Source: Novakomyces olei (Eukaryota > Ascomycota > Novakomycetes > Novakomycetales > Novakomycetaceae). Taken from it: a stretch of DNA of 64,000 nt. The notes beneath the pieces were generated by a model, which was given only the letters and a program-made list of their open reading frames with translations, made no database searches and was not told where the DNA came from. Both the position numbers and the translations under genes were made by a program. Shown here in pieces: positions 1-64,000 of the stretch (position 1 is its first letter; every line of letters starts with the position of its first letter). The stretch lies in assembly GCA_016906335.1 (NCBI GenBank), contig JADEYG010000003.1, positions 1,364,001-1,428,000 on the forward strand, given 5' to 3'.

Positions 1-490
1 CAATACCCTCGCGTTGCGAAAATCCCTTTGCAACCAGCCTTGCTCTATATCGTTCAACTTCTCCTTGATTATTGGCTTTCGCTTTAAAAACCCACCGGTT
101 TCCAATTATATCAGCTCCCTCTGGAGCATGTACCAATTTCCACGCATTGTTTTCCTTCATTGCATTTAATTCAGTCTCCATAGCCTCTTCCCATTCCCGA
201 GCGTGCAAACTGTTGCGCGCCTGCTTTGTATTGTTTGGCTCTATAATTTCATTTATTGCCACATGCGCTCTATCATAAATTCCTGGAGCATGACGAATTC
301 TGGTTGAGCGTCTGATTCCGTCGTTTGAAATGGTTGTTCCTAATTCTTGTGTATCATTCTGCTGCTGTGTTTCGTGATTGTCCTGATTTTCGTCCTCTAG
401 TATATCGTCATTAACATTAATTGAGTCAGTCGTGTCTTGAAAAAATTGCTCCGAGTCTTTTGACGTGCCATCTGATGAGGTGATACATTC
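1..490 (-). mobile_element. Copia-A copy A0, 3' part (fragment)
   Basis: On the minus strand this matches, nearly base for base, the pol region of the Copia-A copy at 12987-13476, from the linker after integrase into the start of reverse transcriptase. The element continues past the left edge of the window. It stops at 490, where the five bases 486-490 (CATTC) form one half of a target-site duplication. The other half (GAATG, inverted) is at 10408-10412, at the end of the A0 5' part. A Copia-B copy (B1) was inserted here. Fossil Ty1/Copia sequence. Confidence 0.85.
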
Positions 491-532
491 TATACATCGG
501 AACAAAGTTTTGAAGATACTCTAGAAAATATG
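491..532 (+). mobile_element. Copia-B copy B1, short left piece
   Basis: Bases 495-532 match the plus-strand Copia-B element B2 at 25992-26029, just before its reverse transcriptase region. The four bases 491-494 equal the start of the Copia-B LTR. B1 is an incomplete copy that was inserted into A0. It is interrupted at 532 by the Gypsy element G1 and resumes at 6817. Bases 528-532 (ATATG) are the left target-site duplication of G1. Confidence 0.75.
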
Positions 533-850
533 TGTCATATCAATATGACATAATTCCGTTTTCATCGGAGATAATCCGTTCGATTGCGGATTATTTCCAA
601 TTCCGGAATTTTAGTTAGCCACTTTGTGGCTTAGACAGTCTTTTCCGTAGTTGTTTCTATTTTTAGTTATAGTTAGTTAGTTCCAGCAAGGATAAAAGGA
701 GGCCCGTTCGCACTTTTATCCGACGCTGATTATCGACCGTGTTGACCGTGTAAACCGTTTTAAGTACTATTACCTTCCATTTGGCTTCCCACCACAGTTG
801 CCGTGAAAGCAACACAGCCGTACCCAAACCAAACAAAGAAAAACACAACA
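533..850 (+). repeat. G1 5' LTR
   Basis: A 318-bp LTR starting TG and ending CA. Its first 18 bases form a palindrome (TGTCAT...ATGACA). A TATA-like GATAAAAGG lies near 688-696. A second inverted repeat (ATAATCCG/CGGATTAT) lies near 570-590, and GCCAC/GTGGC near 618-630. A short leader starting GTATAA follows at once, as in G2. Confidence 0.95.
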
Positions 851-888
851 GTATAATCAGCCCACGTTGTGGTGCCGAGCCGTTCGTC

Positions 889-1899
889 ATGGAAGGTGTC
901 GACATGAATCGTCTGAACCAATTTGTTGAGGAAACAACAGCGAAGTTACAGCTACTGGAGCATGAGAACATGATGCTGAAGGTCAAATTGGAAAACGATC
1001 AGGAGAGTCGACATGCGACGTTCAACCGGGAGCCCAAGTTAGCCCCGCCACCTTTGTTTTTTGGCGAGAGAGCTAAGGCTCGTGAATTTATCACCCAAGT
1101 GAAAATGATAACCGACGCACTACCCTCGAGATACGGATCGGACCGCCAGAAGGTCACGTTTGCAGCAACCTATTTGCGAGGAACCGCGTTCAGGTGGATT
1201 GAGCCTCACATCCTAGGGGAAAACGAAGGAATACTCAACGATTTTGAGACGTTTTGTGATTCATTCCTACAGATGTTTGGTGATCGAGATATTAGAAAGC
1301 AGGCGCAGAAGCAAATTCGCAATCTGAAGCAGTCTGGAGCTGTTGCTCAGTACGCAGCCGAGTTTGACAGACTCAGAGCGAACTTTAGCTGGAACGAAGA
1401 AGCGTTGATTTCGCAGTACTACGAGGGCCTTAGCGACAGGCTTAAGGACGAATTGGCAAGAACGACAGAGCCTAGTACCTTGCGAGAGATGATCGAGATG
1501 ACGATCAGTATTGATAATCGTCTATTTGAGAGACGTAAAGAGAGACAGAGAACAAGTTACGAACCGAGAACGTATTATGAGCCGAGATTTACGGGCAGAA
1601 GTAACCAGACGACTGCACCGATGGAAATTGATTTGGCGGTTGCCGGTGCCAGAGGAGCAGGCAGACCCGCAAGAGAGTACAAGACGAATGACAGAGAGCA
1701 CAAGACGAATTACAGAGACGCGAGAGACGCGAGAGAAAGAGAGAGAAGTCACGACAACAGAAACGTACAGTGTTATAATTGCCAGAAGAAAGGGCATATT
1801 GCAAAAGAGTGCAAAGAAAAGAGAATTCCGTTTGTAAGCCGTCAAGCTGCAATGACGACGAACGATTTGAGCGACGACTCGGGAAAAGATTTCGCCTAG
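889..1899 (+). CDS. gag: Gag of G1
   Basis: A 336-residue capsid/nucleocapsid protein. I chose the ATG at 889 because it lies 38 bases after the LTR; the upstream in-frame codons fall in the LTR. Residues about 5-35 look like a coiled coil. Residues about 50-200 are a Retrotrans_gag-type capsid region containing YLRGTAFRWIEPH and QYYEGLSDRLKDELA. An Arg/Glu-rich linker follows, then one CCHC zinc knuckle, CYNCQKKGHIAKEC, near residue 294. The C-terminus overlaps the pol frame, and a GGGAAAA heptamer sits 12 bases before the stop. The G2 and G4 Gag proteins are clear homologues. The reading frame is intact. Confidence 0.9.
   Translation: MEGVDMNRLNQFVEETTAKLQLLEHENMMLKVKLENDQESRHATFNREPKLAPPPLFFGERAKAREFITQVKMITDALPSRYGSDRQKVTFAATYLRGTAFRWIEPHILGENEGILNDFETFCDSFLQMFGDRDIRKQAQKQIRNLKQSGAVAQYAAEFDRLRANFSWNEEALISQYYEGLSDRLKDELARTTEPSTLREMIEMTISIDNRLFERRKERQRTSYEPRTYYEPRFTGRSNQTTAPMEIDLAVAGARGAGRPAREYKTNDREHKTNYRDARDARERERSHDNRNVQCYNCQKKGHIAKECKEKRIPFVSRQAAMTTNDLSDDSGKDFA
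1881..1887 (+). other. Putative -1 ribosomal frameshift site of G1
   Basis: The heptamer GGGAAAA lies in the register G GGA AAA relative to gag, immediately before the gag stop. The pol frame is the -1 frame and is open across this point. This fits the X XXY YYZ rule for simultaneous -1 slippage. Use of the site is inferred. Confidence 0.6.
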
Positions 1900-4800
1900 A
1901 GAAAGAAGTGGTTTCTCTAGGACAAGCTGAATTAAAAGCCACTGAAAGACGACGAGATACTGGAGTGAGACATTTGGAGACGGACGTCCAAATAAATGGG
2001 CTTAGACGAAAAGCTTTAGTGGATTCAGGAGCGAACCTAAATTTCATACACCCGCGATTAATATTGAATTTGAATCTAAAGACAGAAAGACTTCAGAGAC
2101 CAATTGTGATACAGGTTGTCGATGGCCGAAGCCTGGCATCAGGACCCGTGGCGAGAACTACGAAGATTATGGACATGAAGATAGGAAATTGTGTTACACC
2201 TACGAGATTTTATGTGGCAGATATTGGCCAGAGAGACATCATTTTGGGTATTCAATGGTTGCAAGAGAACAATCCCATTATTGATTGGAAGAATCGTACA
2301 TTATCATTTGAAGTACAGAATACAGAGCAAGATTATGCAGACGCAACTTGCACGCAGACGAGCGGATTAAAGGCAAGTTTTGCGGATGAAACACAAGTGC
2401 CGCAAGAGAGCGGATTTTTTCCCGAAAAACCGGAAAGCGATAACGTTGGAAAAATCCCCCAAATTCCTACAGAATATGAAGACTATCGTGATGTATTCGA
2501 TGAGAGACGAGCAGACGTATTGCCACCGCATCGAAGCTATGATCATGAAATAATATTGGAAAAGGGATCGAAGGTACCTTTTGGACCTATCTACAACATA
2601 TCTGCAGACGAGCAGAGAGAGTTGCTCAAGTATATTGAGGAAAACTTGTATAAGAAATTCATCAGAAAATCGAAGTCACCAGCAGGAGCACCCATATTGT
2701 TTGTGAAAAAGAAGGACGGGAGCTTACGACTCTGCGTGGACTACAGAGCACTAAATGCGATTACAGTCAAGAATCGATATCCTATTCCGAGAATTGATGG
2801 ACTCATCGATAAGTTAAGTGGAAGTCGTATATTTACTAAGATCGATTTGAAAGGCGCTTACAATCTGATACGTATTCGAAATGGCGACGAGTGGAAAACC
2901 GCATTTCGTACAAGATACGGACATTTTGAATACAGAGTGATGCCTTTTGGACTCACTAATGCGCCAGCAACTTTCCAAAACCTTATGAATGACGTATTCC
3001 GAGATATCCTGGATAGATATGTCTTAGTCTATCTGGATGACATCCTCATTTACTCGAGAAATAAAGAGGAACATATACAGCATGCCAGAGAAGTGTTTAA
3101 GCGAGTACGAGCAAGACAGCTGTTCGCAAAGGCAAGCAAATGTGAATTTCACAAGACAAAAGTGGAATTTCTAGGATTTATTATATCGACAGAAGGAGTT
3201 TCGATGAGCTCGGACAAGACCAAGCCTATTAATGACTGGCCCACACCAAAGAACGTCAAGGACGTACAGTCGTTTCTTGGACTATGCAATTATTACAGAA
3301 GATTCATTCCTGGATTTTCAAAGATTGTGACACCAATAACAAGTCTATTAAAGAAGGATAATACATTTAGCTGGGGAGCAGACCAAGAGAAGGCTTTTGA
3401 ACAATTGAAAGACAGCTTTCGAAGAGACGTTACGTTAAAGCATTACGATCCAGAACTCGAGTGCATTGTCGAAACAGATGCCTCAGATTTCGCTATAGGA
3501 GCCGTACTGTTACAAGAACAAGGAGGCGAAAAGAGACCGATTGCTTTTATAAGCAGAAAGCTTGAACCAGCCGAGATCAATTATGATATACACGATAAAG
3601 AGTTACTTGCGATTGTCTATGCATTCGGAATATGGAGACACTATTTGCAAGGACATCCAAAGCCAATTATTGTATATACTGATCATCGGAACTTGCAGAC
3701 GTTTACTACGACAAAGAAACTATCGAGGAGACAAGCACGTTGGTCGGAACTATTAGGAGAATATGAATTTAAGATTCGATACAGAAAAGGATCAGGAAAC
3801 GCAGCAGCAGACGCGTTGAGCAGAAGAGTTGATTTTAATAATGTTGACTTGAAGGAATACTAAATTGATAAGCCGTTGATCGATCCAGCAAGATTTGATC
3901 TAAGTATGACAACAGTCGAACATATAGATACGGACGAGAAGCTGGAAATATTGCGAGCATGCCATGATCACCCATTAGCAGGACATTTTGGACAACATCG
4001 AACGTTAGAACTAGTACAGCGTTTTAAGAAGTGGAAAAATATGTCGTAGGATGTTAGGGATTACGTAGCATCATGTGCGACGTGCTGGAGAAGCAAGAAA
4101 TCGAGGAAGAAACCTGCAGGATTATTAAACCCGCTACAAGTACCGTCAAGACCATGGGAATCTGTTTCAATGGATTTTATCGTTAAACTTCCCGAATCCG
4201 AAGGTTTTGATTCAATACTAGTGGTTGTTGACAGATTTTCTAAAATGTGTCATTTAATCCCTTGCAAAGAATCATCCACAGCAACGGATGTAGCGAGACT
4301 ATACATTGACAAGGTATTTAAACACCACGGACTACCAAATGAAATCGTATCAGACAGAGATCCAAAGTTTTTGAGCAAATTTTGGCAAGGCATGTACCAG
4401 AACCTTGGAGTTAAGCTATTGCATTCGACGAGTCACCACCCACAAACAGATGGACAGACTGAGAGAACCAATCAAACACTCGAGCAATACTTAAGAGCCT
4501 ATGTCAATTACAACCAAAACAATTGGAGCAAGCTATTGTCTTTTGCGGAATTCGCAATGAACAATGCAACAAACAGCAGTACAAGACTATCACCGTTTTA
4601 CATTTGCAACGGTTATCATCCAAAGGGAATACAGATCACAACTTCCCAGAGTGACAATCCAGCAGCAAATCAAACTACACGAGACTGGAACGAATTATTT
4701 GAACGAGTCAAAAGCAACATTCAATCTGCAAATAAAGTATCAAAGCTACATTATGACAAAAAGAAAACAGCAGCAAATACATTTGTGCCTGGAGACAACG

Positions 4801-5207
4801 TGTGGATCCAGAGAAGACACATACACAGCGAGCGACCATCGGATAAACTAGATCATACAAGACTGGGACCTTTCAAAATTATTGAGGCTATAGGAAATAG
4901 CGCTTACAGGATTGAGCTTCCCCAACATATCAAAATACACAACGTATTTAATGAAACTTTACTGGAAAAATGTTTACCAGACCGATTTCAGAGAGACCCA
5001 ACAGATGTACACGTTCCCGATGTTCTAGTGGACACGACTGAATACGAAGTCGATTACATTTGCAATCATACAGGCAGAGGCCGAAACCGCAAATATTTAG
5101 TGCATTGGAAAGGTTATGGAGTACAAGACCGTACATGGGAACCTTTTGGAAACCTGACAAATGCAACAGAGGCAGTTAAAGCATACTGGAATAACCAAAA
5201 ACATTGA
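1888..5207 (+). pseudogene. pol: Pol region of G1 (protease, RT, RNase H, integrase, chromodomain), broken
   Basis: Fossil Ty3/Gypsy polyprotein region, in the -1 frame relative to gag. In order it holds an aspartic protease (LVDSGANLNFIHP, near 2015-2055), reverse transcriptase (VDYRALNAI near 2735, YLDDILIYS near 3030), RNase H (ETDASDFAIGA near 3475; TDHRNLQTF near 3680), an integrase zinc-binding region (near 3960-4100), an integrase core (VVVDRFSKMCHLI, SDRDPKFLSKFW, TDGQTERTNQTLEQY) and a chromodomain (EYEVDYICNHTGRGRNRKYL, then WKGY and RTWEPFGN, near 5040-5190). The chromodomain is the hallmark of chromoviruses, where it directs integration to marked chromatin. About one break is visible. 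Confidence 0.9.
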
Positions 5208-5391
5208 ATCCGCAATATCAACACATAATCCGCTAAGATACGGATCAGATATATCTATATTATTGCTTTTATTGTTATTCTATGCTACGACTATTACTTA
5301 ATAAAATAATTAAGTATATACTATTATTATCATTATTATTTTTATGGAACGTCAAAGAATTATTACTTGTCGAAGTCAAGTATAACGAAGT

Positions 5392-5401
5392 CTATATATA
5401 T
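5392..5401 (+). promoter_or_regulatory. Candidate TATA box for the G1 JmjC gene
   Basis: CTATATATAT lies 58 bases upstream of the ATG at 5459, within an AT-rich gap of about 250 bp after the integrase stop. This suggests the extra gene has its own promoter. Placement by eye only. Confidence 0.4.
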
Positions 5402-5458
5402 GTGGGCTACCCCCACCAAATCCGCAACTTAGACATCAAATCCGCAAATTTACGGACA

Positions 5459-6514
5459 ATGAACAATAACGTTCTTGAAGAGGGGAGGCAGCGCAAGCGA
5501 TACGCGCTGGACAGCGGTAAGTTCCAATGTGTTGTGTGCACTCGACAGTACACCCGAAAGCACGACCGCGACCGTCACATGGAGATGCACGACCCTGATC
5601 TGGTTGGCTGGGCCGAAGAGTGGTTTAAGGAGGAAGACCGACCGAACAAACAGTTGGCGAGAGACATTTTTACTCTGCTCGCATCGGTTGATTTCGAAAA
5701 GCTCAAGCCCCATAGCGAAAGGTTTGTTTTCGATTGCAAGCCAACATGGGCACATGTCTTCGAGGACCTTTTGGAGGATGAGACAGCTTTGTTTATGGAC
5801 ATACGGGTTCGCGTGCATGATGACGAAATACGAATCGCCCAGGTCCTCGCATCATTCGTCCAGCCGGGGACTACGAGATACGCAGCCTACAATTTGAGGC
5901 CGATCAGCGAATACGGTTTATCGTCAGTGGGCCTTCGCGCGCAAGGATTGTTGAAGGAAAGTTATTTGAATGAACTTGGATGGAACGGGACTGCCACACC
6001 GTCGGGCACAATCACGGACGTTCACGTGGATCCGGTTCTGTGCGAAACCGTCATTGTGGGAATTCTTGGGAGAAAGCTGGTCTTTACGTGGGCCAATTCA
6101 GAGGCCAATTTACAGAAGTTGGAGCCCTATCATCGCAGGCCAGGAGACTTTATATTACCTGAAGCTCTTCGCAGCCTCGAAGGGTTAAAGATTGGAGTAC
6201 TAGAGCCGGGAGTTATTTTTCGATTAAGGTCTGGGACACCACATGCGGTGATGTCTTTTGAGAAAGCAGTCTTGATGGGTTACTATATTGCTAGCGAAGA
6301 CCAGGCTTTATACCGAGTGGCAAAGTGGGAATCGTCGTGGGCTAGTACACAGTTCCCAACTATTCGAGACGAGGTAAAGGAAGATCACGAACGTTGCTTG
6401 ATGGCATATCGTGATTGGGCAGGAGAAGACAGCAGGAGACAAGGCTGGTACAAAAAGGCACAGGCGGCAGTGTCTACGTTTTTGGAAGAGGAGGATAGTG
6501 TCATATCAATATGA
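5459..6514 (+). CDS. C2H2 zinc-finger / JmjC-domain protein carried by G1
   Basis: A 351-residue accessory protein of the element. I chose the ATG at 5459 because the in-frame codons upstream encode a low-complexity AT-rich stretch and a TATA box sits just before. Residues 24-44 form a classical C2H2 finger (C24, C27, H40, H44). Residues about 110-285 look like a JmjC fold: TPSGTITDVHVDP gives the HxD iron ligands (H189, D191), ILGRKLVFTW has a possible 2-oxoglutarate-binding Lys (K206), and SGTPHAV gives the distal His (H262). Known JmjC enzymes are Fe(II)/2-oxoglutarate dioxygenases, including histone demethylases and protein hydroxylases. The substrate here is unknown. Homologues lie in G2 and G4 at the same place. 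The last codons run through the polypurine tract into the 3' LTR. Confidence 0.8.
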   Translation: MNNNVLEEGRQRKRYALDSGKFQCVVCTRQYTRKHDRDRHMEMHDPDLVGWAEEWFKEEDRPNKQLARDIFTLLASVDFEKLKPHSERFVFDCKPTWAHVFEDLLEDETALFMDIRVRVHDDEIRIAQVLASFVQPGTTRYAAYNLRPISEYGLSSVGLRAQGLLKESYLNELGWNGTATPSGTITDVHVDPVLCETVIVGILGRKLVFTWANSEANLQKLEPYHRRPGDFILPEALRSLEGLKIGVLEPGVIFRLRSGTPHAVMSFEKAVLMGYYIASEDQALYRVAKWESSWASTQFPTIRDEVKEDHERCLMAYRDWAGEDSRRQGWYKKAQAAVSTFLEEEDSVISI

Positions 6515-6816
6515 CATAATTCCGTTTTTATCGGAGATAATCCGTTCGATTGCGGATTATTTCCAATTCCGGAATTTTAGTTAGCCACTTTGTGGCTTAG
6601 ACAGTCTTTTCCGTAGTTGTTTCTATTTTTAGTTATAGTTAGTTAGTTCCAGCAAGGATAAAAGGAGGCCCGTTCGCACTTTTATCCGACGCTGATTATC
6701 GACCGTGTTGACCGTGTAAACCGTTTTAAGTACTATTACCTTCCATTTGGCTTCCCACCACAGTTGCCGTGAAAGCAACACAGCCGTACCCAAACCAAAC
6801 AAAGAAAAACACAACA
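6499..6816 (+). repeat. G1 3' LTR
   Basis: A 318-bp copy of the 5' LTR with one visible base difference (C versus T) about 30 bases from its start. The purine run GAAGAGGAGGATAG just before it is the likely polypurine tract. Confidence 0.95.
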
Positions 6817-7721
6817 ATATGAGTCCAAAAATTAATGACAATTCTGAATTATCCGAATTGCAAACGGAGGAGCTTGGAACTAAATGGACCGACGATGGTA
6901 AAAGACGCTCAACCCGAATACGTAGTTTGCCAGGACCATACGATCATGCGCATATTAGTATTGACAGTATAATTGAGCCTACCAATACGAAACAAGCTAG
7001 AGAAAGCGTGCAAGCATCAGAATGGGAATTAGCGATGAAGACAGAATTGGACGCAATAAAAGAAAATGACGCTTGGGTACTAGTGAACGCGCCAGAGGGA
7101 GCTAATGTCATTGGAAATCGATGGGTCTTTAAAGCTAAAGCAAATGTTGATGGGGAAGTTGGACGTTACCGAGCACGATTGGTTGCAAAGGGATTTGGTC
7201 AGCGTGAGGGAGTAGATTATCAAGCGACATACGCCCCGACCATGTCCTTAGAATCATTTCGCACTTTACTGGCTTATGGAGCAATGCAAAAATGGAATAT
7301 TCATCAGATGGATGTTACAACTGCATTCTTAAACGGCGAATTAGAAGAATGCGTTTATATGAAACAACCAGAAGGATTCGACGACGGAACAGGAAAAGTA
7401 TGCAAATTGAAAAGATCGCTCTACGGTTTAAAACAGGCCCCTAGATGTTGGTACAAAAAGCTTTTCACAGTGTTAATGGAAATTGGATTTATGGAATCGA
7501 AGGTCGAAGACTGTATACTATACAGCTCCCAAGGTAATTTATTTTTGCTTATTTATGTTGATGACATTATTATTATGGGCGAGAATTTAAATGAAATGAA
7601 ACGAACAAAGGAAAATTACAAAGAGCATTTAAGGTCAAAGATTTGGGTGAGATTCATCAATTTCTTGGGATGGAATTTTGTTATGATCAGAAAATTGGAA
7701 ATTTGAAAATAAGTCAGAAGG
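6817..7721 (+). mobile_element. Copia-B copy B1, middle piece
   Basis: Continues B1 after G1. It matches B2 from about 26025 to 26930, covering the pre-RT linker and most of reverse transcriptase (MKTELDAIKENDAWVLV, TTAFLNGELEECVYM, LLIYVDDIIIMGE). It ends at 7721 with GAAGG, one half of a target-site duplication; the other half is at 11394-11398, inverted. A Copia-A LTR follows. Fossil, broken. Confidence 0.9.
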
Positions 7722-8109
7722 TATAGGAATATGTCAAGCTTGGACGTCACAGAAAAAGAACAGGAAGGCTGGCTACAGAAAAGAGGAGGAATGGCTGGAG
7801 TGGCTGGAGTGGCTGGAGTGGCTGGAGTGGCTGGAGTGGCTGGAGTGGCTGGAGTGGCTGGAGTGGCTGGAGTGGCTGGAGTGGCTGGAGTGGCTGGAGT
7901 GGCTGGAGTGGCTGGAGTGGCTGGAGTGGCTGGAGTGGCTGGAGTGGCTGGAGTGGCTGGAACTGAGTACAAAGAGGCTTGCGCTACCAAAGTGTAACTC
8001 GGTGGCTGGAACCAAAGAAACTATATAGTACAGCGTCAGTAGACTTAGAAAAGTAGCTAAAAGGAGATACAACACTATTCTCTACAACAAGCCAAATTAA
8101 ATTTCTTCA
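7722..8109 (+). repeat. Copia-A LTR with expanded minisatellite
   Basis: A 388-bp LTR starting TATAGG and ending TTCTTCA. It is longer than the other Copia-A LTRs (262-280 bp) only because its internal 9-bp repeat has 18 units in place of 4-6. A TATA box (TATATAG) lies near 8022. The sequence GATTAAGAGTCT right after the LTR is shared with Copia-B and is the likely primer-binding region. Confidence 0.9.
7793..7961 (+). repeat. 9-bp minisatellite (GGCTGGAGT)n within the Copia-A LTR
   Basis: Eighteen perfect units of GGCTGGAGT plus a partial unit. As the unit is three codons, all six frames stay open (Gly-Val-Ala, Leu-Glu-Trp and Gly-Trp-Ser in sense; Ser-Ser-His, Thr-Pro-Ala and Leu-Gln-Pro in antisense). 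The long repeat-peptide frames here are therefore not genes. Confidence 0.97.
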
Positions 8110-8134
8110 GATTAAGAGTCTGAGTTCAGTCAAT

Positions 8135-10412
8135 ATGAGCAAACTCGGGATATCACTCAAGCTCCACGGGCAGGCAGACCTGCCGTACCTCGCAATTCCG
8201 CGATTGGGGAATTTAATCGAGTTTCCCCAATGGAAACAGAAATTGTCGGAGGTGTTGACCACGTACGGGCTTCAGCACGTCATGCCCGATTACAAGGGAG
8301 AAAAAGCTGCGACCGAGGATGTGGCTTACCAGTCAACGATGGCCATACTTCTGCTTACACTAAAGGAAGCTATCTCTGTGCCAGTACTTGACGACCTGTG
8401 CCAAAAGGCGCCAAATCCGGAAATTCTGTTGGCAAATGTCAGCAACGCATTTCAGGAACGAAAATACCGCCTTTTAGTCCAAGTCAGTAGCGAGCTGTAT
8501 GGACTAAAAGCACAGAGCTTGGGGGAGGTGGCAGGACTCCACACAAAATTTAATAGTCTGGTGACCAGCTTGGGAGAGCTGCGAAACGACCTTTGTCAAG
8601 AGGAAGTTCTCCAAATTTATCTCAACATGATACGAAATTGCAACTCTTTGAATTCGGAAATTCGTGTTTGGGAACGAGCAAAAAATGTCCTTCTGAAGGA
8701 TATACAAGAAATTGTCGTTGAAGCTACGCAAAGCCACGGCGAAAGCGCCGAAACTGCGCTGACAACGTTCCGCGCCTCTACTTGTCATTACTGCAAAAAA
8801 GGAGGCCATACAGAGGAACGCTGCAGACTTAAAAATAATACTTGTTTTGTCTGTGGAGCAAAGGGCCATTTTAAAAATAATTGTCCTAAAGCAACAAACC
8901 AGATGAATAGTAATAAACTCGGTGAACAATTTTATCAGGATGCCTTTATTAATGCCATTACACCAAACACCATTAATAAAAATTGGATTCTCGATTGTGG
9001 TGCGTCGCAACACATGACTTATAATAAAACCGGCTTAACCAATTTTAAAAAAATACAATAGCCATGAAAATCATTTTGTCATAGCTGCCGGAAAAGAAAA
9101 GTTGAGAGTACTGGGCAGTGGGGATATTTCACTTACGACGTCCCAAAACAAACAATTTATTTTGAAAAATGTGCTGTGGGTTCCCCAACTGGGGTACAAT
9201 TTAATTTCACTTGGCGCATTAGACACAGAATTAATTTCTGTCACATTTGATAATGGAAAAGCTACACTGTTTAAGACACAGAATAAAGAAGTGCTTGAAA
9301 CATTTGAGAAAGAAGATAACCTTTATTCCCTTCGGACAAAACAAATTGGTTATATTACAGAAAACAAAGCTCTTGCGATAAGTGTTCCTGAGAAACAAAA
9401 ATTATGGCACGACCGCTTAATGCACTTGAACGAAAATTATATGATAAAACTCGCTAAAGGCCTTGGAGCAGGAAAAATACAACAAGACCTTGACAAGACA
9501 AATATAAAAGTTAAATGCGAAAGTTGTATCAAAGGAAAAATGGCACGCCAACCATTTCCAGAAGGACGCCTAAGAGCAGAAACAAAGTTTGAATTACTGC
9601 ACAGTGATGTATGTGGACCATTTCCAGTTTCAGCTTCAGGGAAATGTTACTTTGTTACGTTGATTGATGACTTAACCGGATATACATTTTTATTCACAAT
9701 CGCCAATAAATTTGACGTTAACAATTGCATACAAAATTTGGTTAATTTGATTAAAACTCAGTTTGGAATATCTGTCAAAAGAATTCGAAGCGACAACGGG
9801 GGAGAATTTGTTAATCAAGCTCTTAAATCCTACATGCAAGAAAAGGGAATTATTCACGAACTGACTGCGCCCTACACTCCACAACAAAATGGTGTTGCAG
9901 AAAGGGCAAACAGAACAATACTCAACAGAGTCAGGGCTACAATGAGTGAAAGAAACGTCCCCGAATACTTGTGGGACGAAGCAGTAAACGCTTGTGTATA
10001 CATTAAAAATCGTAGCCCGACGAGAATTAACGACTACACGCCCTACGAAATGGTATTTGACAAGGCTCCGATACTAGACCACTTAAGGGTATTTGGATGC
10101 AAAGCCTTTGTCTTGAAAAAACAAGGAGATATTAAAAAACTCGACACTCGTAGTGAACCACATGTATTTGTTGGCTACCAAACAAATGCCAAGGCTTATC
10201 GACTATGGAACCCTTTGACGAGAAAAGTGGTTATTTCGCGTGATGTGGTATTTAATGAATCTGAATTTTATGACGCAAACAACAAGAAAAGAATTTAGAG
10301 AGAAGAGAAATGCCTTTAACTATGGGAGGAGGAAATATATTGTCTCAGAAAATTTACAAACTGAACAAACACCCGAATATTCTTCTAATTCTGATGAAAA
10401 TGAGGAAGAATG
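8135..10412 (+). pseudogene. Gag-pol region of Copia-A copy A0 (gag, protease, integrase), broken
   Basis: Fossil Ty1/Copia coding region. The Gag part starts MSKLGISLKLHGQADLPYLA and ends with two zinc knuckles, CHYCKKGGHTEERC and CFVCGAKGHFKNNC, near 8785-8885. A protease motif (LDCGASQHMT) lies near 8990. A GAG-pre-integrase segment (LWHDRLMHLNENYM, CESCIKGKMARQPF) and the integrase core (HSDVCGPFPVS, SDNGGEF, PYTPQQNGVAERANRT) follow. Integrase before RT is the Copia order. At least one break is visible. Confidence 0.85.
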
Positions 10413-10592
10413 TGTTGAATCTATAATTTCGAACGTGTTAATTTGAAACGTGTTGTATTCAATTTCGTTGGCCAACATAGTTCTATCTAGATCTATTTAT
10501 AGTCTTCTCAATGACAGTCACAATTACCAGGGTAAACTTCATTTTTTTTCTAAGTAATCAGCTGCTGCAAAAGCTTGATATACTTTCCTATA
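10413..10592 (-). repeat. B1 3' LTR
   Basis: A 180-bp Copia-B LTR, read TATAGG...TTCAACA on the minus strand. It is nearly identical to the two B2 LTRs. The purine run GAGAGGGAG next to it (10593-10601 on the minus strand) is the polypurine tract. Confidence 0.9.
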
Positions 10593-11398
10593 CTCCCTCT
10601 CAAGCTTGTAATGATTCAATTCTAGAGTCCCCTTTCACCAGTTTTTGTCGCAAATGTATAAAAATCTTTTTACACAAAGGCTTTGTTAAAATATCCGCAA
10701 GCTGTTCTTTTGTAGATATATAATCAACAATTACTGTGCCGTTTTCCGTTAAATTGCGCAAAAACATATATCGTACATCAAGGTGCTTTAGTCGTCTCAT
10801 TGGGCTTGTTTTATGCGCAATACAAATTGCGCTTTTGTTGTCGGAGCAAACACGAATTGGAGACTCAATTTTTAAAAGCTCCTTGGCCAGGTTGTAGAGA
10901 CCTAATGTATGCACAATCGCCGTACAAGCACTTATATATTCAGCCTCGCATGTCGATAACGCAACAACTTTTTGTTTTGTTGACATCCAATGAATTAATG
11001 AATTACCCAGAAACAATGCCATTCCCGAAGTGGATTTCCTTTCGTCTCTATCACTTGCGTAGTCGGCATCGCAATAAACTTTCATGACTGGTTCAACCGA
11101 ATTGCTTTGATATTCCAGTCCCTTGTCTTTTGTATCCCTTAAATAAGCCGTGATACATTGAACCAGTTCGAGACATTCATCTGTAGGCTTTTCTTGATAT
11201 CTTGCTGCGTGGGATACAGCGAAGGATATATCTGGCCGAGTGCATCTGCTTATCCAAAGTAGCATGCCAATCCATTTGCGGTACTTTTCATTGTTTATAG
11301 GTTTCCCATTCAATTCCACGTAATTCCTTATGGGAATTCGTTTTTTAGGCAAGTCGTAGCAATCGAATTCTTTAATTATTTTTGTAATTGCTGCCTTC
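10413..11398 (-). mobile_element. Copia-B copy B1, 3' part (inverted)
   Basis: On the minus strand this matches B2 from about 26925 to its 3' end: the last part of RT, RNase H (YCDADYASDRDERKSTSGMA, then STCEAEYISACTAI) and the 3' LTR. The 3' LTR end touches GAATG at 10408-10412. The other end carries CCTTC at 11394-11398, the inverse of GAAGG at 7717-7721. The reading frame of this piece is open. Confidence 0.9.
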
Positions 11399-11677
11399 TG
11401 AAGAAATTTAATTTGGCTTGTTGTAGAGAATAGTGTTGTATCTCCTTTTAGCTACTTTTCTAAGTCTACTGACGCTGTACTATATAGTTTCTTTGGTTCC
11501 AGCCACCGAGTTACACTTTGGTAGCGCAAGCCTCTTTGTACTCAGTTCCAGCCACTCCAGCCACTCCAGCCACTCCAGCCACTCCAGCCACTCCAGCCAC
11601 TCCAGCCATTCCTCCTCTTTCTGTAGCCAGCCTTCCTGTTCTTTTTCTGTGACGTCCAAGCTTGACATATTCCTATA
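11399..11677 (-). repeat. A2 3' LTR
   Basis: A 279-bp Copia-A LTR with six units of the 9-bp repeat (11554-11607). The polypurine tract (GAGAGGGAG on the minus strand) follows at 11678. Confidence 0.93.
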
Positions 11678-14600
11678 CTCCCTCTCAAGCTTGTTGTCGT
11701 CACTTTCACGTGTTTCGCCTTTAAGTATCTTTTGTTGTAGGTAGTTAAATATTTTTTTGCACAAGGGCTTTGTAAGCATATCCGCCACTTGTTCTTTTGT
11801 GGAAACATAGTCCATAATAATTCTGCCCTTCTCAGTAAGGTCCCGTAAAAACATGAAGCGCACATCCAGGTGTTTTAAGCGTCTCATAGGGCTCGCTTTG
11901 TGTGATACGTAAATTGCGCTGTTATTGTCCGAGCACACTCTTAGGGGGTGGTCCAGGTTAAGTATTTTTTTGACCAGATTTTTTATTCCCAGTCCCGTTA
12001 CAATTGCAGAGCACGCACTGACATATTCTGCTTCGCATGTTGATAATGCAATAATTTTTTGTTTTGAGGAACTCCAGTGAATTAGCGATGTTCCTAAAAA
12101 CATTGCCATTCCTGATGTGGAGTGTCTGTCAGATGCTTCGCTAGCGTAATCGGCGTCACAGTAAATCGTAAGGGTGCAAGGGACAGTGTTGCTTTGGTAT
12201 TCGATTCCAAGTTCCTTCGTGTCTCTTAAGTAAGTTGTAATTTGTTTAATTAGTTCCAGACATTCGGTAGTTGGGTTTTCTTGAATCTTGCAGCGTGGGA
12301 TACGGCAAATGCTATGTCTGGTCTTGTGCATCTGCTTATCCATAGTAGCATTCCAACGCATTTTCGGTATTCCGTCTGCTCAATCGGTTTTCCATTTAAC
12401 ACAACGTAATTTTTAATTGGCGTCTTTTTTCTTGGTGTATCTTGACAGTTAATTTCTTTTACTGCCTTTGAAATGGCAGCTTTTTGGGTAATTTTCATGT
12501 TGCCGATTTTTCTGTCATAACTGAATTCCATACCAAGGAATTGGTGAATTTGTCCAAGGTCTTTAATTTTAAAAGCCTGCCCGAGTTTTGTTTTCGTGTT
12601 ATCGATTTCGTACATTTCTTCACCAATAATAATTATATCGTCAACATAAATTAACAAAAACGAATTTCGTTTTGCATTGTGTAAAATGCAGTTTTCTGTT
12701 GTGGATTCCAAAAATCCTAAAGCTGATAATGTTGTAAATAATTTTTTGTACCAGCATCTCGGGGCCTGCTTTAGTCCATAAAGTGACCGTAGTAGTTTGC
12801 AAACTCTTCCGGTTCCATCATCAAAGCCTTCGGGCTGTCTCATAAAGACACATTCTTCCAGGTCTCCATTTAGAAACGCCGTTGTTACGTCCATTTGATG
12901 GATATGCCATTTCTTTGAAACGGCAAAGGCAAGAAGTGTGCGTAGTGATTCAAGGGCCATAGTTGGTGCGTAAGTTGCCTGATAATCAATACCCTCGCGT
13001 TGCGAAAATCCCTTTGCAACCAGCCTTGCTCTATATCGTTCAACTTCTCCTTGATTATTGGCTTTCGCTTTAAAAACCCACCGGTTTCCAATTATATCAG
13101 CTCCCTCTGGAGCATGTACCAATTTCCACGCATTGTTTTCCTTCATTGCATTTAATTCAGTCTCCATAGCCTCTTCCCATTCCCGAGCGTGCAAACTGTT
13201 GCGCGCCTGCTTTGTATTGTTTGGCTCTATAATTTCATTTATTGCCACATGCGCTCTATCATAAATTCCTGGAGCATGACGAATTCTGGTTGAGCGTCTG
13301 ATTCCGTCGTTTGAAATGGTTGTTCCTAATTCTTGTGTATCATTCTGCTGCTGTGTTTCGTGATTGTCCTGATTTTCGTCCTCTAGTATATCGTCATTAA
13401 CATTAATTGAGTCAGTCGTGTCTTGAAAAAATTGCTCCGAGTCTTCTGACGTGCCATCTGATGACGTGATACATTCTTCCTCATTTTCATCAGAATTAGA
13501 AGAATATTCGGGTGTTTGTTCAGTTTGTAAATTTTCTGAGACAAATATATTTCCTCCTCCCATAGTTAAAGGCATTTCTCTTCTCTCTAAATTCTTTTCT
13601 TGTTTGTTTGCGTCATAAAATTCAGATTCATTAAATACCACATCACGCGAAATAACCACTTTTCTCGTCAAAGGGTTCCATAGTCGATAAGCCTTGGCAT
13701 TTGTTTGGTAGCCAACAAATACATGTGGTTCACTACGAGTGTCGAGTTTTTTAATATCTCCTTGTTTTTTCAAGACAAAGGCTTTGCATCCAAATACCCT
13801 TAAGTGGTCTAGTATCGGAGCCTTGTCAAATACCATTTCGTAGGGCGTGTAGTCGTTAATTCTCGTCGGGCTACGATTTTTAATGTATACACAAGCGTTT
13901 ACTGCTTCGTCCCACAAGTATTCGGGGACGTTTCTTTCACTCATTGTAGCCCTGACTCTGTTGAGTATTGTTCTGTTTGCCCTTTCTGCAACACCATTTT
14001 GTTGTGGAGTGTAGGGCGCAGTCAGTTCGTGAATAATTCCCTTTTCTTGCATGTAGGATTTAAGAGCTTGATTAACAAATTCTCCCCGTTGTCGCTTCGA
14101 ATTCTTTTGACAGATATTCCAAACTGAGTTTTAATCAAATTAACCAAATTTTGTATGCAATTGTTAACGTCAAATTTATTGGCGATTGTGAATAAAAATG
14201 TATATCCGGTTAAGTCATCAATCAACGTAACAAAGTAACATTTCCCTGAAGCTGAAACTGGAAATGGTCCACATACATCACTGTGCAGTAATTCAAACTT
14301 TGTTTCTGCTCTTAGGCGTCCTTCTGGAAATGGTTGGCGTGCCATTTTTCCTTTGATACAACTTTCGCATTTAACTTTTATATTTGTCTTGTCAAGGTCT
14401 TGTTGTATTTTTCCTGCTCCAAGGCCTTTAGCGAGTTTTATCATATAATTTTCGTTCAAGTGCATTAAGCGGTCGTGCCATAATTTTTGTTTCTCAGGAA
14501 CACTTATCGCAAGAGCTTTGTTTTCTGTAATATAACCAATTTGTTTTGTCCGAAGGGAATAAAGGTTATCTTCTTTCTCAAATGTTTCAAGCACTTCTTT

Positions 14601-15750
14601 ATTCTGTGTCTTAAACAGTGTAGCTTTTCCATTATCAAATGTGACAGAAATTAATTCTGTGTCTAATGCGCCAAGTGAAATTAAATTGTACCCCAGTTGG
14701 GGAACCCACAGCACATTTTTCAAAATAAATTGTTTGTTTTGGGACGTCGTAAGTGAAATATCCCCACTGCCCAGTACTCTCAACTTTTCTTTTCCGGCAG
14801 CTATGACAAAATGATTTTCATGGCTATTGTATTTTTTTAAAATTGGTTAAGCCGGTTTTATTATAAGTCATGTGTTGCGACGCACCACAATCGAGAATCC
14901 AATTTTTATTAATGGTGTTTGGTGTAATGGCATTAATAAAGGCATCCTGATAAAATTGTTCACCGAGTTTATTACTATTCATCTGGTTTGTTGCTTTAGG
15001 ACAATTATTTTTAAAATGGCCCTTTGCTCCACAGACAAAACAAGTATTATTTTTAAGTCTGCAGCGTTCCTCTGTATGGCCTCCTTTTTTGCAGTAATGA
15101 CAAGTAGAGGCGCGGAACGTTGTCAGCGCAGTTTCGGCGCTTTCGCCGTGGCTTTGCGTAGCTTCAACGACAATTTCTTGTATATCCTTCAGAAGGACAT
15201 TTTTTGCTCGTTCCCAAACACGAATTTCCGAATTCAAAGAGTTGCAATTTCGTATCATGTTGAGATAAATTTGGAGAACTTCCTCTTGACAAAGGTCGTT
15301 TCGCAGCTCTCCCAAGCTGGTCACCAGACTATTAAATTTTGTGTGGAGTCCTGCCACCTCCCCCAAGCTCTGTGCTTTTAGTCCATACAGCTCGCTACTG
15401 ACTTGGACTAAAAGGCGGTATTTTCGTTCCTGAAATGCGTTGCTGACATTTGCCAACAGAATTTCCGGATTTGGCGCCTTTTGGCACAGGTCGTCAAGTA
15501 CTGGCACAGAGATAGCTTCCTTTAGTGTAAGCAGAAGTATGGCCATCGTTGACTGGTAAGCCACATCCTCGGTCGCAGCTTTTTCTCCCTTGTAATCGGG
15601 CATGACGTGCTGAAGCCCGTACGTGGTCAACACCTCCGACAATTTCTGTTTCCATTGGGGAAACTCGATTAAATTCCCCAATCGCGGAATTGCGAGGTAC
15701 GGCAGGTCTGCCTGCCCGTGGAGCTTGAGTGATATCCCGAGTTTGCTCAT
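11678..15750 (-). pseudogene. Gag-pol region of Copia A2, broken
   Basis: Fossil Ty1/Copia coding region. Going 5' to 3' on the minus strand it has Gag with two CCHC knuckles (near 15000-15100), a protease (LDCGASQHMT), GAG-pre-integrase, integrase (PYTPQQNGVAERANRT near 13990), an acidic linker, reverse transcriptase (TTAFLNGDLEECVFM, LLIYVDDIIIIGE near 12640) and RNase H (YCDADYASEASDRHSTSGMA near 12150; STCEAEYVSACSAIV). It is nearly identical to A3 and to A0. A few breaks are visible. Confidence 0.9.
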
Positions 15751-15775
15751 ATTGACTGAACTCAGACTCTTAATC

Positions 15776-16055
15776 TGAAGAAATTTAATTTGGCTTGTTG
15801 TAGAGAATAGTGTTGTATCTCCTTTTAGCTACTTTTCTAAGTCTACTGACGCTGTACTATATAGTTTCTTTGGTTCCAGCCACCGAGTTACACTTTGGTA
15901 GCGCAAGCCTCTTTGTACTCAGTTCCAGCCACTCCAGCCACTCCAGCCACTCCAGCCACTCCAGCCACTCCAGCCACTCCAGCCATTCCTCCTCTTTTCT
16001 GTAGCCAGCCTTCCTGTTCTTTTTCTGTGACGTCCAAGCTTGACATATTCCTATA
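15776..16055 (-). repeat. A2 5' LTR (probably hybrid after inversion)
   Basis: A 280-bp Copia-A LTR with six 9-bp units (15931-15984). On the inversion model this LTR and the one at 7722 are the two exchange sites, so its outer flank (from 16056) belonged originally to A0. Confidence 0.85.
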
Positions 16056-18108
16056 ACAAGAATAAATATCTGAAACTTTTGTCAACCTGAACAATGCCTT
16101 TTTCGAATGCATTCTTATGTTTTTGAAGAAATACCACAGTATAAAGCTGCTTTTGTCAAAGCACTATAAACGAGTTCTAAAATGAGATAAAATTAACATT
16201 GTTTTGCTGTTGCTGTAACTCTACGCCAGGTAAGCATGGCAATGCTGCCTTCGTTTTTCAAGGAACTTCGAACTCAATCTGACTTTATCAATTTTCTTTT
16301 GGGATGAAAAACTATGAAGTCAAAGATAGTAAAGCTCGGTATTGACATGTGAATTATTCACAACGGGCCAAATTAATTTAAAACAATAACATTTTGAGGG
16401 CATCAACATGTTTATTTGTAGTAGAACTTTGAGAAATAGATGATATTGACATTATCATCATAAGGGAAAAAATCGGTTAAAAAAATAGCGATATAAAATG
16501 GGCTAGCTAAAAAAGCTTTTGAAGAGCATTTAACTGTTTAAATTTTTTGGTTCACTCAATAGTTCTTAGTTGTTTGTTAAAGACCGCATTGTTTTATTTA
16601 CTATTGATAGATCCTATTAATATTGGCGGGTAGCTGAGTACATGATATGTGTGCGTCACTGTTGCGTCATTTGTGCAAATTGGAGTAGTTCGCCGTCAGA
16701 TAAGCAAAGTATTTAAAGGTCTCCAATAGTCTGGCAATAGCGTTTCCCGGTATATCTCTTTCGATGTGTTAAATGCGTTTTCTAATCGGCTGCCAACCTA
16801 CTCAATTTTCTTTACTATTTTGATACATTTAGCTGTATCGTTACTGTTACGTTCTACTCACAATAATTCGACTTGCGTTTCTCGAAATTTTTGTTTGTGA
16901 TGGTGTATACAACGCGGATTGTTTATAAATGACTTATTCTGCTATTTAAAATCAACTCTAAAGTTGCTAATTCTTCTTTTAAATTCTCACACAGAATTTT
17001 TTTTTTTTGTAATATTATATTCTGCAATTAATTATAAGAACTTATCTGTGAGCACAGCAAGGAAAAGCGCATTTTTATAGCTGTCAATGAGAGTGATAAT
17101 GCAATCATGACCTCAACGCGATCTGGAAATGGCTCGAAAATAGGCACGTTTTGTGTAACGTGACACAGGCTTATGGTGCAGCAACTTATTAATAGTAAAA
17201 ACAGAATTCAATAGGAACACAAACAATCGATGAAAATGGGATCTCTAAGTGCAGTTACATAAACATGGCATAACTACTGTAGATGATGCCTTTCTGATAT
17301 TTGAAATATGTTCCTGTTACAGGCGTGTGATGCCTATTTGCAAACATTAATATTAGTTTAAGGAAAACATAATTTATCTTTTTCTGCCCAAGACTATTCA
17401 TTGAAATAATGCTGATTTATAAAGATGTATATTTTTAATTGAGAATGTTAACTCTGTTTAATTAACTGCTCTATAAAAAATTTTATAGATTCCCTACTAA
17501 GCGTCATTGCCAAATGTACGCTTCTAGCATAAGTGAAAGGTTACTGCGCATAATTATCCCAATTAGTTAAACCTCACGTTTTCGATAGTCCCCCTCGACT
17601 GAACAATTTTGTTTAACAACGCCAATCCAATTTTTGAATTTCTGGTTCTTAATTCCAAATAGAGTTTTTGTAAATGCATCAGCTTTCTTCTGTTGCGTAA
17701 GGAAATAGGCAAAACTCGGGTTTATTTCTTAATCACGTCTTAGACAAAGTAGTATTGTATTTTATAATGTTTGGCTCCTTTTTTAGGGCCTGTGCAGTTT
17801 GCCTATTAAGTCCATGGTTGATTGTCGCAGTAGATAGGAAACTGGATACCTGTCTTTTATTCAAGACTATGTTTTAGATAGACCTTCTTGAGCGCCTTGA
17901 TACAATTAGTAATACGCAGCATTTATACTGCTTGTTGCGAGTAATGACTTTTTCTTTGGGCATGAGGATGTTGGATAACCCGCTGAATCTTCATCTTTCC
18001 GTTCATAGACTTAAACGTTTTATAAATTTCATTCGTATCATAAGCCATGTAGTCTGTGCTCCTAAAGATATTTTATTATCTTCTTGAATGCTAAAATATG
18101 CTCAGTAG
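16056..18108. other. AT-rich sequence without recognisable genes
   Basis: About 2 kb between the A2 LTR and a solo LTR. I see no frame of useful length on either strand, no terminal repeats, no tRNA-like cloverleaf and no resemblance to the elements around it. A run of T lies near 16995-17007. It may be host intergenic DNA or transposon sequence too old to recognise. It is the only long stretch here not explained by an LTR element. Confidence 0.6.
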
Positions 18109-18320
18109 TATAGGAAAGTAAATCAAGATTGTGCAGCGGCTAATTACTAACTATAGAAATATAATTTACCGTGAGAAGTAGGATAAATTGTACTGTGAGA
18201 AATGCGATGGCAAACCGGCAGACTATAAATAGACTTAGCTAGAATCACTATAATTAACGAAAATTGAATACAACATTTATTCCATTTAACACGTTCAAAA
18301 CAAATTTACTAGATTCAACA
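18109..18320 (+). repeat. Solo LTR, diverged Copia-B relative
   Basis: A 212-bp sequence starting TATAGGAAAGTA and ending AGATTCAACA, matching the ends of the 181-bp Copia-B LTR with scattered differences in between. It includes ACTATAAATAG near 18221, the TATA box. It is bounded by a perfect 5-bp target-site duplication, AGTAG at 18104-18108 and 18321-18325. No internal region remains. Confidence 0.85.
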
Positions 18321-18404
18321 AGTAGCAAAATTGTTCGCAAATTGGATCAAAATATTAATGAGCATATGCAACATCTGTCCTTGTCCAATTCGCAATATAC
18401 AAAA

Positions 18405-18578
18405 TATAGGAAAATTGGGCAAGTTTGAAATATGGGAAACTATTCATAAAAGAGCCAAAATTTTAGCTGATCCATAAATAATCGGTTAGAATTCTGACTA
18501 ACTAATAATAGTACAAAGATAAGTAACGAAAATTGAATACAACACTGATTAATATTAACGCGTTCAACTAGATTTTAC
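18405..18578 (+). repeat. Second diverged Copia-B-like LTR, truncated
   Basis: Starts TATAGGAAAATTGGGCAAG and ends near CGCGTTCAACTAGATTTTAC, sharing GAAAATTGAATACAACA and the CGTTCAA motif with the solo LTR at 18109. Its expected last bases are missing where a Copia-A LTR begins at 18579. An old fossil. Confidence 0.6.
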
Positions 18579-18690
18579 TATAGGAATATGTCAAGCTTGG
18601 ACGTCACAGAAAAAGAACAGGAAGGCTGGCTACAGAAAAGAGGAGGAATGGCTGGAGTGGCTGGAGTGGCTGGAGTGGCTGGAGTGGCTG
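18579..18690 (+). repeat. Truncated Copia-A LTR start
   Basis: The first 112 bases of a Copia-A LTR, ending inside the 9-bp repeat after four units. They are followed directly by a complete Copia-A LTR at 18691. Two LTR starts in tandem with a join inside the minisatellite suggest unequal exchange or slippage at the repeat. Confidence 0.9.
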
Positions 18691-18970
18691 TATAGGAATA
18701 TGTCAAGCTTGGACGTCACAGAAAAAGAACAGGAAGGCTGGCTACAGAAAAGAGGAGGAATGGCTGGAGTGGCTGGAGTGGCTGGAGTGGCTGGAGTGGC
18801 TGGAGTGGCTGGAGTGGCTGGAACTGAGTACAAAGAGGCTTGCGCTACCAAAGTGTAACTCGGTGGCTGGAACCAAAGAAACTATATAGTACAGCGTCAG
18901 TAGACTTAGAAAAGTAGCTAAAAGGAGATACAACACTATTCTCTACAACAAGCCAAATTAAATTTCTTCA
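18691..18970 (+). repeat. A3 5' LTR
   Basis: A 280-bp Copia-A LTR with six units of GGCTGGAGT (18762-18815) and a TATA box near 18883. GATTAAGAGTCT follows as the likely primer-binding region. Confidence 0.95.
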
Positions 18971-18995
18971 GATTAAGAGTCTGAGTTCAGTCAAT

Positions 18996-21900
18996 ATGAG
19001 CAAACTCGGGATATCACTCAAGCTCCACGGGCAGGCAGACCTGCCGTACCTCGCAATTCCGCGATTGGGGAATTTAATCGAGTTTCCCCAATGGAAACAG
19101 AAATTGTCGGAGGTGTTGACCACGTACGGGCTTCAGCACGTCATGCCCGATTACAAGGGAGAAAAAGCTGCGACCGAGGATGTGGCTTACCAGTCAACGA
19201 TGGCCATACTTCTGCTTACACTAAAGGAAGCTATCTCTGTGCCAGTACTTGACGACCTGTGCCAAAAGGCGCCAAATCCGGAAATTCTGTTGGCAAATGT
19301 CAGCAACGCATTTCAGGAACGAAAATACCGCCTTTTAGTCCAAGTCAGTAGCGAGCTGTATGGACTAAAAGCACAGAGCTTGGGGGAGGTGGCAGGACTC
19401 CACACAAAATTTAATAGTCTGGTGACCAGCTTGGGAGAGCTGCGAAACGACCTTTGTCAAGAGGAAGTTCTCCAAATTTATCTCAACATGATACGAAATT
19501 GCAACTCTTTGAATTCGGAAATTCGTGTTTGGGAACGAGCAAAAAATGTCCTTCTGAAGGATATACAAGAAATTGTCGTTGAAGCTACGCAAAGCCACGG
19601 CGAAAGCGCCGAAACTGCGCTGACAACGTTCCGCGCCTCTACTTGTCATTACTGCAAAAAAGGAGGCCATACAGAGGAACGCTGCAGACTTAAAAATAAT
19701 ACTTGTTTTGTCTGTGGAGCAAAGGGCCATTTTAAAAATAATTGTCCTAAAGCAACAAACCAGATGAATAGTAATAAACTCGGTGAACAATTTTATCAGG
19801 ATGCCTTTATTAATGCCATTACACCAAACACAATTGGATTCTCGATTGTGGTGCGTCGCAACACATGACTTATAATAAAACCGGCTTAACCAATTTTAAA
19901 AAAATACAATAGCCATGAAAATCATTTTGTCATAGCTGCCGGAAAAGAAAAGTTGAGAGTACTGGGCAGTGGGGATATTTCACTTACGACGTCCCAAAAC
20001 AAACAATTTATTTTGAAAAATGTGCTGTGGGTTCCCCAACTGGGGTACAATTTAATTTCACTTGGCGCATTAGACACAGAATTAATTTCTGTCACATTTG
20101 ATAATGGAAAAGCTACACTGTTTAAGACACAGAATAAAGAAGTGCTTGAAACATTTGAGAAAGAAAATAACCTTTATCCCCTTCGGACAAAACAAATTGG
20201 TTATATTGCAGAAAACAAAGCTCTTGCGATAAGTGTTCTTGAGAAACAAAAATTATGGCACGACCGCTTAATGCACTTGAACGAAAATTATATGATAAAA
20301 CTCGCTAAAGGCCTTGGAGCAGGAAAAATACAACAAGACCTTGACAAGACAAATATAAAAGTTAAATGCGAAAGTTGTATCAAAGGAAAAATGGCACGCC
20401 AACCATTTCCAGAAGGACGCCTAAGAGCAGAAACAAAGTTTGAATTACTGCACAGTGATGTATGTGGACCATTTCCAGTTTCAGCTTCAGGGAAATGTTA
20501 CTTTGTTACGTTGATTGATGACTTAACCGGATATACATTTTTATTCACAATCGCCAATAAATTTGACGTTAACAATTGCATACAAAATTTGGTTAATTTG
20601 ATTAAAACTCAGTTTGGAATATCTGTCAAAAGAATTCGAAGCGACAACGGGGGAGAATTGTTAATCAAGCTCTTAAATCCTACATGCAAGAAAAGGGAAT
20701 TATTCACGAACTGACTGCGCCCTACACTCCACAACAAAATGGTGTTGCAGAAAGGGCAAACAGAACAATACTCAACAGAGTCAGGGCTACAATGAGTGAA
20801 AGAAACGTCCCCGAATACTTGTGGGACGAAGCAGTAAACGCTTGTGTATACATTAAAAATCGTAGCCCGACGAGAATTAACGACTACACGCCCTACGAAA
20901 TGGTATTTGACAAGGCTCCGATACTAGACCACTTAAGGGTATTTGGATGCAAAGCCTTTGTCTTGAAAAAACAAGGAGGAATTAAAAAACTCGACACTCG
21001 TAGTGAACCACATGTATTTGTTGGCTACCAAACAAATGCCAAGGCTTATCGACTATGGAACCCTTTGACGAGAAAAGTGGTTATTTCGCGTGATGTGGTA
21101 TTTAATGAATCTGAATTTTATGACGCAAACAAACAAGAAAAGAATTTAGAGAGAAGAGAAATGCCTTTAACTATGGGAGGAGGAAATATATTTGTCTCAG
21201 AAAATTTACAAACTGAACAAACACCCGAATATTCTTCTAATTCTGATGAAAATGAGGAAGAATGTATCACCTCATCAGATGGCACGTCAGAAGACTCGGA
21301 GCAATTTTTTCAAGACACGACTGACTCAATTAATGTTAATGACGATATACTAGAGGACGAAAATCAGGACAATCACGAAACACAGCAGCAGAATGATACA
21401 CAAGAATTAGGAACAACCATTTCAAACGACGGAATCAGACGCTCAACCAGAATTCGTCATGCTCCAGGAATTTATGATAGAGCGCATGTGGCAATAAATG
21501 AAATTATAGAGCCAAACAATACAAAGCAGGCGCGCAACAGTTTGCACGCTCGGGAATGGGAAGAGGCTATGGAGACTGAATTAAATGCAATGAAGGAAAA
21601 CAATGCGTGGAAATTGGTACATGCTCCAGAGGGAGCTAATATAATTGGAAACCGGTGGGTTTTTCAAGCGAAAGCCAATAATCAAGGAGAAGTTGAACGA
21701 TATAGAGCAAGGCTGGTTGCAAAGGGATTTTCGCAACGCGAGGGTATTGATTATCAGGCAACTTACGCACCAACTATGGCCCTTGAATCACTACGCACAC
21801 TTCTTGCCTTTGCCGTTTCAAAGAAATGGCATATCCATCAAATGGACGTAACAACGGCGTTTCTAAATGGAGACCTGGAAGAATGTGTCTTTATGAGACA

Positions 21901-23209
21901 GCCCGAAGGCTTTGATGATGGAACCGGAAGAGTTTGCAAACTACTACGGTCACTTTATGGACTAAAGCAGGCCCCGAGATGCTGGTACAAAAAATTATTT
22001 ACAACATTATCAGCTTTAGGATTTTTGGAATCCACAACAGAAAACTGCATTTTACACAATGCAAAACGAAATTCGTTTTTGTTAATTTATGTTGACGATA
22101 TAATTATTATTGGTGAAGAAATGTACGAAATCGATAACACGAAAACAAAACTCGGGCAGGCTTTTAAAATTAAAGACCTTGGACAAATTCACCAATTCCT
22201 TGGTATGGAATTCAGTTATGACAGAAAAATCGGCAACATGAAAATTACCCAAAAAGCTGCCATTTCAAAGGCAGTAAAAGAAATTAACTGTCAAGATACA
22301 CCAAGAAAAAAGACGCCAATTAAAAATTACGTTGTGTTAAATGGAAAACCGATTGAGCAGACGGAATACCGAAAATGCGTTGGAATGCTACTATGGATAA
22401 GCAGATGCACAAGACCAGACATAGCATTTGCCGTATCCCACGCTGCAAGATTTCAAGAAAACCCAACTACCGAATGTCTGGAACTAATTAAACAAATTAC
22501 AACTTACTTAAGAGACACGAAGGAACTTGGAATCGAATACCAAAGCAACACTGTCCCTTGCACCCTTACGATTTACTGTGACGCCGATTACGCTAGCGAA
22601 GCATCTGACAGACACTCCACATCAGGAATGGCAATGTTTTTAGGAACATCGCTAATTCACTGGAGTTCCTCAAAACAAAAAATTATTGCATTATCAACAT
22701 GCGAAGCAGAATATGTCAGTGCGTGCTCTGCAATTGTAACGGGACTGGGAATAAAAAATCTGGTCAAAAAAATACTTAACCTGGACCACCCCCTAAGAGT
22801 GTGCTCGGACAATAACAGCGCAATTTACGTATCACACAAAGCGAGCCCTATGAGACGCTTAAAACACCTGGATGTGCGCTTCATGTTTTTACGGGACCTT
22901 ACTGAGAAGGGCAGAATTATTATGGACTATGTTTCCACAAAAGAACAAGTGGCGGATATGCTTACAAAGCCCTTGTGCAAAAAAATATTTAACTACCTAC
23001 AACAAAAGATACTTAAAGGCGAAACACGTGAAAGTGACGACAACAAGCTTGAGAGGGAGTATAGGAATATGTCAAGCTTGGACGTCACAGAAAAAGAACA
23101 GGAAGGCTGGCTACAGAAAAGAGGAGGAATGGCTGGAGTGGCTGGAGTGGCTGGAGTGGCTGGAGTGGCTGGAACTGAGTACAAAGAGGCTTGCGCTACC
23201 AAAGTGTAA
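18996..23209 (+). pseudogene. Gag-pol region of Copia A3, broken
   Basis: Same content and order as A2: Gag with two CCHC knuckles, protease, GAG-pre-integrase, integrase (PYTPQQNGVAERANRT near 20720), RT (LLIYVDDIIIIGE near 22080) and RNase H (YCDADYASEASDRHSTSGMA near 22575). The pol frame does not stop at the polypurine tract. It runs into the 3' LTR and through its minisatellite, adding a tail of Gly-Val-Ala repeats before the stop at 23209. A few breaks are visible upstream. Confidence 0.9.
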
Positions 23210-23321
23210 CTCGGTGGCTGGAACCAAAGAAACTATATAGTACAGCGTCAGTAGACTTAGAAAAGTAGCTAAAAGGAGATACAACACTATTCTCTACAAC
23301 AAGCCAAATTAAATTTCTACA
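23060..23321 (+). repeat. A3 3' LTR
   Basis: A 262-bp Copia-A LTR with four 9-bp units (23131-23166), preceded by the polypurine tract GAGAGGGAG. Its last bases differ slightly from the other Copia-A LTR ends. Confidence 0.93.
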
Positions 23322-23392
23322 GTCATAATGTTGTAGCATCACATCGCTAACGAAACATTTTTTCAATTTAGCAAAGCTTTCCTGCTGCTCTG
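23322..23392 (-). pseudogene. G5 piece: start of RNase H region
   Basis: A 71-bp remnant between A3 and B2. On the minus strand it encodes a stretch resembling the Gypsy segment just before RNase H (QESFAKLKKCFV...LQHYD), comparable to the corresponding G1 and G2 segments. Bases 23388-23392 are the left target-site duplication of B2. Confidence 0.75.
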
Positions 23393-23573
23393 TATAGGAA
23401 AGTATATCAAGCTTGTGCAGCAGCTGATTACTTAGAAAAAAAAATGAAGTTTACCCTGGTAATTGTGACTGTCATTGAGAAGACTATAAATAGATCTAGA
23501 TAGAACTATGTTGGCCAACGAAATTGAATACAACACGTTTCAAATTAACACGTTCGAAATTATAGATTCAACA
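23393..23573 (+). repeat. B2 5' LTR
   Basis: A 181-bp LTR, TATAGG...TTCAACA, with TATAAATA at 23485-23492. GATTAAGAGTCT follows at once, as in Copia-A. Confidence 0.95.
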
Positions 23574-23590
23574 GATTAAGAGTCTAAAAC

Positions 23591-26500
23591 ATGAGCAGCA
23601 CGGGAGTGGTTTTCAAACCTCATGGAAATGGAGATTTGCCGTTCCTGGTTATTCCAAGGTTGACTAACTTGATCGAGTATCCTCAGTGGAAATCGAAATT
23701 GGGCGGAATTCTTGAGACTTACGGACTGGCACACGTGATGCCAAATGCCTCAGTTGAAGGGAATTTTACCGACGATATCGGCTACAAATCTACGTCGGCT
23801 ATGCTTCTCCTTACTCTTAAGGAGATAATTTCGGTTCCAGTCCTTGACGATGTTTGTCAAAAGGCATTGACACCGAAATCACTGCTCTCCAGCATTGATG
23901 CCGTCTTCTTGGATAGAAGATACCGCTTAATCGTTCAAGTTACAGGCGAACTGTATGGACTGCATACACAAGGTTTGGGACAAATTGCGGAACTGAATAC
24001 ACGATTTAACAGTCTCATCCTGAGTTTACGCGAGTTGCGAAAGGACCTACATGCTGAAGAAGTTTGTCAAATATACCTAAATATGATAAAAGGTTGCGAG
24101 TCGCTCAAAAGTGAGATACGTATCTGGGAGCGTTCGAAGAATATTAATCTCAAAGAAGTACAAGAAATTGTACTTGAAGCAATGCTAGGAGATAATGGAG
24201 ATAACTTAAGCTCGGAAATGGCGTTGGCAGCCTCTCGTGTTGCGATATGCAAATATTGCAAGAAAAAGGGTCATACCGAAACTAACTGCAGATTCAAAAA
24301 TCGCAGCTGTTTTATTTGTGGTGAGAAAGGTCATTTCAGAGCGGACTGTGACAAAAATTTGAGAAGAACTGATAGTAATAAATTGTCTGAACATTACTAT
24401 CGTGTGGCATTTATAAAGTCTTCAGGTATTTCCAAAAGTATCAGCACAAAATGGATTCTTGACTGTGGAGCATCGCAGCACATGACGGACAATGAATTGG
24501 CCTTCACCAATCTAAAACGTTATAATAGTGATGAACATCATTTTGTACTTGCTGCGGGAAAAGAAAAATTAAGAGCATTGGGATACGGAAATATAAGTTT
24601 AAATTTGTCTGAGGATAACCAAGTTTTATTGAAAAATGTCTTGTGGGTACCATCGCTTGGTTTCAATTAAATCTCACTTGGCGCACTCGATAATGAGCAT
24701 ATATCGGTTTATTTCACAAAAGGCAAAGCTGTACTTTATGACACAACTGGAAGAAAGCTTGGAGACTTTGATAAAGAAAATAATTTGTATCCTGTTGATA
24801 CAAAAATTGTTGACTATGCCCCTAGAAAAAAGATGCTTGCACTATATGCTACAAAAAATGACAGACAAAATCTTTGGCATGAACGATTAATGCATTTAAA
24901 TGAGAGATATATGGTTGAACTCGCCAAAGGACTTGGTGCTGGGAAAATACAACACGAAGTTAATAGAAGCAACTTAAATGTTGGTTGTGAAAGTTGCATT
25001 GAAGGAAAAATGGCGCGCCAGCCATTCCCAGAAGGACGAATGAGAGCAACCGACAAATTTGAATTATTGCACAGTGATGTTTGTGGGCCGTTTCCAGTAT
25101 CAGCGCTTGGTCATCGTTATTTTGTCACTTTTATTGATGATAACAGTGGGTACACTTTTGTCAACACAATCAATAATAAATTCGAAGTGAATGATTGTTT
25201 TCAGAATTTGATCAAAATGATTTACACGCAATTTGGAATTAAGGTCAAAAGATTTCGGAGTGACAATGGAGGCGAGTATATTAATAAATCTTTCGAAAAG
25301 TTTACAAACGAAAATGGCATTGTTCATGAAAAATCCGCACCTTATACGCCGCAGCAAAATGGAGTTGCAGAAAGGGCGAATAGAACAATTCTTGACAGGG
25401 TCAGGTCTACAATGATTCAAAGGAAGACTCCACAAAAGCTATGGGATGAGGCGGTCAATGCCTGTGTGTATTTGAAAAATCGGAGCCCAAGCAGAATAAT
25501 TAATAAAACACCATATGAGATGATATTTGGAAAGCCTCCGTTATTAGATCATTTGAGAGTGTTTGGATGCATTGCATATGTCCTGAACAAACATAACGAT
25601 ATAAGAAAATTGGATGCTAGAAGTGAACCCCATATCTTTGTAGGGTATCAATCCAATGCTAAAGCTTATCGACTTTGGAATACGTCAAGGAACAAAATTG
25701 TTGTTTCAAGGGATGTAATATTTAAAGAAACAGAATTTTATGAAACTGTGGAAAATAAATCCATCAACAGCTCTGAAAATACAACATTTATTCCAGCACT
25801 TGGAAATGATATTTCTACTGTCAATAATTTGCAACAGTCAAATGTGTCTGAATTTCAGCAGGGTATACAAATTGAAAATAACGAGGAAAATAACGAGGAA
25901 AATAACGAGGAAAATGACGAGGAAAATGACGAGGAAAATGACGAGGAAAATGACGAGCAAATTGACGAGGAAATTGAAAATTATTCGGACGCATCGGAAC
26001 AAAGTTTTGAAGATACTCTAGAAAATATGAGTCCAAAAATTAATGACAATTCTGAATTATCCGAATTGCAAACGGAGGAGCTTGGAACTAAATGGACCGA
26101 CGAAGGTAAAAGACGCTCAACCCGAATACGTAGTTTGCCAGGACCATACGATCATGCGCATATTAGTATTGACAGTATAATTGAGCCTACAAATACGAAA
26201 CAAGCTAGAGAAAGCGTGCAAGCATCAGAATGGGAATTAGCGATGAAGACAGAATTGGACGCAATGAAAGAAAATGACGCTTGGGTACTAGTGAACGCGC
26301 CAGAGGGAGCTAATGTCATTGGAAATCGATGGGTCTTTAAAGCTAAAGCAAATGTTGATGGGGAAGTTGGACGTTACCGAGCACGATTGGTTGCAAAGGG
26401 ATTTGGTCAGCGTGAGGGAGTAGATTATCAAGCGACATACGCCCCGACCATGTCCTTAGAATCATTTCGCACTTTACTGGCTTATGGAGCAATGCAAAAA

Positions 26501-27724
26501 TGGAATATTCATCAGATGGATGTTACAACTGCATTCTTAAACGGCGAATTAGAAGAATGCGTTTATATGAAACAACCAGAAGGATTCGACGACGGAACAG
26601 GAAAAGTATGCAAATTGAAAAGATCGCTCTACGGTTTAAAACAGGCCCCTAGATGTTGGTACAAAAAGCTTTTTACAGTGTTAATGGAAATTGGATTTAT
26701 GGAATCGAAGGTCGAAGACTGTATACTATACAGCTCCCAAGGTAATTTATTTTTGCTTATTTATGTTGATGACATTATTATTATGGGCGAGAATTTAAAT
26801 GAAATGAAACGAACAAAGGAAAAATTACAAAGAGCATTTAAGGTCAAAGATTTGGGTGAGATTCATCAATTTCTTGGGATGGAATTTTGTTATGATCAGA
26901 AAATTGGAAATTTGAAAATAAGTCAGAAGGCAGCAATTACAAAAATAATTAAAGAATTCGATTGCTACGACTTGCCTAAAAAACGAATTCCCATAAGGAA
27001 TTACGTGGAATTGAATGGGAAACCTATAAACAATGAAAAGTACCGCAAATGGATTGGCATGCTACTTTGGATAAGCAGATGCACTCGGCCAGATATATCC
27101 TTCGCTGTATCCCACGCAGCAAGATATCAAGAAAAGCCTACAGATGAATGTCTCGAACTGGTTCAATGTATCACGGCTTATTTAAGGGATACAAAAGACA
27201 AGGGACTGGAATATCAAAGCAATTCGGTTGAACCAGTCATGAAAGTTTATTGCGATGCCGACTACGCAAGTGATAGAGACGAAAGGAAATCCACTTCGGG
27301 AATGGCATTGTTTCTGGGTAATTCATTAATTCATTGGATGTCAACAAAACAAAAAGTTGTTGCGTTATCGACATGCGAGGCTGAATATATAAGTGCTTGT
27401 ACGGCGATTGTGCATACATTAGGTCTCTACAACCTGGCCAAGGAGCTTTTAAAAATTGAGTCTCCAATTCGTGTTTGCTCCGACAACAAAAGCGCAATTT
27501 GTATTGCGCATAAAACAAGCCCAATGAGACGACTAAAGCACCTTGATGTACGATATATGTTTTTGCGCAATTTAACGGAAAACGGCACAGTAATTGTTGA
27601 TTATATATCTACAAAAGAACAGCTTGCGGATATTTTAACAAAGCCTTTGTGTAAAAAGATTTTTATACATTTGCGACAAAAACTGGTGAAAGGGGACTCA
27701 AGAATTGAATCATTACAAGCTTGA
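23591..27724 (+). pseudogene. Gag-pol region of Copia B2, one break
   Basis: One continuous-frame Copia polyprotein region of nearly 1380 codons. Gag starts MSSTGVVFKPHGNGDLPFLV and has two zinc knuckles (CKYCKKKGHTETNC, CFICGEKGHFRADC, near 24250-24350). Next come a protease (LDCGASQHMT near 24460), GAG-pre-integrase (LWHERLMHLNERYM), an integrase core (HSDVCGPFPVS near 25070, SDNGGEY near 25260, PYTPQQNGVAERANRT), an acidic repeat linker, RT (LLIYVDDIIIMGE near 26755) and RNase H (YCDADYASDRDERKSTSGMA near 27250). The 3' end (stop at 27724) lies at the polypurine tract. It looks whole apart from about one break. Confidence 0.9.
25874..25981 (+). repeat. 12-bp tandem repeat encoding an acidic tract
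   Basis: About nine units resembling GAAAATAACGAG or GAAAATGACGAG, in frame within B2 pol between integrase and RT, encoding Glu-Asn-Asn/Asp-Glu repeats. A slippage-prone low-complexity linker. Confidence 0.85.
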
Positions 27725-27731
27725 GAGGGAG

Positions 27732-27912
27732 TATAGGAAAGTATATCAAGCTTGTGCAGCAGCTGATTACTTAGAAAAAAAAATGAAGTTTACCCTGGTA
27801 ATTGTGACTGTCATTGAGAAGACTATAAATAGATCTAGATAGAACTATGTTGGCCAACGAAATTGAATACAACACGTTTCAAATTAACACGTTCGAAATT
27901 ATAGATTCAACA
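27732..27912 (+). repeat. B2 3' LTR
   Basis: 181 bp, identical by eye to the 5' LTR, preceded by the polypurine tract GAGAGGGAG. Confidence 0.95.
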
Positions 27913-28874
27913 CTCTGTCTCCCATACAAACTTTTCCTTCTTCTTTAGCGTTCGTGTTATCGGCAACGCTATCTTTGCAAAATCTTTGATAAATCTCCTG
28001 TAGTAGTTGCAAAAACCAAGGAAGACTTGAACATCGTGAACAGATTTTGGTGGCTCCCATTGCAAAATAGGTTCCCTTTTATCTGCGCACATCGACACTC
28101 CATTCGTCGATAAATTGTAACCAAGAAATTCGACGCTTTCTCTATGAAATGCGCATTTCTTGTCCTTCGCATAAAGATCATTCTCTCTCAATCTTCTTAA
28201 TACTTCTTTCACATCGTTCACATGCGATTCTCTATCGCGTGAAAATACCAAAATATCGTCCAGGTAGATTAACACTTTGTAATCTAATAAATCTCGAAAC
28301 ACATCATTCATCAAGTTTTGGAACGTGGCGGGTGCATTGGTAAGACCAAAAGGCATGACCAAATATTCGAAGTGCCCGTACCTTGTTCGAAAGGCAGTCT
28401 TCCATTCATCCCCTTCTTTTATCCTGATAAGATTGTATGCTCCTCTGAGATCGATTTTTAACATAATCTTAACTCCAGTAAGTTTGTCAATAAGGTCATC
28501 GATACGTGGGATTGGGTACTTGTTCTTGATAGTAATCGAATTCAATCCACGATAATCGACACACAATCGATCCTCCATTTTTCTTTGGTACAAATAGAAC
28601 TGGCGCTCCTGCAGGCGACTTCGAACGACGTATAAATCCCTTAGCCAAGTTCTCTTCCAAATAATCCAATAAATACTTCTGTTCCTTTGGGTCGACACTG
28701 TAGACTGGCCCGAAAGGTATGACAGAATCCTTTGTTAGTTCGATCTCGTGATCGTAACTTCTGTGTGGAGGCAATGTTTCCACATTCTTTTCTTCAAACA
28801 CATCTTTGAAGTCAGTATACTCTGGTGGTATTGTATTTGTAACCATCTCTTCATCCGCGGTAATACTGCTCAAC
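27913..28874 (-). pseudogene. G5 piece: linker and reverse transcriptase
   Basis: Minus-strand Gypsy sequence with the pre-RT linker ([32 protein letters not shown]) and the RT core ([46 protein letters not shown] near 28240, FCNYYRRFI). It is bounded by B2 on the left and by G3 on the right (duplication TCAAC at 28870-28874). About one break lies within the piece. Confidence 0.85.
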
Positions 28875-29580
28875 TGTCATGATCCCCGCCTCGCGTGAAC
28901 CACGACAGCGAACGACGCCTGAAGTCCTGTAGCGCCAAAGGCGATGACTTCAGGCTAGATAGATCTAAATAGCTCGCGCGAGGTAATGTTGGACATTACT
29001 CGCGCGAAGCGCGTAAGTGGCCTAGCTCGCGAGCAGGTTGGACCTGGCTCGCGCGAAGCAGGTCCACGTCCATGCCCGCGCGACGTAGGCACGTCGCGGC
29101 GCATGACAGTAGTAGTAGCGATCGCGCATCGCTACGAAGCTAGATAGATCGATCCATAGAGTTCATAGCTCGCCACCGCTTTCCCAATGCGGATGGTCTG
29201 GGACCATCGCATTGAGATCGTGGTGGGATGAGGCTTAGGCCGCGAAGTGGCTAAGCGAGCCGCTAAGCCTCATAGGATAGTCTACATAGTCGCCCATGGA
29301 GAGAACTCTCTCCACGGGCTTATAATCTCAAAGTTGCTACATAACCTTGTAGCAGGTAAGCTTTAGAGAAGCGCCGTCGCCTTTTCAAGGACAACGTCCT
29401 TTTCCTTTTCCTTAGTTCTTGCGCCGGGCGCAAGTCTACGTTCCCGTTTCTCGGTACTCGCTTCGCGCGGTACCCGATTGAACTTCCTTTGTCGAGCGGT
29501 CTCGCAAAGGACAGTCCGTGTTCGCCTGTAGCGACACGCGAGTTTACACCGCGGTGCTCCCCTCTAAGGGCCACCTTACA
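28875..29580 (+). repeat. G3 5' LTR, hairpin-rich
   Basis: A 706-bp LTR, TGTCATGATC...ACCTTACA. It contains a series of short inverted repeats, for example at 28918-28954, 28974-29007, 29185-29214, 29293-29318, 29417-29433 and 29486-29510. A TATA-like TTATAATC lies near 29320. Confidence 0.95.
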
Positions 29581-29750
29581 CTATTATAAGCCCGTGAGCT
29601 CGTCTAAGCTACAGATTTACACGGCGTTGAAAGGTGTCACGCACGGAGGCGTACACAAATTTCGATTTACAAGTTTTATTTCGCACTAAGTTGTTGCGAC
29701 GAAGGGTGCTTTGCTACGGTTTAGCAGCACAAACGAATTATTGAATTACG

Positions 29751-30698
29751 ATGAGTCAAGAGGACTTGAACGCGTTTCTGCAGACGCTGCAGGCGCAGAT
29801 CGCGTCGCTCCAAGAGGAGCGCGTTAAGGACAAATCGGTTATTGAAGGCCTTCGCCAGGAAATGGGATCCCGGGGATCTCGACGATCAGGAGTCAGCGAA
29901 GGGCCAAGCATTTCGAAGCCGGATACATTCAGAGGTGATCGCAGATCGGTGGATACTTTCCTTGCACAGGTTCGCTTATACGTGAGACTCAAGCCACATG
30001 AGTTTCGCAACGACGAAGCGAAGGTCCTGTTTGCGGTATCTTATCTGCGCGGTGCCGCTTTTGCGTGGTTTGAACCCCACTTGCGCGACCACGATGAAAG
30101 CCTAATTACCAGTGACTTTGCCCTGTTTTGCGACGAGCTCTCCACGACATTTGGGAGCGTCGACCGCATTAGTCAGGCTGAGCGGGAGCTAGCATTGCTC
30201 AAACAGCGAGGATCTGTTGCTGAGTATACTTCGCGTTTTCAGCAGATCACTTCGCACTTGGATTTTAGCGATCACAGTTTACGCTACGAATATTATCAAG
30301 GATTGAAAGATCGAATTAAGGACGAATTATCTCGGTTGGAAAAATCGCGTACATTGTCAGACTTAATTGAGAAGTCTGTACGCGTGGACGAAAGGTTGTC
30401 GGATCGTTACTACGAAAGCGCTAGCCGTACGAACGCCAAGGGCGCTTCAGGCTATAGGGGCGCGACGATCGCGAACAAAGGATACACTCCCATGGAGGTA
30501 GATGCTACCAGTTACGAAAAGAAGAGCATTACCAGCGACGAACGCCAGCGTCGAAAGAAAGAGAACAGATGTTTTACGTGCGGACGCGAAGGTCATCGCG
30601 CACGTGATTGCAAACAGAAGCAACGCAATTATGAGCAACGCATCTCGGTGGTTATGGACAGTATCACGGAACCGGGAAAAGCGAGAGCCCAGGTCTAA
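29751..30698 (+). CDS. gag: Gag of G3
   Basis: A 315-residue capsid/nucleocapsid protein starting MSQEDLNAFLQTLQAQIA. Residues about 8-35 are a predicted coiled coil. Residues about 55-210 are a Retrotrans_gag-type capsid region (YLRGAAFAWFEPHLRD, YYQGLKDRIKDELS). One CCHC knuckle, CFTCGREGHRARDC, uses C274, C277, H282 and C287. The last 60 or so bases overlap the open pol frame, and a slippery heptamer lies in the overlap. The frame is intact in both G3 and G3b. Confidence 0.93.
   Translation: MSQEDLNAFLQTLQAQIASLQEERVKDKSVIEGLRQEMGSRGSRRSGVSEGPSISKPDTFRGDRRSVDTFLAQVRLYVRLKPHEFRNDEAKVLFAVSYLRGAAFAWFEPHLRDHDESLITSDFALFCDELSTTFGSVDRISQAERELALLKQRGSVAEYTSRFQQITSHLDFSDHSLRYEYYQGLKDRIKDELSRLEKSRTLSDLIEKSVRVDERLSDRYYESASRTNAKGASGYRGATIANKGYTPMEVDATSYEKKSITSDERQRRKKENRCFTCGREGHRARDCKQKQRNYEQRISVVMDSITEPGKARAQV
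30674..30680 (+). other. Putative -1 frameshift site of G3
   Basis: GGGAAAA in the register G GGA AAA relative to gag, 18 bases before the end of the gag frame. The pol (-1) frame is open from about 30635. The same heptamer is at 1881-1887 in the unrelated family G1. Use is inferred. Confidence 0.6.
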
Positions 30699-30742
30699 AA
30701 GAAAGGCCTGATCTGGGCGTTAATGACACGAGGCTTTCGGAG

Positions 30743-33700
30743 GTGATGTCAGTGGTACCCGAACCTGACAGAGGAATACATCTCACAGTTACTGCAAATT
30801 TGAGAACTAGCAAGGGCCAGCTGGACGCGAAGGCGCTGATCGACTCAGGCGCGACGTCGAATTTTATCAGCCAGAGCCTTGCTACGAGAAGCATAATCGA
30901 TATAACGAAGAAGGCGAAGATTGAGCCACTACGAGTTGTGGATGGAAGAGCGATTCGCACCGGAGGTGTTCGCTTCCAGACTGAAAACATGGAGGTCACC
31001 ATAGGCGAACATCGCGAGACTATGATGTTTAACGTGATACCGCTCTCTGGACACGACGTTATTTTAGGAAAGCCATGGCTCGACAAACATGAGCCAAGGA
31101 TTGCATGGAGACGTGCAAAAGTCGAATTCGAGTCTTCCTATTGCTTAGCAAACTGCCTCAAGAAGCCCGAGGCACAAGACGAACCATCGCAAATCAGTGC
31201 GACGGAATTTGCTAAGCTATCGCGAGGCAACGACTCGGGATTGCTGTGCGTATACGCGACCGACGCTAAAAGCGAGGACAAAAACGTCGCTATACCTCCC
31301 GAGTATGCAGACTTTCGCGATCTTTTTGAGAAAAGAAATGCAGACATTCTACCACAGCATCAGGCGTGGGATCACGCAATACCGTTGACAGAAGGCGCGA
31401 AGCCGCCGTTCGGGCCTATATATCCTCTGGCCGAACGCGAGCTACAAACACTACGCGACTACATTAAAGACAATCTAGCGAAGGGATTCATTAGGCCGTC
31501 TTCATCGCCCGCGGGGGCTCCAATTCTTTTTGTGAAAAAGAAGGACGGTTCGCTGAGACTGTGCGTAGATTATCGCGGGCTAAACGCGGTAACTGTCAAA
31601 AATCGCTATGCGCTGCCGCTCATATCGGAGCTATTGGATCGCATTCGTCAGTCGACGATATTTACGCGATTAGATCTCCGTGGCGCGTATAATCTTGTCC
31701 GTATACGCGAAGGCGACGAGTGGAAAACCGCCTTCCGTACGCGTTATGGACATTACGAATATCAGGTTATGCCTTTCGGGCTCACGAACGCCCCGGCATC
31801 TTTCCAAGCTCTTGCGAACGACACATTACGCGATTGTCTGGATCGCTTTGCTGTTGTATACTTGGACGACATCTTGATCTATTCGGACACCGAGGAGGAG
31901 CATGTGACGCATGTTCGCGAAGTACTGAAACGACTTCGCAAAGCAAACTTATTTGTGAAACTAGAGAAATGCGAGTTCCACACAGACACGACAGAGTTCC
32001 TAGGCTTTGTTGTCTCTACGAAAGGAGTGTCTATGGAGAAAGCGAAAGTTGATTCTATTGAGACATGGCCTGAACCCAAGAACGCGAAAGACGTTATGTC
32101 GTTCTTAGGCCTATCAAATTACTATCGCAGATTTATTGCAAACTACAGCAAAATTACCATCCCTCTCACCCGCTTACTGAAGAAGGATGCGCAGTTTAAT
32201 TTCTCCAAGGAGTGCATTGACTCTTTCCAAACTCTGAAGAACGCTTTTCTGGGTGCGCCGATCCTTGCGCATTTCGACCCGCAGAAGCCAAGTTATTTGG
32301 AAACCGACGCATCGGACTTCGCGATCGGTGGGATTCTCTCGCAGAAAGACAACAGCGACGAAATGAGACCCATCGCGTTCTACTCGCGAAAAATGACTAG
32401 CGCGGAAGTAAACTATGATATCTACGACAAAGAGCTGTTAGCTATTGTCGCATGTCTTCGCGAATGGCGAGTTTACCTGGAGAGTCCGTTACATCGCACT
32501 ACAATTTATACGGATCACCGCAATCTCATGTACTTTCTTACAGCAAGAGTACTTAGCCGTAGACAGATGCGATGGTCGCAATTGATCGCTTCCTATGATT
32601 TCGTTATTGAATACCGTGCTGGAAAGCTAAATCACAAAGCGGATGCCTTGTCTAGGCGAAGCGATTATGTCGGCGATAAGGAACAGGAGAAACCAGAGCG
32701 AACTATGGCACTATTGGACAGATCGCACTTCCTGTTCGCGACCGTAGAAGATACAGGCATTGATGATCAGATTAAACAATGTTACGGCAAAGACAAGACT
32801 TGCAAGGTTGTCATGGAGGACCTCGGCAAGCAGCCAGTGTCGGAACATCTGCGAAACTACAGTATAAACGAAAAGGGTCTTCTAACGTTTTCGGGTTTGC
32901 TATACATCCCAAACGACAATCGTTTGCGATTAGCTATACTACAGACATGCCATGATTCGCATGTCGCGGGTCACCCTGGCCAGGCCAAAACGTTGGACTT
33001 AGTCATGCGAAACTACTATTGGCCACGCATGCGAAAAGAGATATTTAGCTACGTCGAGTCGTGCGATACTTGTGCGCGAAACAAGCCTTCGCGACATGCA
33101 CCGTATGGACTACTACACCCACTGAGAGTACCAGCGAGACCCTGGGAAAGTATCTCAATGGACTTCATTGTGAAATTACCGGAGTCGCGCGATGCGATTA
33201 CACAAAAAACCTACGACTCCATATGGGTAATCACCTGTCGATTTACGAAAATCGGAATATTTATACCAATACGCGAATCTATTAAGGCTACTGAGCTAGC
33301 TTTGATTTACGCCCATCGCGTATTTGCCAACTATGGCCTACCAGACGAAATAGTCTCTGACAGGGGTTCGGTATTTGTATCGCAGTTTACACGACACTTG
33401 CTTTCGCAATGCGATATACAGCAGAAGTTGTCTACCGCGTACCACCCACAGAGCGACGGCCAAACAGAGAGGCTTAACCAGATCTTAGAGCAATATCTGA
33501 GGATCTACAGCAACTATCAGCAAAGCAATTGGGTCAATTTGTTACCTTTTGCTCAATTCGCGTACAACAATTCAGAGCAGTCGTCTACAAAGACAACACC
33601 GTTTTACGCTTTTTACGGCTACAACCCGAAATGTCGCTTTACGATTTCATCTTCGCGACAATGCCCATCCGCGGATGAACGTATCGAATACCTACGGAAT

Positions 33701-34225
33701 CTACATCGCTTATTGAAAGTCGAAATCGAAAAGTCTCTCAGCGACCAGGCGCGCTTTGCAAATGAGCATCGCGTCGACAAAAGTTTTGCTATTGGCGATC
33801 AAGTCTGGCTAGTGCGAAAAAATATTAGCACTACGCGGCCATGCGATAAGCTGGATGCCAAGAAGCTGGGACCGTTTAGGATTATCGCACGCGTTGGTTT
33901 GCGTGCATATCGCTTGGAACTATCGAAGGCAATGCGTATACATCCTGTCTTCCACGCTTCATTGCTAGAGCGACATAACGCAGTGTCGCAGATCGCGCGA
34001 GAACAGATCGCGCCACCACCTCCAGTTATATTGGATGCTAACCCGGAATGGGAAGTCGAGCAAGTTCTAGACTCGCGCATCCGACGCAAGCAACTTCAAT
34101 ATTATGTGCATTGGAAAGGCTACGACGCCTCCGACCGCACGTGGGAGCCTGCGAAACATTTACACAACTGCATGGATTTGGTAAACGAATTCCACCGTGC
34201 ACACCCGAACAAACCTGGTTCTTAA
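30743..34225 (+). CDS. pol: Pol of G3 (protease, RT, RNase H, integrase, chromodomain)
   Basis: An open frame of 1160 residues from the first ATG. By -1 frameshifting it would be joined to Gag without using this ATG. It has an aspartic protease (ALIDSGATSNF, D34), RT ([11 protein letters not shown] near residue 272; YLDD at about 373-376), RNase H (ETDASDFAIGG near 519; TDHRNLMYF near 590), an integrase zinc-binding region (H...H near 735-745 and CDTC near 773-776), an integrase core (DFIVKLPESRD near 806, SDRGSVF near 870, TERLNQ near 907) and a chromodomain (LQYYVHWKGYDASDRTWEP, near 1120-1140). It copies element RNA and inserts the DNA, probably into chromatin read by the chromodomain. No break is visible. 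Confidence 0.93.
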   Translation: MMSVVPEPDRGIHLTVTANLRTSKGQLDAKALIDSGATSNFISQSLATRSIIDITKKAKIEPLRVVDGRAIRTGGVRFQTENMEVTIGEHRETMMFNVIPLSGHDVILGKPWLDKHEPRIAWRRAKVEFESSYCLANCLKKPEAQDEPSQISATEFAKLSRGNDSGLLCVYATDAKSEDKNVAIPPEYADFRDLFEKRNADILPQHQAWDHAIPLTEGAKPPFGPIYPLAERELQTLRDYIKDNLAKGFIRPSSSPAGAPILFVKKKDGSLRLCVDYRGLNAVTVKNRYALPLISELLDRIRQSTIFTRLDLRGAYNLVRIREGDEWKTAFRTRYGHYEYQVMPFGLTNAPASFQALANDTLRDCLDRFAVVYLDDILIYSDTEEEHVTHVREVLKRLRKANLFVKLEKCEFHTDTTEFLGFVVSTKGVSMEKAKVDSIETWPEPKNAKDVMSFLGLSNYYRRFIANYSKITIPLTRLLKKDAQFNFSKECIDSFQTLKNAFLGAPILAHFDPQKPSYLETDASDFAIGGILSQKDNSDEMRPIAFYSRKMTSAEVNYDIYDKELLAIVACLREWRVYLESPLHRTTIYTDHRNLMYFLTARVLSRRQMRWSQLIASYDFVIEYRAGKLNHKADALSRRSDYVGDKEQEKPERTMALLDRSHFLFATVEDTGIDDQIKQCYGKDKTCKVVMEDLGKQPVSEHLRNYSINEKGLLTFSGLLYIPNDNRLRLAILQTCHDSHVAGHPGQAKTLDLVMRNYYWPRMRKEIFSYVESCDTCARNKPSRHAPYGLLHPLRVPARPWESISMDFIVKLPESRDAITQKTYDSIWVITCRFTKIGIFIPIRESIKATELALIYAHRVFANYGLPDEIVSDRGSVFVSQFTRHLLSQCDIQQKLSTAYHPQSDGQTERLNQILEQYLRIYSNYQQSNWVNLLPFAQFAYNNSEQSSTKTTPFYAFYGYNPKCRFTISSSRQCPSADERIEYLRNLHRLLKVEIEKSLSDQARFANEHRVDKSFAIGDQVWLVRKNISTTRPCDKLDAKKLGPFRIIARVGLRAYRLELSKAMRIHPVFHASLLERHNAVSQIAREQIAPPPPVILDANPEWEVEQVLDSRIRRKQLQYYVHWKGYDASDRTWEPAKHLHNCMDLVNEFHRAHPNKPGS

Positions 34226-34452
34226 ATGGGAATGCTAAGCGAGCTCCCTATTCGGGCGACGACCTTCAACTTTCGTCACCCACGCGAAACTAAGACTCAA
34301 CTCTTAAAGTGATTTATTGATTTATTGATTATACCGCGATTATTATTGTTTAAATTATTACGAGAAAATTATACAAAAACATATTCAATTACTTGTCGAA
34401 CAAATAATATGGGACAACGCAAGGAGGAATGGCTGTTGAGTCACGCACACAA
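34226..34452. other. G3 3' non-coding gap between convergent genes
   Basis: AT-rich sequence between the end of pol and the end of the antisense accessory gene. It probably contains the 3' ends of both transcripts. Nothing else recognised. Confidence 0.5.
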
Positions 34453-34959
34453 TTACGGACGAGCGGCACGGAGCGAAAGAATCTCGCGCTCCAACGCACG
34501 GTTGCGGCGCTCGAGGCGAGCGATAGTCGCATCGCGCTGGGCCAGCGCACTCGAAACCGAACCGACGATCGAATTTGTTGACGGAGGACCGTCATCGGCA
34601 ATTACATGCACCTCGAATGGTGCCTGACGTCTTTCCTCCTGCGCTCGCTGTCGCGCGCGACGTCTTTCGCGGCGACGCTGCAGCTCCTCGCGCTCTCTCA
34701 CACGCTGTTCTTCACGCGCGGCAACAAGGCGCTCGTTCTCCTCATTGTCATGAAGAAAACGGCCTCCTTCGCAACGGGTGCGACGTGCCGCGCAGACCAT
34801 ACAGCGACGCACAAACGGTGCAGTGCCGAGAACGAAGCGGCACGGCAAAGAGTTTGCCACGCAATACTCGCAGGGCACGATAGCATCTCTGACATGAGCA
34901 AGCGACATGTTGTTGTTGATCCGGAACGCAGAGCGAAAATTCTTGTTTTGCATCCGCAA
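34453..34959 (-). CDS. Antisense accessory protein of G3 with a Zn(II)2Cys6-type cluster
   Basis: A 168-residue frame antisense to pol, between pol and the 3' LTR. Six cysteines (C30, C33, C40, C53, C56, C63) fit exactly CX2CX6CX12CX2CX6C, the spacing of the fungal binuclear zinc cluster, although the usual basic residues between the second and third cysteines are missing. Residues 72-112 are an Arg/Glu-rich predicted coiled coil, and residues 138-164 are a second heptad-like helix, which would suit dimer formation. A TATA box lies about 43-50 bases upstream. The frame is also open in G3b. I do not recognise the protein; a DNA- or RNA-binding regulator of the element is a guess. Confidence 0.65.
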   Translation of the reverse strand: MRMQNKNFRSAFRINNNMSLAHVRDAIVPCEYCVANSLPCRFVLGTAPFVRRCMVCAARRTRCEGGRFLHDNEENERLVAAREEQRVREREELQRRRERRRARQRAQEERRQAPFEVHVIADDGPPSTNSIVGSVSSALAQRDATIARLERRNRALEREILSLRAARP

Positions 34960-35001
34960 ATTACTTTATATTACTTAGATAGTTTTATTGCCGAAAGCGC
35001 A

Positions 35002-35009
35002 CTTATATA
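35002..35009 (-). promoter_or_regulatory. Candidate TATA box for the G3 antisense gene
   Basis: TATATAAG on the minus strand, 43 bases upstream of the first ATG of the accessory gene at 34959. It is conserved in G3b at 38154-38161. Confidence 0.5.
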
Positions 35010-35071
35010 GCAGTCTAGTAGCTAACGTGGTTTTCATAGGCGCGGAGACCTCGCCCTAGAAAGGGGGATAG

Positions 35072-35777
35072 TGTCATGATCCCCGCCTCGCGTGAACCAC
35101 GACAGCGAACGACGCCTGAAGTCCTGTAGCGCCAAAGGCGATGACTTCAGGCTAGATAGATCTAAATAGCTCGCGCGAGGTAATGTTGGACATTACTCGC
35201 GCGAAGCGCGTAAGTGGCCTAGCTCGCGAGCAGGTTGGACCTGGCTCGCGCGAAGCAGGTCCACGTCCATGCCCGCGCGACGTAGGCACGTCGCGGCGCA
35301 TGACAGTAGTAGTAGCGATCGCGCATCGCTACGAAGCTAGATAGATCGATCCATAGAGTTCATAGCTCGCCACCGCTTTCCCAATGCGGATGGTCTGGGA
35401 CCATCGCATTGAGATCGTGGTGGGATGAGGCTTAGGCCGCGAAGTGGCTAAGCGAGCCGCTAAGCCTCATAGGATAGTCTACATAGTCGCCCATGGAGAG
35501 AACTCTCTCCACGGGCTTATAATCTCAAAGTTGCTACATAACCTTGTAGCAGGTAAGCTTTAGAGAAGCGCCGTCGCCTTTTCAAGGACAACGTCCTTTT
35601 CCTTTTCCTTAGTTCTTGCGCCGGGCGCAAGTCTACGTTCCCGTTTCTCGGTACTCGCTTCGCGCGGTACCCGATTGAACTTCCTTTGTCGAGCGGTCTC
35701 GCAAAGGACAGTCCGTGTTCGCCTGTAGCGACACGCGAGTTTACACCGCGGTGCTCCCCTCTAAGGGCCACCTTACA
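35072..35777 (+). repeat. G3 3' LTR
   Basis: 706 bp, identical by eye to the 5' LTR. The polypurine tract AAAGGGGGA precedes it. Confidence 0.95.
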
Positions 35778-35986
35778 TCAACTGTATATCCGAAAATTCG
35801 TCTTTCACCGTAGGAGTACTTGCATTGCGAGGCTTTATAGTTCCATTAATCCAATCAATATCTGGATTGTGCTTCTGGAACCATGGTAACCCAAGGATGG
35901 CGTCGTTCTTGCCAATATTAGTGACAAGGAATGATTCTTCAGATACGAAACCTTGTACATCGACATGTAGATCCTTCGTCTTGATG
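35778..35986 (-). pseudogene. G5 piece: end of protease region
   Basis: On the minus strand it resembles the Gypsy segment after the protease active site (SFLVTNIGKNDAILG...WFQKHNPDIDW), comparable to FYVADIGQRDIILGIQWLQ in G1. It lies between G3 and a solo LTR. Bases 35982-35986 (TGATG) are the duplication of that LTR. Confidence 0.75.
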
Positions 35987-36356
35987 TGTCATGGTTTGCA
36001 CCTGACATGGTGCAAGTACAGTGCATCTTGCACAGAACTTGCACCGAGTAAAGTAGTTTAGCTTACTTGTTGAGGCTTAGCCTCTTAGTTCCTTTTCGAG
36101 ATAGTTTTTGAGTTATTTTAGTTAGTGAGATTAGTGAGTACGTAGCCCGTAAAGGATATAAAGAGGCTTCTTTCCTTTATAACTTTACGGTTAATCAACT
36201 TTGTTGGAAGAGTGAACTTCCATCTGGAGTCCCCTGCTGTAGCCAGCCGCGTACGACTGGCAGAAGCTTATAGTAATAAAAGCGTTTATTACTACGAGCA
36301 GTTAAGAGTCTACGTCCGAATCTACCTAAGCAAGCGTGCTGGGTAGCAACATAACA
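35987..36356 (+). repeat. Solo Gypsy-type LTR
   Basis: A 370-bp sequence from TGTCATGG to CATAACA with a perfect 5-bp duplication TGATG (35982-35986 and 36357-36361), inside G5. A TATA box (GATATAAAG) lies near 36155. An inverted repeat (GGTGCAAG...CTTGCACC) lies near 36009-36043. No internal sequence remains. Its family is not otherwise present in the window. Confidence 0.85.
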
Positions 36357-37384
36357 TGATGGGTACTCCACCTCTTGCAATATGCTTTCCATTTGCAACT
36401 CTGACAAATATAGGTGTTTTCAGACGTTCAGTCTCGGCCTTAAGTGCCAAAACAGTTCTTGGATTAATAAAATTAGTGTCTGACCCACTGTATAGTAGCA
36501 CTTTAATCTTCTTGTCGTTTACAACACACGACATCTCAAACCTCCCATAAGGTTTATCGTCTGGTGGCTTTTTCTGTGCCATCACCCCTAGAGATACCAC
36601 CGTCGGGTCTAGGCTTGGCCTTTTAAATTCTTCGAATCCTCTGCTCTCACATCTCTCGCAGGATATGGTGCAGGACAATACTTCGAAACATGTCCTTCTT
36701 CATTGCAACGATAACATTTGACCTTAAGCTAACATGCTTCGGTTTAGCGTTCCTGTTAGCACGGACGCTATCTTTCAAACTTGCTCTTGTCTCCAAAGAG
36801 TCAACTTCCATAGGTGTATAACCAGCCGAGCCCACTCCACGGTACTCCGGTATTCTCTTCACCGTTCTGTCTTTAGCCTTGCTTCGTTCAAACAAGCTAG
36901 TATCAATCTTAACGCATTCTTTAATGAGCTTCTCAAGCTCTTCTGGCAGATCGCTACGAGCCAATTCGTCTTTGATATCCTCTTTAAGTCCTTCGTAGAA
37001 CTGCGCAACGAGCGCATCGTTGTTCCACGTAAGCCACGACTTAACACGCTCAAACTCTGTGGCATAATGCGACACGGATCCCTTCTGTCTCAATAAGCGG
37101 ATCTGTCTTTCAGCCGTTCTGCGGACGTCCCTGTCCCCGAACATTTTCTCCAAGGTTTGGCAAAAATTGTTAAAATCGTCAAGTATGGCGCCATTGTCGC
37201 TACGGACATGTGGCTCGAACCATTTAAAAGCAACTCCTCTGAGGTAGGAGGCTGCAAACATAACACGCTGCCGATCCGTTCTGTATCGTTCCGGTTGTCC
37301 CGCTATGACCATCTGGACATGGGTCAGAAAATCCCCCGTTTGCGAACGATCGCCCGAAAAGTACGGCGGAGGAGCAAGCTTAGG
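36357..37384 (-). pseudogene. G5 piece: capsid, zinc knuckle and start of protease
   Basis: Minus-strand Gypsy sequence. It holds the capsid region (LAPPPYFSGDRSQTGDFLTH, YLRGVAFKWFEPHVRS, FYEGLKEDIKDELA), a PMEVD motif, a CCHC knuckle of the type CYRCNEEGHVSKYC near 36680-36720, and the protease start (LYSGSDTNFINP, RVANGKHIARGG). It ends on the right at G3b. About one or two breaks. Confidence 0.8.
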
Positions 37385-38090
37385 TGTAAGGTGGCCCTTA
37401 GAGGGGAGCACCGCGGTATAAACTCGCGTGTCGCTACAGGCGAACACGGACTGTCCTTTGCGAGACCGCTCGACAAAGGAAGTTCAATCGGTTACCGCGC
37501 GAAGCGAGTACCGAGAAACGGGAACGTAGACTTGCGCCCGGCGCAAGAACTAAGGAAAAGGAAAAGGACGTTGTCCTTGAAAAGGCGACGGCGCTTCTCT
37601 AAAGCTTACCTGCTACAAGGCTATGTAGCAACTTTGAGATTATAAGCCCGTGGAGAGAGTTCTCTCCATGGGCGACTATGTAGACTATCCTATGAGGCTT
37701 AGCGGCTCGCTTAGCCACTTCGCGGCCTAAGCCTCATCCCACCACGATCTCAATGCGATGGTCCCAGACCATCCGCATTGGGAAAGCGGTGGCGAGCTAT
37801 GAACTCTATGGATCGATCTATCTAGCTTCGTAGCGATGCGCGATCGCTACTACTACTGTCATGCGCCGCGACGTGCCTACGTCGCGCGGGCATGGACGTG
37901 GACCTGCTTCGCGCGAGCCAGGTCCAACCTGCTCGCGAGCTAGGCCACTTACGCGCTTCGCGCGAGTAATGTCCAACATTACCTCGCGCGAGCTATTTAG
38001 ATCTATCTAGCCTGAAGTCATCGCCTTTGGCGCTACAGGACTTCAGGCGTCGTTCGCTGTCGTGGTTCACGCGAGGCGGGGATCATGACA
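37385..38090 (-). repeat. G3b 3' LTR
   Basis: 706 bp, same structure as the G3 LTRs with the same series of hairpins. The polypurine tract follows at 38093-38103 on the minus strand. Confidence 0.95.
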
Positions 38091-38153
38091 CTATCCCCCC
38101 TTTCTAGGGCGAGGTCTCCGCGCCTATGAAAACCACGTTAGCTACTAGACTGC

Positions 38154-38161
38154 TATATAAG
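38154..38161 (+). promoter_or_regulatory. Candidate TATA box for the G3b antisense gene
   Basis: TATATAAG, 48 bases before the ATG at 38210. Same position as in G3. Confidence 0.5.
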
Positions 38162-38209
38162 TGCGCTTTCGGCAATAAAACTATCTAAGTAATATAAAGT
38201 AATTCGCGG

Positions 38210-38710
38210 ATGCAAAACAAGAATTTTCGCTCTGCGTTCCGGATCAACAACAACATGTCGCTTGTTCATGTCAGAGATGCTATCGTGCCCTGCGAGTATT
38301 GCGTGGCAAACTCTTTGCCGTGCCGCTTCGTTCTCGGCACTGCACCGTTTGTGCGTCGCTGTATGGTCTGCGCGGCACGTCGCACCCGTTGCGAAGGAGG
38401 CCGTTTTCTTCATGACAATGAGGAGAACGAGCGCCTTGTTGCCGCGCGTGAAGAACAGCGTGTGAGAGAGCGCGAGGAGCTGCAGCGTCGCCGCGAAAGA
38501 CGTCGCGCGCGACAGCGAGCGCAGGAGGAAAGACGTCAGGCACCATTCGAGGTGCATGTAATTGCCGATGACGGTCCTCCGTCAACAAATTCGATCGTCG
38601 GTTCGGTTTCGAGTGCGCTGGCCCAGCGCGATGCGACTATCGCTCGCCTCGAGCGCCGCAACCGTGCGTTGGAGCGCGAGATTCTTTCGCTCCGTGCCGC
38701 TCGTCCGTAA
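38210..38710 (+). CDS. Antisense accessory protein of G3b with a Zn(II)2Cys6-type cluster
   Basis: A 166-residue counterpart of the G3 gene, starting MQNKNFRSAF. The cysteine spacing CX2CX6CX12CX2CX6C, the Arg/Glu-rich coiled coil and the C-terminal heptads are all kept, with about one residue change. It runs opposite to the element's gag and pol and converges with pol (ends 38710 and 38938). Function unknown. Confidence 0.65.
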   Translation: MQNKNFRSAFRINNNMSLVHVRDAIVPCEYCVANSLPCRFVLGTAPFVRRCMVCAARRTRCEGGRFLHDNEENERLVAAREEQRVREREELQRRRERRRARQRAQEERRQAPFEVHVIADDGPPSTNSIVGSVSSALAQRDATIARLERRNRALEREILSLRAARP

Positions 38711-38937
38711 TTGTGTGCGTGACTCAACAGCCATTCCTCCTTGCGTTGTCCCATATTATTTGTTCGACAAGTAATTGAATATGTTTTTGTATAATTTTCT
38801 CGTAATAATTTAAACAATAATAATCGCGGTATAATCAATAAATCAATAAATCACTTTAAGAGTTGAGTCTTAGTTTCGCGTGGGTGACGAAAGTTGAAGG
38901 TCGTCGCCCGAATAGGGAGCTCGCTTAGCATTCCCAT
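38711..38937. other. G3b 3' non-coding gap between convergent genes
   Basis: AT-rich counterpart of 34226-34452. Nothing else recognised. Confidence 0.5.
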
Positions 38938-41900
38938 TTAAGAACCAGGTTTGTTCGGGTGTGCACGGTGGAATTCGTTTACCAAATCCATGCAGTTGTG
39001 TAAATGTTTCGCAGGCTCCCACGTGCGGTCGGAGGCGTCGTAGCCTTTCCAATGCACATAATATTGAAGTTGCTTGCGTCGGATGCGCGAGTCTAGAACT
39101 TGCTCGACTTCCCATTCCGGGTTAGCATCCAATATAACTGGCGGTGGTGGCGCGATCTGTTCTCGCGCGATCTGCGACACTGCGTTATGTCGCTCTAGCA
39201 ATGAAGCGTGGAAGACAGGATGTATACGCATTGCCTTCGGTAGTTCCAAGCGATATGCACGCAAACCAACGCGTGCGATAATCCTAAACGGTCCCAGCTT
39301 CTTGGCATCCAGCTTATCGCATGGCCGCGTAGTGCTAATATTTTTTCGCACTAGCCAGACTTGATCGCCAATAGCAAAACTTTTGTCGACGCGATGCTCA
39401 TTTGCAAAGCGCGCCTGGTCGCTGAGAGACTTTTCGATTTCGACTTTCAATAAGCGATGTAGATTCCGTAGGTATTCGATACGTTCATCCGCGGATGGGC
39501 ATTGTCGCGAAGATGAAATCGTAAAGCGACATTTCGGGTTGTAGCCGTAAAAAGCGTAAAACGGTGTTGTCTTTGTAGACGACTGCTCTGAATTGTTGTA
39601 CGCGAATTGAGCAAAAGGTAACAAATTGACCCAATTGCTTTGCTGATAGTTGCTGTAGATCCTCAGATATTGCTCTAAGATCTGGTTAAGCCTCTCTGTT
39701 TGGCCGTCGCTCTGTGGGTGGTACGCGGTAGACAACTTCTGCTGTATATCGCATTGCGAAAGCAAGTGTCGTGTAAACTGCGATACAAATACCGAACCCC
39801 TGTCAGAGACTATTTCGTCTGGTAGGCCATAGTTGGCAAATACGCGATGGGCGTAAATCAAAGCTAGCTCAGTAGCCTTAATAGATTCGCGTATTGGTAT
39901 AAATATTCCGATTTTCGTAAATCGACAGGTGATTACCCATATGGAGTCGTAGGTTTTTTGTGTAATCGCATCGCGCGACTCCGGTAATTTCACAATGAAG
40001 TCCATTGAGATACTTTCCCAGGGTCTCGCTGGTACTCTCAGTGGGTGTAGTAGTCCATACGGTGCATGTCGCGAAGGCTTGTTTCGCGCACAAGTATCGC
40101 ACGACTCGACGTAACTAAATATCTCTTTTCGCATGCGTGGCCAATAGTAGTTTCGCATGACTAAGTCCAACGTTTTGGCCTGGCCAGGGTGACCCGCGAC
40201 ATGCGAATCATGGCATGTCTGTAGTATAGCTAATCGCAAACGATTGTCGTTTGGGATGTATAGCAAACCCGAAAACGTTAGAAGACCCTTTTCGTTTATA
40301 CTGTAGTTTCGCAGATGTTCCGACACTGGCTGCTTGCCGAGGTCCTCCATGACAACCTTGCAAGTCTTGTCTTTACCGTAACATTGTTTAATCTGATCAT
40401 CAATGCCTGTATCTTCTGCGGTCGCGAACAGGAAGTGCGATCTGTCCAATAGTGCCATAGTTCGCTCTGGTTTCTCCTGTTCCTTATCGCCGACATAATC
40501 GCTTCGCCTAGACAAGGCATCCGCTTTGTGATTTAGCTTTCCAGCACGGTATTCAATAACGAAATCATAGGAAGCGATCAATTGCGACCATCGCATCTGT
40601 CTACGGCTAAGTACTCTTGCTGTAAGAAAGTACATGAGATTGCGGTGATCCGTATAAATTGTAGTGCGATGTAACGGACTCTCCAGGTAAACTCGCCATT
40701 CGCGAAGACATGCGACAATAGCTAACAGCTCTTTGTCGTAGATATCATAGTTTACTTCCGCGCTAGTCATTTTTCGCGAGTAGAACGCGATGGGTCTCAT
40801 TTCGTCGCTGTTGTCTTTCTGCGAGAGAATCCCACCGATCGCGAAGTCCGATGCGTCGGTTTCCAAATAACTTGGCTTCTGCGGGTCGAAATGCGCAAGG
40901 ATCGGCGCACCCAGAAAAGCGTTCTTCAGAGTTTGGAAAGAGTCAATGCACTCCTTGGAGAAATTAAACTGCGCATCCTTCTTCAGTAAGCGGGTGAGAG
41001 GGATGGTAATTTTGCTGTAGTTTGCAATAAATCTGCGATAGTAATTTGATAGGCCTAAGAACGACATAACGTCTTTCGCGTTCTTGGGTTCAGGCCATGT
41101 CTCAATAGAATCAACTTTCGCTTTCTCCATAGACACTCCTTTCGTAGAGACAACAAAGCCTAGGAACTCTGTCGTGTCTGTGTGGAACTCGCATTTCTCT
41201 AGTTTCACAAATAAGTTTGCTTTGCGAAGTCGTTTCAGTACTTCGCGAACATGCGTCACATGCTCCTCCTCGGTGTCCGAATAGATCAAGATGTCGTCCA
41301 AGTATACAACAGCAAAGCGATCCAGACAATCGCGTAATGTGTCGTTCGCAAGAGCTTGGAAAGATGCCGGGGCGTTCGTGAGCCCGAAAGGCATAACCTG
41401 ATATTCGTAATGTCCATAACGCGTACGGAAGGCGGTTTTCCACTCGTCGCCTTCGCGTATACGGACAAGATTATACGCGCCACGGAGATCTAATCGCGTA
41501 AATATCGTCGACTGACGAATGCGATCCAATAGCTCCGATATGAGCGGCAGCGCATAGCGATTTTTGACAGTTACCGCGTTTAGCCCGCGATAATCTACGC
41601 ACAGTCTCAGCGAACCGTCCTTCTTTTTCACAAAAAGAATTGGAGCCCCCGCGGGCGATGAAGACGGCCTAATGAATCCCTTCGCTAGAATGTCTTTAAT
41701 GTAGTCGCGTAGTGTTTGTAGCTCGCGTTCGGCCAGAGGATATATAGGCCCGAACGGCGGCTTCGCGCCTTCTGTCAACGGTATTGCGTGATCCCACGCC
41801 TGATGCTGTGGTAGAATGTCTGCATTTCTTTTCTCAAAAAGATCGCGAAAGTCTGCATACTCGGGAGGTATAGCGACGTTTTTGTCCTCGCTTTTAGCGT

Positions 41901-42420
41901 CGGTCGCGTATACGCACAGCAATCCCGAGTCGTTGCCTCGCGATAGCTTAGCAAATTCCGTCGCACTGATTTGCGATGGTTCGTCTTGTGCCTCGGGCTT
42001 CTTGAGGCAGTTTGCTAAGCAATAGGAAGACTCGAATTCGACTTTTGCACGTCTCCATGCAATCCTTGGCTCATGTTTGTCGAGCCATGGCTTTCCTAAA
42101 ATAACGTCGTGTCCAGAGAGCGGTATCACGTTAAACATCATAGTCTCGCGATGTTCGCCTATGGTGACCTCCATGTTTTCAGTCTGGAAGCGAACACCTC
42201 CGGTGCGAATCGCTCTTCCATCCACAACTCGTAGTGGCTCAATCTTCGCCTTCTTCGTTATATCGATTATGCTTCTCGTAGCAAGGCTCTGGCTGATAAA
42301 ATTCGACGTCGCGCCTGAGTCGATCAGCGCCTTCGCGTCCAGCTGGCCCTTGCTAGTTCTCAAATTTGCAGTAACTGTGAGATGTATTCCTCTGTCAGGT
42401 TCGGGTACCACTGACATCAC
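38938..42420 (-). CDS. pol: Pol of G3b (protease, RT, RNase H, integrase, chromodomain)
   Basis: 1160 residues, differing from G3 Pol at only a few residues (for example DILAKGF for DNLAKGF and ELPKAMR for ELSKAMR). All active-site motifs listed for G3 are present: the protease DSG, RT YLDD, RNase H ETDASD, integrase zinc-binding and core motifs, and the chromodomain. No break is visible. Confidence 0.93.
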   Translation of the reverse strand: MMSVVPEPDRGIHLTVTANLRTSKGQLDAKALIDSGATSNFISQSLATRSIIDITKKAKIEPLRVVDGRAIRTGGVRFQTENMEVTIGEHRETMMFNVIPLSGHDVILGKPWLDKHEPRIAWRRAKVEFESSYCLANCLKKPEAQDEPSQISATEFAKLSRGNDSGLLCVYATDAKSEDKNVAIPPEYADFRDLFEKRNADILPQHQAWDHAIPLTEGAKPPFGPIYPLAERELQTLRDYIKDILAKGFIRPSSSPAGAPILFVKKKDGSLRLCVDYRGLNAVTVKNRYALPLISELLDRIRQSTIFTRLDLRGAYNLVRIREGDEWKTAFRTRYGHYEYQVMPFGLTNAPASFQALANDTLRDCLDRFAVVYLDDILIYSDTEEEHVTHVREVLKRLRKANLFVKLEKCEFHTDTTEFLGFVVSTKGVSMEKAKVDSIETWPEPKNAKDVMSFLGLSNYYRRFIANYSKITIPLTRLLKKDAQFNFSKECIDSFQTLKNAFLGAPILAHFDPQKPSYLETDASDFAIGGILSQKDNSDEMRPIAFYSRKMTSAEVNYDIYDKELLAIVACLREWRVYLESPLHRTTIYTDHRNLMYFLTARVLSRRQMRWSQLIASYDFVIEYRAGKLNHKADALSRRSDYVGDKEQEKPERTMALLDRSHFLFATAEDTGIDDQIKQCYGKDKTCKVVMEDLGKQPVSEHLRNYSINEKGLLTFSGLLYIPNDNRLRLAILQTCHDSHVAGHPGQAKTLDLVMRNYYWPRMRKEIFSYVESCDTCARNKPSRHAPYGLLHPLRVPARPWESISMDFIVKLPESRDAITQKTYDSIWVITCRFTKIGIFIPIRESIKATELALIYAHRVFANYGLPDEIVSDRGSVFVSQFTRHLLSQCDIQQKLSTAYHPQSDGQTERLNQILEQYLRIYSNYQQSNWVNLLPFAQFAYNNSEQSSTKTTPFYAFYGYNPKCRFTISSSRQCPSADERIEYLRNLHRLLKVEIEKSLSDQARFANEHRVDKSFAIGDQVWLVRKNISTTRPCDKLDAKKLGPFRIIARVGLRAYRLELPKAMRIHPVFHASLLERHNAVSQIAREQIAPPPPVILDANPEWEVEQVLDSRIRRKQLQYYVHWKGYDASDRTWEPAKHLHNCMDLVNEFHRAHPNKPGS

Positions 42421-42464
42421 CTCCGAAAGCCTCGTGTCATTAACGCCCAGATCAGGCCTTTCTT

Positions 42465-43412
42465 TTAGACCTGGGCTCTCGCTTTTCCCGGTTCCGTGAT
42501 ACTGTCCATAACCACCGAGATGCGTTGCTCATAATTGCGTTGCTTCTGTTTGCAATCACGTGCGCGATGACCTTCGCGTCCGCACGTAAAACATCTGTTC
42601 TCTTTCTTTCGACGCTGGCGTTCGTCGCTGGTAATGCTCTTCTTTTCGTAACTGGTAGCATCTACCTCCATGGGAGTGTATCCCTTGTTCGCGATCGTCG
42701 CGCCCCTATAGCCTGAAGCGCCCTTGGCGTTCGTACGGCTAGCGCTTTCGTAGTAACGATCCGACAACCTTTCGTCCACGCGTACAGACTTCTCAATTAA
42801 GTCTGACAATGTACGCGATTTTTCCAACCGAGATAATTCGTCCTTAATTCGATCTTTCAATCCTTGATAATATTCGTAGCGTAAACTGTGATCGCTAAAA
42901 TCCAAGTGCGAAGTGATCTGCTGAAAACGCGAAGTATACTCAGCAACAGATCCTCGCTGTTTGAGCAATGCTAGCTCCCGCTCAGCCTGACTAATGCGGT
43001 CGACGCTCCCAAATGTCGTGGAGAGCTCGTCGCAAAACAGGGCAAAGTCACTGGTAATTAGGCTTTCATCGTGGTCGCGCAAGTGGGGTTCAAACCACGC
43101 AAAAGCGGCACCGCGCAGATAAGATACCGCAAACAGGACCTTCGCTTCGTCGTTGCGAAACTCATGTGGCTTGAGTCTCACGTATAAGCGAACCTGTGCA
43201 AGGAAAGTATCCACCGATCTGCGATCGCCTCTGAATGTATCCGGCTTCGAAATGCTTGGCCCTTCGCTGACTCCTGATCGTCGAGATCCCCGGGATCCCA
43301 TTTCCTGGCGAAGGCCTTCAATAACCGATTTGTCCTTAACGCGCTCCTCTTGGAGCGACGCGATCTGCGCCTGCAGCGTCTGCAGAAACGCGTTCAAGTC
43401 CTCTTGACTCAT
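42465..43412 (-). CDS. gag: Gag of G3b
   Basis: 315 residues, identical or nearly so to G3 Gag, with coiled coil, capsid region and one CCHC knuckle. The GGGAAAA heptamer is kept on the minus strand at 42483-42489, in the same register before the end of the frame. Confidence 0.93.
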   Translation of the reverse strand: MSQEDLNAFLQTLQAQIASLQEERVKDKSVIEGLRQEMGSRGSRRSGVSEGPSISKPDTFRGDRRSVDTFLAQVRLYVRLKPHEFRNDEAKVLFAVSYLRGAAFAWFEPHLRDHDESLITSDFALFCDELSTTFGSVDRISQAERELALLKQRGSVAEYTSRFQQITSHLDFSDHSLRYEYYQGLKDRIKDELSRLEKSRTLSDLIEKSVRVDERLSDRYYESASRTNAKGASGYRGATIANKGYTPMEVDATSYEKKSITSDERQRRKKENRCFTCGREGHRARDCKQKQRNYEQRISVVMDSITEPGKARAQV

Positions 43413-43582
43413 CGTAATTCAATAATTCGTTTGTGCTGCTAAACCGTAGCAAAGCACCCTTCGTCGCAACAACTTAGTGCGAAATAAAACTTGTAAATCG
43501 AAATCTGTGTACGCCTCCGTGCGTGACACCTTTCAACGCCGTGTAAATCTGTAGCTTAGACGAGCTCACGGGCTTATAATAG

Positions 43583-44288
43583 TGTAAGGTGGCCCTTAGA
43601 GGGGAGCACCGCGGTATAAACTCGCGTGTCGCTACAGGCGAACACGGACTGTCCTTTGCGAGACCGCTCGACAAAGGAAGTTCAATCGGTTACCGCGCGA
43701 AGCGAGTACCGAGAAACGGGAACGTAGACTTGCGCCCGGCGCAAGAACTAAGGAAAAGGAAAAGGACGTTGTCCTTGAAAAGGCGACGGCGCTTCTCTAA
43801 AGCTTACCTGCTACAAGGCTATGTAGCAACTTTGAGATTATAAGCCCGTGGAGAGAGTTCTCTCCATGGGCGACTATGTAGACTATCCTATGAGGCTTAG
43901 CGGCTCGCTTAGCCACTTCGCGGCCTAAGCCTCATCCCACCACGATCTCAATGCGATGGTCCCAGACCATCCGCATTGGGAAAGCGGTGGCGAGCTATGA
44001 ACTCTATGGATCGATCTATCTAGCTTCGTAGCGATGCGCGATCGCTACTACTACTGTCATGCGCCGCGACGTGCCTACGTCGCGCGGGCATGGACGTGGA
44101 CCTGCTTCGCGCGAGCCAGGTCCAACCTGCTCGCGAGCTAGGCCACTTACGCGCTTCGCGCGAGTAATGTCCAACATTACCTCGCGCGAGCTATTTAGAT
44201 CTATCTAGCCTGAAGTCATCGCCTTTGGCGCTACAGGACTTCAGGCGTCGTTCGCTGTCGTGGTTCACGCGAGGCGGGGATCATGACA
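43583..44288 (-). repeat. G3b 5' LTR
   Basis: 706 bp, matching the G3b 3' LTR, including the sites where both differ from G3. Confidence 0.95.
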
Positions 44289-44428
44289 TTAGGCTCCTTG
44301 GTGCGCGTGTTGGACACGATTCCATTAGCGGCGCGAAGTCGCTCACTAAGGCTCTGGTTTTCCGTTTCGAGTCTCTCGAGGCGAGCCGTCGTTTGCTCAA
44401 GAAACGATTGTATATGCTGATAATCCAT
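44289..44428 (-). pseudogene. G5 piece: start of Gag
   Basis: The minus-strand frame from the ATG at 44428 gives MDYQHIQSFLEQTTARLERL, a coiled-coil Gag N-terminus like those of G1, G2 and G4, cut off by G3b. The 53 bases between it and the LTR at 44482 are the leader, which starts GTATTACACG next to the LTR. Confidence 0.8.
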
Positions 44429-44481
44429 CGTAAAAAGCTCGAAGAAAAAGTCACAGTCCCCGAATCGTGGACGTGTAATAC

Positions 44482-44900
44482 TGTTATGGTTGTAGAAGGC
44501 GAAAGCCTAAAGGAAAACCCAATTGCCGGATTTCACGCCGGCTCTGGGACTATGAGAAAATTAAGAGATAGAACTGGGTTTAAAAGATTGGGTCTCCCCA
44601 AAGTTCGATTACACGTAGCGAGAAAAGTAGAAGCAGGACCTCTATTTATATCCTCGCTACGTAGAATATTCTAGAAACACTAACTACTTAAACGATTAAA
44701 CAAACTAACAAGTAAAAGCAGTCAGAACAATAATAGTCAATAATGAATAAATAATAAGTAAATATTTAAATAAATAATAAATATTAAATATTAAATAAAG
44801 ACAACAAACAAATAATAGACTAGCGCTTCAATAGCGTCGGTGCTATCGAAGACGCAATAACAATATAAAAATAAATTCAATCGTAACATATGTGGGTTAG
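44482..44900 (-). repeat. G5 5' LTR, cut by G4
   Basis: On the minus strand it ends ACCATAACA next to the G5 leader, and it has GATATAAATAGAGG near 44640-44655 as TATA box. Its outer end is not seen because G4 begins at 44901. The last part is very AT-rich. Confidence 0.75.
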
Positions 44901-45121
44901 TGTCATGATCCTCGCCTTGGCGAGTCCCTGACAACCGCGTTGAGAAGCGAGGGGCGACGCCTGTAGTCGGACTTGGGATGTCCGCGCGTCGCAAGCTTCG
45001 CCAACGCGGCCCAAGACCAGTCGGCGCGTAACGCGATGGTCTTGGGACGTAGAAGTTGTCTTAGTGCGCATGTAGGTACGCGCACTAAGCCAGCTTGGCC
45101 CACGGGAGCGAGGGGCTCCAT
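44901..45121 (+). repeat. G4 5' LTR, first part
   Basis: Starts TGTCATGATCCTCGCC, like the G3 LTR. It contains strong inverted repeats: CCAAGACCA/TGGTCTTGG at 45011-45045 and CTTAGTGCGC/GCGCACTAAG at 45060-45089. It ends with TCCAT, the duplication of G2. Confidence 0.85.
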
Positions 45122-45462
45122 TGTTATGGGTCACAGTTCTGTGCTGAGTAAGTCTGGATAGGTTTGGCCAGTAACACGATGGCCGTGGCAGGGAGTCAGA
45201 GTAGGAGAAAGCAAATGGACTTAAACGCAACTAAACTCGTAACTGTAAAACTTCAGTAACTTCAAACTTCAAACTTCAATAACCGTCAAGTCTCAATAGG
45301 CGGCGTTGAAGGGCCTATTTATAGACTTGACTACTAACTAAACTAACAAGTACTATAGAACACTATAGAACTTTCTACGAACCGTGAGCTCAAGTAAACG
45401 GAAATACCGCAACTGAACTCTATTAGCGTTGGAAAACGCTAATTGATGTCATGCCTATGACA
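45122..45462 (-). repeat. G2 3' LTR
   Basis: 341 bp. Read on the minus strand it starts TGTCAT-AGGC-ATGACA, a terminal palindrome, followed by the hairpin ATTAGCGTT/AACGCTAAT. The TATA box CTATAAATAG lies near 45315 on the minus strand. Confidence 0.95.
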
Positions 45463-46494
45463 TTACTCCCCCTCTTCAAGGAGAGCCAATCCTGCTTTAG
45501 CGGCCAGTAAATGCTCTTCACTGCCGTTACCCCGTAACACCCATCTGGTGATTTCCTTCAAGCTGTTCTGATGATCTTCCGCGACTTGGAATCTCATGGC
45601 TAAGCTAGACTGTTTCGCCCAATTCGCTTCCCAGACGGTAAGCCTGCTCATGACCTTTGGAGTCTCCACCAGCGTATAACCCGTAATTGCGGCATCTGTC
45701 AAGGATATAACAGCATGTGGTGTTCCTCCAGGTAGCACAAAAACAGTTCCTGGCTTGACCTCGCCAATTCTGAGGCCTTTCAAACTCTTCAGGGCACTCG
45801 TTAACACAAAGTCACCAGGCTTTTGATGGTACTCCTCCGATGCTTTCAGCTCTTCGGGACCGTTATTCCACGCAAGTAGCAATTTCCATCCTAGCACTCC
45901 AACGATGACCTGTCGCGTGCACACAGAATCAATATGCACGTCCGTAATAGTTCCTGCGGGAGTAACTGTTCCCAACCAAGATCGTCCAACGATTCTCTTT
46001 CGTAGCTGACTCAATTTGTGCGGGCCACAAGACTTCAAGCCACTTGCACTTTCATGAGCCACATTGTAAACAGCGTATTTTGTTTTCAATTTGCCCATCC
46101 ACGATGCGACAACCTGAGATATGCGTACCTCGTCGTCATGAACACGAACTCTTGTATCCATAAAGTGTGCCGTTTTCGTCTCCATTACATCGTCAATCAC
46201 ATTTGGCCAATCGGGAGTTGTTGAGAAAGACTCCGAAATATCATCCTCAATTGGTTGCAAAATGTCGTATTCGTTGCGCGATAAATAAGCCAAGGTCTGG
46301 CGCGCAACGATGTTCTCCGTATTAGCGTTTTTCCACGCTTCCGCCCATTCTCGTAGCTTCTCCGGGTGCGAGGCTATATGTCGCTGTAGATCAAAGCTTC
46401 TCGTAAAGTGTCGCATGCAAACGTCGCACTCAAACTCTCCGCGATCTCGTTCGCCGCGCTTGCGCTTTTCCCCTCCTTCAACAGTTGCGGTCAT
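45463..46494 (-). CDS. C2H2 zinc-finger / JmjC-domain protein carried by G2
   Basis: 343 residues from the ATG at 46494; an upstream in-frame ATG at 46581 is less likely because the intervening codons are low-complexity. A C2H2 finger uses C23, C26, H39 and H43. The JmjC-like domain covers residues about 110-280: TPAGTITDVHID gives H187 and D189, VGVLGWKLLLAW has K204, and GGTPHAV gives H260. It aligns along its length with the G1 protein but is clearly diverged, so the two families have carried the gene for a long time. The stop codon lies directly against the 3' LTR, and the last codons (EEGE) are the purine tract GAAGAGGGGGAG. A histone or protein demethylase/hydroxylase is likely from the family; the substrate is unknown. 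Confidence 0.8.
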   Translation of the reverse strand: MTATVEGGEKRKRGERDRGEFECDVCMRHFTRSFDLQRHIASHPEKLREWAEAWKNANTENIVARQTLAYLSRNEYDILQPIEDDISESFSTTPDWPNVIDDVMETKTAHFMDTRVRVHDDEVRISQVVASWMGKLKTKYAVYNVAHESASGLKSCGPHKLSQLRKRIVGRSWLGTVTPAGTITDVHIDSVCTRQVIVGVLGWKLLLAWNNGPEELKASEEYHQKPGDFVLTSALKSLKGLRIGEVKPGTVFVLPGGTPHAVISLTDAAITGYTLVETPKVMSRLTVWEANWAKQSSLAMRFQVAEDHQNSLKEITRWVLRGNGSEEHLLAAKAGLALLEEGE

Positions 46495-46521
46495 GTTCAA
46501 AGCTGTTGGTCTGAACGTCCG

Positions 46522-46530
46522 ATATATGTT
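46522..46530 (-). promoter_or_regulatory. Weak candidate TATA box for the G2 JmjC gene
   Basis: AACATATAT on the minus strand, about 28 bases before the ATG at 46494. Weaker than the box in G1. Confidence 0.25.
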
Positions 46531-46799
46531 TTGTCGAAGAAAATTTTTTCCGTAATATAGTGCAAATAACGTTAATCGCACTCAAATCACTAAATCGTGC
46601 AAATAGCGTAATATAACGCAATAATAAGTAATTGTGACACCACAGTAATTAAACTAATTAATAGTTCCATACTGCCTGTTTGTGCACAAGTAAAAATAAC
46701 TGTAAATAATAATAATAATAGTCAAGATCTCGAATTGGTTGAGCAGTTCAGAGATCTTACATAGGTCGTATAACTGTAAACAAATGTAAACCAAAATAA

Positions 46800-49302
46800 T
46801 CAAGCAGCCCTAGTCTGCCTTTGCCAATATTGCGCTACTGCATCCTGCGCGTGTTGTAAATTTCCAATTGGCTCCCAGGTGCGATCGTGCTCGTCGTATC
46901 CTTTCCAATGTACTAGGTACTTGCGTCCTCTTCCTCGTCCTGAATGATCACATATATGATCAACTTCATATTCTGTAGTATCCGTTAGGACGTCTGGAAC
47001 ATCTAGATCTGTTGGATCTCGTTCATAGGGATCTGGAATATACTTTTCCAGTAGACTCTCGTTAATCACGTCATGTATCTTAATGTCTGGTGGCAATGCA
47101 ATTCTGTAAGCATGCTCGCCAATCCGTTCCTTAATCTCAAATGGTCCAAGCTTGGTGTGATCAAGCTTATTCGACGGTCTCTCGCTCTATATATGCTTCC
47201 GTCTAATCCATACTTTGTCTCCAATATTAAATTGCATTGACGGCAATTTCTTCACATCGTAATGTCTCTTCGAATTTGTATTTGCATTTTTAATATTTTG
47301 TTCAACTGTCCGAAATAGTCCTGTCCAGTCGACAACAAAATTGTTTGCCGTGGGGTTTTGACTCTTAGGTGTTTCGAAAGGTAGCCCTCTGGGGTTATAT
47401 CCGTTACACACATAGAATGGTGCGTACCGTGTGCTTGCGCTAATTGCGTTGTTCAGCGCAAATTCCGCAAATATCAGTAATTCTCTCCAATTGTCTTGAT
47501 TAAAGTTCAAGTATGACCTCAAGTACTGTTCTAGTGTCTGGTTGGCTCTTTCAGTTTGGCCATCGGTCTGCGGATGATGACTTGTTGAATGTAATAGTTT
47601 CACTCCAAGATTATTCGTTAAACTTGTCCAAAATTTGCTGACAAACTTGGGATCTCGGTCCGAAACAATATCTTCTGGTAGTCCATGATACTTAAATATA
47701 TTTTCCATATAGAGTGTAGCAAGCTCCATTGCTGTCGTTGACTCTCGACACTGTATTAGATGTGTCATCTTCGAAAATCGATCTACCACAACCATAATTG
47801 AATCATAATTGTCCGAAGGTGGTAGCTTTACAATAAAATCCATTGATACTGATTGCCATGGCCTTGTTGGTACTCGTAGCGGTTGTAAATATCCTGTTGG
47901 TTTGTGACGCGAAACCTTGCTTCGTATGCATGTTGCACACGAGTTCACATAATGTTTTATATCATTCTTCATATTTGGCCAATTAGCAACTCTTTTCGCT
48001 AATTCCAAAGTTCTCTGCTGTCCAAAATGTCCGGCCAGGGGATGGTCGTGACATGCTTGTAAAATCTTCTTCTTTTCCTCCAATGAAACATGATCAATCG
48101 TATTAACTTCAATTCTCTTTGGGTCGATCAAGGGCTTTGTGCTATGATAATCAATTCCTTTGACATCGTTCAAATCTGGACGTCTACTCAATGCGTCCGC
48201 TGCTGTATTCATAGACCCTTTTTGATAGCGTATTTTAAAATCGATTTGACTTAGTATTTCTGACCATCTTGCTTGCCGTCGTGACAGTTGTTTCGTAATA
48301 GTAAATGCTTGTAAATTCTTATGATCAGAGTACACAATTATCGGCTTAGGATGGCCTTGCAAGTAGTGTCTCCAAATCTTAAATGCGTAAACAATTGCCA
48401 ACAACTCTTTGTCGTGTATGTCATAATTCACTTCAGCTGGTTCTAGCTTTCGACTAATGAAAGCCACTGGTCTTCGAACTCCATCATAGTCTTGCATTAA
48501 TGCTGCTCCGATCGCAAAATCTGATGCATCTGTCTCCACAATGCATTCGCGCTCCTGATCGTAATGTTCCAATAGCACTTCGTCTCCGAATGCTCTCTTC
48601 AATGTTTCGAAAGCGATTTGTTGTTCGTCACTCCACGCAAATTCCGTTCTTTTACGCAAGAGTCTTGTAATAGGCAATACGATCTTGAAAAATCGTTGAT
48701 AAATCGCCTGTAATAGTTGCAGAGTCCTAAAAATGATTGTACTTCCTTGACATTTTTGGGTGCCGGCCATTCGTCAATTGGCCTCGTTTTGTCCTTGCAC
48801 ATAGACACTCCTTTGTCTGATAAAACATAACCAAGGAATTCGACTAGATTCCTATGGAATTCGCATTTGCTCTGCTTCGCAAATAACTTCTTCTCTCTTA
48901 GTCGTTTCAAGACTTCTTTAACATGACAAACATGTTATTCGTAGGTTTTGGAGTAGATCAGTATGTCGTCCAAATATACCAAAACGTAATCATCTAATGT
49001 GTCTCGAAATATATCGTTCATTAGATTCTGGAATGTTGCCGGTGCATTCGTTAATCCAAAAGGCATTACACGATACTCGAAATGTCCAAATCTTGTTCTG
49101 AATGCAGTTTTCCATTCATCTCCGCTTCGAATTCGTATAAGATTATATGCGCCTTTTAAGTCGATCTTCGTAAACACTTTGCTTCCACATAATTTGTCAA
49201 TCAACCCATCTATTCTTGGTATGGGATATCTGTTTTTCACTGTTATCGCGTTTAACGCTCGGTAATCAACACATAGTCTTAAGCTTCCATCTTTTTTTTT
49301 GA
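46800..49302 (-). pseudogene. Pol region of G2 from RT to chromodomain, broken
   Basis: Fossil Gypsy pol on the minus strand. It holds RT ([48 protein letters not shown] near 48965), RNase H (ETDASDFAIGAAL near 48520; YSDHKNLQAF near 48320), an integrase zinc-binding region (HDHPLAGHFGQQRT near 48035, CATCIRSK near 47935), an integrase core (VVVDRFSKMTHLIQC, SDRDPKFVSKFW, TDGQTERANQTLEQY) and a chromodomain (YEVDHICDHSGRGRGRKYLV, WKGYDEHDRTWEP, near 46840-46970). The upstream RT start lies beyond the solo LTR. Several breaks. Confidence 0.88.
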
Positions 49303-49307
49303 CAAAT

Positions 49308-49607
49308 TGTTAAGTGAGGATTACTCACTGTTGTAACAATATAAATTAGACCTAGCTAAGAGATCTATCTTTCAGACTATGGGAAGTTGGGTCCTTTTAT
49401 AGACTTTTTGTGAAGCAGATAGGACGGAGATAGGAAGGAGATAGGAAGGAAATAGGAAGGAAATGATGAGTAATGATGATGAATCATTGATGAGTAATGA
49501 TGACTCATTGATGAGTAATGATGATTAATCATTGATGAGTAATGATGACTCATTGATGAGTAATCAGTCTTGATTAGATTTGATTAGATCAATCTTGATT
49601 CCTAACA
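49308..49607 (-). repeat. Solo LTR with internal minisatellite, inside G2
   Basis: A 300-bp sequence with ends TGTTAAG and CCTAACA and a perfect 5-bp duplication, CAAAT at 49303-49307 and 49608-49612. On the minus strand it starts TGTTAGGAATC and has TATAAAAGG near 49394-49402, which sets the orientation. The style of ends fits Ty1/Copia. An internal tandem repeat of about 20-40 bp units (ATTGATGAGTAATGATGA type) fills 49471-49565. Confidence 0.85.
49471..49565. repeat. Tandem repeat (ATGAGTAATGATGA type) within the solo LTR
   Basis: About four imperfect units alternating TGACTCATTG and TGATTAATCATTG spacers, next to GGAAGGAGATA/GGAAGGAAATA repeats at about 49434-49469. TGAGTAATGATGACTCA also makes short palindromes. 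Confidence 0.8.
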
Positions 49608-49612
49608 CAAAT

Positions 49613-50107
49613 AAAATTGGTGCGCCTGCGGGTGACTTAGATTTGCGTATGAAACCCTTTTCCATGTTCTCTTCAATATACTTCAATAATTCTCGCTGTT
49701 CATCGGCTGATATATTGTAAATTGGTCCAAATGGTGCTTTGGATCCTTTTTCCAAAATAATCTCATGATCATAAGCTCTGTGTGGCGGTAATTGGTCCGC
49801 TCCTTCTTCGTCAAATACGTCTTTGAATTCTTTGTATTCTCTAGGAAGTCTCGTTTCCTTAGCGGTAATTGCGTTACTCTGCGCAAATTGCAAATAGGCG
49901 TAAATAGGCTTGTCGTCAATTCTGTCTTCTTCAAATTTCAACTCTTTGGTCACCCAATTGATATTCGGGTTGTTCTCTCGTAACCATTGTATTCCCAAAA
50001 TGACATCGCGTCTTCCACTGTCTGCAACATAAAACTTCGTTGGTGTAATTTTGTTTGCAATTCTGATGTCCAGTCTTTTTGTTGTACATACAACTGGTCC
50101 TGATGAT
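49613..50107 (-). pseudogene. G2 piece: end of protease and pre-RT linker
   Basis: Minus-strand Gypsy sequence with GIQWLRENNPNINW, LPPHRAYDHEIILEKGSKAP and [19 protein letters not shown], ending at the solo LTR. It lies between that LTR and G1b. Bases 50103-50107 (ATGAT) are one target duplication of G1b. Confidence 0.85.
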
Positions 50108-50425
50108 TGTTGTGTTTTTCTTTGTTTGGTTTGGGTACGGCTGTGTTGCTTTCACGGCAACTGTGGTGGGAAGCCAAATGGAAGGTAATAGTACTTAAAA
50201 CGGTTTACACGGTCAACACGGTCGATAATCAGCGTCGGATAAAAGTGCGAACGGGCCTCCTTTTATCCTTGCTGGAACTAACTAACTATAACTAAAAATA
50301 GAAACAACTACGGAAAAGACTGTCTAAGCCACAAAGTGGCTAACTAAAATTCCGGAATTGGAAATAATCCGCAATCGAACGGATTATCTCCGATAAAAAC
50401 GGAATTATGTCATATTGATATGACA
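50108..50425 (-). repeat. G1b 3' LTR
   Basis: 318 bp, carrying the same base as the G1 3' LTR at the one site where G1's LTRs differ. The purine-rich tract follows on the minus strand. Confidence 0.95.
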
Positions 50426-51464
50426 CTATCCTCCTCTTCCAAAAACGTAGACACTGCCGCCTGTGCCTTTTGTACCAGCCTTGTCTCCTGCTGTCTTCTC
50501 CTGCCCAATCACGATATGCCATCAAGCAACGTTCGTGATCTTCCTTTACCTCGTCTCGAATAGTTGGGAACTGTGTACTAGCCCACGACGATTCCCACTT
50601 TGCCACTCGGTATAAAGCCTGGTCTTCGCTAGCAATATAGTAACCCATCAAGACTGCTTTCTCAAAAGACATCACCGCATGTGGTGTCCCAGACCTTAAT
50701 CGAAAAATAACTCCCGGCTCTAGTACTCCAATCTTTAACCCTTCGAGGCTGCGAAGAGCTTCAGGTAATATAAAGTCTCCTGGCCTGCGATGATAGGGCT
50801 CCAACTTCTGTAAATTGGCCTCTGAATTGGCCCACGTAAAGACCAGCTTTCTCCCAAGAATTCCCACAATGACGGTTTCGCACAGAACCGGATCCACGTG
50901 AACGTCCGTGATTGTGCCCGACGGTGTGGCAGTCCCGTTCCATCCAAGTTCATTCAAATAACTTTCCTTCAACAATCCTTGCGCGCGAAGGCCCACTGAC
51001 GATAAACCGTATTCGCTGATCGGCCTCAAATTGTAGGCTGCGTATCTCGTAGTCCCCGGCTGGACGAATGATGCGAGGACCTGGGCGATTCGTATTTCGT
51101 CATCATGCACGCGAACCCGTATGTCCATAAACAAAGCTGTCTCATCCTCCAAAAGGTCCTCGAAGACATGTGCCCATGTTGGCTTGCAATCGAAAACAAA
51201 CCTTTCGCTATGGGGCTTGAGCTTTTCGAAATCAACCGATGCGAGCAGAGTAAAAATGTCTCTCGCCAACTGTTTGTTCGGTCGGTCTTCCTCCTTAAAC
51301 CACTCTTCGGCCCAGCCAACCAGATCAGGGTCGTGCATCTCCATGTGACGGTCGCGGTCGTGCTTTCGGGTGTACTGTCGAGTGCACACAACACATTGGA
51401 ACTTACCGCTGTCCAGCGCGTATCGCTTGCGCTGCCTCCCCTCTTCAAGAACGTTATTGTTCAT
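50340..51464 (-). CDS. C2H2 zinc-finger / JmjC-domain protein carried by G1b
   Basis: Copy of the G1 accessory gene, identical through the C2H2 finger (CVVCTRQYTRKHDRDRHMEMH) and the JmjC region (TPSGTITDVHVDP, ILGRKLVFTW, SGTPHAV). The frame runs into the 3' LTR; its C-terminal end is not the same as in G1. The start is the ATG at 51464, with a TATA box 58 bases upstream. Function as for G1. Confidence 0.75.
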   Translation of the reverse strand: MNNNVLEEGRQRKRYALDSGKFQCVVCTRQYTRKHDRDRHMEMHDPDLVGWAEEWFKEEDRPNKQLARDIFTLLASVDFEKLKPHSERFVFDCKPTWAHVFEDLLEDETALFMDIRVRVHDDEIRIAQVLASFVQPGTTRYAAYNLRPISEYGLSSVGLRAQGLLKESYLNELGWNGTATPSGTITDVHVDPVLCETVIVGILGRKLVFTWANSEANLQKLEPYHRRPGDFILPEALRSLEGLKIGVLEPGVIFRLRSGTPHAVMSFEKAVLMGYYIASEDQALYRVAKWESSWASTQFPTIRDEVKEDHERCLMAYRDWAGEDSRRQGWYKRHRRQCLRFWKRRIVSYQYDIIPFLSEIIRSIADYFQFRNFS

Positions 51465-51521
51465 TGTCCGTAAATTTGCGGATTTGATGTCTAAGTTGCG
51501 GATTTGGTGGGGGTAGCCCAC

Positions 51522-51531
51522 ATATATATAG
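51522..51531 (-). promoter_or_regulatory. Candidate TATA box for the G1b JmjC gene
   Basis: CTATATATAT on the minus strand, 58 bases before the ATG, as in G1. Confidence 0.4.
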
Positions 51532-51715
51532 ACTTCGTTATACTTGACTTCGACAAGTAATAATTCTTTGACGTTCCATAAAAATAATAATGATAATAAT
51601 AGTATATACTTAATTATTTTATTAAGTAATAGTCGTAGCATAGAATAACAATAAAAGCAATAATATAGATATATCTGATCCGTATCTTAGCGGATTATGT
51701 GTTGATATTGCGGAT

Positions 51716-54700
51716 TCAATGTTTTTGGTTATTCCAGTATGCTTTAACTGCCTCTGTTGCATTTGTCAGGTTTCCAAAAGGTTCCCATGTACGGTCTTGT
51801 ACTCCATAACCTTTCCAATGCACTAAATATTTGCGGTTTCGGCCTCTGCCTGTATGATTGCAAATGTAATCGACTTCGTATTCAGTCGTGTCCACTAGAA
51901 CATCGGGAACGTGTACATCTGTTGGGTCTCTCTGAAATCGGTCTGGTAAACATTTTTCCAGTAAAGTTTCATTAAATACGTTGTGTATTTTGATATGTTG
52001 GGGAAGCTCAATCCTGTAAGCGCTATTTCCTATAGCCTCAATAATTTTGAAAGGTCCCAGTCTTGTATGATCTAGTTTATCCGATGGTCGCTCGCTGTGT
52101 ATGTGTCTTCTCTGGATCCACACGTTGTCTCCAGGCACAAATGTATTTGCTGCTGTTTTCTTTTTGTCATAATGTAGCTTTGATACTTTATTTGCAGATT
52201 GAATGTTGCTTTTGACTCGTTCAAATAATTCGTTCCAGTCTCGTGTAGTTTGATTTGCTGCTGGATTGTCACTCTGGGAAGTTGTGATCTGTATTCCCTT
52301 TGGATGATAACCGTTGCAAATGTAAAACGGTGATAGTCTTGTACTGCTGTTTGTTGCATTGTTCATTGCGAATTCCGCAAAAGACAATAGCTTGCTCCAA
52401 TTGTTTTGGTTGTAATTGACATAGGCTCTTAAGTATTGCTCGAGTGTTTGATTGGTTCTCTCAGTCTGTCCATCTGTTTGTGGGTGGTGACTCGTCGAAT
52501 GCAATAGCTTAACTCCAAGGTTCTGGTACATGCCTTGCCAAAATTTGCTCAAAAACTTTGGATCTCTGTCTGATACGATTTCATTTGGTAGTCCGTGGTG
52601 TTTAAATACCTTGTCAATGTATAGTCTCGCTACATCCGTTGCTGTGGATGATTCTTTGCAAGGGATTAAATGACACATTTTAGAAAATCTGTCAACAACC
52701 ACTAGTATTGAATCAAAACCTTCGGATTCGGGAAGTTTAACGATAAAATCCATTGAAACAGATTCCCATGGTCTTGACGGTACTTGTAGCGGGTTTAATA
52801 ATCCTGCAGGTTTCTTCCTCGATTTCTTGCTTCTCCAGCACGTCGCACATGATGCTACGTAATCCCTAACATCCTACGACATATTTTTCCACTTCTTAAA
52901 ACGCTGTACTAGTTCTAACGTTCGATGTTGTCCAAAATGTCCTGCTAATGGGTGATCATGGCATGCTCGCAATATTTCCAGCTTCTCGTCCGTATCTATA
53001 TGTTCGAGTGTTGTCATACTTAGATCAAATCTTGCTGGATCGATCAACGGCTTATCAATTTAGTATTCCTTCAAGTCAACATTATTAAAATCAACTCTTC
53101 TGCTCAACGCGTCTGCTGCTGCGTTTCCTGATCCTTTTCTGTATCGAATCTTAAATTCATATTCTCCTAATAGTTCCGACCAACGTGCTTGTCTCCTCGA
53201 TAGTTTCTTTGTCGTAGTAAACGTCTGCAAGTTCCGATGATCAGTATATACAATAATTGGCTTTGGATGTCCTTGCAAATAGTGTCTCCATATTCCGAAT
53301 GCATAGACAATCGCAAGTAACTCTTTATCGTGTATATCATAATTGATCTCGGCTGGTTCAAGCTTTCTGCTTATAAAAGCAATCGGTCTCTTTTCGCCTC
53401 CTTGTTCTTGTAACAGTACGGCTCCTATAGCGAAATCTGAGGCATCTGTTTCGACAATGCACTCGAGTTCTGGATCGTAATGCTTTAACGTAACGTCTCT
53501 TCGAAAGCTGTCTTTCAATTGTTCAAAAGCCTTCTCTTGGTCTGCTCCCCAGCTAAATGTATTATCCTTCTTTAATAGACTTGTTATTGGTGTCACAATC
53601 TTTGAAAATCCAGGAATGAATCTTCTGTAATAATTGCATAGTCCAAGAAACGACTGTACGTCCTTGACGTTCTTTGGTGTGGGCCAGTCATTAATAGGCT
53701 TGGTCTTGTCCGAGCTCATCGAAACTCCTTCTGTCGATATAATAAATCCTAGAAATTCCACTTTTGTCTTGTGAAATTCACATTTGCTTGCCTTTGCGAA
53801 CAGCTGTCTTGCTCGTACTCGCTTAAACACTTCTCTGGCATGCTGTATATGTTCCTCTTTATTTCTCGAGTAAATGAGGATGTCATCCAGATAGACTAAG
53901 ACATATCTATCCAGGATATCTCGGAATACGTCATTCATAAGGTTTTGGAAAGTTGCTGGCGCATTAGTGAGTCCAAAAGGCATCACTCTGTATTCAAAAT
54001 GTCCGTATCTTGTACGAAATGCGGTTTTCCACTCGTCGCCATTTCGAATACGTATCAGATTGTAAGCGCCTTTCAAATCGATCTTAGTAAATATACGACT
54101 TCCACTTAACTTATCGATGAGTCCATCAATTCTCGGAATAGGATATCGATTCTTGACTGTAATCGCATTTAGTGCTCTGTAGTCCACGCAGAGTCGTAAG
54201 CTCCCGTCCTTCTTTTTCACAAACAATATGGGTGCTCCTGCTGGTGACTTCGATTTTCTGATGAATTTCTTATACAAGTTTTCCTCAATATACTTGAGCA
54301 ACTCTCTCTGCTCGTCTGCAGATATGTTGTAGATAGGTCCAAAAGGTACCTTCGATCCCTTTTCCAATATTATTTCATGATCATAGCTTCGATGCGGTGG
54401 CAATACGTCTGCTCGTCTCTCATCGAATACATCACGATAGTCTTCATATTCTGTAGGAATTTGGGGGATTTTTCCAACGTTATCGCTTTCCGGTTTTTCG
54501 GGAAAAAATCCGCTCTCTTGCGGCACTTGTGTTTCATCCGCAAAACTTGCCTTTAATCCGCTCGTCTGCGTGCAAGTTGCGTCTGCATAATCTTGCTCTG
54601 TATTCTGTACTTCAAATGATAATGTACGATTCTTCCAATCAATAATGGGATTGTTCTCTTGCAACCATTGAATACCCAAAATGATGTCTCTCTGGCCAAT

Positions 54701-55034
54701 ATCTGCCACATAAAATCTCGTAGGTGTAACACAATTTCCTATCTTCATGTCCATAATCTTCGTAGTTCTCGCCACGGGTCCTGATGCCAGGCTTCGGCCA
54801 TCGACAACCTGTATCACAATTGGTCTCTGAAGTCTTTCTGTCTTTAGATTCAAATTCAATATTAATCGCGGGTGTATGAAATTTAGGTTCGCTCCTGAAT
54901 CCACTAAAGCTTTTCGTCTAAGCCCATTTATTTGGACGTCCGTCTCCAATGTCTCACTCCAGTATCTCGTCGTCTTTCAGTGGCTTTTAATTCAGCTTGT
55001 CCTAGAGAAACCACTTCTTTCTCTAGGCGAAATC
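51716..55034 (-). pseudogene. Pol region of G1b, broken
   Basis: Fossil pol nearly identical to that of G1, with the same domains in the same order: protease, RT (YLDDILIYS near 53890), RNase H (ETDASDFAIGA near 53440), integrase (VVVDRFSKMCHLI near 52690) and chromodomain (near 51740-51880). About one or two breaks. Confidence 0.9.
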
Positions 55035-56033
55035 TTTTCCCGAGTCGTCGCTCAACTCGTTCGTCGTCATTGCAGCTTGACGGCTTACAAACGGAATTCT
55101 CTTTTCTTTGCACTCTTTTGCAATATGCCCTTTCTTCTGGCAATTATAACACTGTACGTTTCTGTTGTCGTGACTTCTCTCTCTTTCTCTCGCGTCTCTC
55201 GCGTCTCTGTAATTCGTCTTGTGCTCTCTGTCATTCGTCTTGTACTCTCTTGCGGGTCTGCCTGCTCCTCTGGCACCGGCAACCGCCAAATCAATTTCCA
55301 TCGGTGCAGTCGTCTGGTTACTTCTGCCCGTAAATCTCGGCTCATAATACGTTCTCGGTTCGTAACTTGTTCTCTGTCTCTCTTTACGTCTCTCAAATAG
55401 ACGATTATCAATACTGATCGTCATCTCGATCATCTCTCGCAAGGTACTAGGCTCTGTCGTTCTTGCCAATTCGTCCTTAAGCCTGTCGCTAAGGCCCTCG
55501 TAGTACTGCGAAATCAACGCTTCTTCGTTCCAGCTAAAGTTCGCTCTGAGTCTGTCAAACTCGGCTGCGTACTGAGCAACAGCTCCAGACTGCTTCAGAT
55601 TGCGAATTTGCTTCTGCGCCTGCTTTCTAATATCTCGATCACCAAACATCTGTAGGAATGAATCACAAAACGTCTCAAAATCGTTGAGTATTCCTTCGTT
55701 TTCCCCTAGGATGTGAGGCTCAATCCACCTGAACGCGGTTCCTCGCAAATAGGTTGCTGCAAACGTGACCTTCTGGCGGTCCGATCCGTATCTCGAGGGT
55801 AGTGCGTCGGTTATCATTTTCACTTGGGTGATAAATTCACGAGCCTTAGCTCTCTCGCCAAAAAACAAAGGTGGCGGGGCTAACTTGGGCTCCCGGTTGA
55901 ACGTCGCATGTCGACTCTCCTGATCGTTTTCCAATTTGACCTTCAGCATCATGTTCTCATGCTCCAGTAGCTGTAACTTCGCTGTTGTTTCCTCAACAAA
56001 TTGGTTCAGACGATTCATGTCGACACCTTCCAT
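55023..56033 (-). CDS. gag: Gag of G1b
   Basis: A 336-residue Gag, nearly identical to that of G1 (one residue change seen, TTNEL for TTNDL), with coiled coil, capsid region and CCHC knuckle. The GGGAAAA heptamer is kept at 55035-55041 on the minus strand, before the stop. Confidence 0.9.
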   Translation of the reverse strand: MEGVDMNRLNQFVEETTAKLQLLEHENMMLKVKLENDQESRHATFNREPKLAPPPLFFGERAKAREFITQVKMITDALPSRYGSDRQKVTFAATYLRGTAFRWIEPHILGENEGILNDFETFCDSFLQMFGDRDIRKQAQKQIRNLKQSGAVAQYAAEFDRLRANFSWNEEALISQYYEGLSDRLKDELARTTEPSTLREMIEMTISIDNRLFERRKERQRTSYEPRTYYEPRFTGRSNQTTAPMEIDLAVAGARGAGRPAREYKTNDREHKTNYRDARDARERERSHDNRNVQCYNCQKKGHIAKECKEKRIPFVSRQAAMTTNELSDDSGKDFA

Positions 56034-56071
56034 GACGAACGGCTCGGCACCACAACGTGGGCTGATTATAC

Positions 56072-56389
56072 TGTTGTGTTTTTCTTTGTTTGGTTTGGGT
56101 ACGGCTGTGTTGCTTTCACGGCAACTGTGGTGGGAAGCCAAATGGAAGGTAATAGTACTTAAAACGGTTTACACGGTCAACACGGTCGATAATCAGCGTC
56201 GGATAAAAGTGCGAACGGGCCTCCTTTTATCCTTGCTGGAACTAACTAACTATAACTAAAAATAGAAACAACTACGGAAAAGACTGTCTAAGCCACAAAG
56301 TGGCTAACTAAAATTCCGGAATTGGAAATAATCCGCAATCGAACGGATTATCTCCGATGAAAACGGAATTATGTCATATTGATATGACA
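56072..56389 (-). repeat. G1b 5' LTR
   Basis: 318 bp, carrying the same base as the G1 5' LTR at the one differing site. Confidence 0.95.
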
Positions 56390-56394
56390 ATGAT

Positions 56395-56624
56395 AGACTT
56401 CTTCCATCCACTTCTTGGATTATAATCGGCTTCTCGATTCGTTCTGTTTCCAACCTCAATCTGTGTACTAGTCTCGGATGCATAAAATTCAAATTTGCTC
56501 CTGAGTCAACTAACGCGTTCGTATTCTTTCCTTCCACATTTATTCTCACTTCCAAATGTGCCGTATCTGTTTCAGTGGTTTCTTCTTCAGGCCATAAAGA
56601 AGCCACTTCCTTCCTTAGGCCCAA
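56395..56624 (-). pseudogene. G2 piece: start of protease
   Basis: Minus-strand segment with NALVDSGANLNFMHPRLVHR and IIIQEVDGRSL, the aspartic protease start, cut off by G1b. It overlaps the end of gag in another frame. Confidence 0.85.
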
Positions 56625-57655
56625 TCTTTTTCCGAATCGTCTTCCGAGGCAACCGTTGTCAATGCCGCCTGGCGTTTAATGTACGGAATATGCTTCTTGC
56701 AATCTCGGGCAATATGTCCAAACTTCTGACAATTGTAGCATTGCATTGCTTTCTTCTGAACATCTTTATCCTTTTCGTGGCTGTTGCTATTAGCCTTAAA
56801 TGATCGGTCTTTTGGCGGTGCTCTGACGTCCGCAGCATCGATCTCCATAGGCATCACTCGCTCTCTTTCGCTATAGGCCATCTTCGGCGCTTCATAGCTT
56901 CTTTCACTGTAACTCGTTCTCGGTGTTTCGTAACTTCTCTCAGTTCTAGCGTAAAATCTCTCTTGTCTTTGCGTATTCTGACGCAAGCCGTTAGCAAAAT
57001 TCGTTCTCTCTCTTCGTCTGTCGTATAATCTGTTGTCAATACTGAGACACAGCTCAATCAATTCACGTAGCGTATCTGGTTCTCTTGTCCTCGATAGTTC
57101 GTCTTTAATTCTGTCCTGCAATCCATAGTAAAATTGCGAAATCAACGCCTCATCATTCCAATGAAAGTAGGCACTCAATCGTCTAAACTCGGCCACGTAC
57201 TGTGTCACCGGTCCTCTCTGTCTCAGTCCTCGTATTTCCTTCTGTGCTGTCTTTCGGATGTCTCGATCTCCGAACATTTCCATAAATGTATCACAAAAGG
57301 TCTCAAAGTCGTTCATTATTCCCTCGTTGTCGCTCAATATATGTGGCTCAATCCATCGGAATGCAGTTCCACGTAAATAACTAGCCGCATACGTAACTTT
57401 CTGTCGGTCGGTCGCATACCGGTCCAACTGTGCTTCTGTAATCATCCTCACTTGGGTAATGAACTCTCTTGCTTTGGCTCTCTCGCCATAAAACAACGAT
57501 GGCGGGGCCAGTCTCATCTCTCGGCCTCTCGGTTGCATATCAACATTTCTCTCGAATGCCAGCTTCAACGAAGCGTTCTCTTCCTCGAGTCGCTGCACCT
57601 TAGCGCTCATTTCCTCGCAGAACCGCTTCAACTGTTCCATGTCGATATTCTCCAT
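56615..57655 (-). CDS. gag: Gag of G2
   Basis: 346 residues from the ATG at 57655 (MENIDMEQLKRF), which follows the leader by 36 bases. It has an N-terminal coiled coil, a capsid region (YLRGTAFRWIEPHILSD, QFYYGLQDRIKDELS) and a linker with repeated Tyr-Ser-Glu-Arg-Ser-Tyr-Glu motifs. A PMEID motif and one CCHC knuckle, CYNCQKFGHIARDC, near residue 310 follow. The end of gag has GGAAAAA at the position where G1 has GGGAAAA, a weaker slip sequence. Frame intact. Confidence 0.9.
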   Translation of the reverse strand: MENIDMEQLKRFCEEMSAKVQRLEEENASLKLAFERNVDMQPRGREMRLAPPSLFYGERAKAREFITQVRMITEAQLDRYATDRQKVTYAASYLRGTAFRWIEPHILSDNEGIMNDFETFCDTFMEMFGDRDIRKTAQKEIRGLRQRGPVTQYVAEFRRLSAYFHWNDEALISQFYYGLQDRIKDELSRTREPDTLRELIELCLSIDNRLYDRRRERTNFANGLRQNTQRQERFYARTERSYETPRTSYSERSYEAPKMAYSERERVMPMEIDAADVRAPPKDRSFKANSNSHEKDKDVQKKAMQCYNCQKFGHIARDCKKHIPYIKRQAALTTVASEDDSEKDWA

Positions 57656-57691
57656 TGTCAGACTCAGTACCACTTCGCGGGACGGTTATAC

Positions 57692-58032
57692 TGTTATGGG
57701 TCACAGTTCTGTGCTGAGTAAGTCTGGATAGGTTTGGCCAGTAACACGATGGCCGTGGCAGGGAGTCAGAGTAGGAGAAATCAAATGGACTTAAACGCAA
57801 CTAAACTCGTAACTGTAAAACTTCAGTAACTTCAAACTTCAAACTTCAATAACCGTCAAGTCTCAATAGGCGGCGTTGAAGGGCCTATTTATAGACTTGA
57901 CTACTAACTAAACTAACAAGTACTATAGAACACTATAGAACTTTCTACGAACCGTGAGCTCAAGTAAACGGAAATACCGCAACTGAACTCTATTAGCGTT
58001 GGAAAACGCTAATTGATGTCGTGCCTATGACA
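57692..58032 (-). repeat. G2 5' LTR
   Basis: 341 bp, with about two differences from the 3' LTR. The leader after it starts GTATAACCG, resembling the G1 leader. Confidence 0.95.
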
Positions 58033-58037
58033 TCCAT

Positions 58038-58519
58038 GCACAATGTGCACGGACCTCGCTTCCCGTTTTAATTCTCGCACGCTAGCGAGTGCGACCCTTC
58101 GCACTCCGCTAGCGCGAGAACATTCATAGTTATTTCCATAGTGTCAGGGGTTGCTTAGAAAGGTGCTAGGAGCACCTGAGTAAGCAACTTCGTAGTTTAG
58201 TTTAGTTAGTTTATTTAGTTGTATTGTAGGAAGTTGCTTAGAGTAGCGCTTGGAGCGCAGACTCTAGCACTTCTACAATAAGTTAGTTACTTTAGTAGTT
58301 TCGTAGAGTGGGATCTTCGGCAAGTAACGAGCCGAGCCCAAGTATAAGAAGAGGAGTTCTTCTACTGGGTTCGGGGCGTTACAACAACCAAGGTTCCGCT
58401 TAATATAAGTGTCTTGAGATTAGTTCTTCTATCTGCCTATCCTTTTGCTATTCCCTGTCAAGGCCAACGTGTGATCTTGGCCGACTTAAGATTACTTTGT
58501 ATTGAGTCACCCCCTAACA
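58038..58519 (+). repeat. G4 5' LTR, second part
   Basis: Continues the G4 LTR after G2 and ends CCCCCTAACA. It contains the inverted repeats GTTGCTTA/TAAGCAAC (58150-58188) enclosing AGGTGCT/AGCACCT, and GCTAGCG-type repeats near 58080-58112. A TATA-like TATAAGAAG lies near 58343. With the first part it totals about 703 bp. Confidence 0.85.
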
Positions 58520-58555
58520 GTTTGTAACGCCCGCGACTGACACCGGGTAGCAAAG

Positions 58556-61500
58556 ATGGCTGAGTTGAAGATAGAAGAGATGGAGCGTTTTGCCAATGAG
58601 ATGATGGCAAGAGTTCAGAATTTGGAAAGCGAGAATGCTCGCCTGAGAGAGTTTATGACGAGCAAGGCTGAGGAGGCCGAGGCGAAGAAAGGCCCGAGCC
58701 TGGCGAGAGAGCCGAAGATGGCGGCTCCACCCTTGTTTTACGGGGAGCGCGCGAAAACGTCGGAGTTTTTAACCCACGTTCGAATGTATATTGACGGTCA
58801 GTATACGAGATTTATAGCAGAACGACAGAAGGTCATGTTTGCCGGGTCGTATCTGCGTGGTGCCGCGTTTCGTTGGTTTAAACCACAGATCAAGACGGAC
58901 AACAAGAACATCTTGGACAACTTTGATGAGTTTTGCTCGCAATTGGAAAGAATGTTTCGCGACAGAGATATCAAACGGACAGTTCAACGTCAGATACGAC
59001 AGCTTAGCCAGCATGGATCGGTATCGCAGTACGCTGCTGAGTTTAATCGCTTGCGCGCATGGCTTAACTGGAATGAGGAGCCTTTGATATCGCAATTCTA
59101 CGAAGGTCTAAGCGATCCAATCAAAGATGAGCTCGCGAGAACTGATATTCCCGAAGATTTGGAACAGTTTATTGATGAATGTGTCAGAATTGACAACAGA
59201 TTGGTTGAAAGAAGAAAAGCCAAAGGACGATTGTTTATGAGAAACAATTATGTGAGAAAGCCTGACGGTGGGCCGACGCCCATGGAGGTTGATGCAGTCG
59301 ATGCCAATGTTGCTCAGAGACGTGCCCGGGGCACAAAATCAAGCAACTCGACTGGACGAGAAATTAAGTGTTTTCGATGTGACAAGATTGGACACATAGC
59401 ACGAGACTGTCGCAGTAGCTTTGCGACAAGAGATTTGAACGGTACACGAACGTTCGGAAAGAGAAGAGACAATGCGAAAGAGATGGCTTCCTTGTCTGAA
59501 GAAGAGTATGTTACGAAACCCATTGTTAAGATGTCCGAGAGAGACAGAGACACAGAGAGAGTGCCCGAGAGAGGCGAAGACAACGAGAAAGACAGTGATT
59601 ATGAGAGAATGCCCGAGAGAGGCGAAGACGATGAGAGAAACGATGAGTACGAAGAAGAGCCCGATGAGAGCGGCGAAACCTATGACGAGTCTAGTGAGAG
59701 ACCAGACCAGATCGAGAGAAGATCGGAGAGAATACACGCGAACGTGATTTTGCGTGGGAGACAGTTTACGGCATTGGTCGATTCCGGAGCTAGTTCTAGC
59801 TTTATGCACCCGGATACTGTTGTCGATTTCAAAGTGCGTACAGAGAGAACAAAGAGACCGATTTTGATACGAGTAGCTGACGGAAGAAACATAAGGTCAG
59901 GCCCAGCCTCGCAGCAGACGGAGACATTACAGTTCGAAGTAGAAGGAAGAGCTACAAGTGCGAGATTTTTGGTGTCAAATATTGGAAGACACAAAGTGAT
60001 ATTGGGAATGGATTGGCTATCCACATACAACCCTACAGTGAATTGGAGAATTGGCACTATTGCTTGGGACCGCGCTCAAAGCACCAATGCAAGCAAAAGC
60101 CGAAGCGAAACATTATATCTTATTGAGGCACGCCAAGTGTCAGAGGAGAGTCAGGATCCGACGAGCTGCAACATACCAGCAGCATACAATGACTTCAATG
60201 ATGTGTTTGATGACAAACAGAGTGAGAATTTGCCAAAACATCGAAGCTATGATCATGATATCACGTTGGAGAAAGATGCCAAGATTCCTTTTGGACCTGT
60301 TTACGGAACAACGCCAAAGGAACAGGAATATCTATTCAACTACATACAAGAGAATTTGGCGAAAGGCTTTATTAAAAGATCAAAGTCACCTGCCGCTTCA
60401 CCCATCCTATTTGTCATGAAGAAGTCAGGAGACATGCGCCTGTGTGTGGACTACAGAGCCCTCAACAAGGTAACTGTGAAAAATCGTTATCCACTACCCC
60501 GAATTGACGGACTGTTGGATAAGCTGGCACACGCGAAGGTGTTCACTAAGCTTGATTTACGAGGAGCTTACAATTTGATTCGCATAAAGAGAGGTGATGA
60601 ATGGAAGACAGCGTTCAGAACACGCTATGGACTGTTTGAATACAGAGTGATGCCGTTTGGATTGACGAACGCGCCTGCAACGTTTCAGAATTTTATGAAC
60701 GATATATTTAGAGACTTACTGGATGTCAAAGTACTAGTCTATTTGGATGACATACTGGTTTACAGCACAAGTATGAAGAGACATCACGAGGATGTTAAGG
60801 AAGTGCTACAGAGACTACGCGAAAATGAGCTATACGCAAAGTTGGAGAAATGTGAGTTTCATCGTGAAAGTGTCGAGTTTTTGGGTTATATCATATCTGC
60901 TAAAGGATTGTCAATGGCAGATGACAAGACGAAACCAATACAAGATTGGCCAACACCAGCCTGCGTCAAGGATGTACAGGTTTTATTGGGTTTCTGTAAC
61001 TATTACCGACGCTTTATACCTCGATTTTCAGAGACAGTGCTGCCAATAACAAGATTGTTGCGAAAGGATACAAAGTTTGCTTGGACTGACGCTCAGAGCA
61101 CAGCTTTAAGCAACTTGAAGAAGGCCTTCCTGAACGATGTAATACTAGCTCACATTGACAACTCAAAGCAATGCTTTTTGGAGACCGATGCATCTGATTA
61201 TGCATTGGGAGCTGCTTTATTACAAGAGGACAACGAGGGACAGAAGCGTCCAGTTGCTTTTATAAGTCGGAAGTTGTCACCGGCAGAGATAAATTATGAC
61301 ATACATGACAAGGAGTTGCTAGCCATTGTATGGGCATTTAAGACATGGAGACCGTACGTGCAAGGTTCACCGCACACGATATTGGTTTATACAGATCATC
61401 AAAATCTGCAACGCTTTACTACTACAAAACAACTTACGAGAAGACAAGCCCGTTGGCACGAGGTTTTGTCGGAGTTAGACTTCAAGATTGTCTATCGAAA

Positions 61501-62938
61501 GGGCAACGAGAACGCGGCTGCTGACGCACTCAGCCGACGCCCTGATCTACAGAATGTTACAGATGAAGAGTTTATGGAGGTTCAGCGACGAGCGTTGCTC
61601 AAGCCTGAGCAATTTATTACCGTCGATACTATCGAAAACGACACTGGAGAGCTGCATTTTGCTGCTCCAGAAGACAGACAAAGTGTTATCGAAAAACACC
61701 ATGACCATCCGTTGTCAGGACATTTTGGTGTGACTAAAACTACGGAACTTGTCCAGAGAAATTATAACTGGCCAGGAATACATAAGGATGTGAAAGATTA
61801 CGTCAATGGTTGTACTGTGTGCAAGAGAAACAAAGTCCCGCGTCAGCTTAAGAAGGGATTCCTTACACCTTTACCTATACCTAAACGTCCTTGGTCCTCG
61901 ATCTCGGTTGATTTTATTGTCAAGCTACCGGTTTCTAAGGGATTCGACTCAATCTTTGTGGTAGTCGATCGATTTTCTAAAATGACGCATTTCATACCAG
62001 TGAAGAAAACAATATCGACGTCAGAACTAGCCGATTTGTTTATAAGAGAAGTCGTACGTTTACATGGTATACCGGACGATATCGTGTCTGACAGAGACCC
62101 ACGATTTGTTAGCAAGTTTTGGACTTGCTTGGCACAGCAGTTGGGCATTGAGCTGAAGAAGTCTACCAGCCATCACCCCCAGACTGACGGCCAAACCGAA
62201 AGAATGAACCAGACAGTTGAACAATACATTCGATGTTATTCGAATTATCAGCAAGACAATTGGAGTCAGATTTTACCTTTTGCTGAATTCGCAATGAATA
62301 ACGCTGCTAGCGCAAGTACGCAACAAAGCGCATTTTTTACGTGTTATGGTTTTCACCCGCGAAGTACTATTACGAGACAAACTACGGCAAACGAGGCCGC
62401 AAACGAGAGAATTAAGGATTGGGAATTACATTTTAATTCGACGCGCGAAATCCTGGAACAGGCAGTTGCCAGGATGAAGACTTACTACGATCGAAAACGT
62501 TTATTGGCACCTAAGTATAGGCCAGGAGATTTAGTGTGGGTAAGACGCCAACACATTGCGTCAGATCGCCCCAGCAACAAATTGGATCACACTCAGTTGG
62601 GACCATTTAAGGTCATTGAAAAGATTGGGACAGCTGCTTATCGCCTAGAGCTGCCAGAACATATAAAGATTCACGACGTATTTAACGAAAGCTTATTGTC
62701 AAGTTTTGTTACGGATCGCTTTAATCGCGATACTACATCTACGATTGTCCCAGATATCCTGAAGGACACGGAGGAATTTGAAGTAGACTACATTGTGTCA
62801 CATACGGGTCGTGGCAAGCAGAGGAAGTATCTAGTCCATTGGAAGAACTACGGTACAGAGGATCGTACCTGGGAGCCTTATGGGAATTTGGTGAATGCTC
62901 CCGAAGCATTACGTGCGTATCACCAACAGAACGCCTAG
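58556..62938 (+). CDS. gag-pol: Gag-Pol polyprotein of G4 (single open frame)
   Basis: A 1460-residue open frame in which gag and pol are in one frame, unlike G1 and G3. Residues about 1-45 are a coiled coil and 60-210 the capsid region (YLRGAAFRWFKPQ, FYEGLSDPIKDELA). A CCHC knuckle, CFRCDKIGHIARDC, lies near 272. An acidic/Arg-rich repeat linker lies near 320-390. The protease (ALVDSGASSSF) lies near 405, RT ([11 protein letters not shown] near 629; YLDD near 728-731), RNase H (ETDASDYALGA near 875; TDHQNLQRF), the integrase zinc-binding region (HHDHPLSGHFG near 1048; CTVC near 1086), the integrase core (VVVDRFSKMTHF near 1135, SDRDPRFVSKFW, TDGQTERMNQ near 1209) and a chromodomain (FEVDYIVSHTGRGKQRKYLV, near 1408-1455). 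No break is visible. The start follows a leader of 36 bases after the LTR. Confidence 0.93.
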   Translation: MAELKIEEMERFANEMMARVQNLESENARLREFMTSKAEEAEAKKGPSLAREPKMAAPPLFYGERAKTSEFLTHVRMYIDGQYTRFIAERQKVMFAGSYLRGAAFRWFKPQIKTDNKNILDNFDEFCSQLERMFRDRDIKRTVQRQIRQLSQHGSVSQYAAEFNRLRAWLNWNEEPLISQFYEGLSDPIKDELARTDIPEDLEQFIDECVRIDNRLVERRKAKGRLFMRNNYVRKPDGGPTPMEVDAVDANVAQRRARGTKSSNSTGREIKCFRCDKIGHIARDCRSSFATRDLNGTRTFGKRRDNAKEMASLSEEEYVTKPIVKMSERDRDTERVPERGEDNEKDSDYERMPERGEDDERNDEYEEEPDESGETYDESSERPDQIERRSERIHANVILRGRQFTALVDSGASSSFMHPDTVVDFKVRTERTKRPILIRVADGRNIRSGPASQQTETLQFEVEGRATSARFLVSNIGRHKVILGMDWLSTYNPTVNWRIGTIAWDRAQSTNASKSRSETLYLIEARQVSEESQDPTSCNIPAAYNDFNDVFDDKQSENLPKHRSYDHDITLEKDAKIPFGPVYGTTPKEQEYLFNYIQENLAKGFIKRSKSPAASPILFVMKKSGDMRLCVDYRALNKVTVKNRYPLPRIDGLLDKLAHAKVFTKLDLRGAYNLIRIKRGDEWKTAFRTRYGLFEYRVMPFGLTNAPATFQNFMNDIFRDLLDVKVLVYLDDILVYSTSMKRHHEDVKEVLQRLRENELYAKLEKCEFHRESVEFLGYIISAKGLSMADDKTKPIQDWPTPACVKDVQVLLGFCNYYRRFIPRFSETVLPITRLLRKDTKFAWTDAQSTALSNLKKAFLNDVILAHIDNSKQCFLETDASDYALGAALLQEDNEGQKRPVAFISRKLSPAEINYDIHDKELLAIVWAFKTWRPYVQGSPHTILVYTDHQNLQRFTTTKQLTRRQARWHEVLSELDFKIVYRKGNENAAADALSRRPDLQNVTDEEFMEVQRRALLKPEQFITVDTIENDTGELHFAAPEDRQSVIEKHHDHPLSGHFGVTKTTELVQRNYNWPGIHKDVKDYVNGCTVCKRNKVPRQLKKGFLTPLPIPKRPWSSISVDFIVKLPVSKGFDSIFVVVDRFSKMTHFIPVKKTISTSELADLFIREVVRLHGIPDDIVSDRDPRFVSKFWTCLAQQLGIELKKSTSHHPQTDGQTERMNQTVEQYIRCYSNYQQDNWSQILPFAEFAMNNAASASTQQSAFFTCYGFHPRSTITRQTTANEAANERIKDWELHFNSTREILEQAVARMKTYYDRKRLLAPKYRPGDLVWVRRQHIASDRPSNKLDHTQLGPFKVIEKIGTAAYRLELPEHIKIHDVFNESLLSSFVTDRFNRDTTSTIVPDILKDTEEFEVDYIVSHTGRGKQRKYLVHWKNYGTEDRTWEPYGNLVNAPEALRAYHQQNA

Positions 62939-63466
62939 GATCTAACAAATTAATTTATTTGTTTTGGTACCTACAAAAAGATTAAATATTAAAAAGAAAA
63001 AAAAAAACCTGATTTTGAAGCCCATTCAACTGTGGCTCGCTATTTATTTGCGTCTTCAACACGCAATTGTTATTGTTTTCGTGCTTACTGTCATCATCGG
63101 TCAGTGGCACGTCATTATTTCGATCTTTATTACTGCTCTCGGCGAGGGGGAACAAGCCTAAGGCAGATATTATCAGTTTAAATGAAGGATTCATTAATTA
63201 TGATAAAGTTCTATCAAGATTTGTTGGTTTTGGATATTTTGTGTTAGTACGTACTATTGGGATCAAGCTATACCAATGGTATGGGAGAAGTGAACTATTG
63301 CTACAAAGTGTGCTCGAAGCGCATATTTAAGCAACTTAGAAAAAGTTGCCTACAGAATTACTTAAATTGGAGTTAAGTAATAATAGTTATATACTATTTA
63401 ATTGAGTTAAGGGAAGAAAAAGTTTGCACAAAGGTTGGCTACGAGCAACCTGCGAAGCAACCCAAG
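62939..63466. other. G4 gap between Gag-Pol and the JmjC gene
   Basis: 528 bp, AT-rich, with an A-rich run near 62990-63008 that may help end the Gag-Pol transcript. Small frames here have no recognisable domain. TTATATAC at 63388-63395 is a candidate TATA box, 72 bases before the next ATG. Confidence 0.5.
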
Positions 63467-64000
63467 ATGAGCGAGAATGAAGCTGTTGGGAATAAGCGCA
63501 AGCCCCGCAACTCGGGTGCTAACGAATGCGCTATATGTGGACTAAGGATATCGCGTATTCAAGACGTGCGAAGGCATGTGGCAACGTGCCACAAAGAAGG
63601 GACGGTTTTGCCGATTCAAGAATTTCGAGAGAACGCGAAGAAGTCGGATAACTTCACGGCTGGGGAGTCAACTTTAAGGGCCCTCCAACGTTTCCAGTCA
63701 GGAGCCAGGGCTCCGCTGACGGCCCCTTACCTAGGGATCACTATCGAACACATTATCTGCGACTTGTGGAAGAATGAAGGGTGCAACTTGATCAGCCCTA
63801 TTACGGGTTGCGAGGACGAGGATTACAAAGTGAGCAGGTTTTTCGCAGATTGGGCGGACCGACACGCAAATCCACTGGCGGCTTATAACATTGCGCCGAC
63901 AGAGGAAGGAACTTTGCTGCTGCTAGAGCCATTGCCAGAGCACAAAGGAAACAGTACGAATTGGTCGTCGACCATGACACCTGCCGGGACATTTACAAAC
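63467..64000 (+). CDS. C2H2 zinc-finger / JmjC-domain protein carried by G4, cut by the window edge
   Basis: The frame is open for 178 codons from the ATG at 63467 to the last base. A C2H2 finger uses C21, C24, H37 and H42. The rest aligns in layout with the G1 and G2 proteins: a helical middle region, then LAAYNIAP (compare YAAYNLRP in G1 and YAVYNVAH in G2), and STMTPAGTFTN at the very end, which is where G1 has ATPSGTITD just before its HxD iron ligands. The iron ligands themselves would lie beyond the window. It is much diverged from both others, making a third independent family with the gene. Confidence 0.75.
   Translation, partial: MSENEAVGNKRKPRNSGANECAICGLRISRIQDVRRHVATCHKEGTVLPIQEFRENAKKSDNFTAGESTLRALQRFQSGARAPLTAPYLGITIEHIICDLWKNEGCNLISPITGCEDEDYKVSRFFADWADRHANPLAAYNIAPTEEGTLLLLEPLPEHKGNSTNWSSTMTPAGTFTN

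Follow-up and report, generated by a model that had tools for sequence, protein, structure and literature searches.

We found that chromodomain retrotransposons in the genome of Novakomyces olei carry, downstream of the integrase and chromodomain, a gene for a protein with a C2H2 zinc finger and a JmjC-like domain. Judged by its sequence, this gene has a fixed place in the element, overlaps the polypurine tract, has descended together with pol and evolves under purifying selection. A conserved gene with a complete JmjC-type active site suggests that these elements bring their own tool against silencing. Our best reading, held with moderate confidence, is that it encodes a putative anti-silencing JmjC oxygenase with a C2H2 finger, acquired most likely once and retained since as a regular component of these retrotransposons. 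The original prediction had proposed such genes in three chromovirus families of the window (the whole 64-kb stretch of DNA that was analysed), with a role in the silent chromatin where the elements settle; as an overall interpretation it is partly supported.

The elements and parts that matter for the argument are as follows, in window coordinates.

533..850, plus strand: 5' LTR of G1, 318 nt, with ATATG before it
781..1899, plus strand: gag of G1 (Pfam)
1779..3863, plus strand: protease, reverse transcriptase (RT) and RNase H of G1 (Pfam)
4170..5207, plus strand: integrase core, SH3_Tf2-1 and chromodomain of G1 (Pfam)
5459..6514, plus strand: C2H2-JmjC gene of G1 (subfamily F1), open frame of 351 aa
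5522..5590, plus strand: C2H2 zinc finger, residues 22-44 of the G1 protein (weak Pfam zf-C2H2 match below the cut-off; invariant ligands)
6023..6244, plus strand: JmjC core of G1, H189-x-D191 ... K206 ... H262 (alignment and profile match)
6484..6494, plus strand: purine run in the last codons of the G1 gene, the polypurine tract by position
6499..6816, plus strand: 3' LTR of G1, with ATATG after it
28875..35777, plus strand: G3, a chromovirus without the C2H2-JmjC gene (contrast), with an inverted copy at 37384-44299
45463..46494, minus strand: C2H2-JmjC gene of G2 (subfamily F2), 343 aa, stop codon abutting the 3' LTR
46818..46970, minus strand: chromodomain of G2 (chromodomain match)
47187..48770, minus strand: RNase H and integrase of G2 (Pfam)
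50457..51464, minus strand: C2H2-JmjC gene of G1b, 99% to G1 over residues 1-336, frame changed beyond
58556..62938, plus strand: gag-pol with chromodomain of G4 (subfamily F5; Pfam)
63467..64000, plus strand: C2H2-JmjC gene of G4, open frame cut by the window edge

The G1 insertion is complete: its LTRs differ by 1 mismatch in 318 nt, and the ATATG on both flanks is a 5-nt target site duplication. Its gag, its protease-RT-RNase H and its integrase-SH3-chromodomain lie in separate frames, and the last 16 nt of the C2H2-JmjC frame are inside the 3' LTR. Upstream of the gene, both G1 and G4 gave Pfam matches to gag, protease, RT, RNase H, integrase, SH3_Tf2-1 and Chromo; with Chromo, rve and SH3_Tf2-1 together and LTRs found, these are chromoviruses (Ty3/Gypsy). 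G2 has its RT in broken frames, and G1b, a near-identical copy of G1, is nested inside it.

The three open frames singled out at the start (5459-6514, 45463-46494 and 63467-64000) are real and mutually related. In pairwise alignments, the G1 and G2 proteins were 42% identical over 318 aa (E 4e-88), and the truncated G4 piece matched G1 with E 4e-9 and G2 with E 8e-11. G4 had been said to keep the layout up to the window edge, and it does; past the edge the gene is intact and complete (locus L021, 333 aa from the ATG), with HID and the distal His kept. G1b had also been listed as a carrier; its gene is a 99% copy of G1 over residues 1-336, after which the frame changes. Neither window copy of G3 matched the gene, and a scan downstream of a same-family G3 copy (L048) found no gene remnant.

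At the genome level, the position after a chromodomain integrase, read at first from the window elements, was upheld. Among 81 chromodomain matches, we set aside five as host genes: the Clr4-like and HP1-like ones, recognised by the domains next to them, two in tandem that share a frame, and one by judgement. The gene lay less than 1 kb downstream on the same strand in 26 of the 76 element chromodomains, and upstream in none (0/76). Seen from the gene, a chromodomain lay at this position for 21 of 23 matches of at least 800 nt; of the two exceptions, one is the continuation of a match that has it. For the remaining 50 element chromodomains, some of them fragments, the gene was absent within 1 kb. 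Chromoviruses with and without the gene share nests, also in this window.

The 3' end of the gene is built into the element. In five of seven subfamilies (F2-F6) the frame ends directly at the 3' LTR, with a polypurine-type purine run making up its final codons, as in the junction GAAGAGGGGGAGTAA followed directly by TGTCAT; in F7 the frame stops shortly before the polypurine tract. The second LTR copy begins at the junction base, within 3 nt, in F2, F4, F5 and F6, and for F3 and F7 the later part of the LTR was confirmed, the examined stretch beginning inside the upstream LTR. We considered a passenger host gene and dropped it: a passenger would not be expected at such a position relative to the LTR and the tract, and therefore the gene belongs to the element.

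Upstream of the gene, TATA-like sites were found at -61 to -88 in F1, F3, F4 and F6 (4/7), a raw count in an A+T-rich stretch. The splice-donor pattern GT[AG][AT]GT had no match in the 700 nt upstream of the seven genes. By eye, the sequence ATTACTTA recurs in the 300 nt before the gene in six of seven subfamilies (F1, F2 and F4-F7; not F3).

We searched the genome (14.34 Mb, 15 contigs) with the G1 protein and obtained at least 46 matches, some of them pieces of one copy. At least seven diverged subfamilies keep an intact frame: F1 (G1), F2 (G2), F3, F4, F5 (G4), F6 and F7; F8 is represented by remnants only (L009 and L014). F1 moved recently, to judge by five matches, each on a different contig, whose proteins are 100% identical. 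After merging by hand, 16 of 38 loci lay less than 60 kb from a contig end, and the other 22 were grouped or beside other chromodomain matches; we infer that these clusters are subtelomeres and centromeres.

Outside this genome, a 5.8-billion-protein set yielded no relatives, either for the single protein P0001 (E <= 0.001) or for the seven-row alignment (E <= 0.01), in a search that needs shared exact words and may omit near relatives. With G1 pol, all 8000 scored candidates from the protein set passed E 0.001 (at least 8000). In viral contigs, 24 stretches fitted the pattern and none was confirmed. Together these are weak evidence that the gene is absent elsewhere.

To place the carriers, we built RT trees with F1-F7, gene-less elements and 16 outside chromoviruses. 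With the outside rows, F1-F7 and the gene-less X2 formed one clade (99/96), apart from the gene-less G3, X1, X3 and X4; without them, X2 joined G3, X1, X3 and X4 (84/84). AU tests did not reject a single clade of gene-bearing elements (p 0.253 and 0.51). X2 (L056, C2:1680900-1687600) keeps the tract and the LTR, with about 430 nt of mostly low-complexity sequence at the gene position; possibly it lost the gene by deletion or branched off before the capture.

The pairs F1-F2, F4-F7 and F5-F6 are common to the RT and JmjC trees of the seven subfamilies, with support of 86/86 for F1-F2 in the RT tree (where the F2 row is 43% filled) and 88/89 for F4-F7 in the JmjC tree. Because the two trees share these pairs, one capture followed by joint descent with pol is likelier than three. 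Three independent captures were dropped, given the shared pairs and the one RT clade. Thus, of the suggestion that three different families carry the gene, the diverged versions are real, and extend to at least seven subfamilies, and their independence is not borne out.

Between subfamilies, the JmjC protein is 24-40% identical, gag 41-49% (five subfamilies) and RT 60-81%. The JmjC protein therefore changes faster than gag and RT, which would fit a component facing host defence; alternatively, the faster change may reflect weaker constraint outside the core. Over the 21 pairs, JmjC and RT identity had a rank correlation of 0.36 (p 0.11), and this weak correlation counts against tight coupling.

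A dN/dS well below 1 had been named as support for the prediction, and five within-subfamily pairs agree with it: 0.27 for F3 against L020, 0.18 for F4 against L025, and 0.17, 0.17 and 0.24 for F5 against L024, L030 and L029, the last two pairs being partial. Fisher tests on three pairs gave p 8e-7, 1e-5 and 4e-5. Three further pairs, too close for a ratio, had 2, 2 and 0 changes, all four nonsynonymous. Between subfamilies (6 of 21 pairs), identity was 0.54-0.63 at second codon positions and 0.28-0.35 at third positions, with synonymous sites saturated or nearly so. As far as codons and residues can tell, purifying selection spares the metal, cosubstrate and zinc sites.

At the protein level, we aligned one representative per subfamily (n = 7). 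Of 313 gap-free columns, 31 are invariant in all seven, including the finger ligands C24, C27, H40 and H44 and the JmjC residues T186, H189, D191, K206 and H262; for random columns, invariance of all nine has P = 3e-10, the nine having been named after the alignment was seen. The iron triad HxD...H is present in all representatives, which confirms H189, D191 and H262 (G1 numbering) as first pointed out in G1 and G2, and so are the 2-oxoglutarate-type K206 (+15 of HxD) and T186 (-3). Decayed copies lose the site: L009 has YLD in place of HxD, and L013 a Tyr in place of the distal His. Just N-terminal of the finger, the G1 protein has a basic RQRKR stretch.

The assignment to JmjC depends on how the search is done. 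The Pfam JmjC model (PF02373) matched none of the seven single sequences over the cut-off, and its six places in the genome are all other than the C2H2-JmjC genes; single-sequence scans gave weak matches only, to C2H2 and cupins (Cupin_1 E 0.0035, Cupin_2, Cupin_8). Pfam alone would have rejected JmjC, and the signal appears with the family profile. The JmjC-like domain without the finger, searched as a profile against solved structures (PDB), matched KDM2A (E 3e-6), C. elegans KDM7 (1e-5), JHDM1A (1e-5), JHDM1D/KDM7 (1.4e-4) and PHF8 (9e-4), and in the KDM2A alignments shown HxD, K and H line up with the profile. The noise level of this search is given by an unrelated leucine-rich protein (E 1.2e-3) and a cupin (1.7e-3).

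Six host proteins, five with JmjC and one Clr4-like, were also compared with the profile. The KDM2-like L034, which has Pfam JmjC and a Jumonji helical domain, stands out (E 4e-7 at the PDB search-space size; hhalign probability 96.8%), and L033 is weak (E 11; 23%). Hence the JmjC similarity expected at the outset is found with the family profile, against KDM2A, KDM7, PHF8 and the host KDM2-like protein, and not by Pfam with single sequences.

The element protein is like KDM2/JHDM1 and KDM7/PHF8, its best profile matches, in the HxD...K...H core, the T at -3 and the K at +15. JmjC demethylases have a Lys at +13-15 and a Ser/Thr at -3 of HxD, and the FBXL10/11 and Phf2/8 proteins a tyrosine at +6-8 (PMC2453528). 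It is unlike them at +8, where the seven members have I, I, L, I, I, V and I, with no Tyr at +6 or +7 either. No PHD, CXXC, F-box or Jumonji helical domain was significant in the seven members by Pfam (one lists PHD_P300 at E 0.029), and unlike KDM2/7 the protein has one C2H2 finger and is retrotransposon-encoded. By sequence features we class it as a JmjC-type oxygenase nearest KDM2/7, and not as a KDM2/7 member, because K at +15 and T at -3 fit but the +8 Tyr is absent.

The host has genes for the silencing that such a protein could oppose. One Clr4/SUV39-like protein combines a chromodomain with Pre-SET and SET, an HP1-like frame has a chromo shadow and just upstream of it lies a chromodomain match, and the Piwi domain gave one match (Argonaute-type). 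DNA_methylase had no match in the host genome. The F1-F7 element chromodomains have Y or F, W and Y at the places that we take, from HP1, to be the aromatic cage. Fission yeast is not alone in having such machinery: H3K9 methylation and an HP1 protein were reported in Lipomyces starkeyi, another yeast (PMC7397231). A DNA demethylase was considered as well and dropped: the nearest profiles are histone lysine demethylases, and the host is without a DNA_methylase match.

Under the reading of an anti-silencing oxygenase, one chromodomain retrotransposon lineage would have acquired the C2H2-JmjC gene, most likely once. The finger and the basic N-terminal stretch would bring the protein into the nucleus and onto DNA, which is probably that of the element. 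The JmjC domain would remove or prevent a repressive methyl mark on lysine; H3K9me is the likeliest candidate, followed by H3K36me. As an outcome, elements in Clr4/HP1/RNAi-type heterochromatin would still be transcribed. The protein would act much as Epe1 or VANC does, with a retrotransposon as the carrier of its gene. Here we infer the nuclear entry, the DNA target, the substrate, the activity and the benefit to the element. A more specific form of it was proposed originally, in which the chromodomain integrase as reader and the C2H2-JmjC demethylase as eraser would act on the same mark, settling the element in H3K9-methylated chromatin and undoing the mark locally for expression; we hold this pairing as tentative.

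It is also conceivable, if unlikely, that the protein is a true JmjC oxygenase with a substrate other than a histone mark, for instance a protein of the element itself (Gag, integrase), RNA, or a factor of the host. The loss of the +8 tyrosine in all seven members would fit, and JmjC hydroxylases acting on other substrates are known. Moreover, orchid Gypsy elements carry an AlkB-type 2-oxoglutarate oxygenase with in vitro demethylase activity on m6A RNA (PMC9289625). However, the closest profiles are histone lysine demethylases, the finger and the basic stretch point to DNA and the nucleus, and the host has H3K9-type machinery.

A role in integration, with the protein loosening H3K9me target chromatin so that the chromodomain integrase inserts, seems quite improbable to us. 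Despite the constant neighbourhood of gene and chromodomain, and the 16 of 38 loci near contig ends with the remainder in groups, the gene is separate from pol and gene-less chromoviruses share the same nests.

We doubt even more that the protein is a non-catalytic scaffold or activator whose JmjC fold serves only to bind proteins of chromatin, like Epe1 in its JmjC-independent role: the tested Fe(II) and 2-oxoglutarate residues are all invariant though the subfamilies are 24-40% identical. For blocking ectopic heterochromatin, Epe1 can largely do without the iron site (PMC6576747) and several JmjC proteins act without catalysis (PMC4687429), but Epe1 is without the second His (PMC2453528), which the element proteins keep. 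Finally, a generic cupin or a chance profile match deserves almost no credence, since the weak Pfam cupins and the leucine-rich and cupin matches of the profile search are set against a KDM2A match 400-fold better than noise, with HxD, K and H aligned, and a host KDM2-like protein that stands out from five other host proteins.

For an anti-silencing oxygenase, the nearest working model is, by analogy, Epe1 of fission yeast. Epe1 is placed in the Jhd1 subgroup, with the second His absent (PMC2453528); JmjC-dependent H3K9me removal is described in cells, with no activity demonstrated in vitro (PMC6576747).

Other mobile elements offer partial parallels. The Gypsy elements of the orchid Phalaenopsis are likewise LTR retrotransposons with a captured 2-oxoglutarate oxygenase and an HxD...H motif, but their enzyme is AlkB-like and acts on m6A RNA, in plants and in 25-kb elements (PMC9289625); the words 'JmjC' and 'jumonji' have no occurrence in that text. 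The TET/JBP dioxygenases of fungal DNA transposons and Helitrons are also transposon-encoded and proposed to counter silencing; they differ in acting on DNA bases and in belonging to DNA transposons (PMC12730594), and our host has no DNA_methylase match. According to that source, no retrotransposon was found with TET/JBP, and SET methyltransferase genes are cited in DNA transposons. VANC of Arabidopsis VANDAL is likewise an element-encoded protein that lifts silencing, with relatives that evolve to different targets, but it causes loss of DNA methylation and no JmjC domain is named in the abstract (PMC5735166); Vandal families are MuDR DNA transposons, not retroelements (PMC12730594). As accessory domains of retrotransposons, PMC6338049 names the chromodomain and a DnaQ-like exonuclease.

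Among the titles listed by our searches of an open-access library, none named a JmjC gene in a retrotransposon. We see the gene as one for a transposon-borne chromatin-type oxygenase like those already described, but of another family, in a retroelement and next to a chromodomain. The anti-silencing weapons of transposons found in print (VANC, TET/JBP, orchid AlkB) act on DNA or RNA modification. If our reading is true, the arms race extends to histone marks, in a host with RNAi/H3K9-type genes and no DNA_methylase match. With about 340 aa, the C2H2-JmjC protein is a compact candidate eraser for fission yeast assays, and the related gene-less elements of the same genome are a natural comparison.

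Some further observations concern the surrounding sequence. The remnant L009 (C2:50254-51223) has G1-like and then F8-like gene stretches in one frame, a mosaic that is due to recombination between subfamilies or to nested decay. At L030 (1-969, minus strand), near the start of contig C15, a long ORF contains several Cys/His pairs; we presume that it resembles fungal subtelomeric C2H2 proteins next to RecQ helicases. The two G3 copies (window 28875-44299) form inverted arms of 6193 nt, 100% complementary and about 3 kb apart; the pair is a recent inverted duplication or a double insertion. A run of GGAGTGGCT 9-mers at window 7721-7961 adjoins the fragment into which G1 inserted, presumably copia-type by its look, and related sequence is also near 18578 and 23059. 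A short palindrome, TGTCA...TGACA, opens the LTRs of F1, F2, F3 and X2, and was seen at window 533-560 and 45440-45462 and at the LTR starts in L011 and L056.
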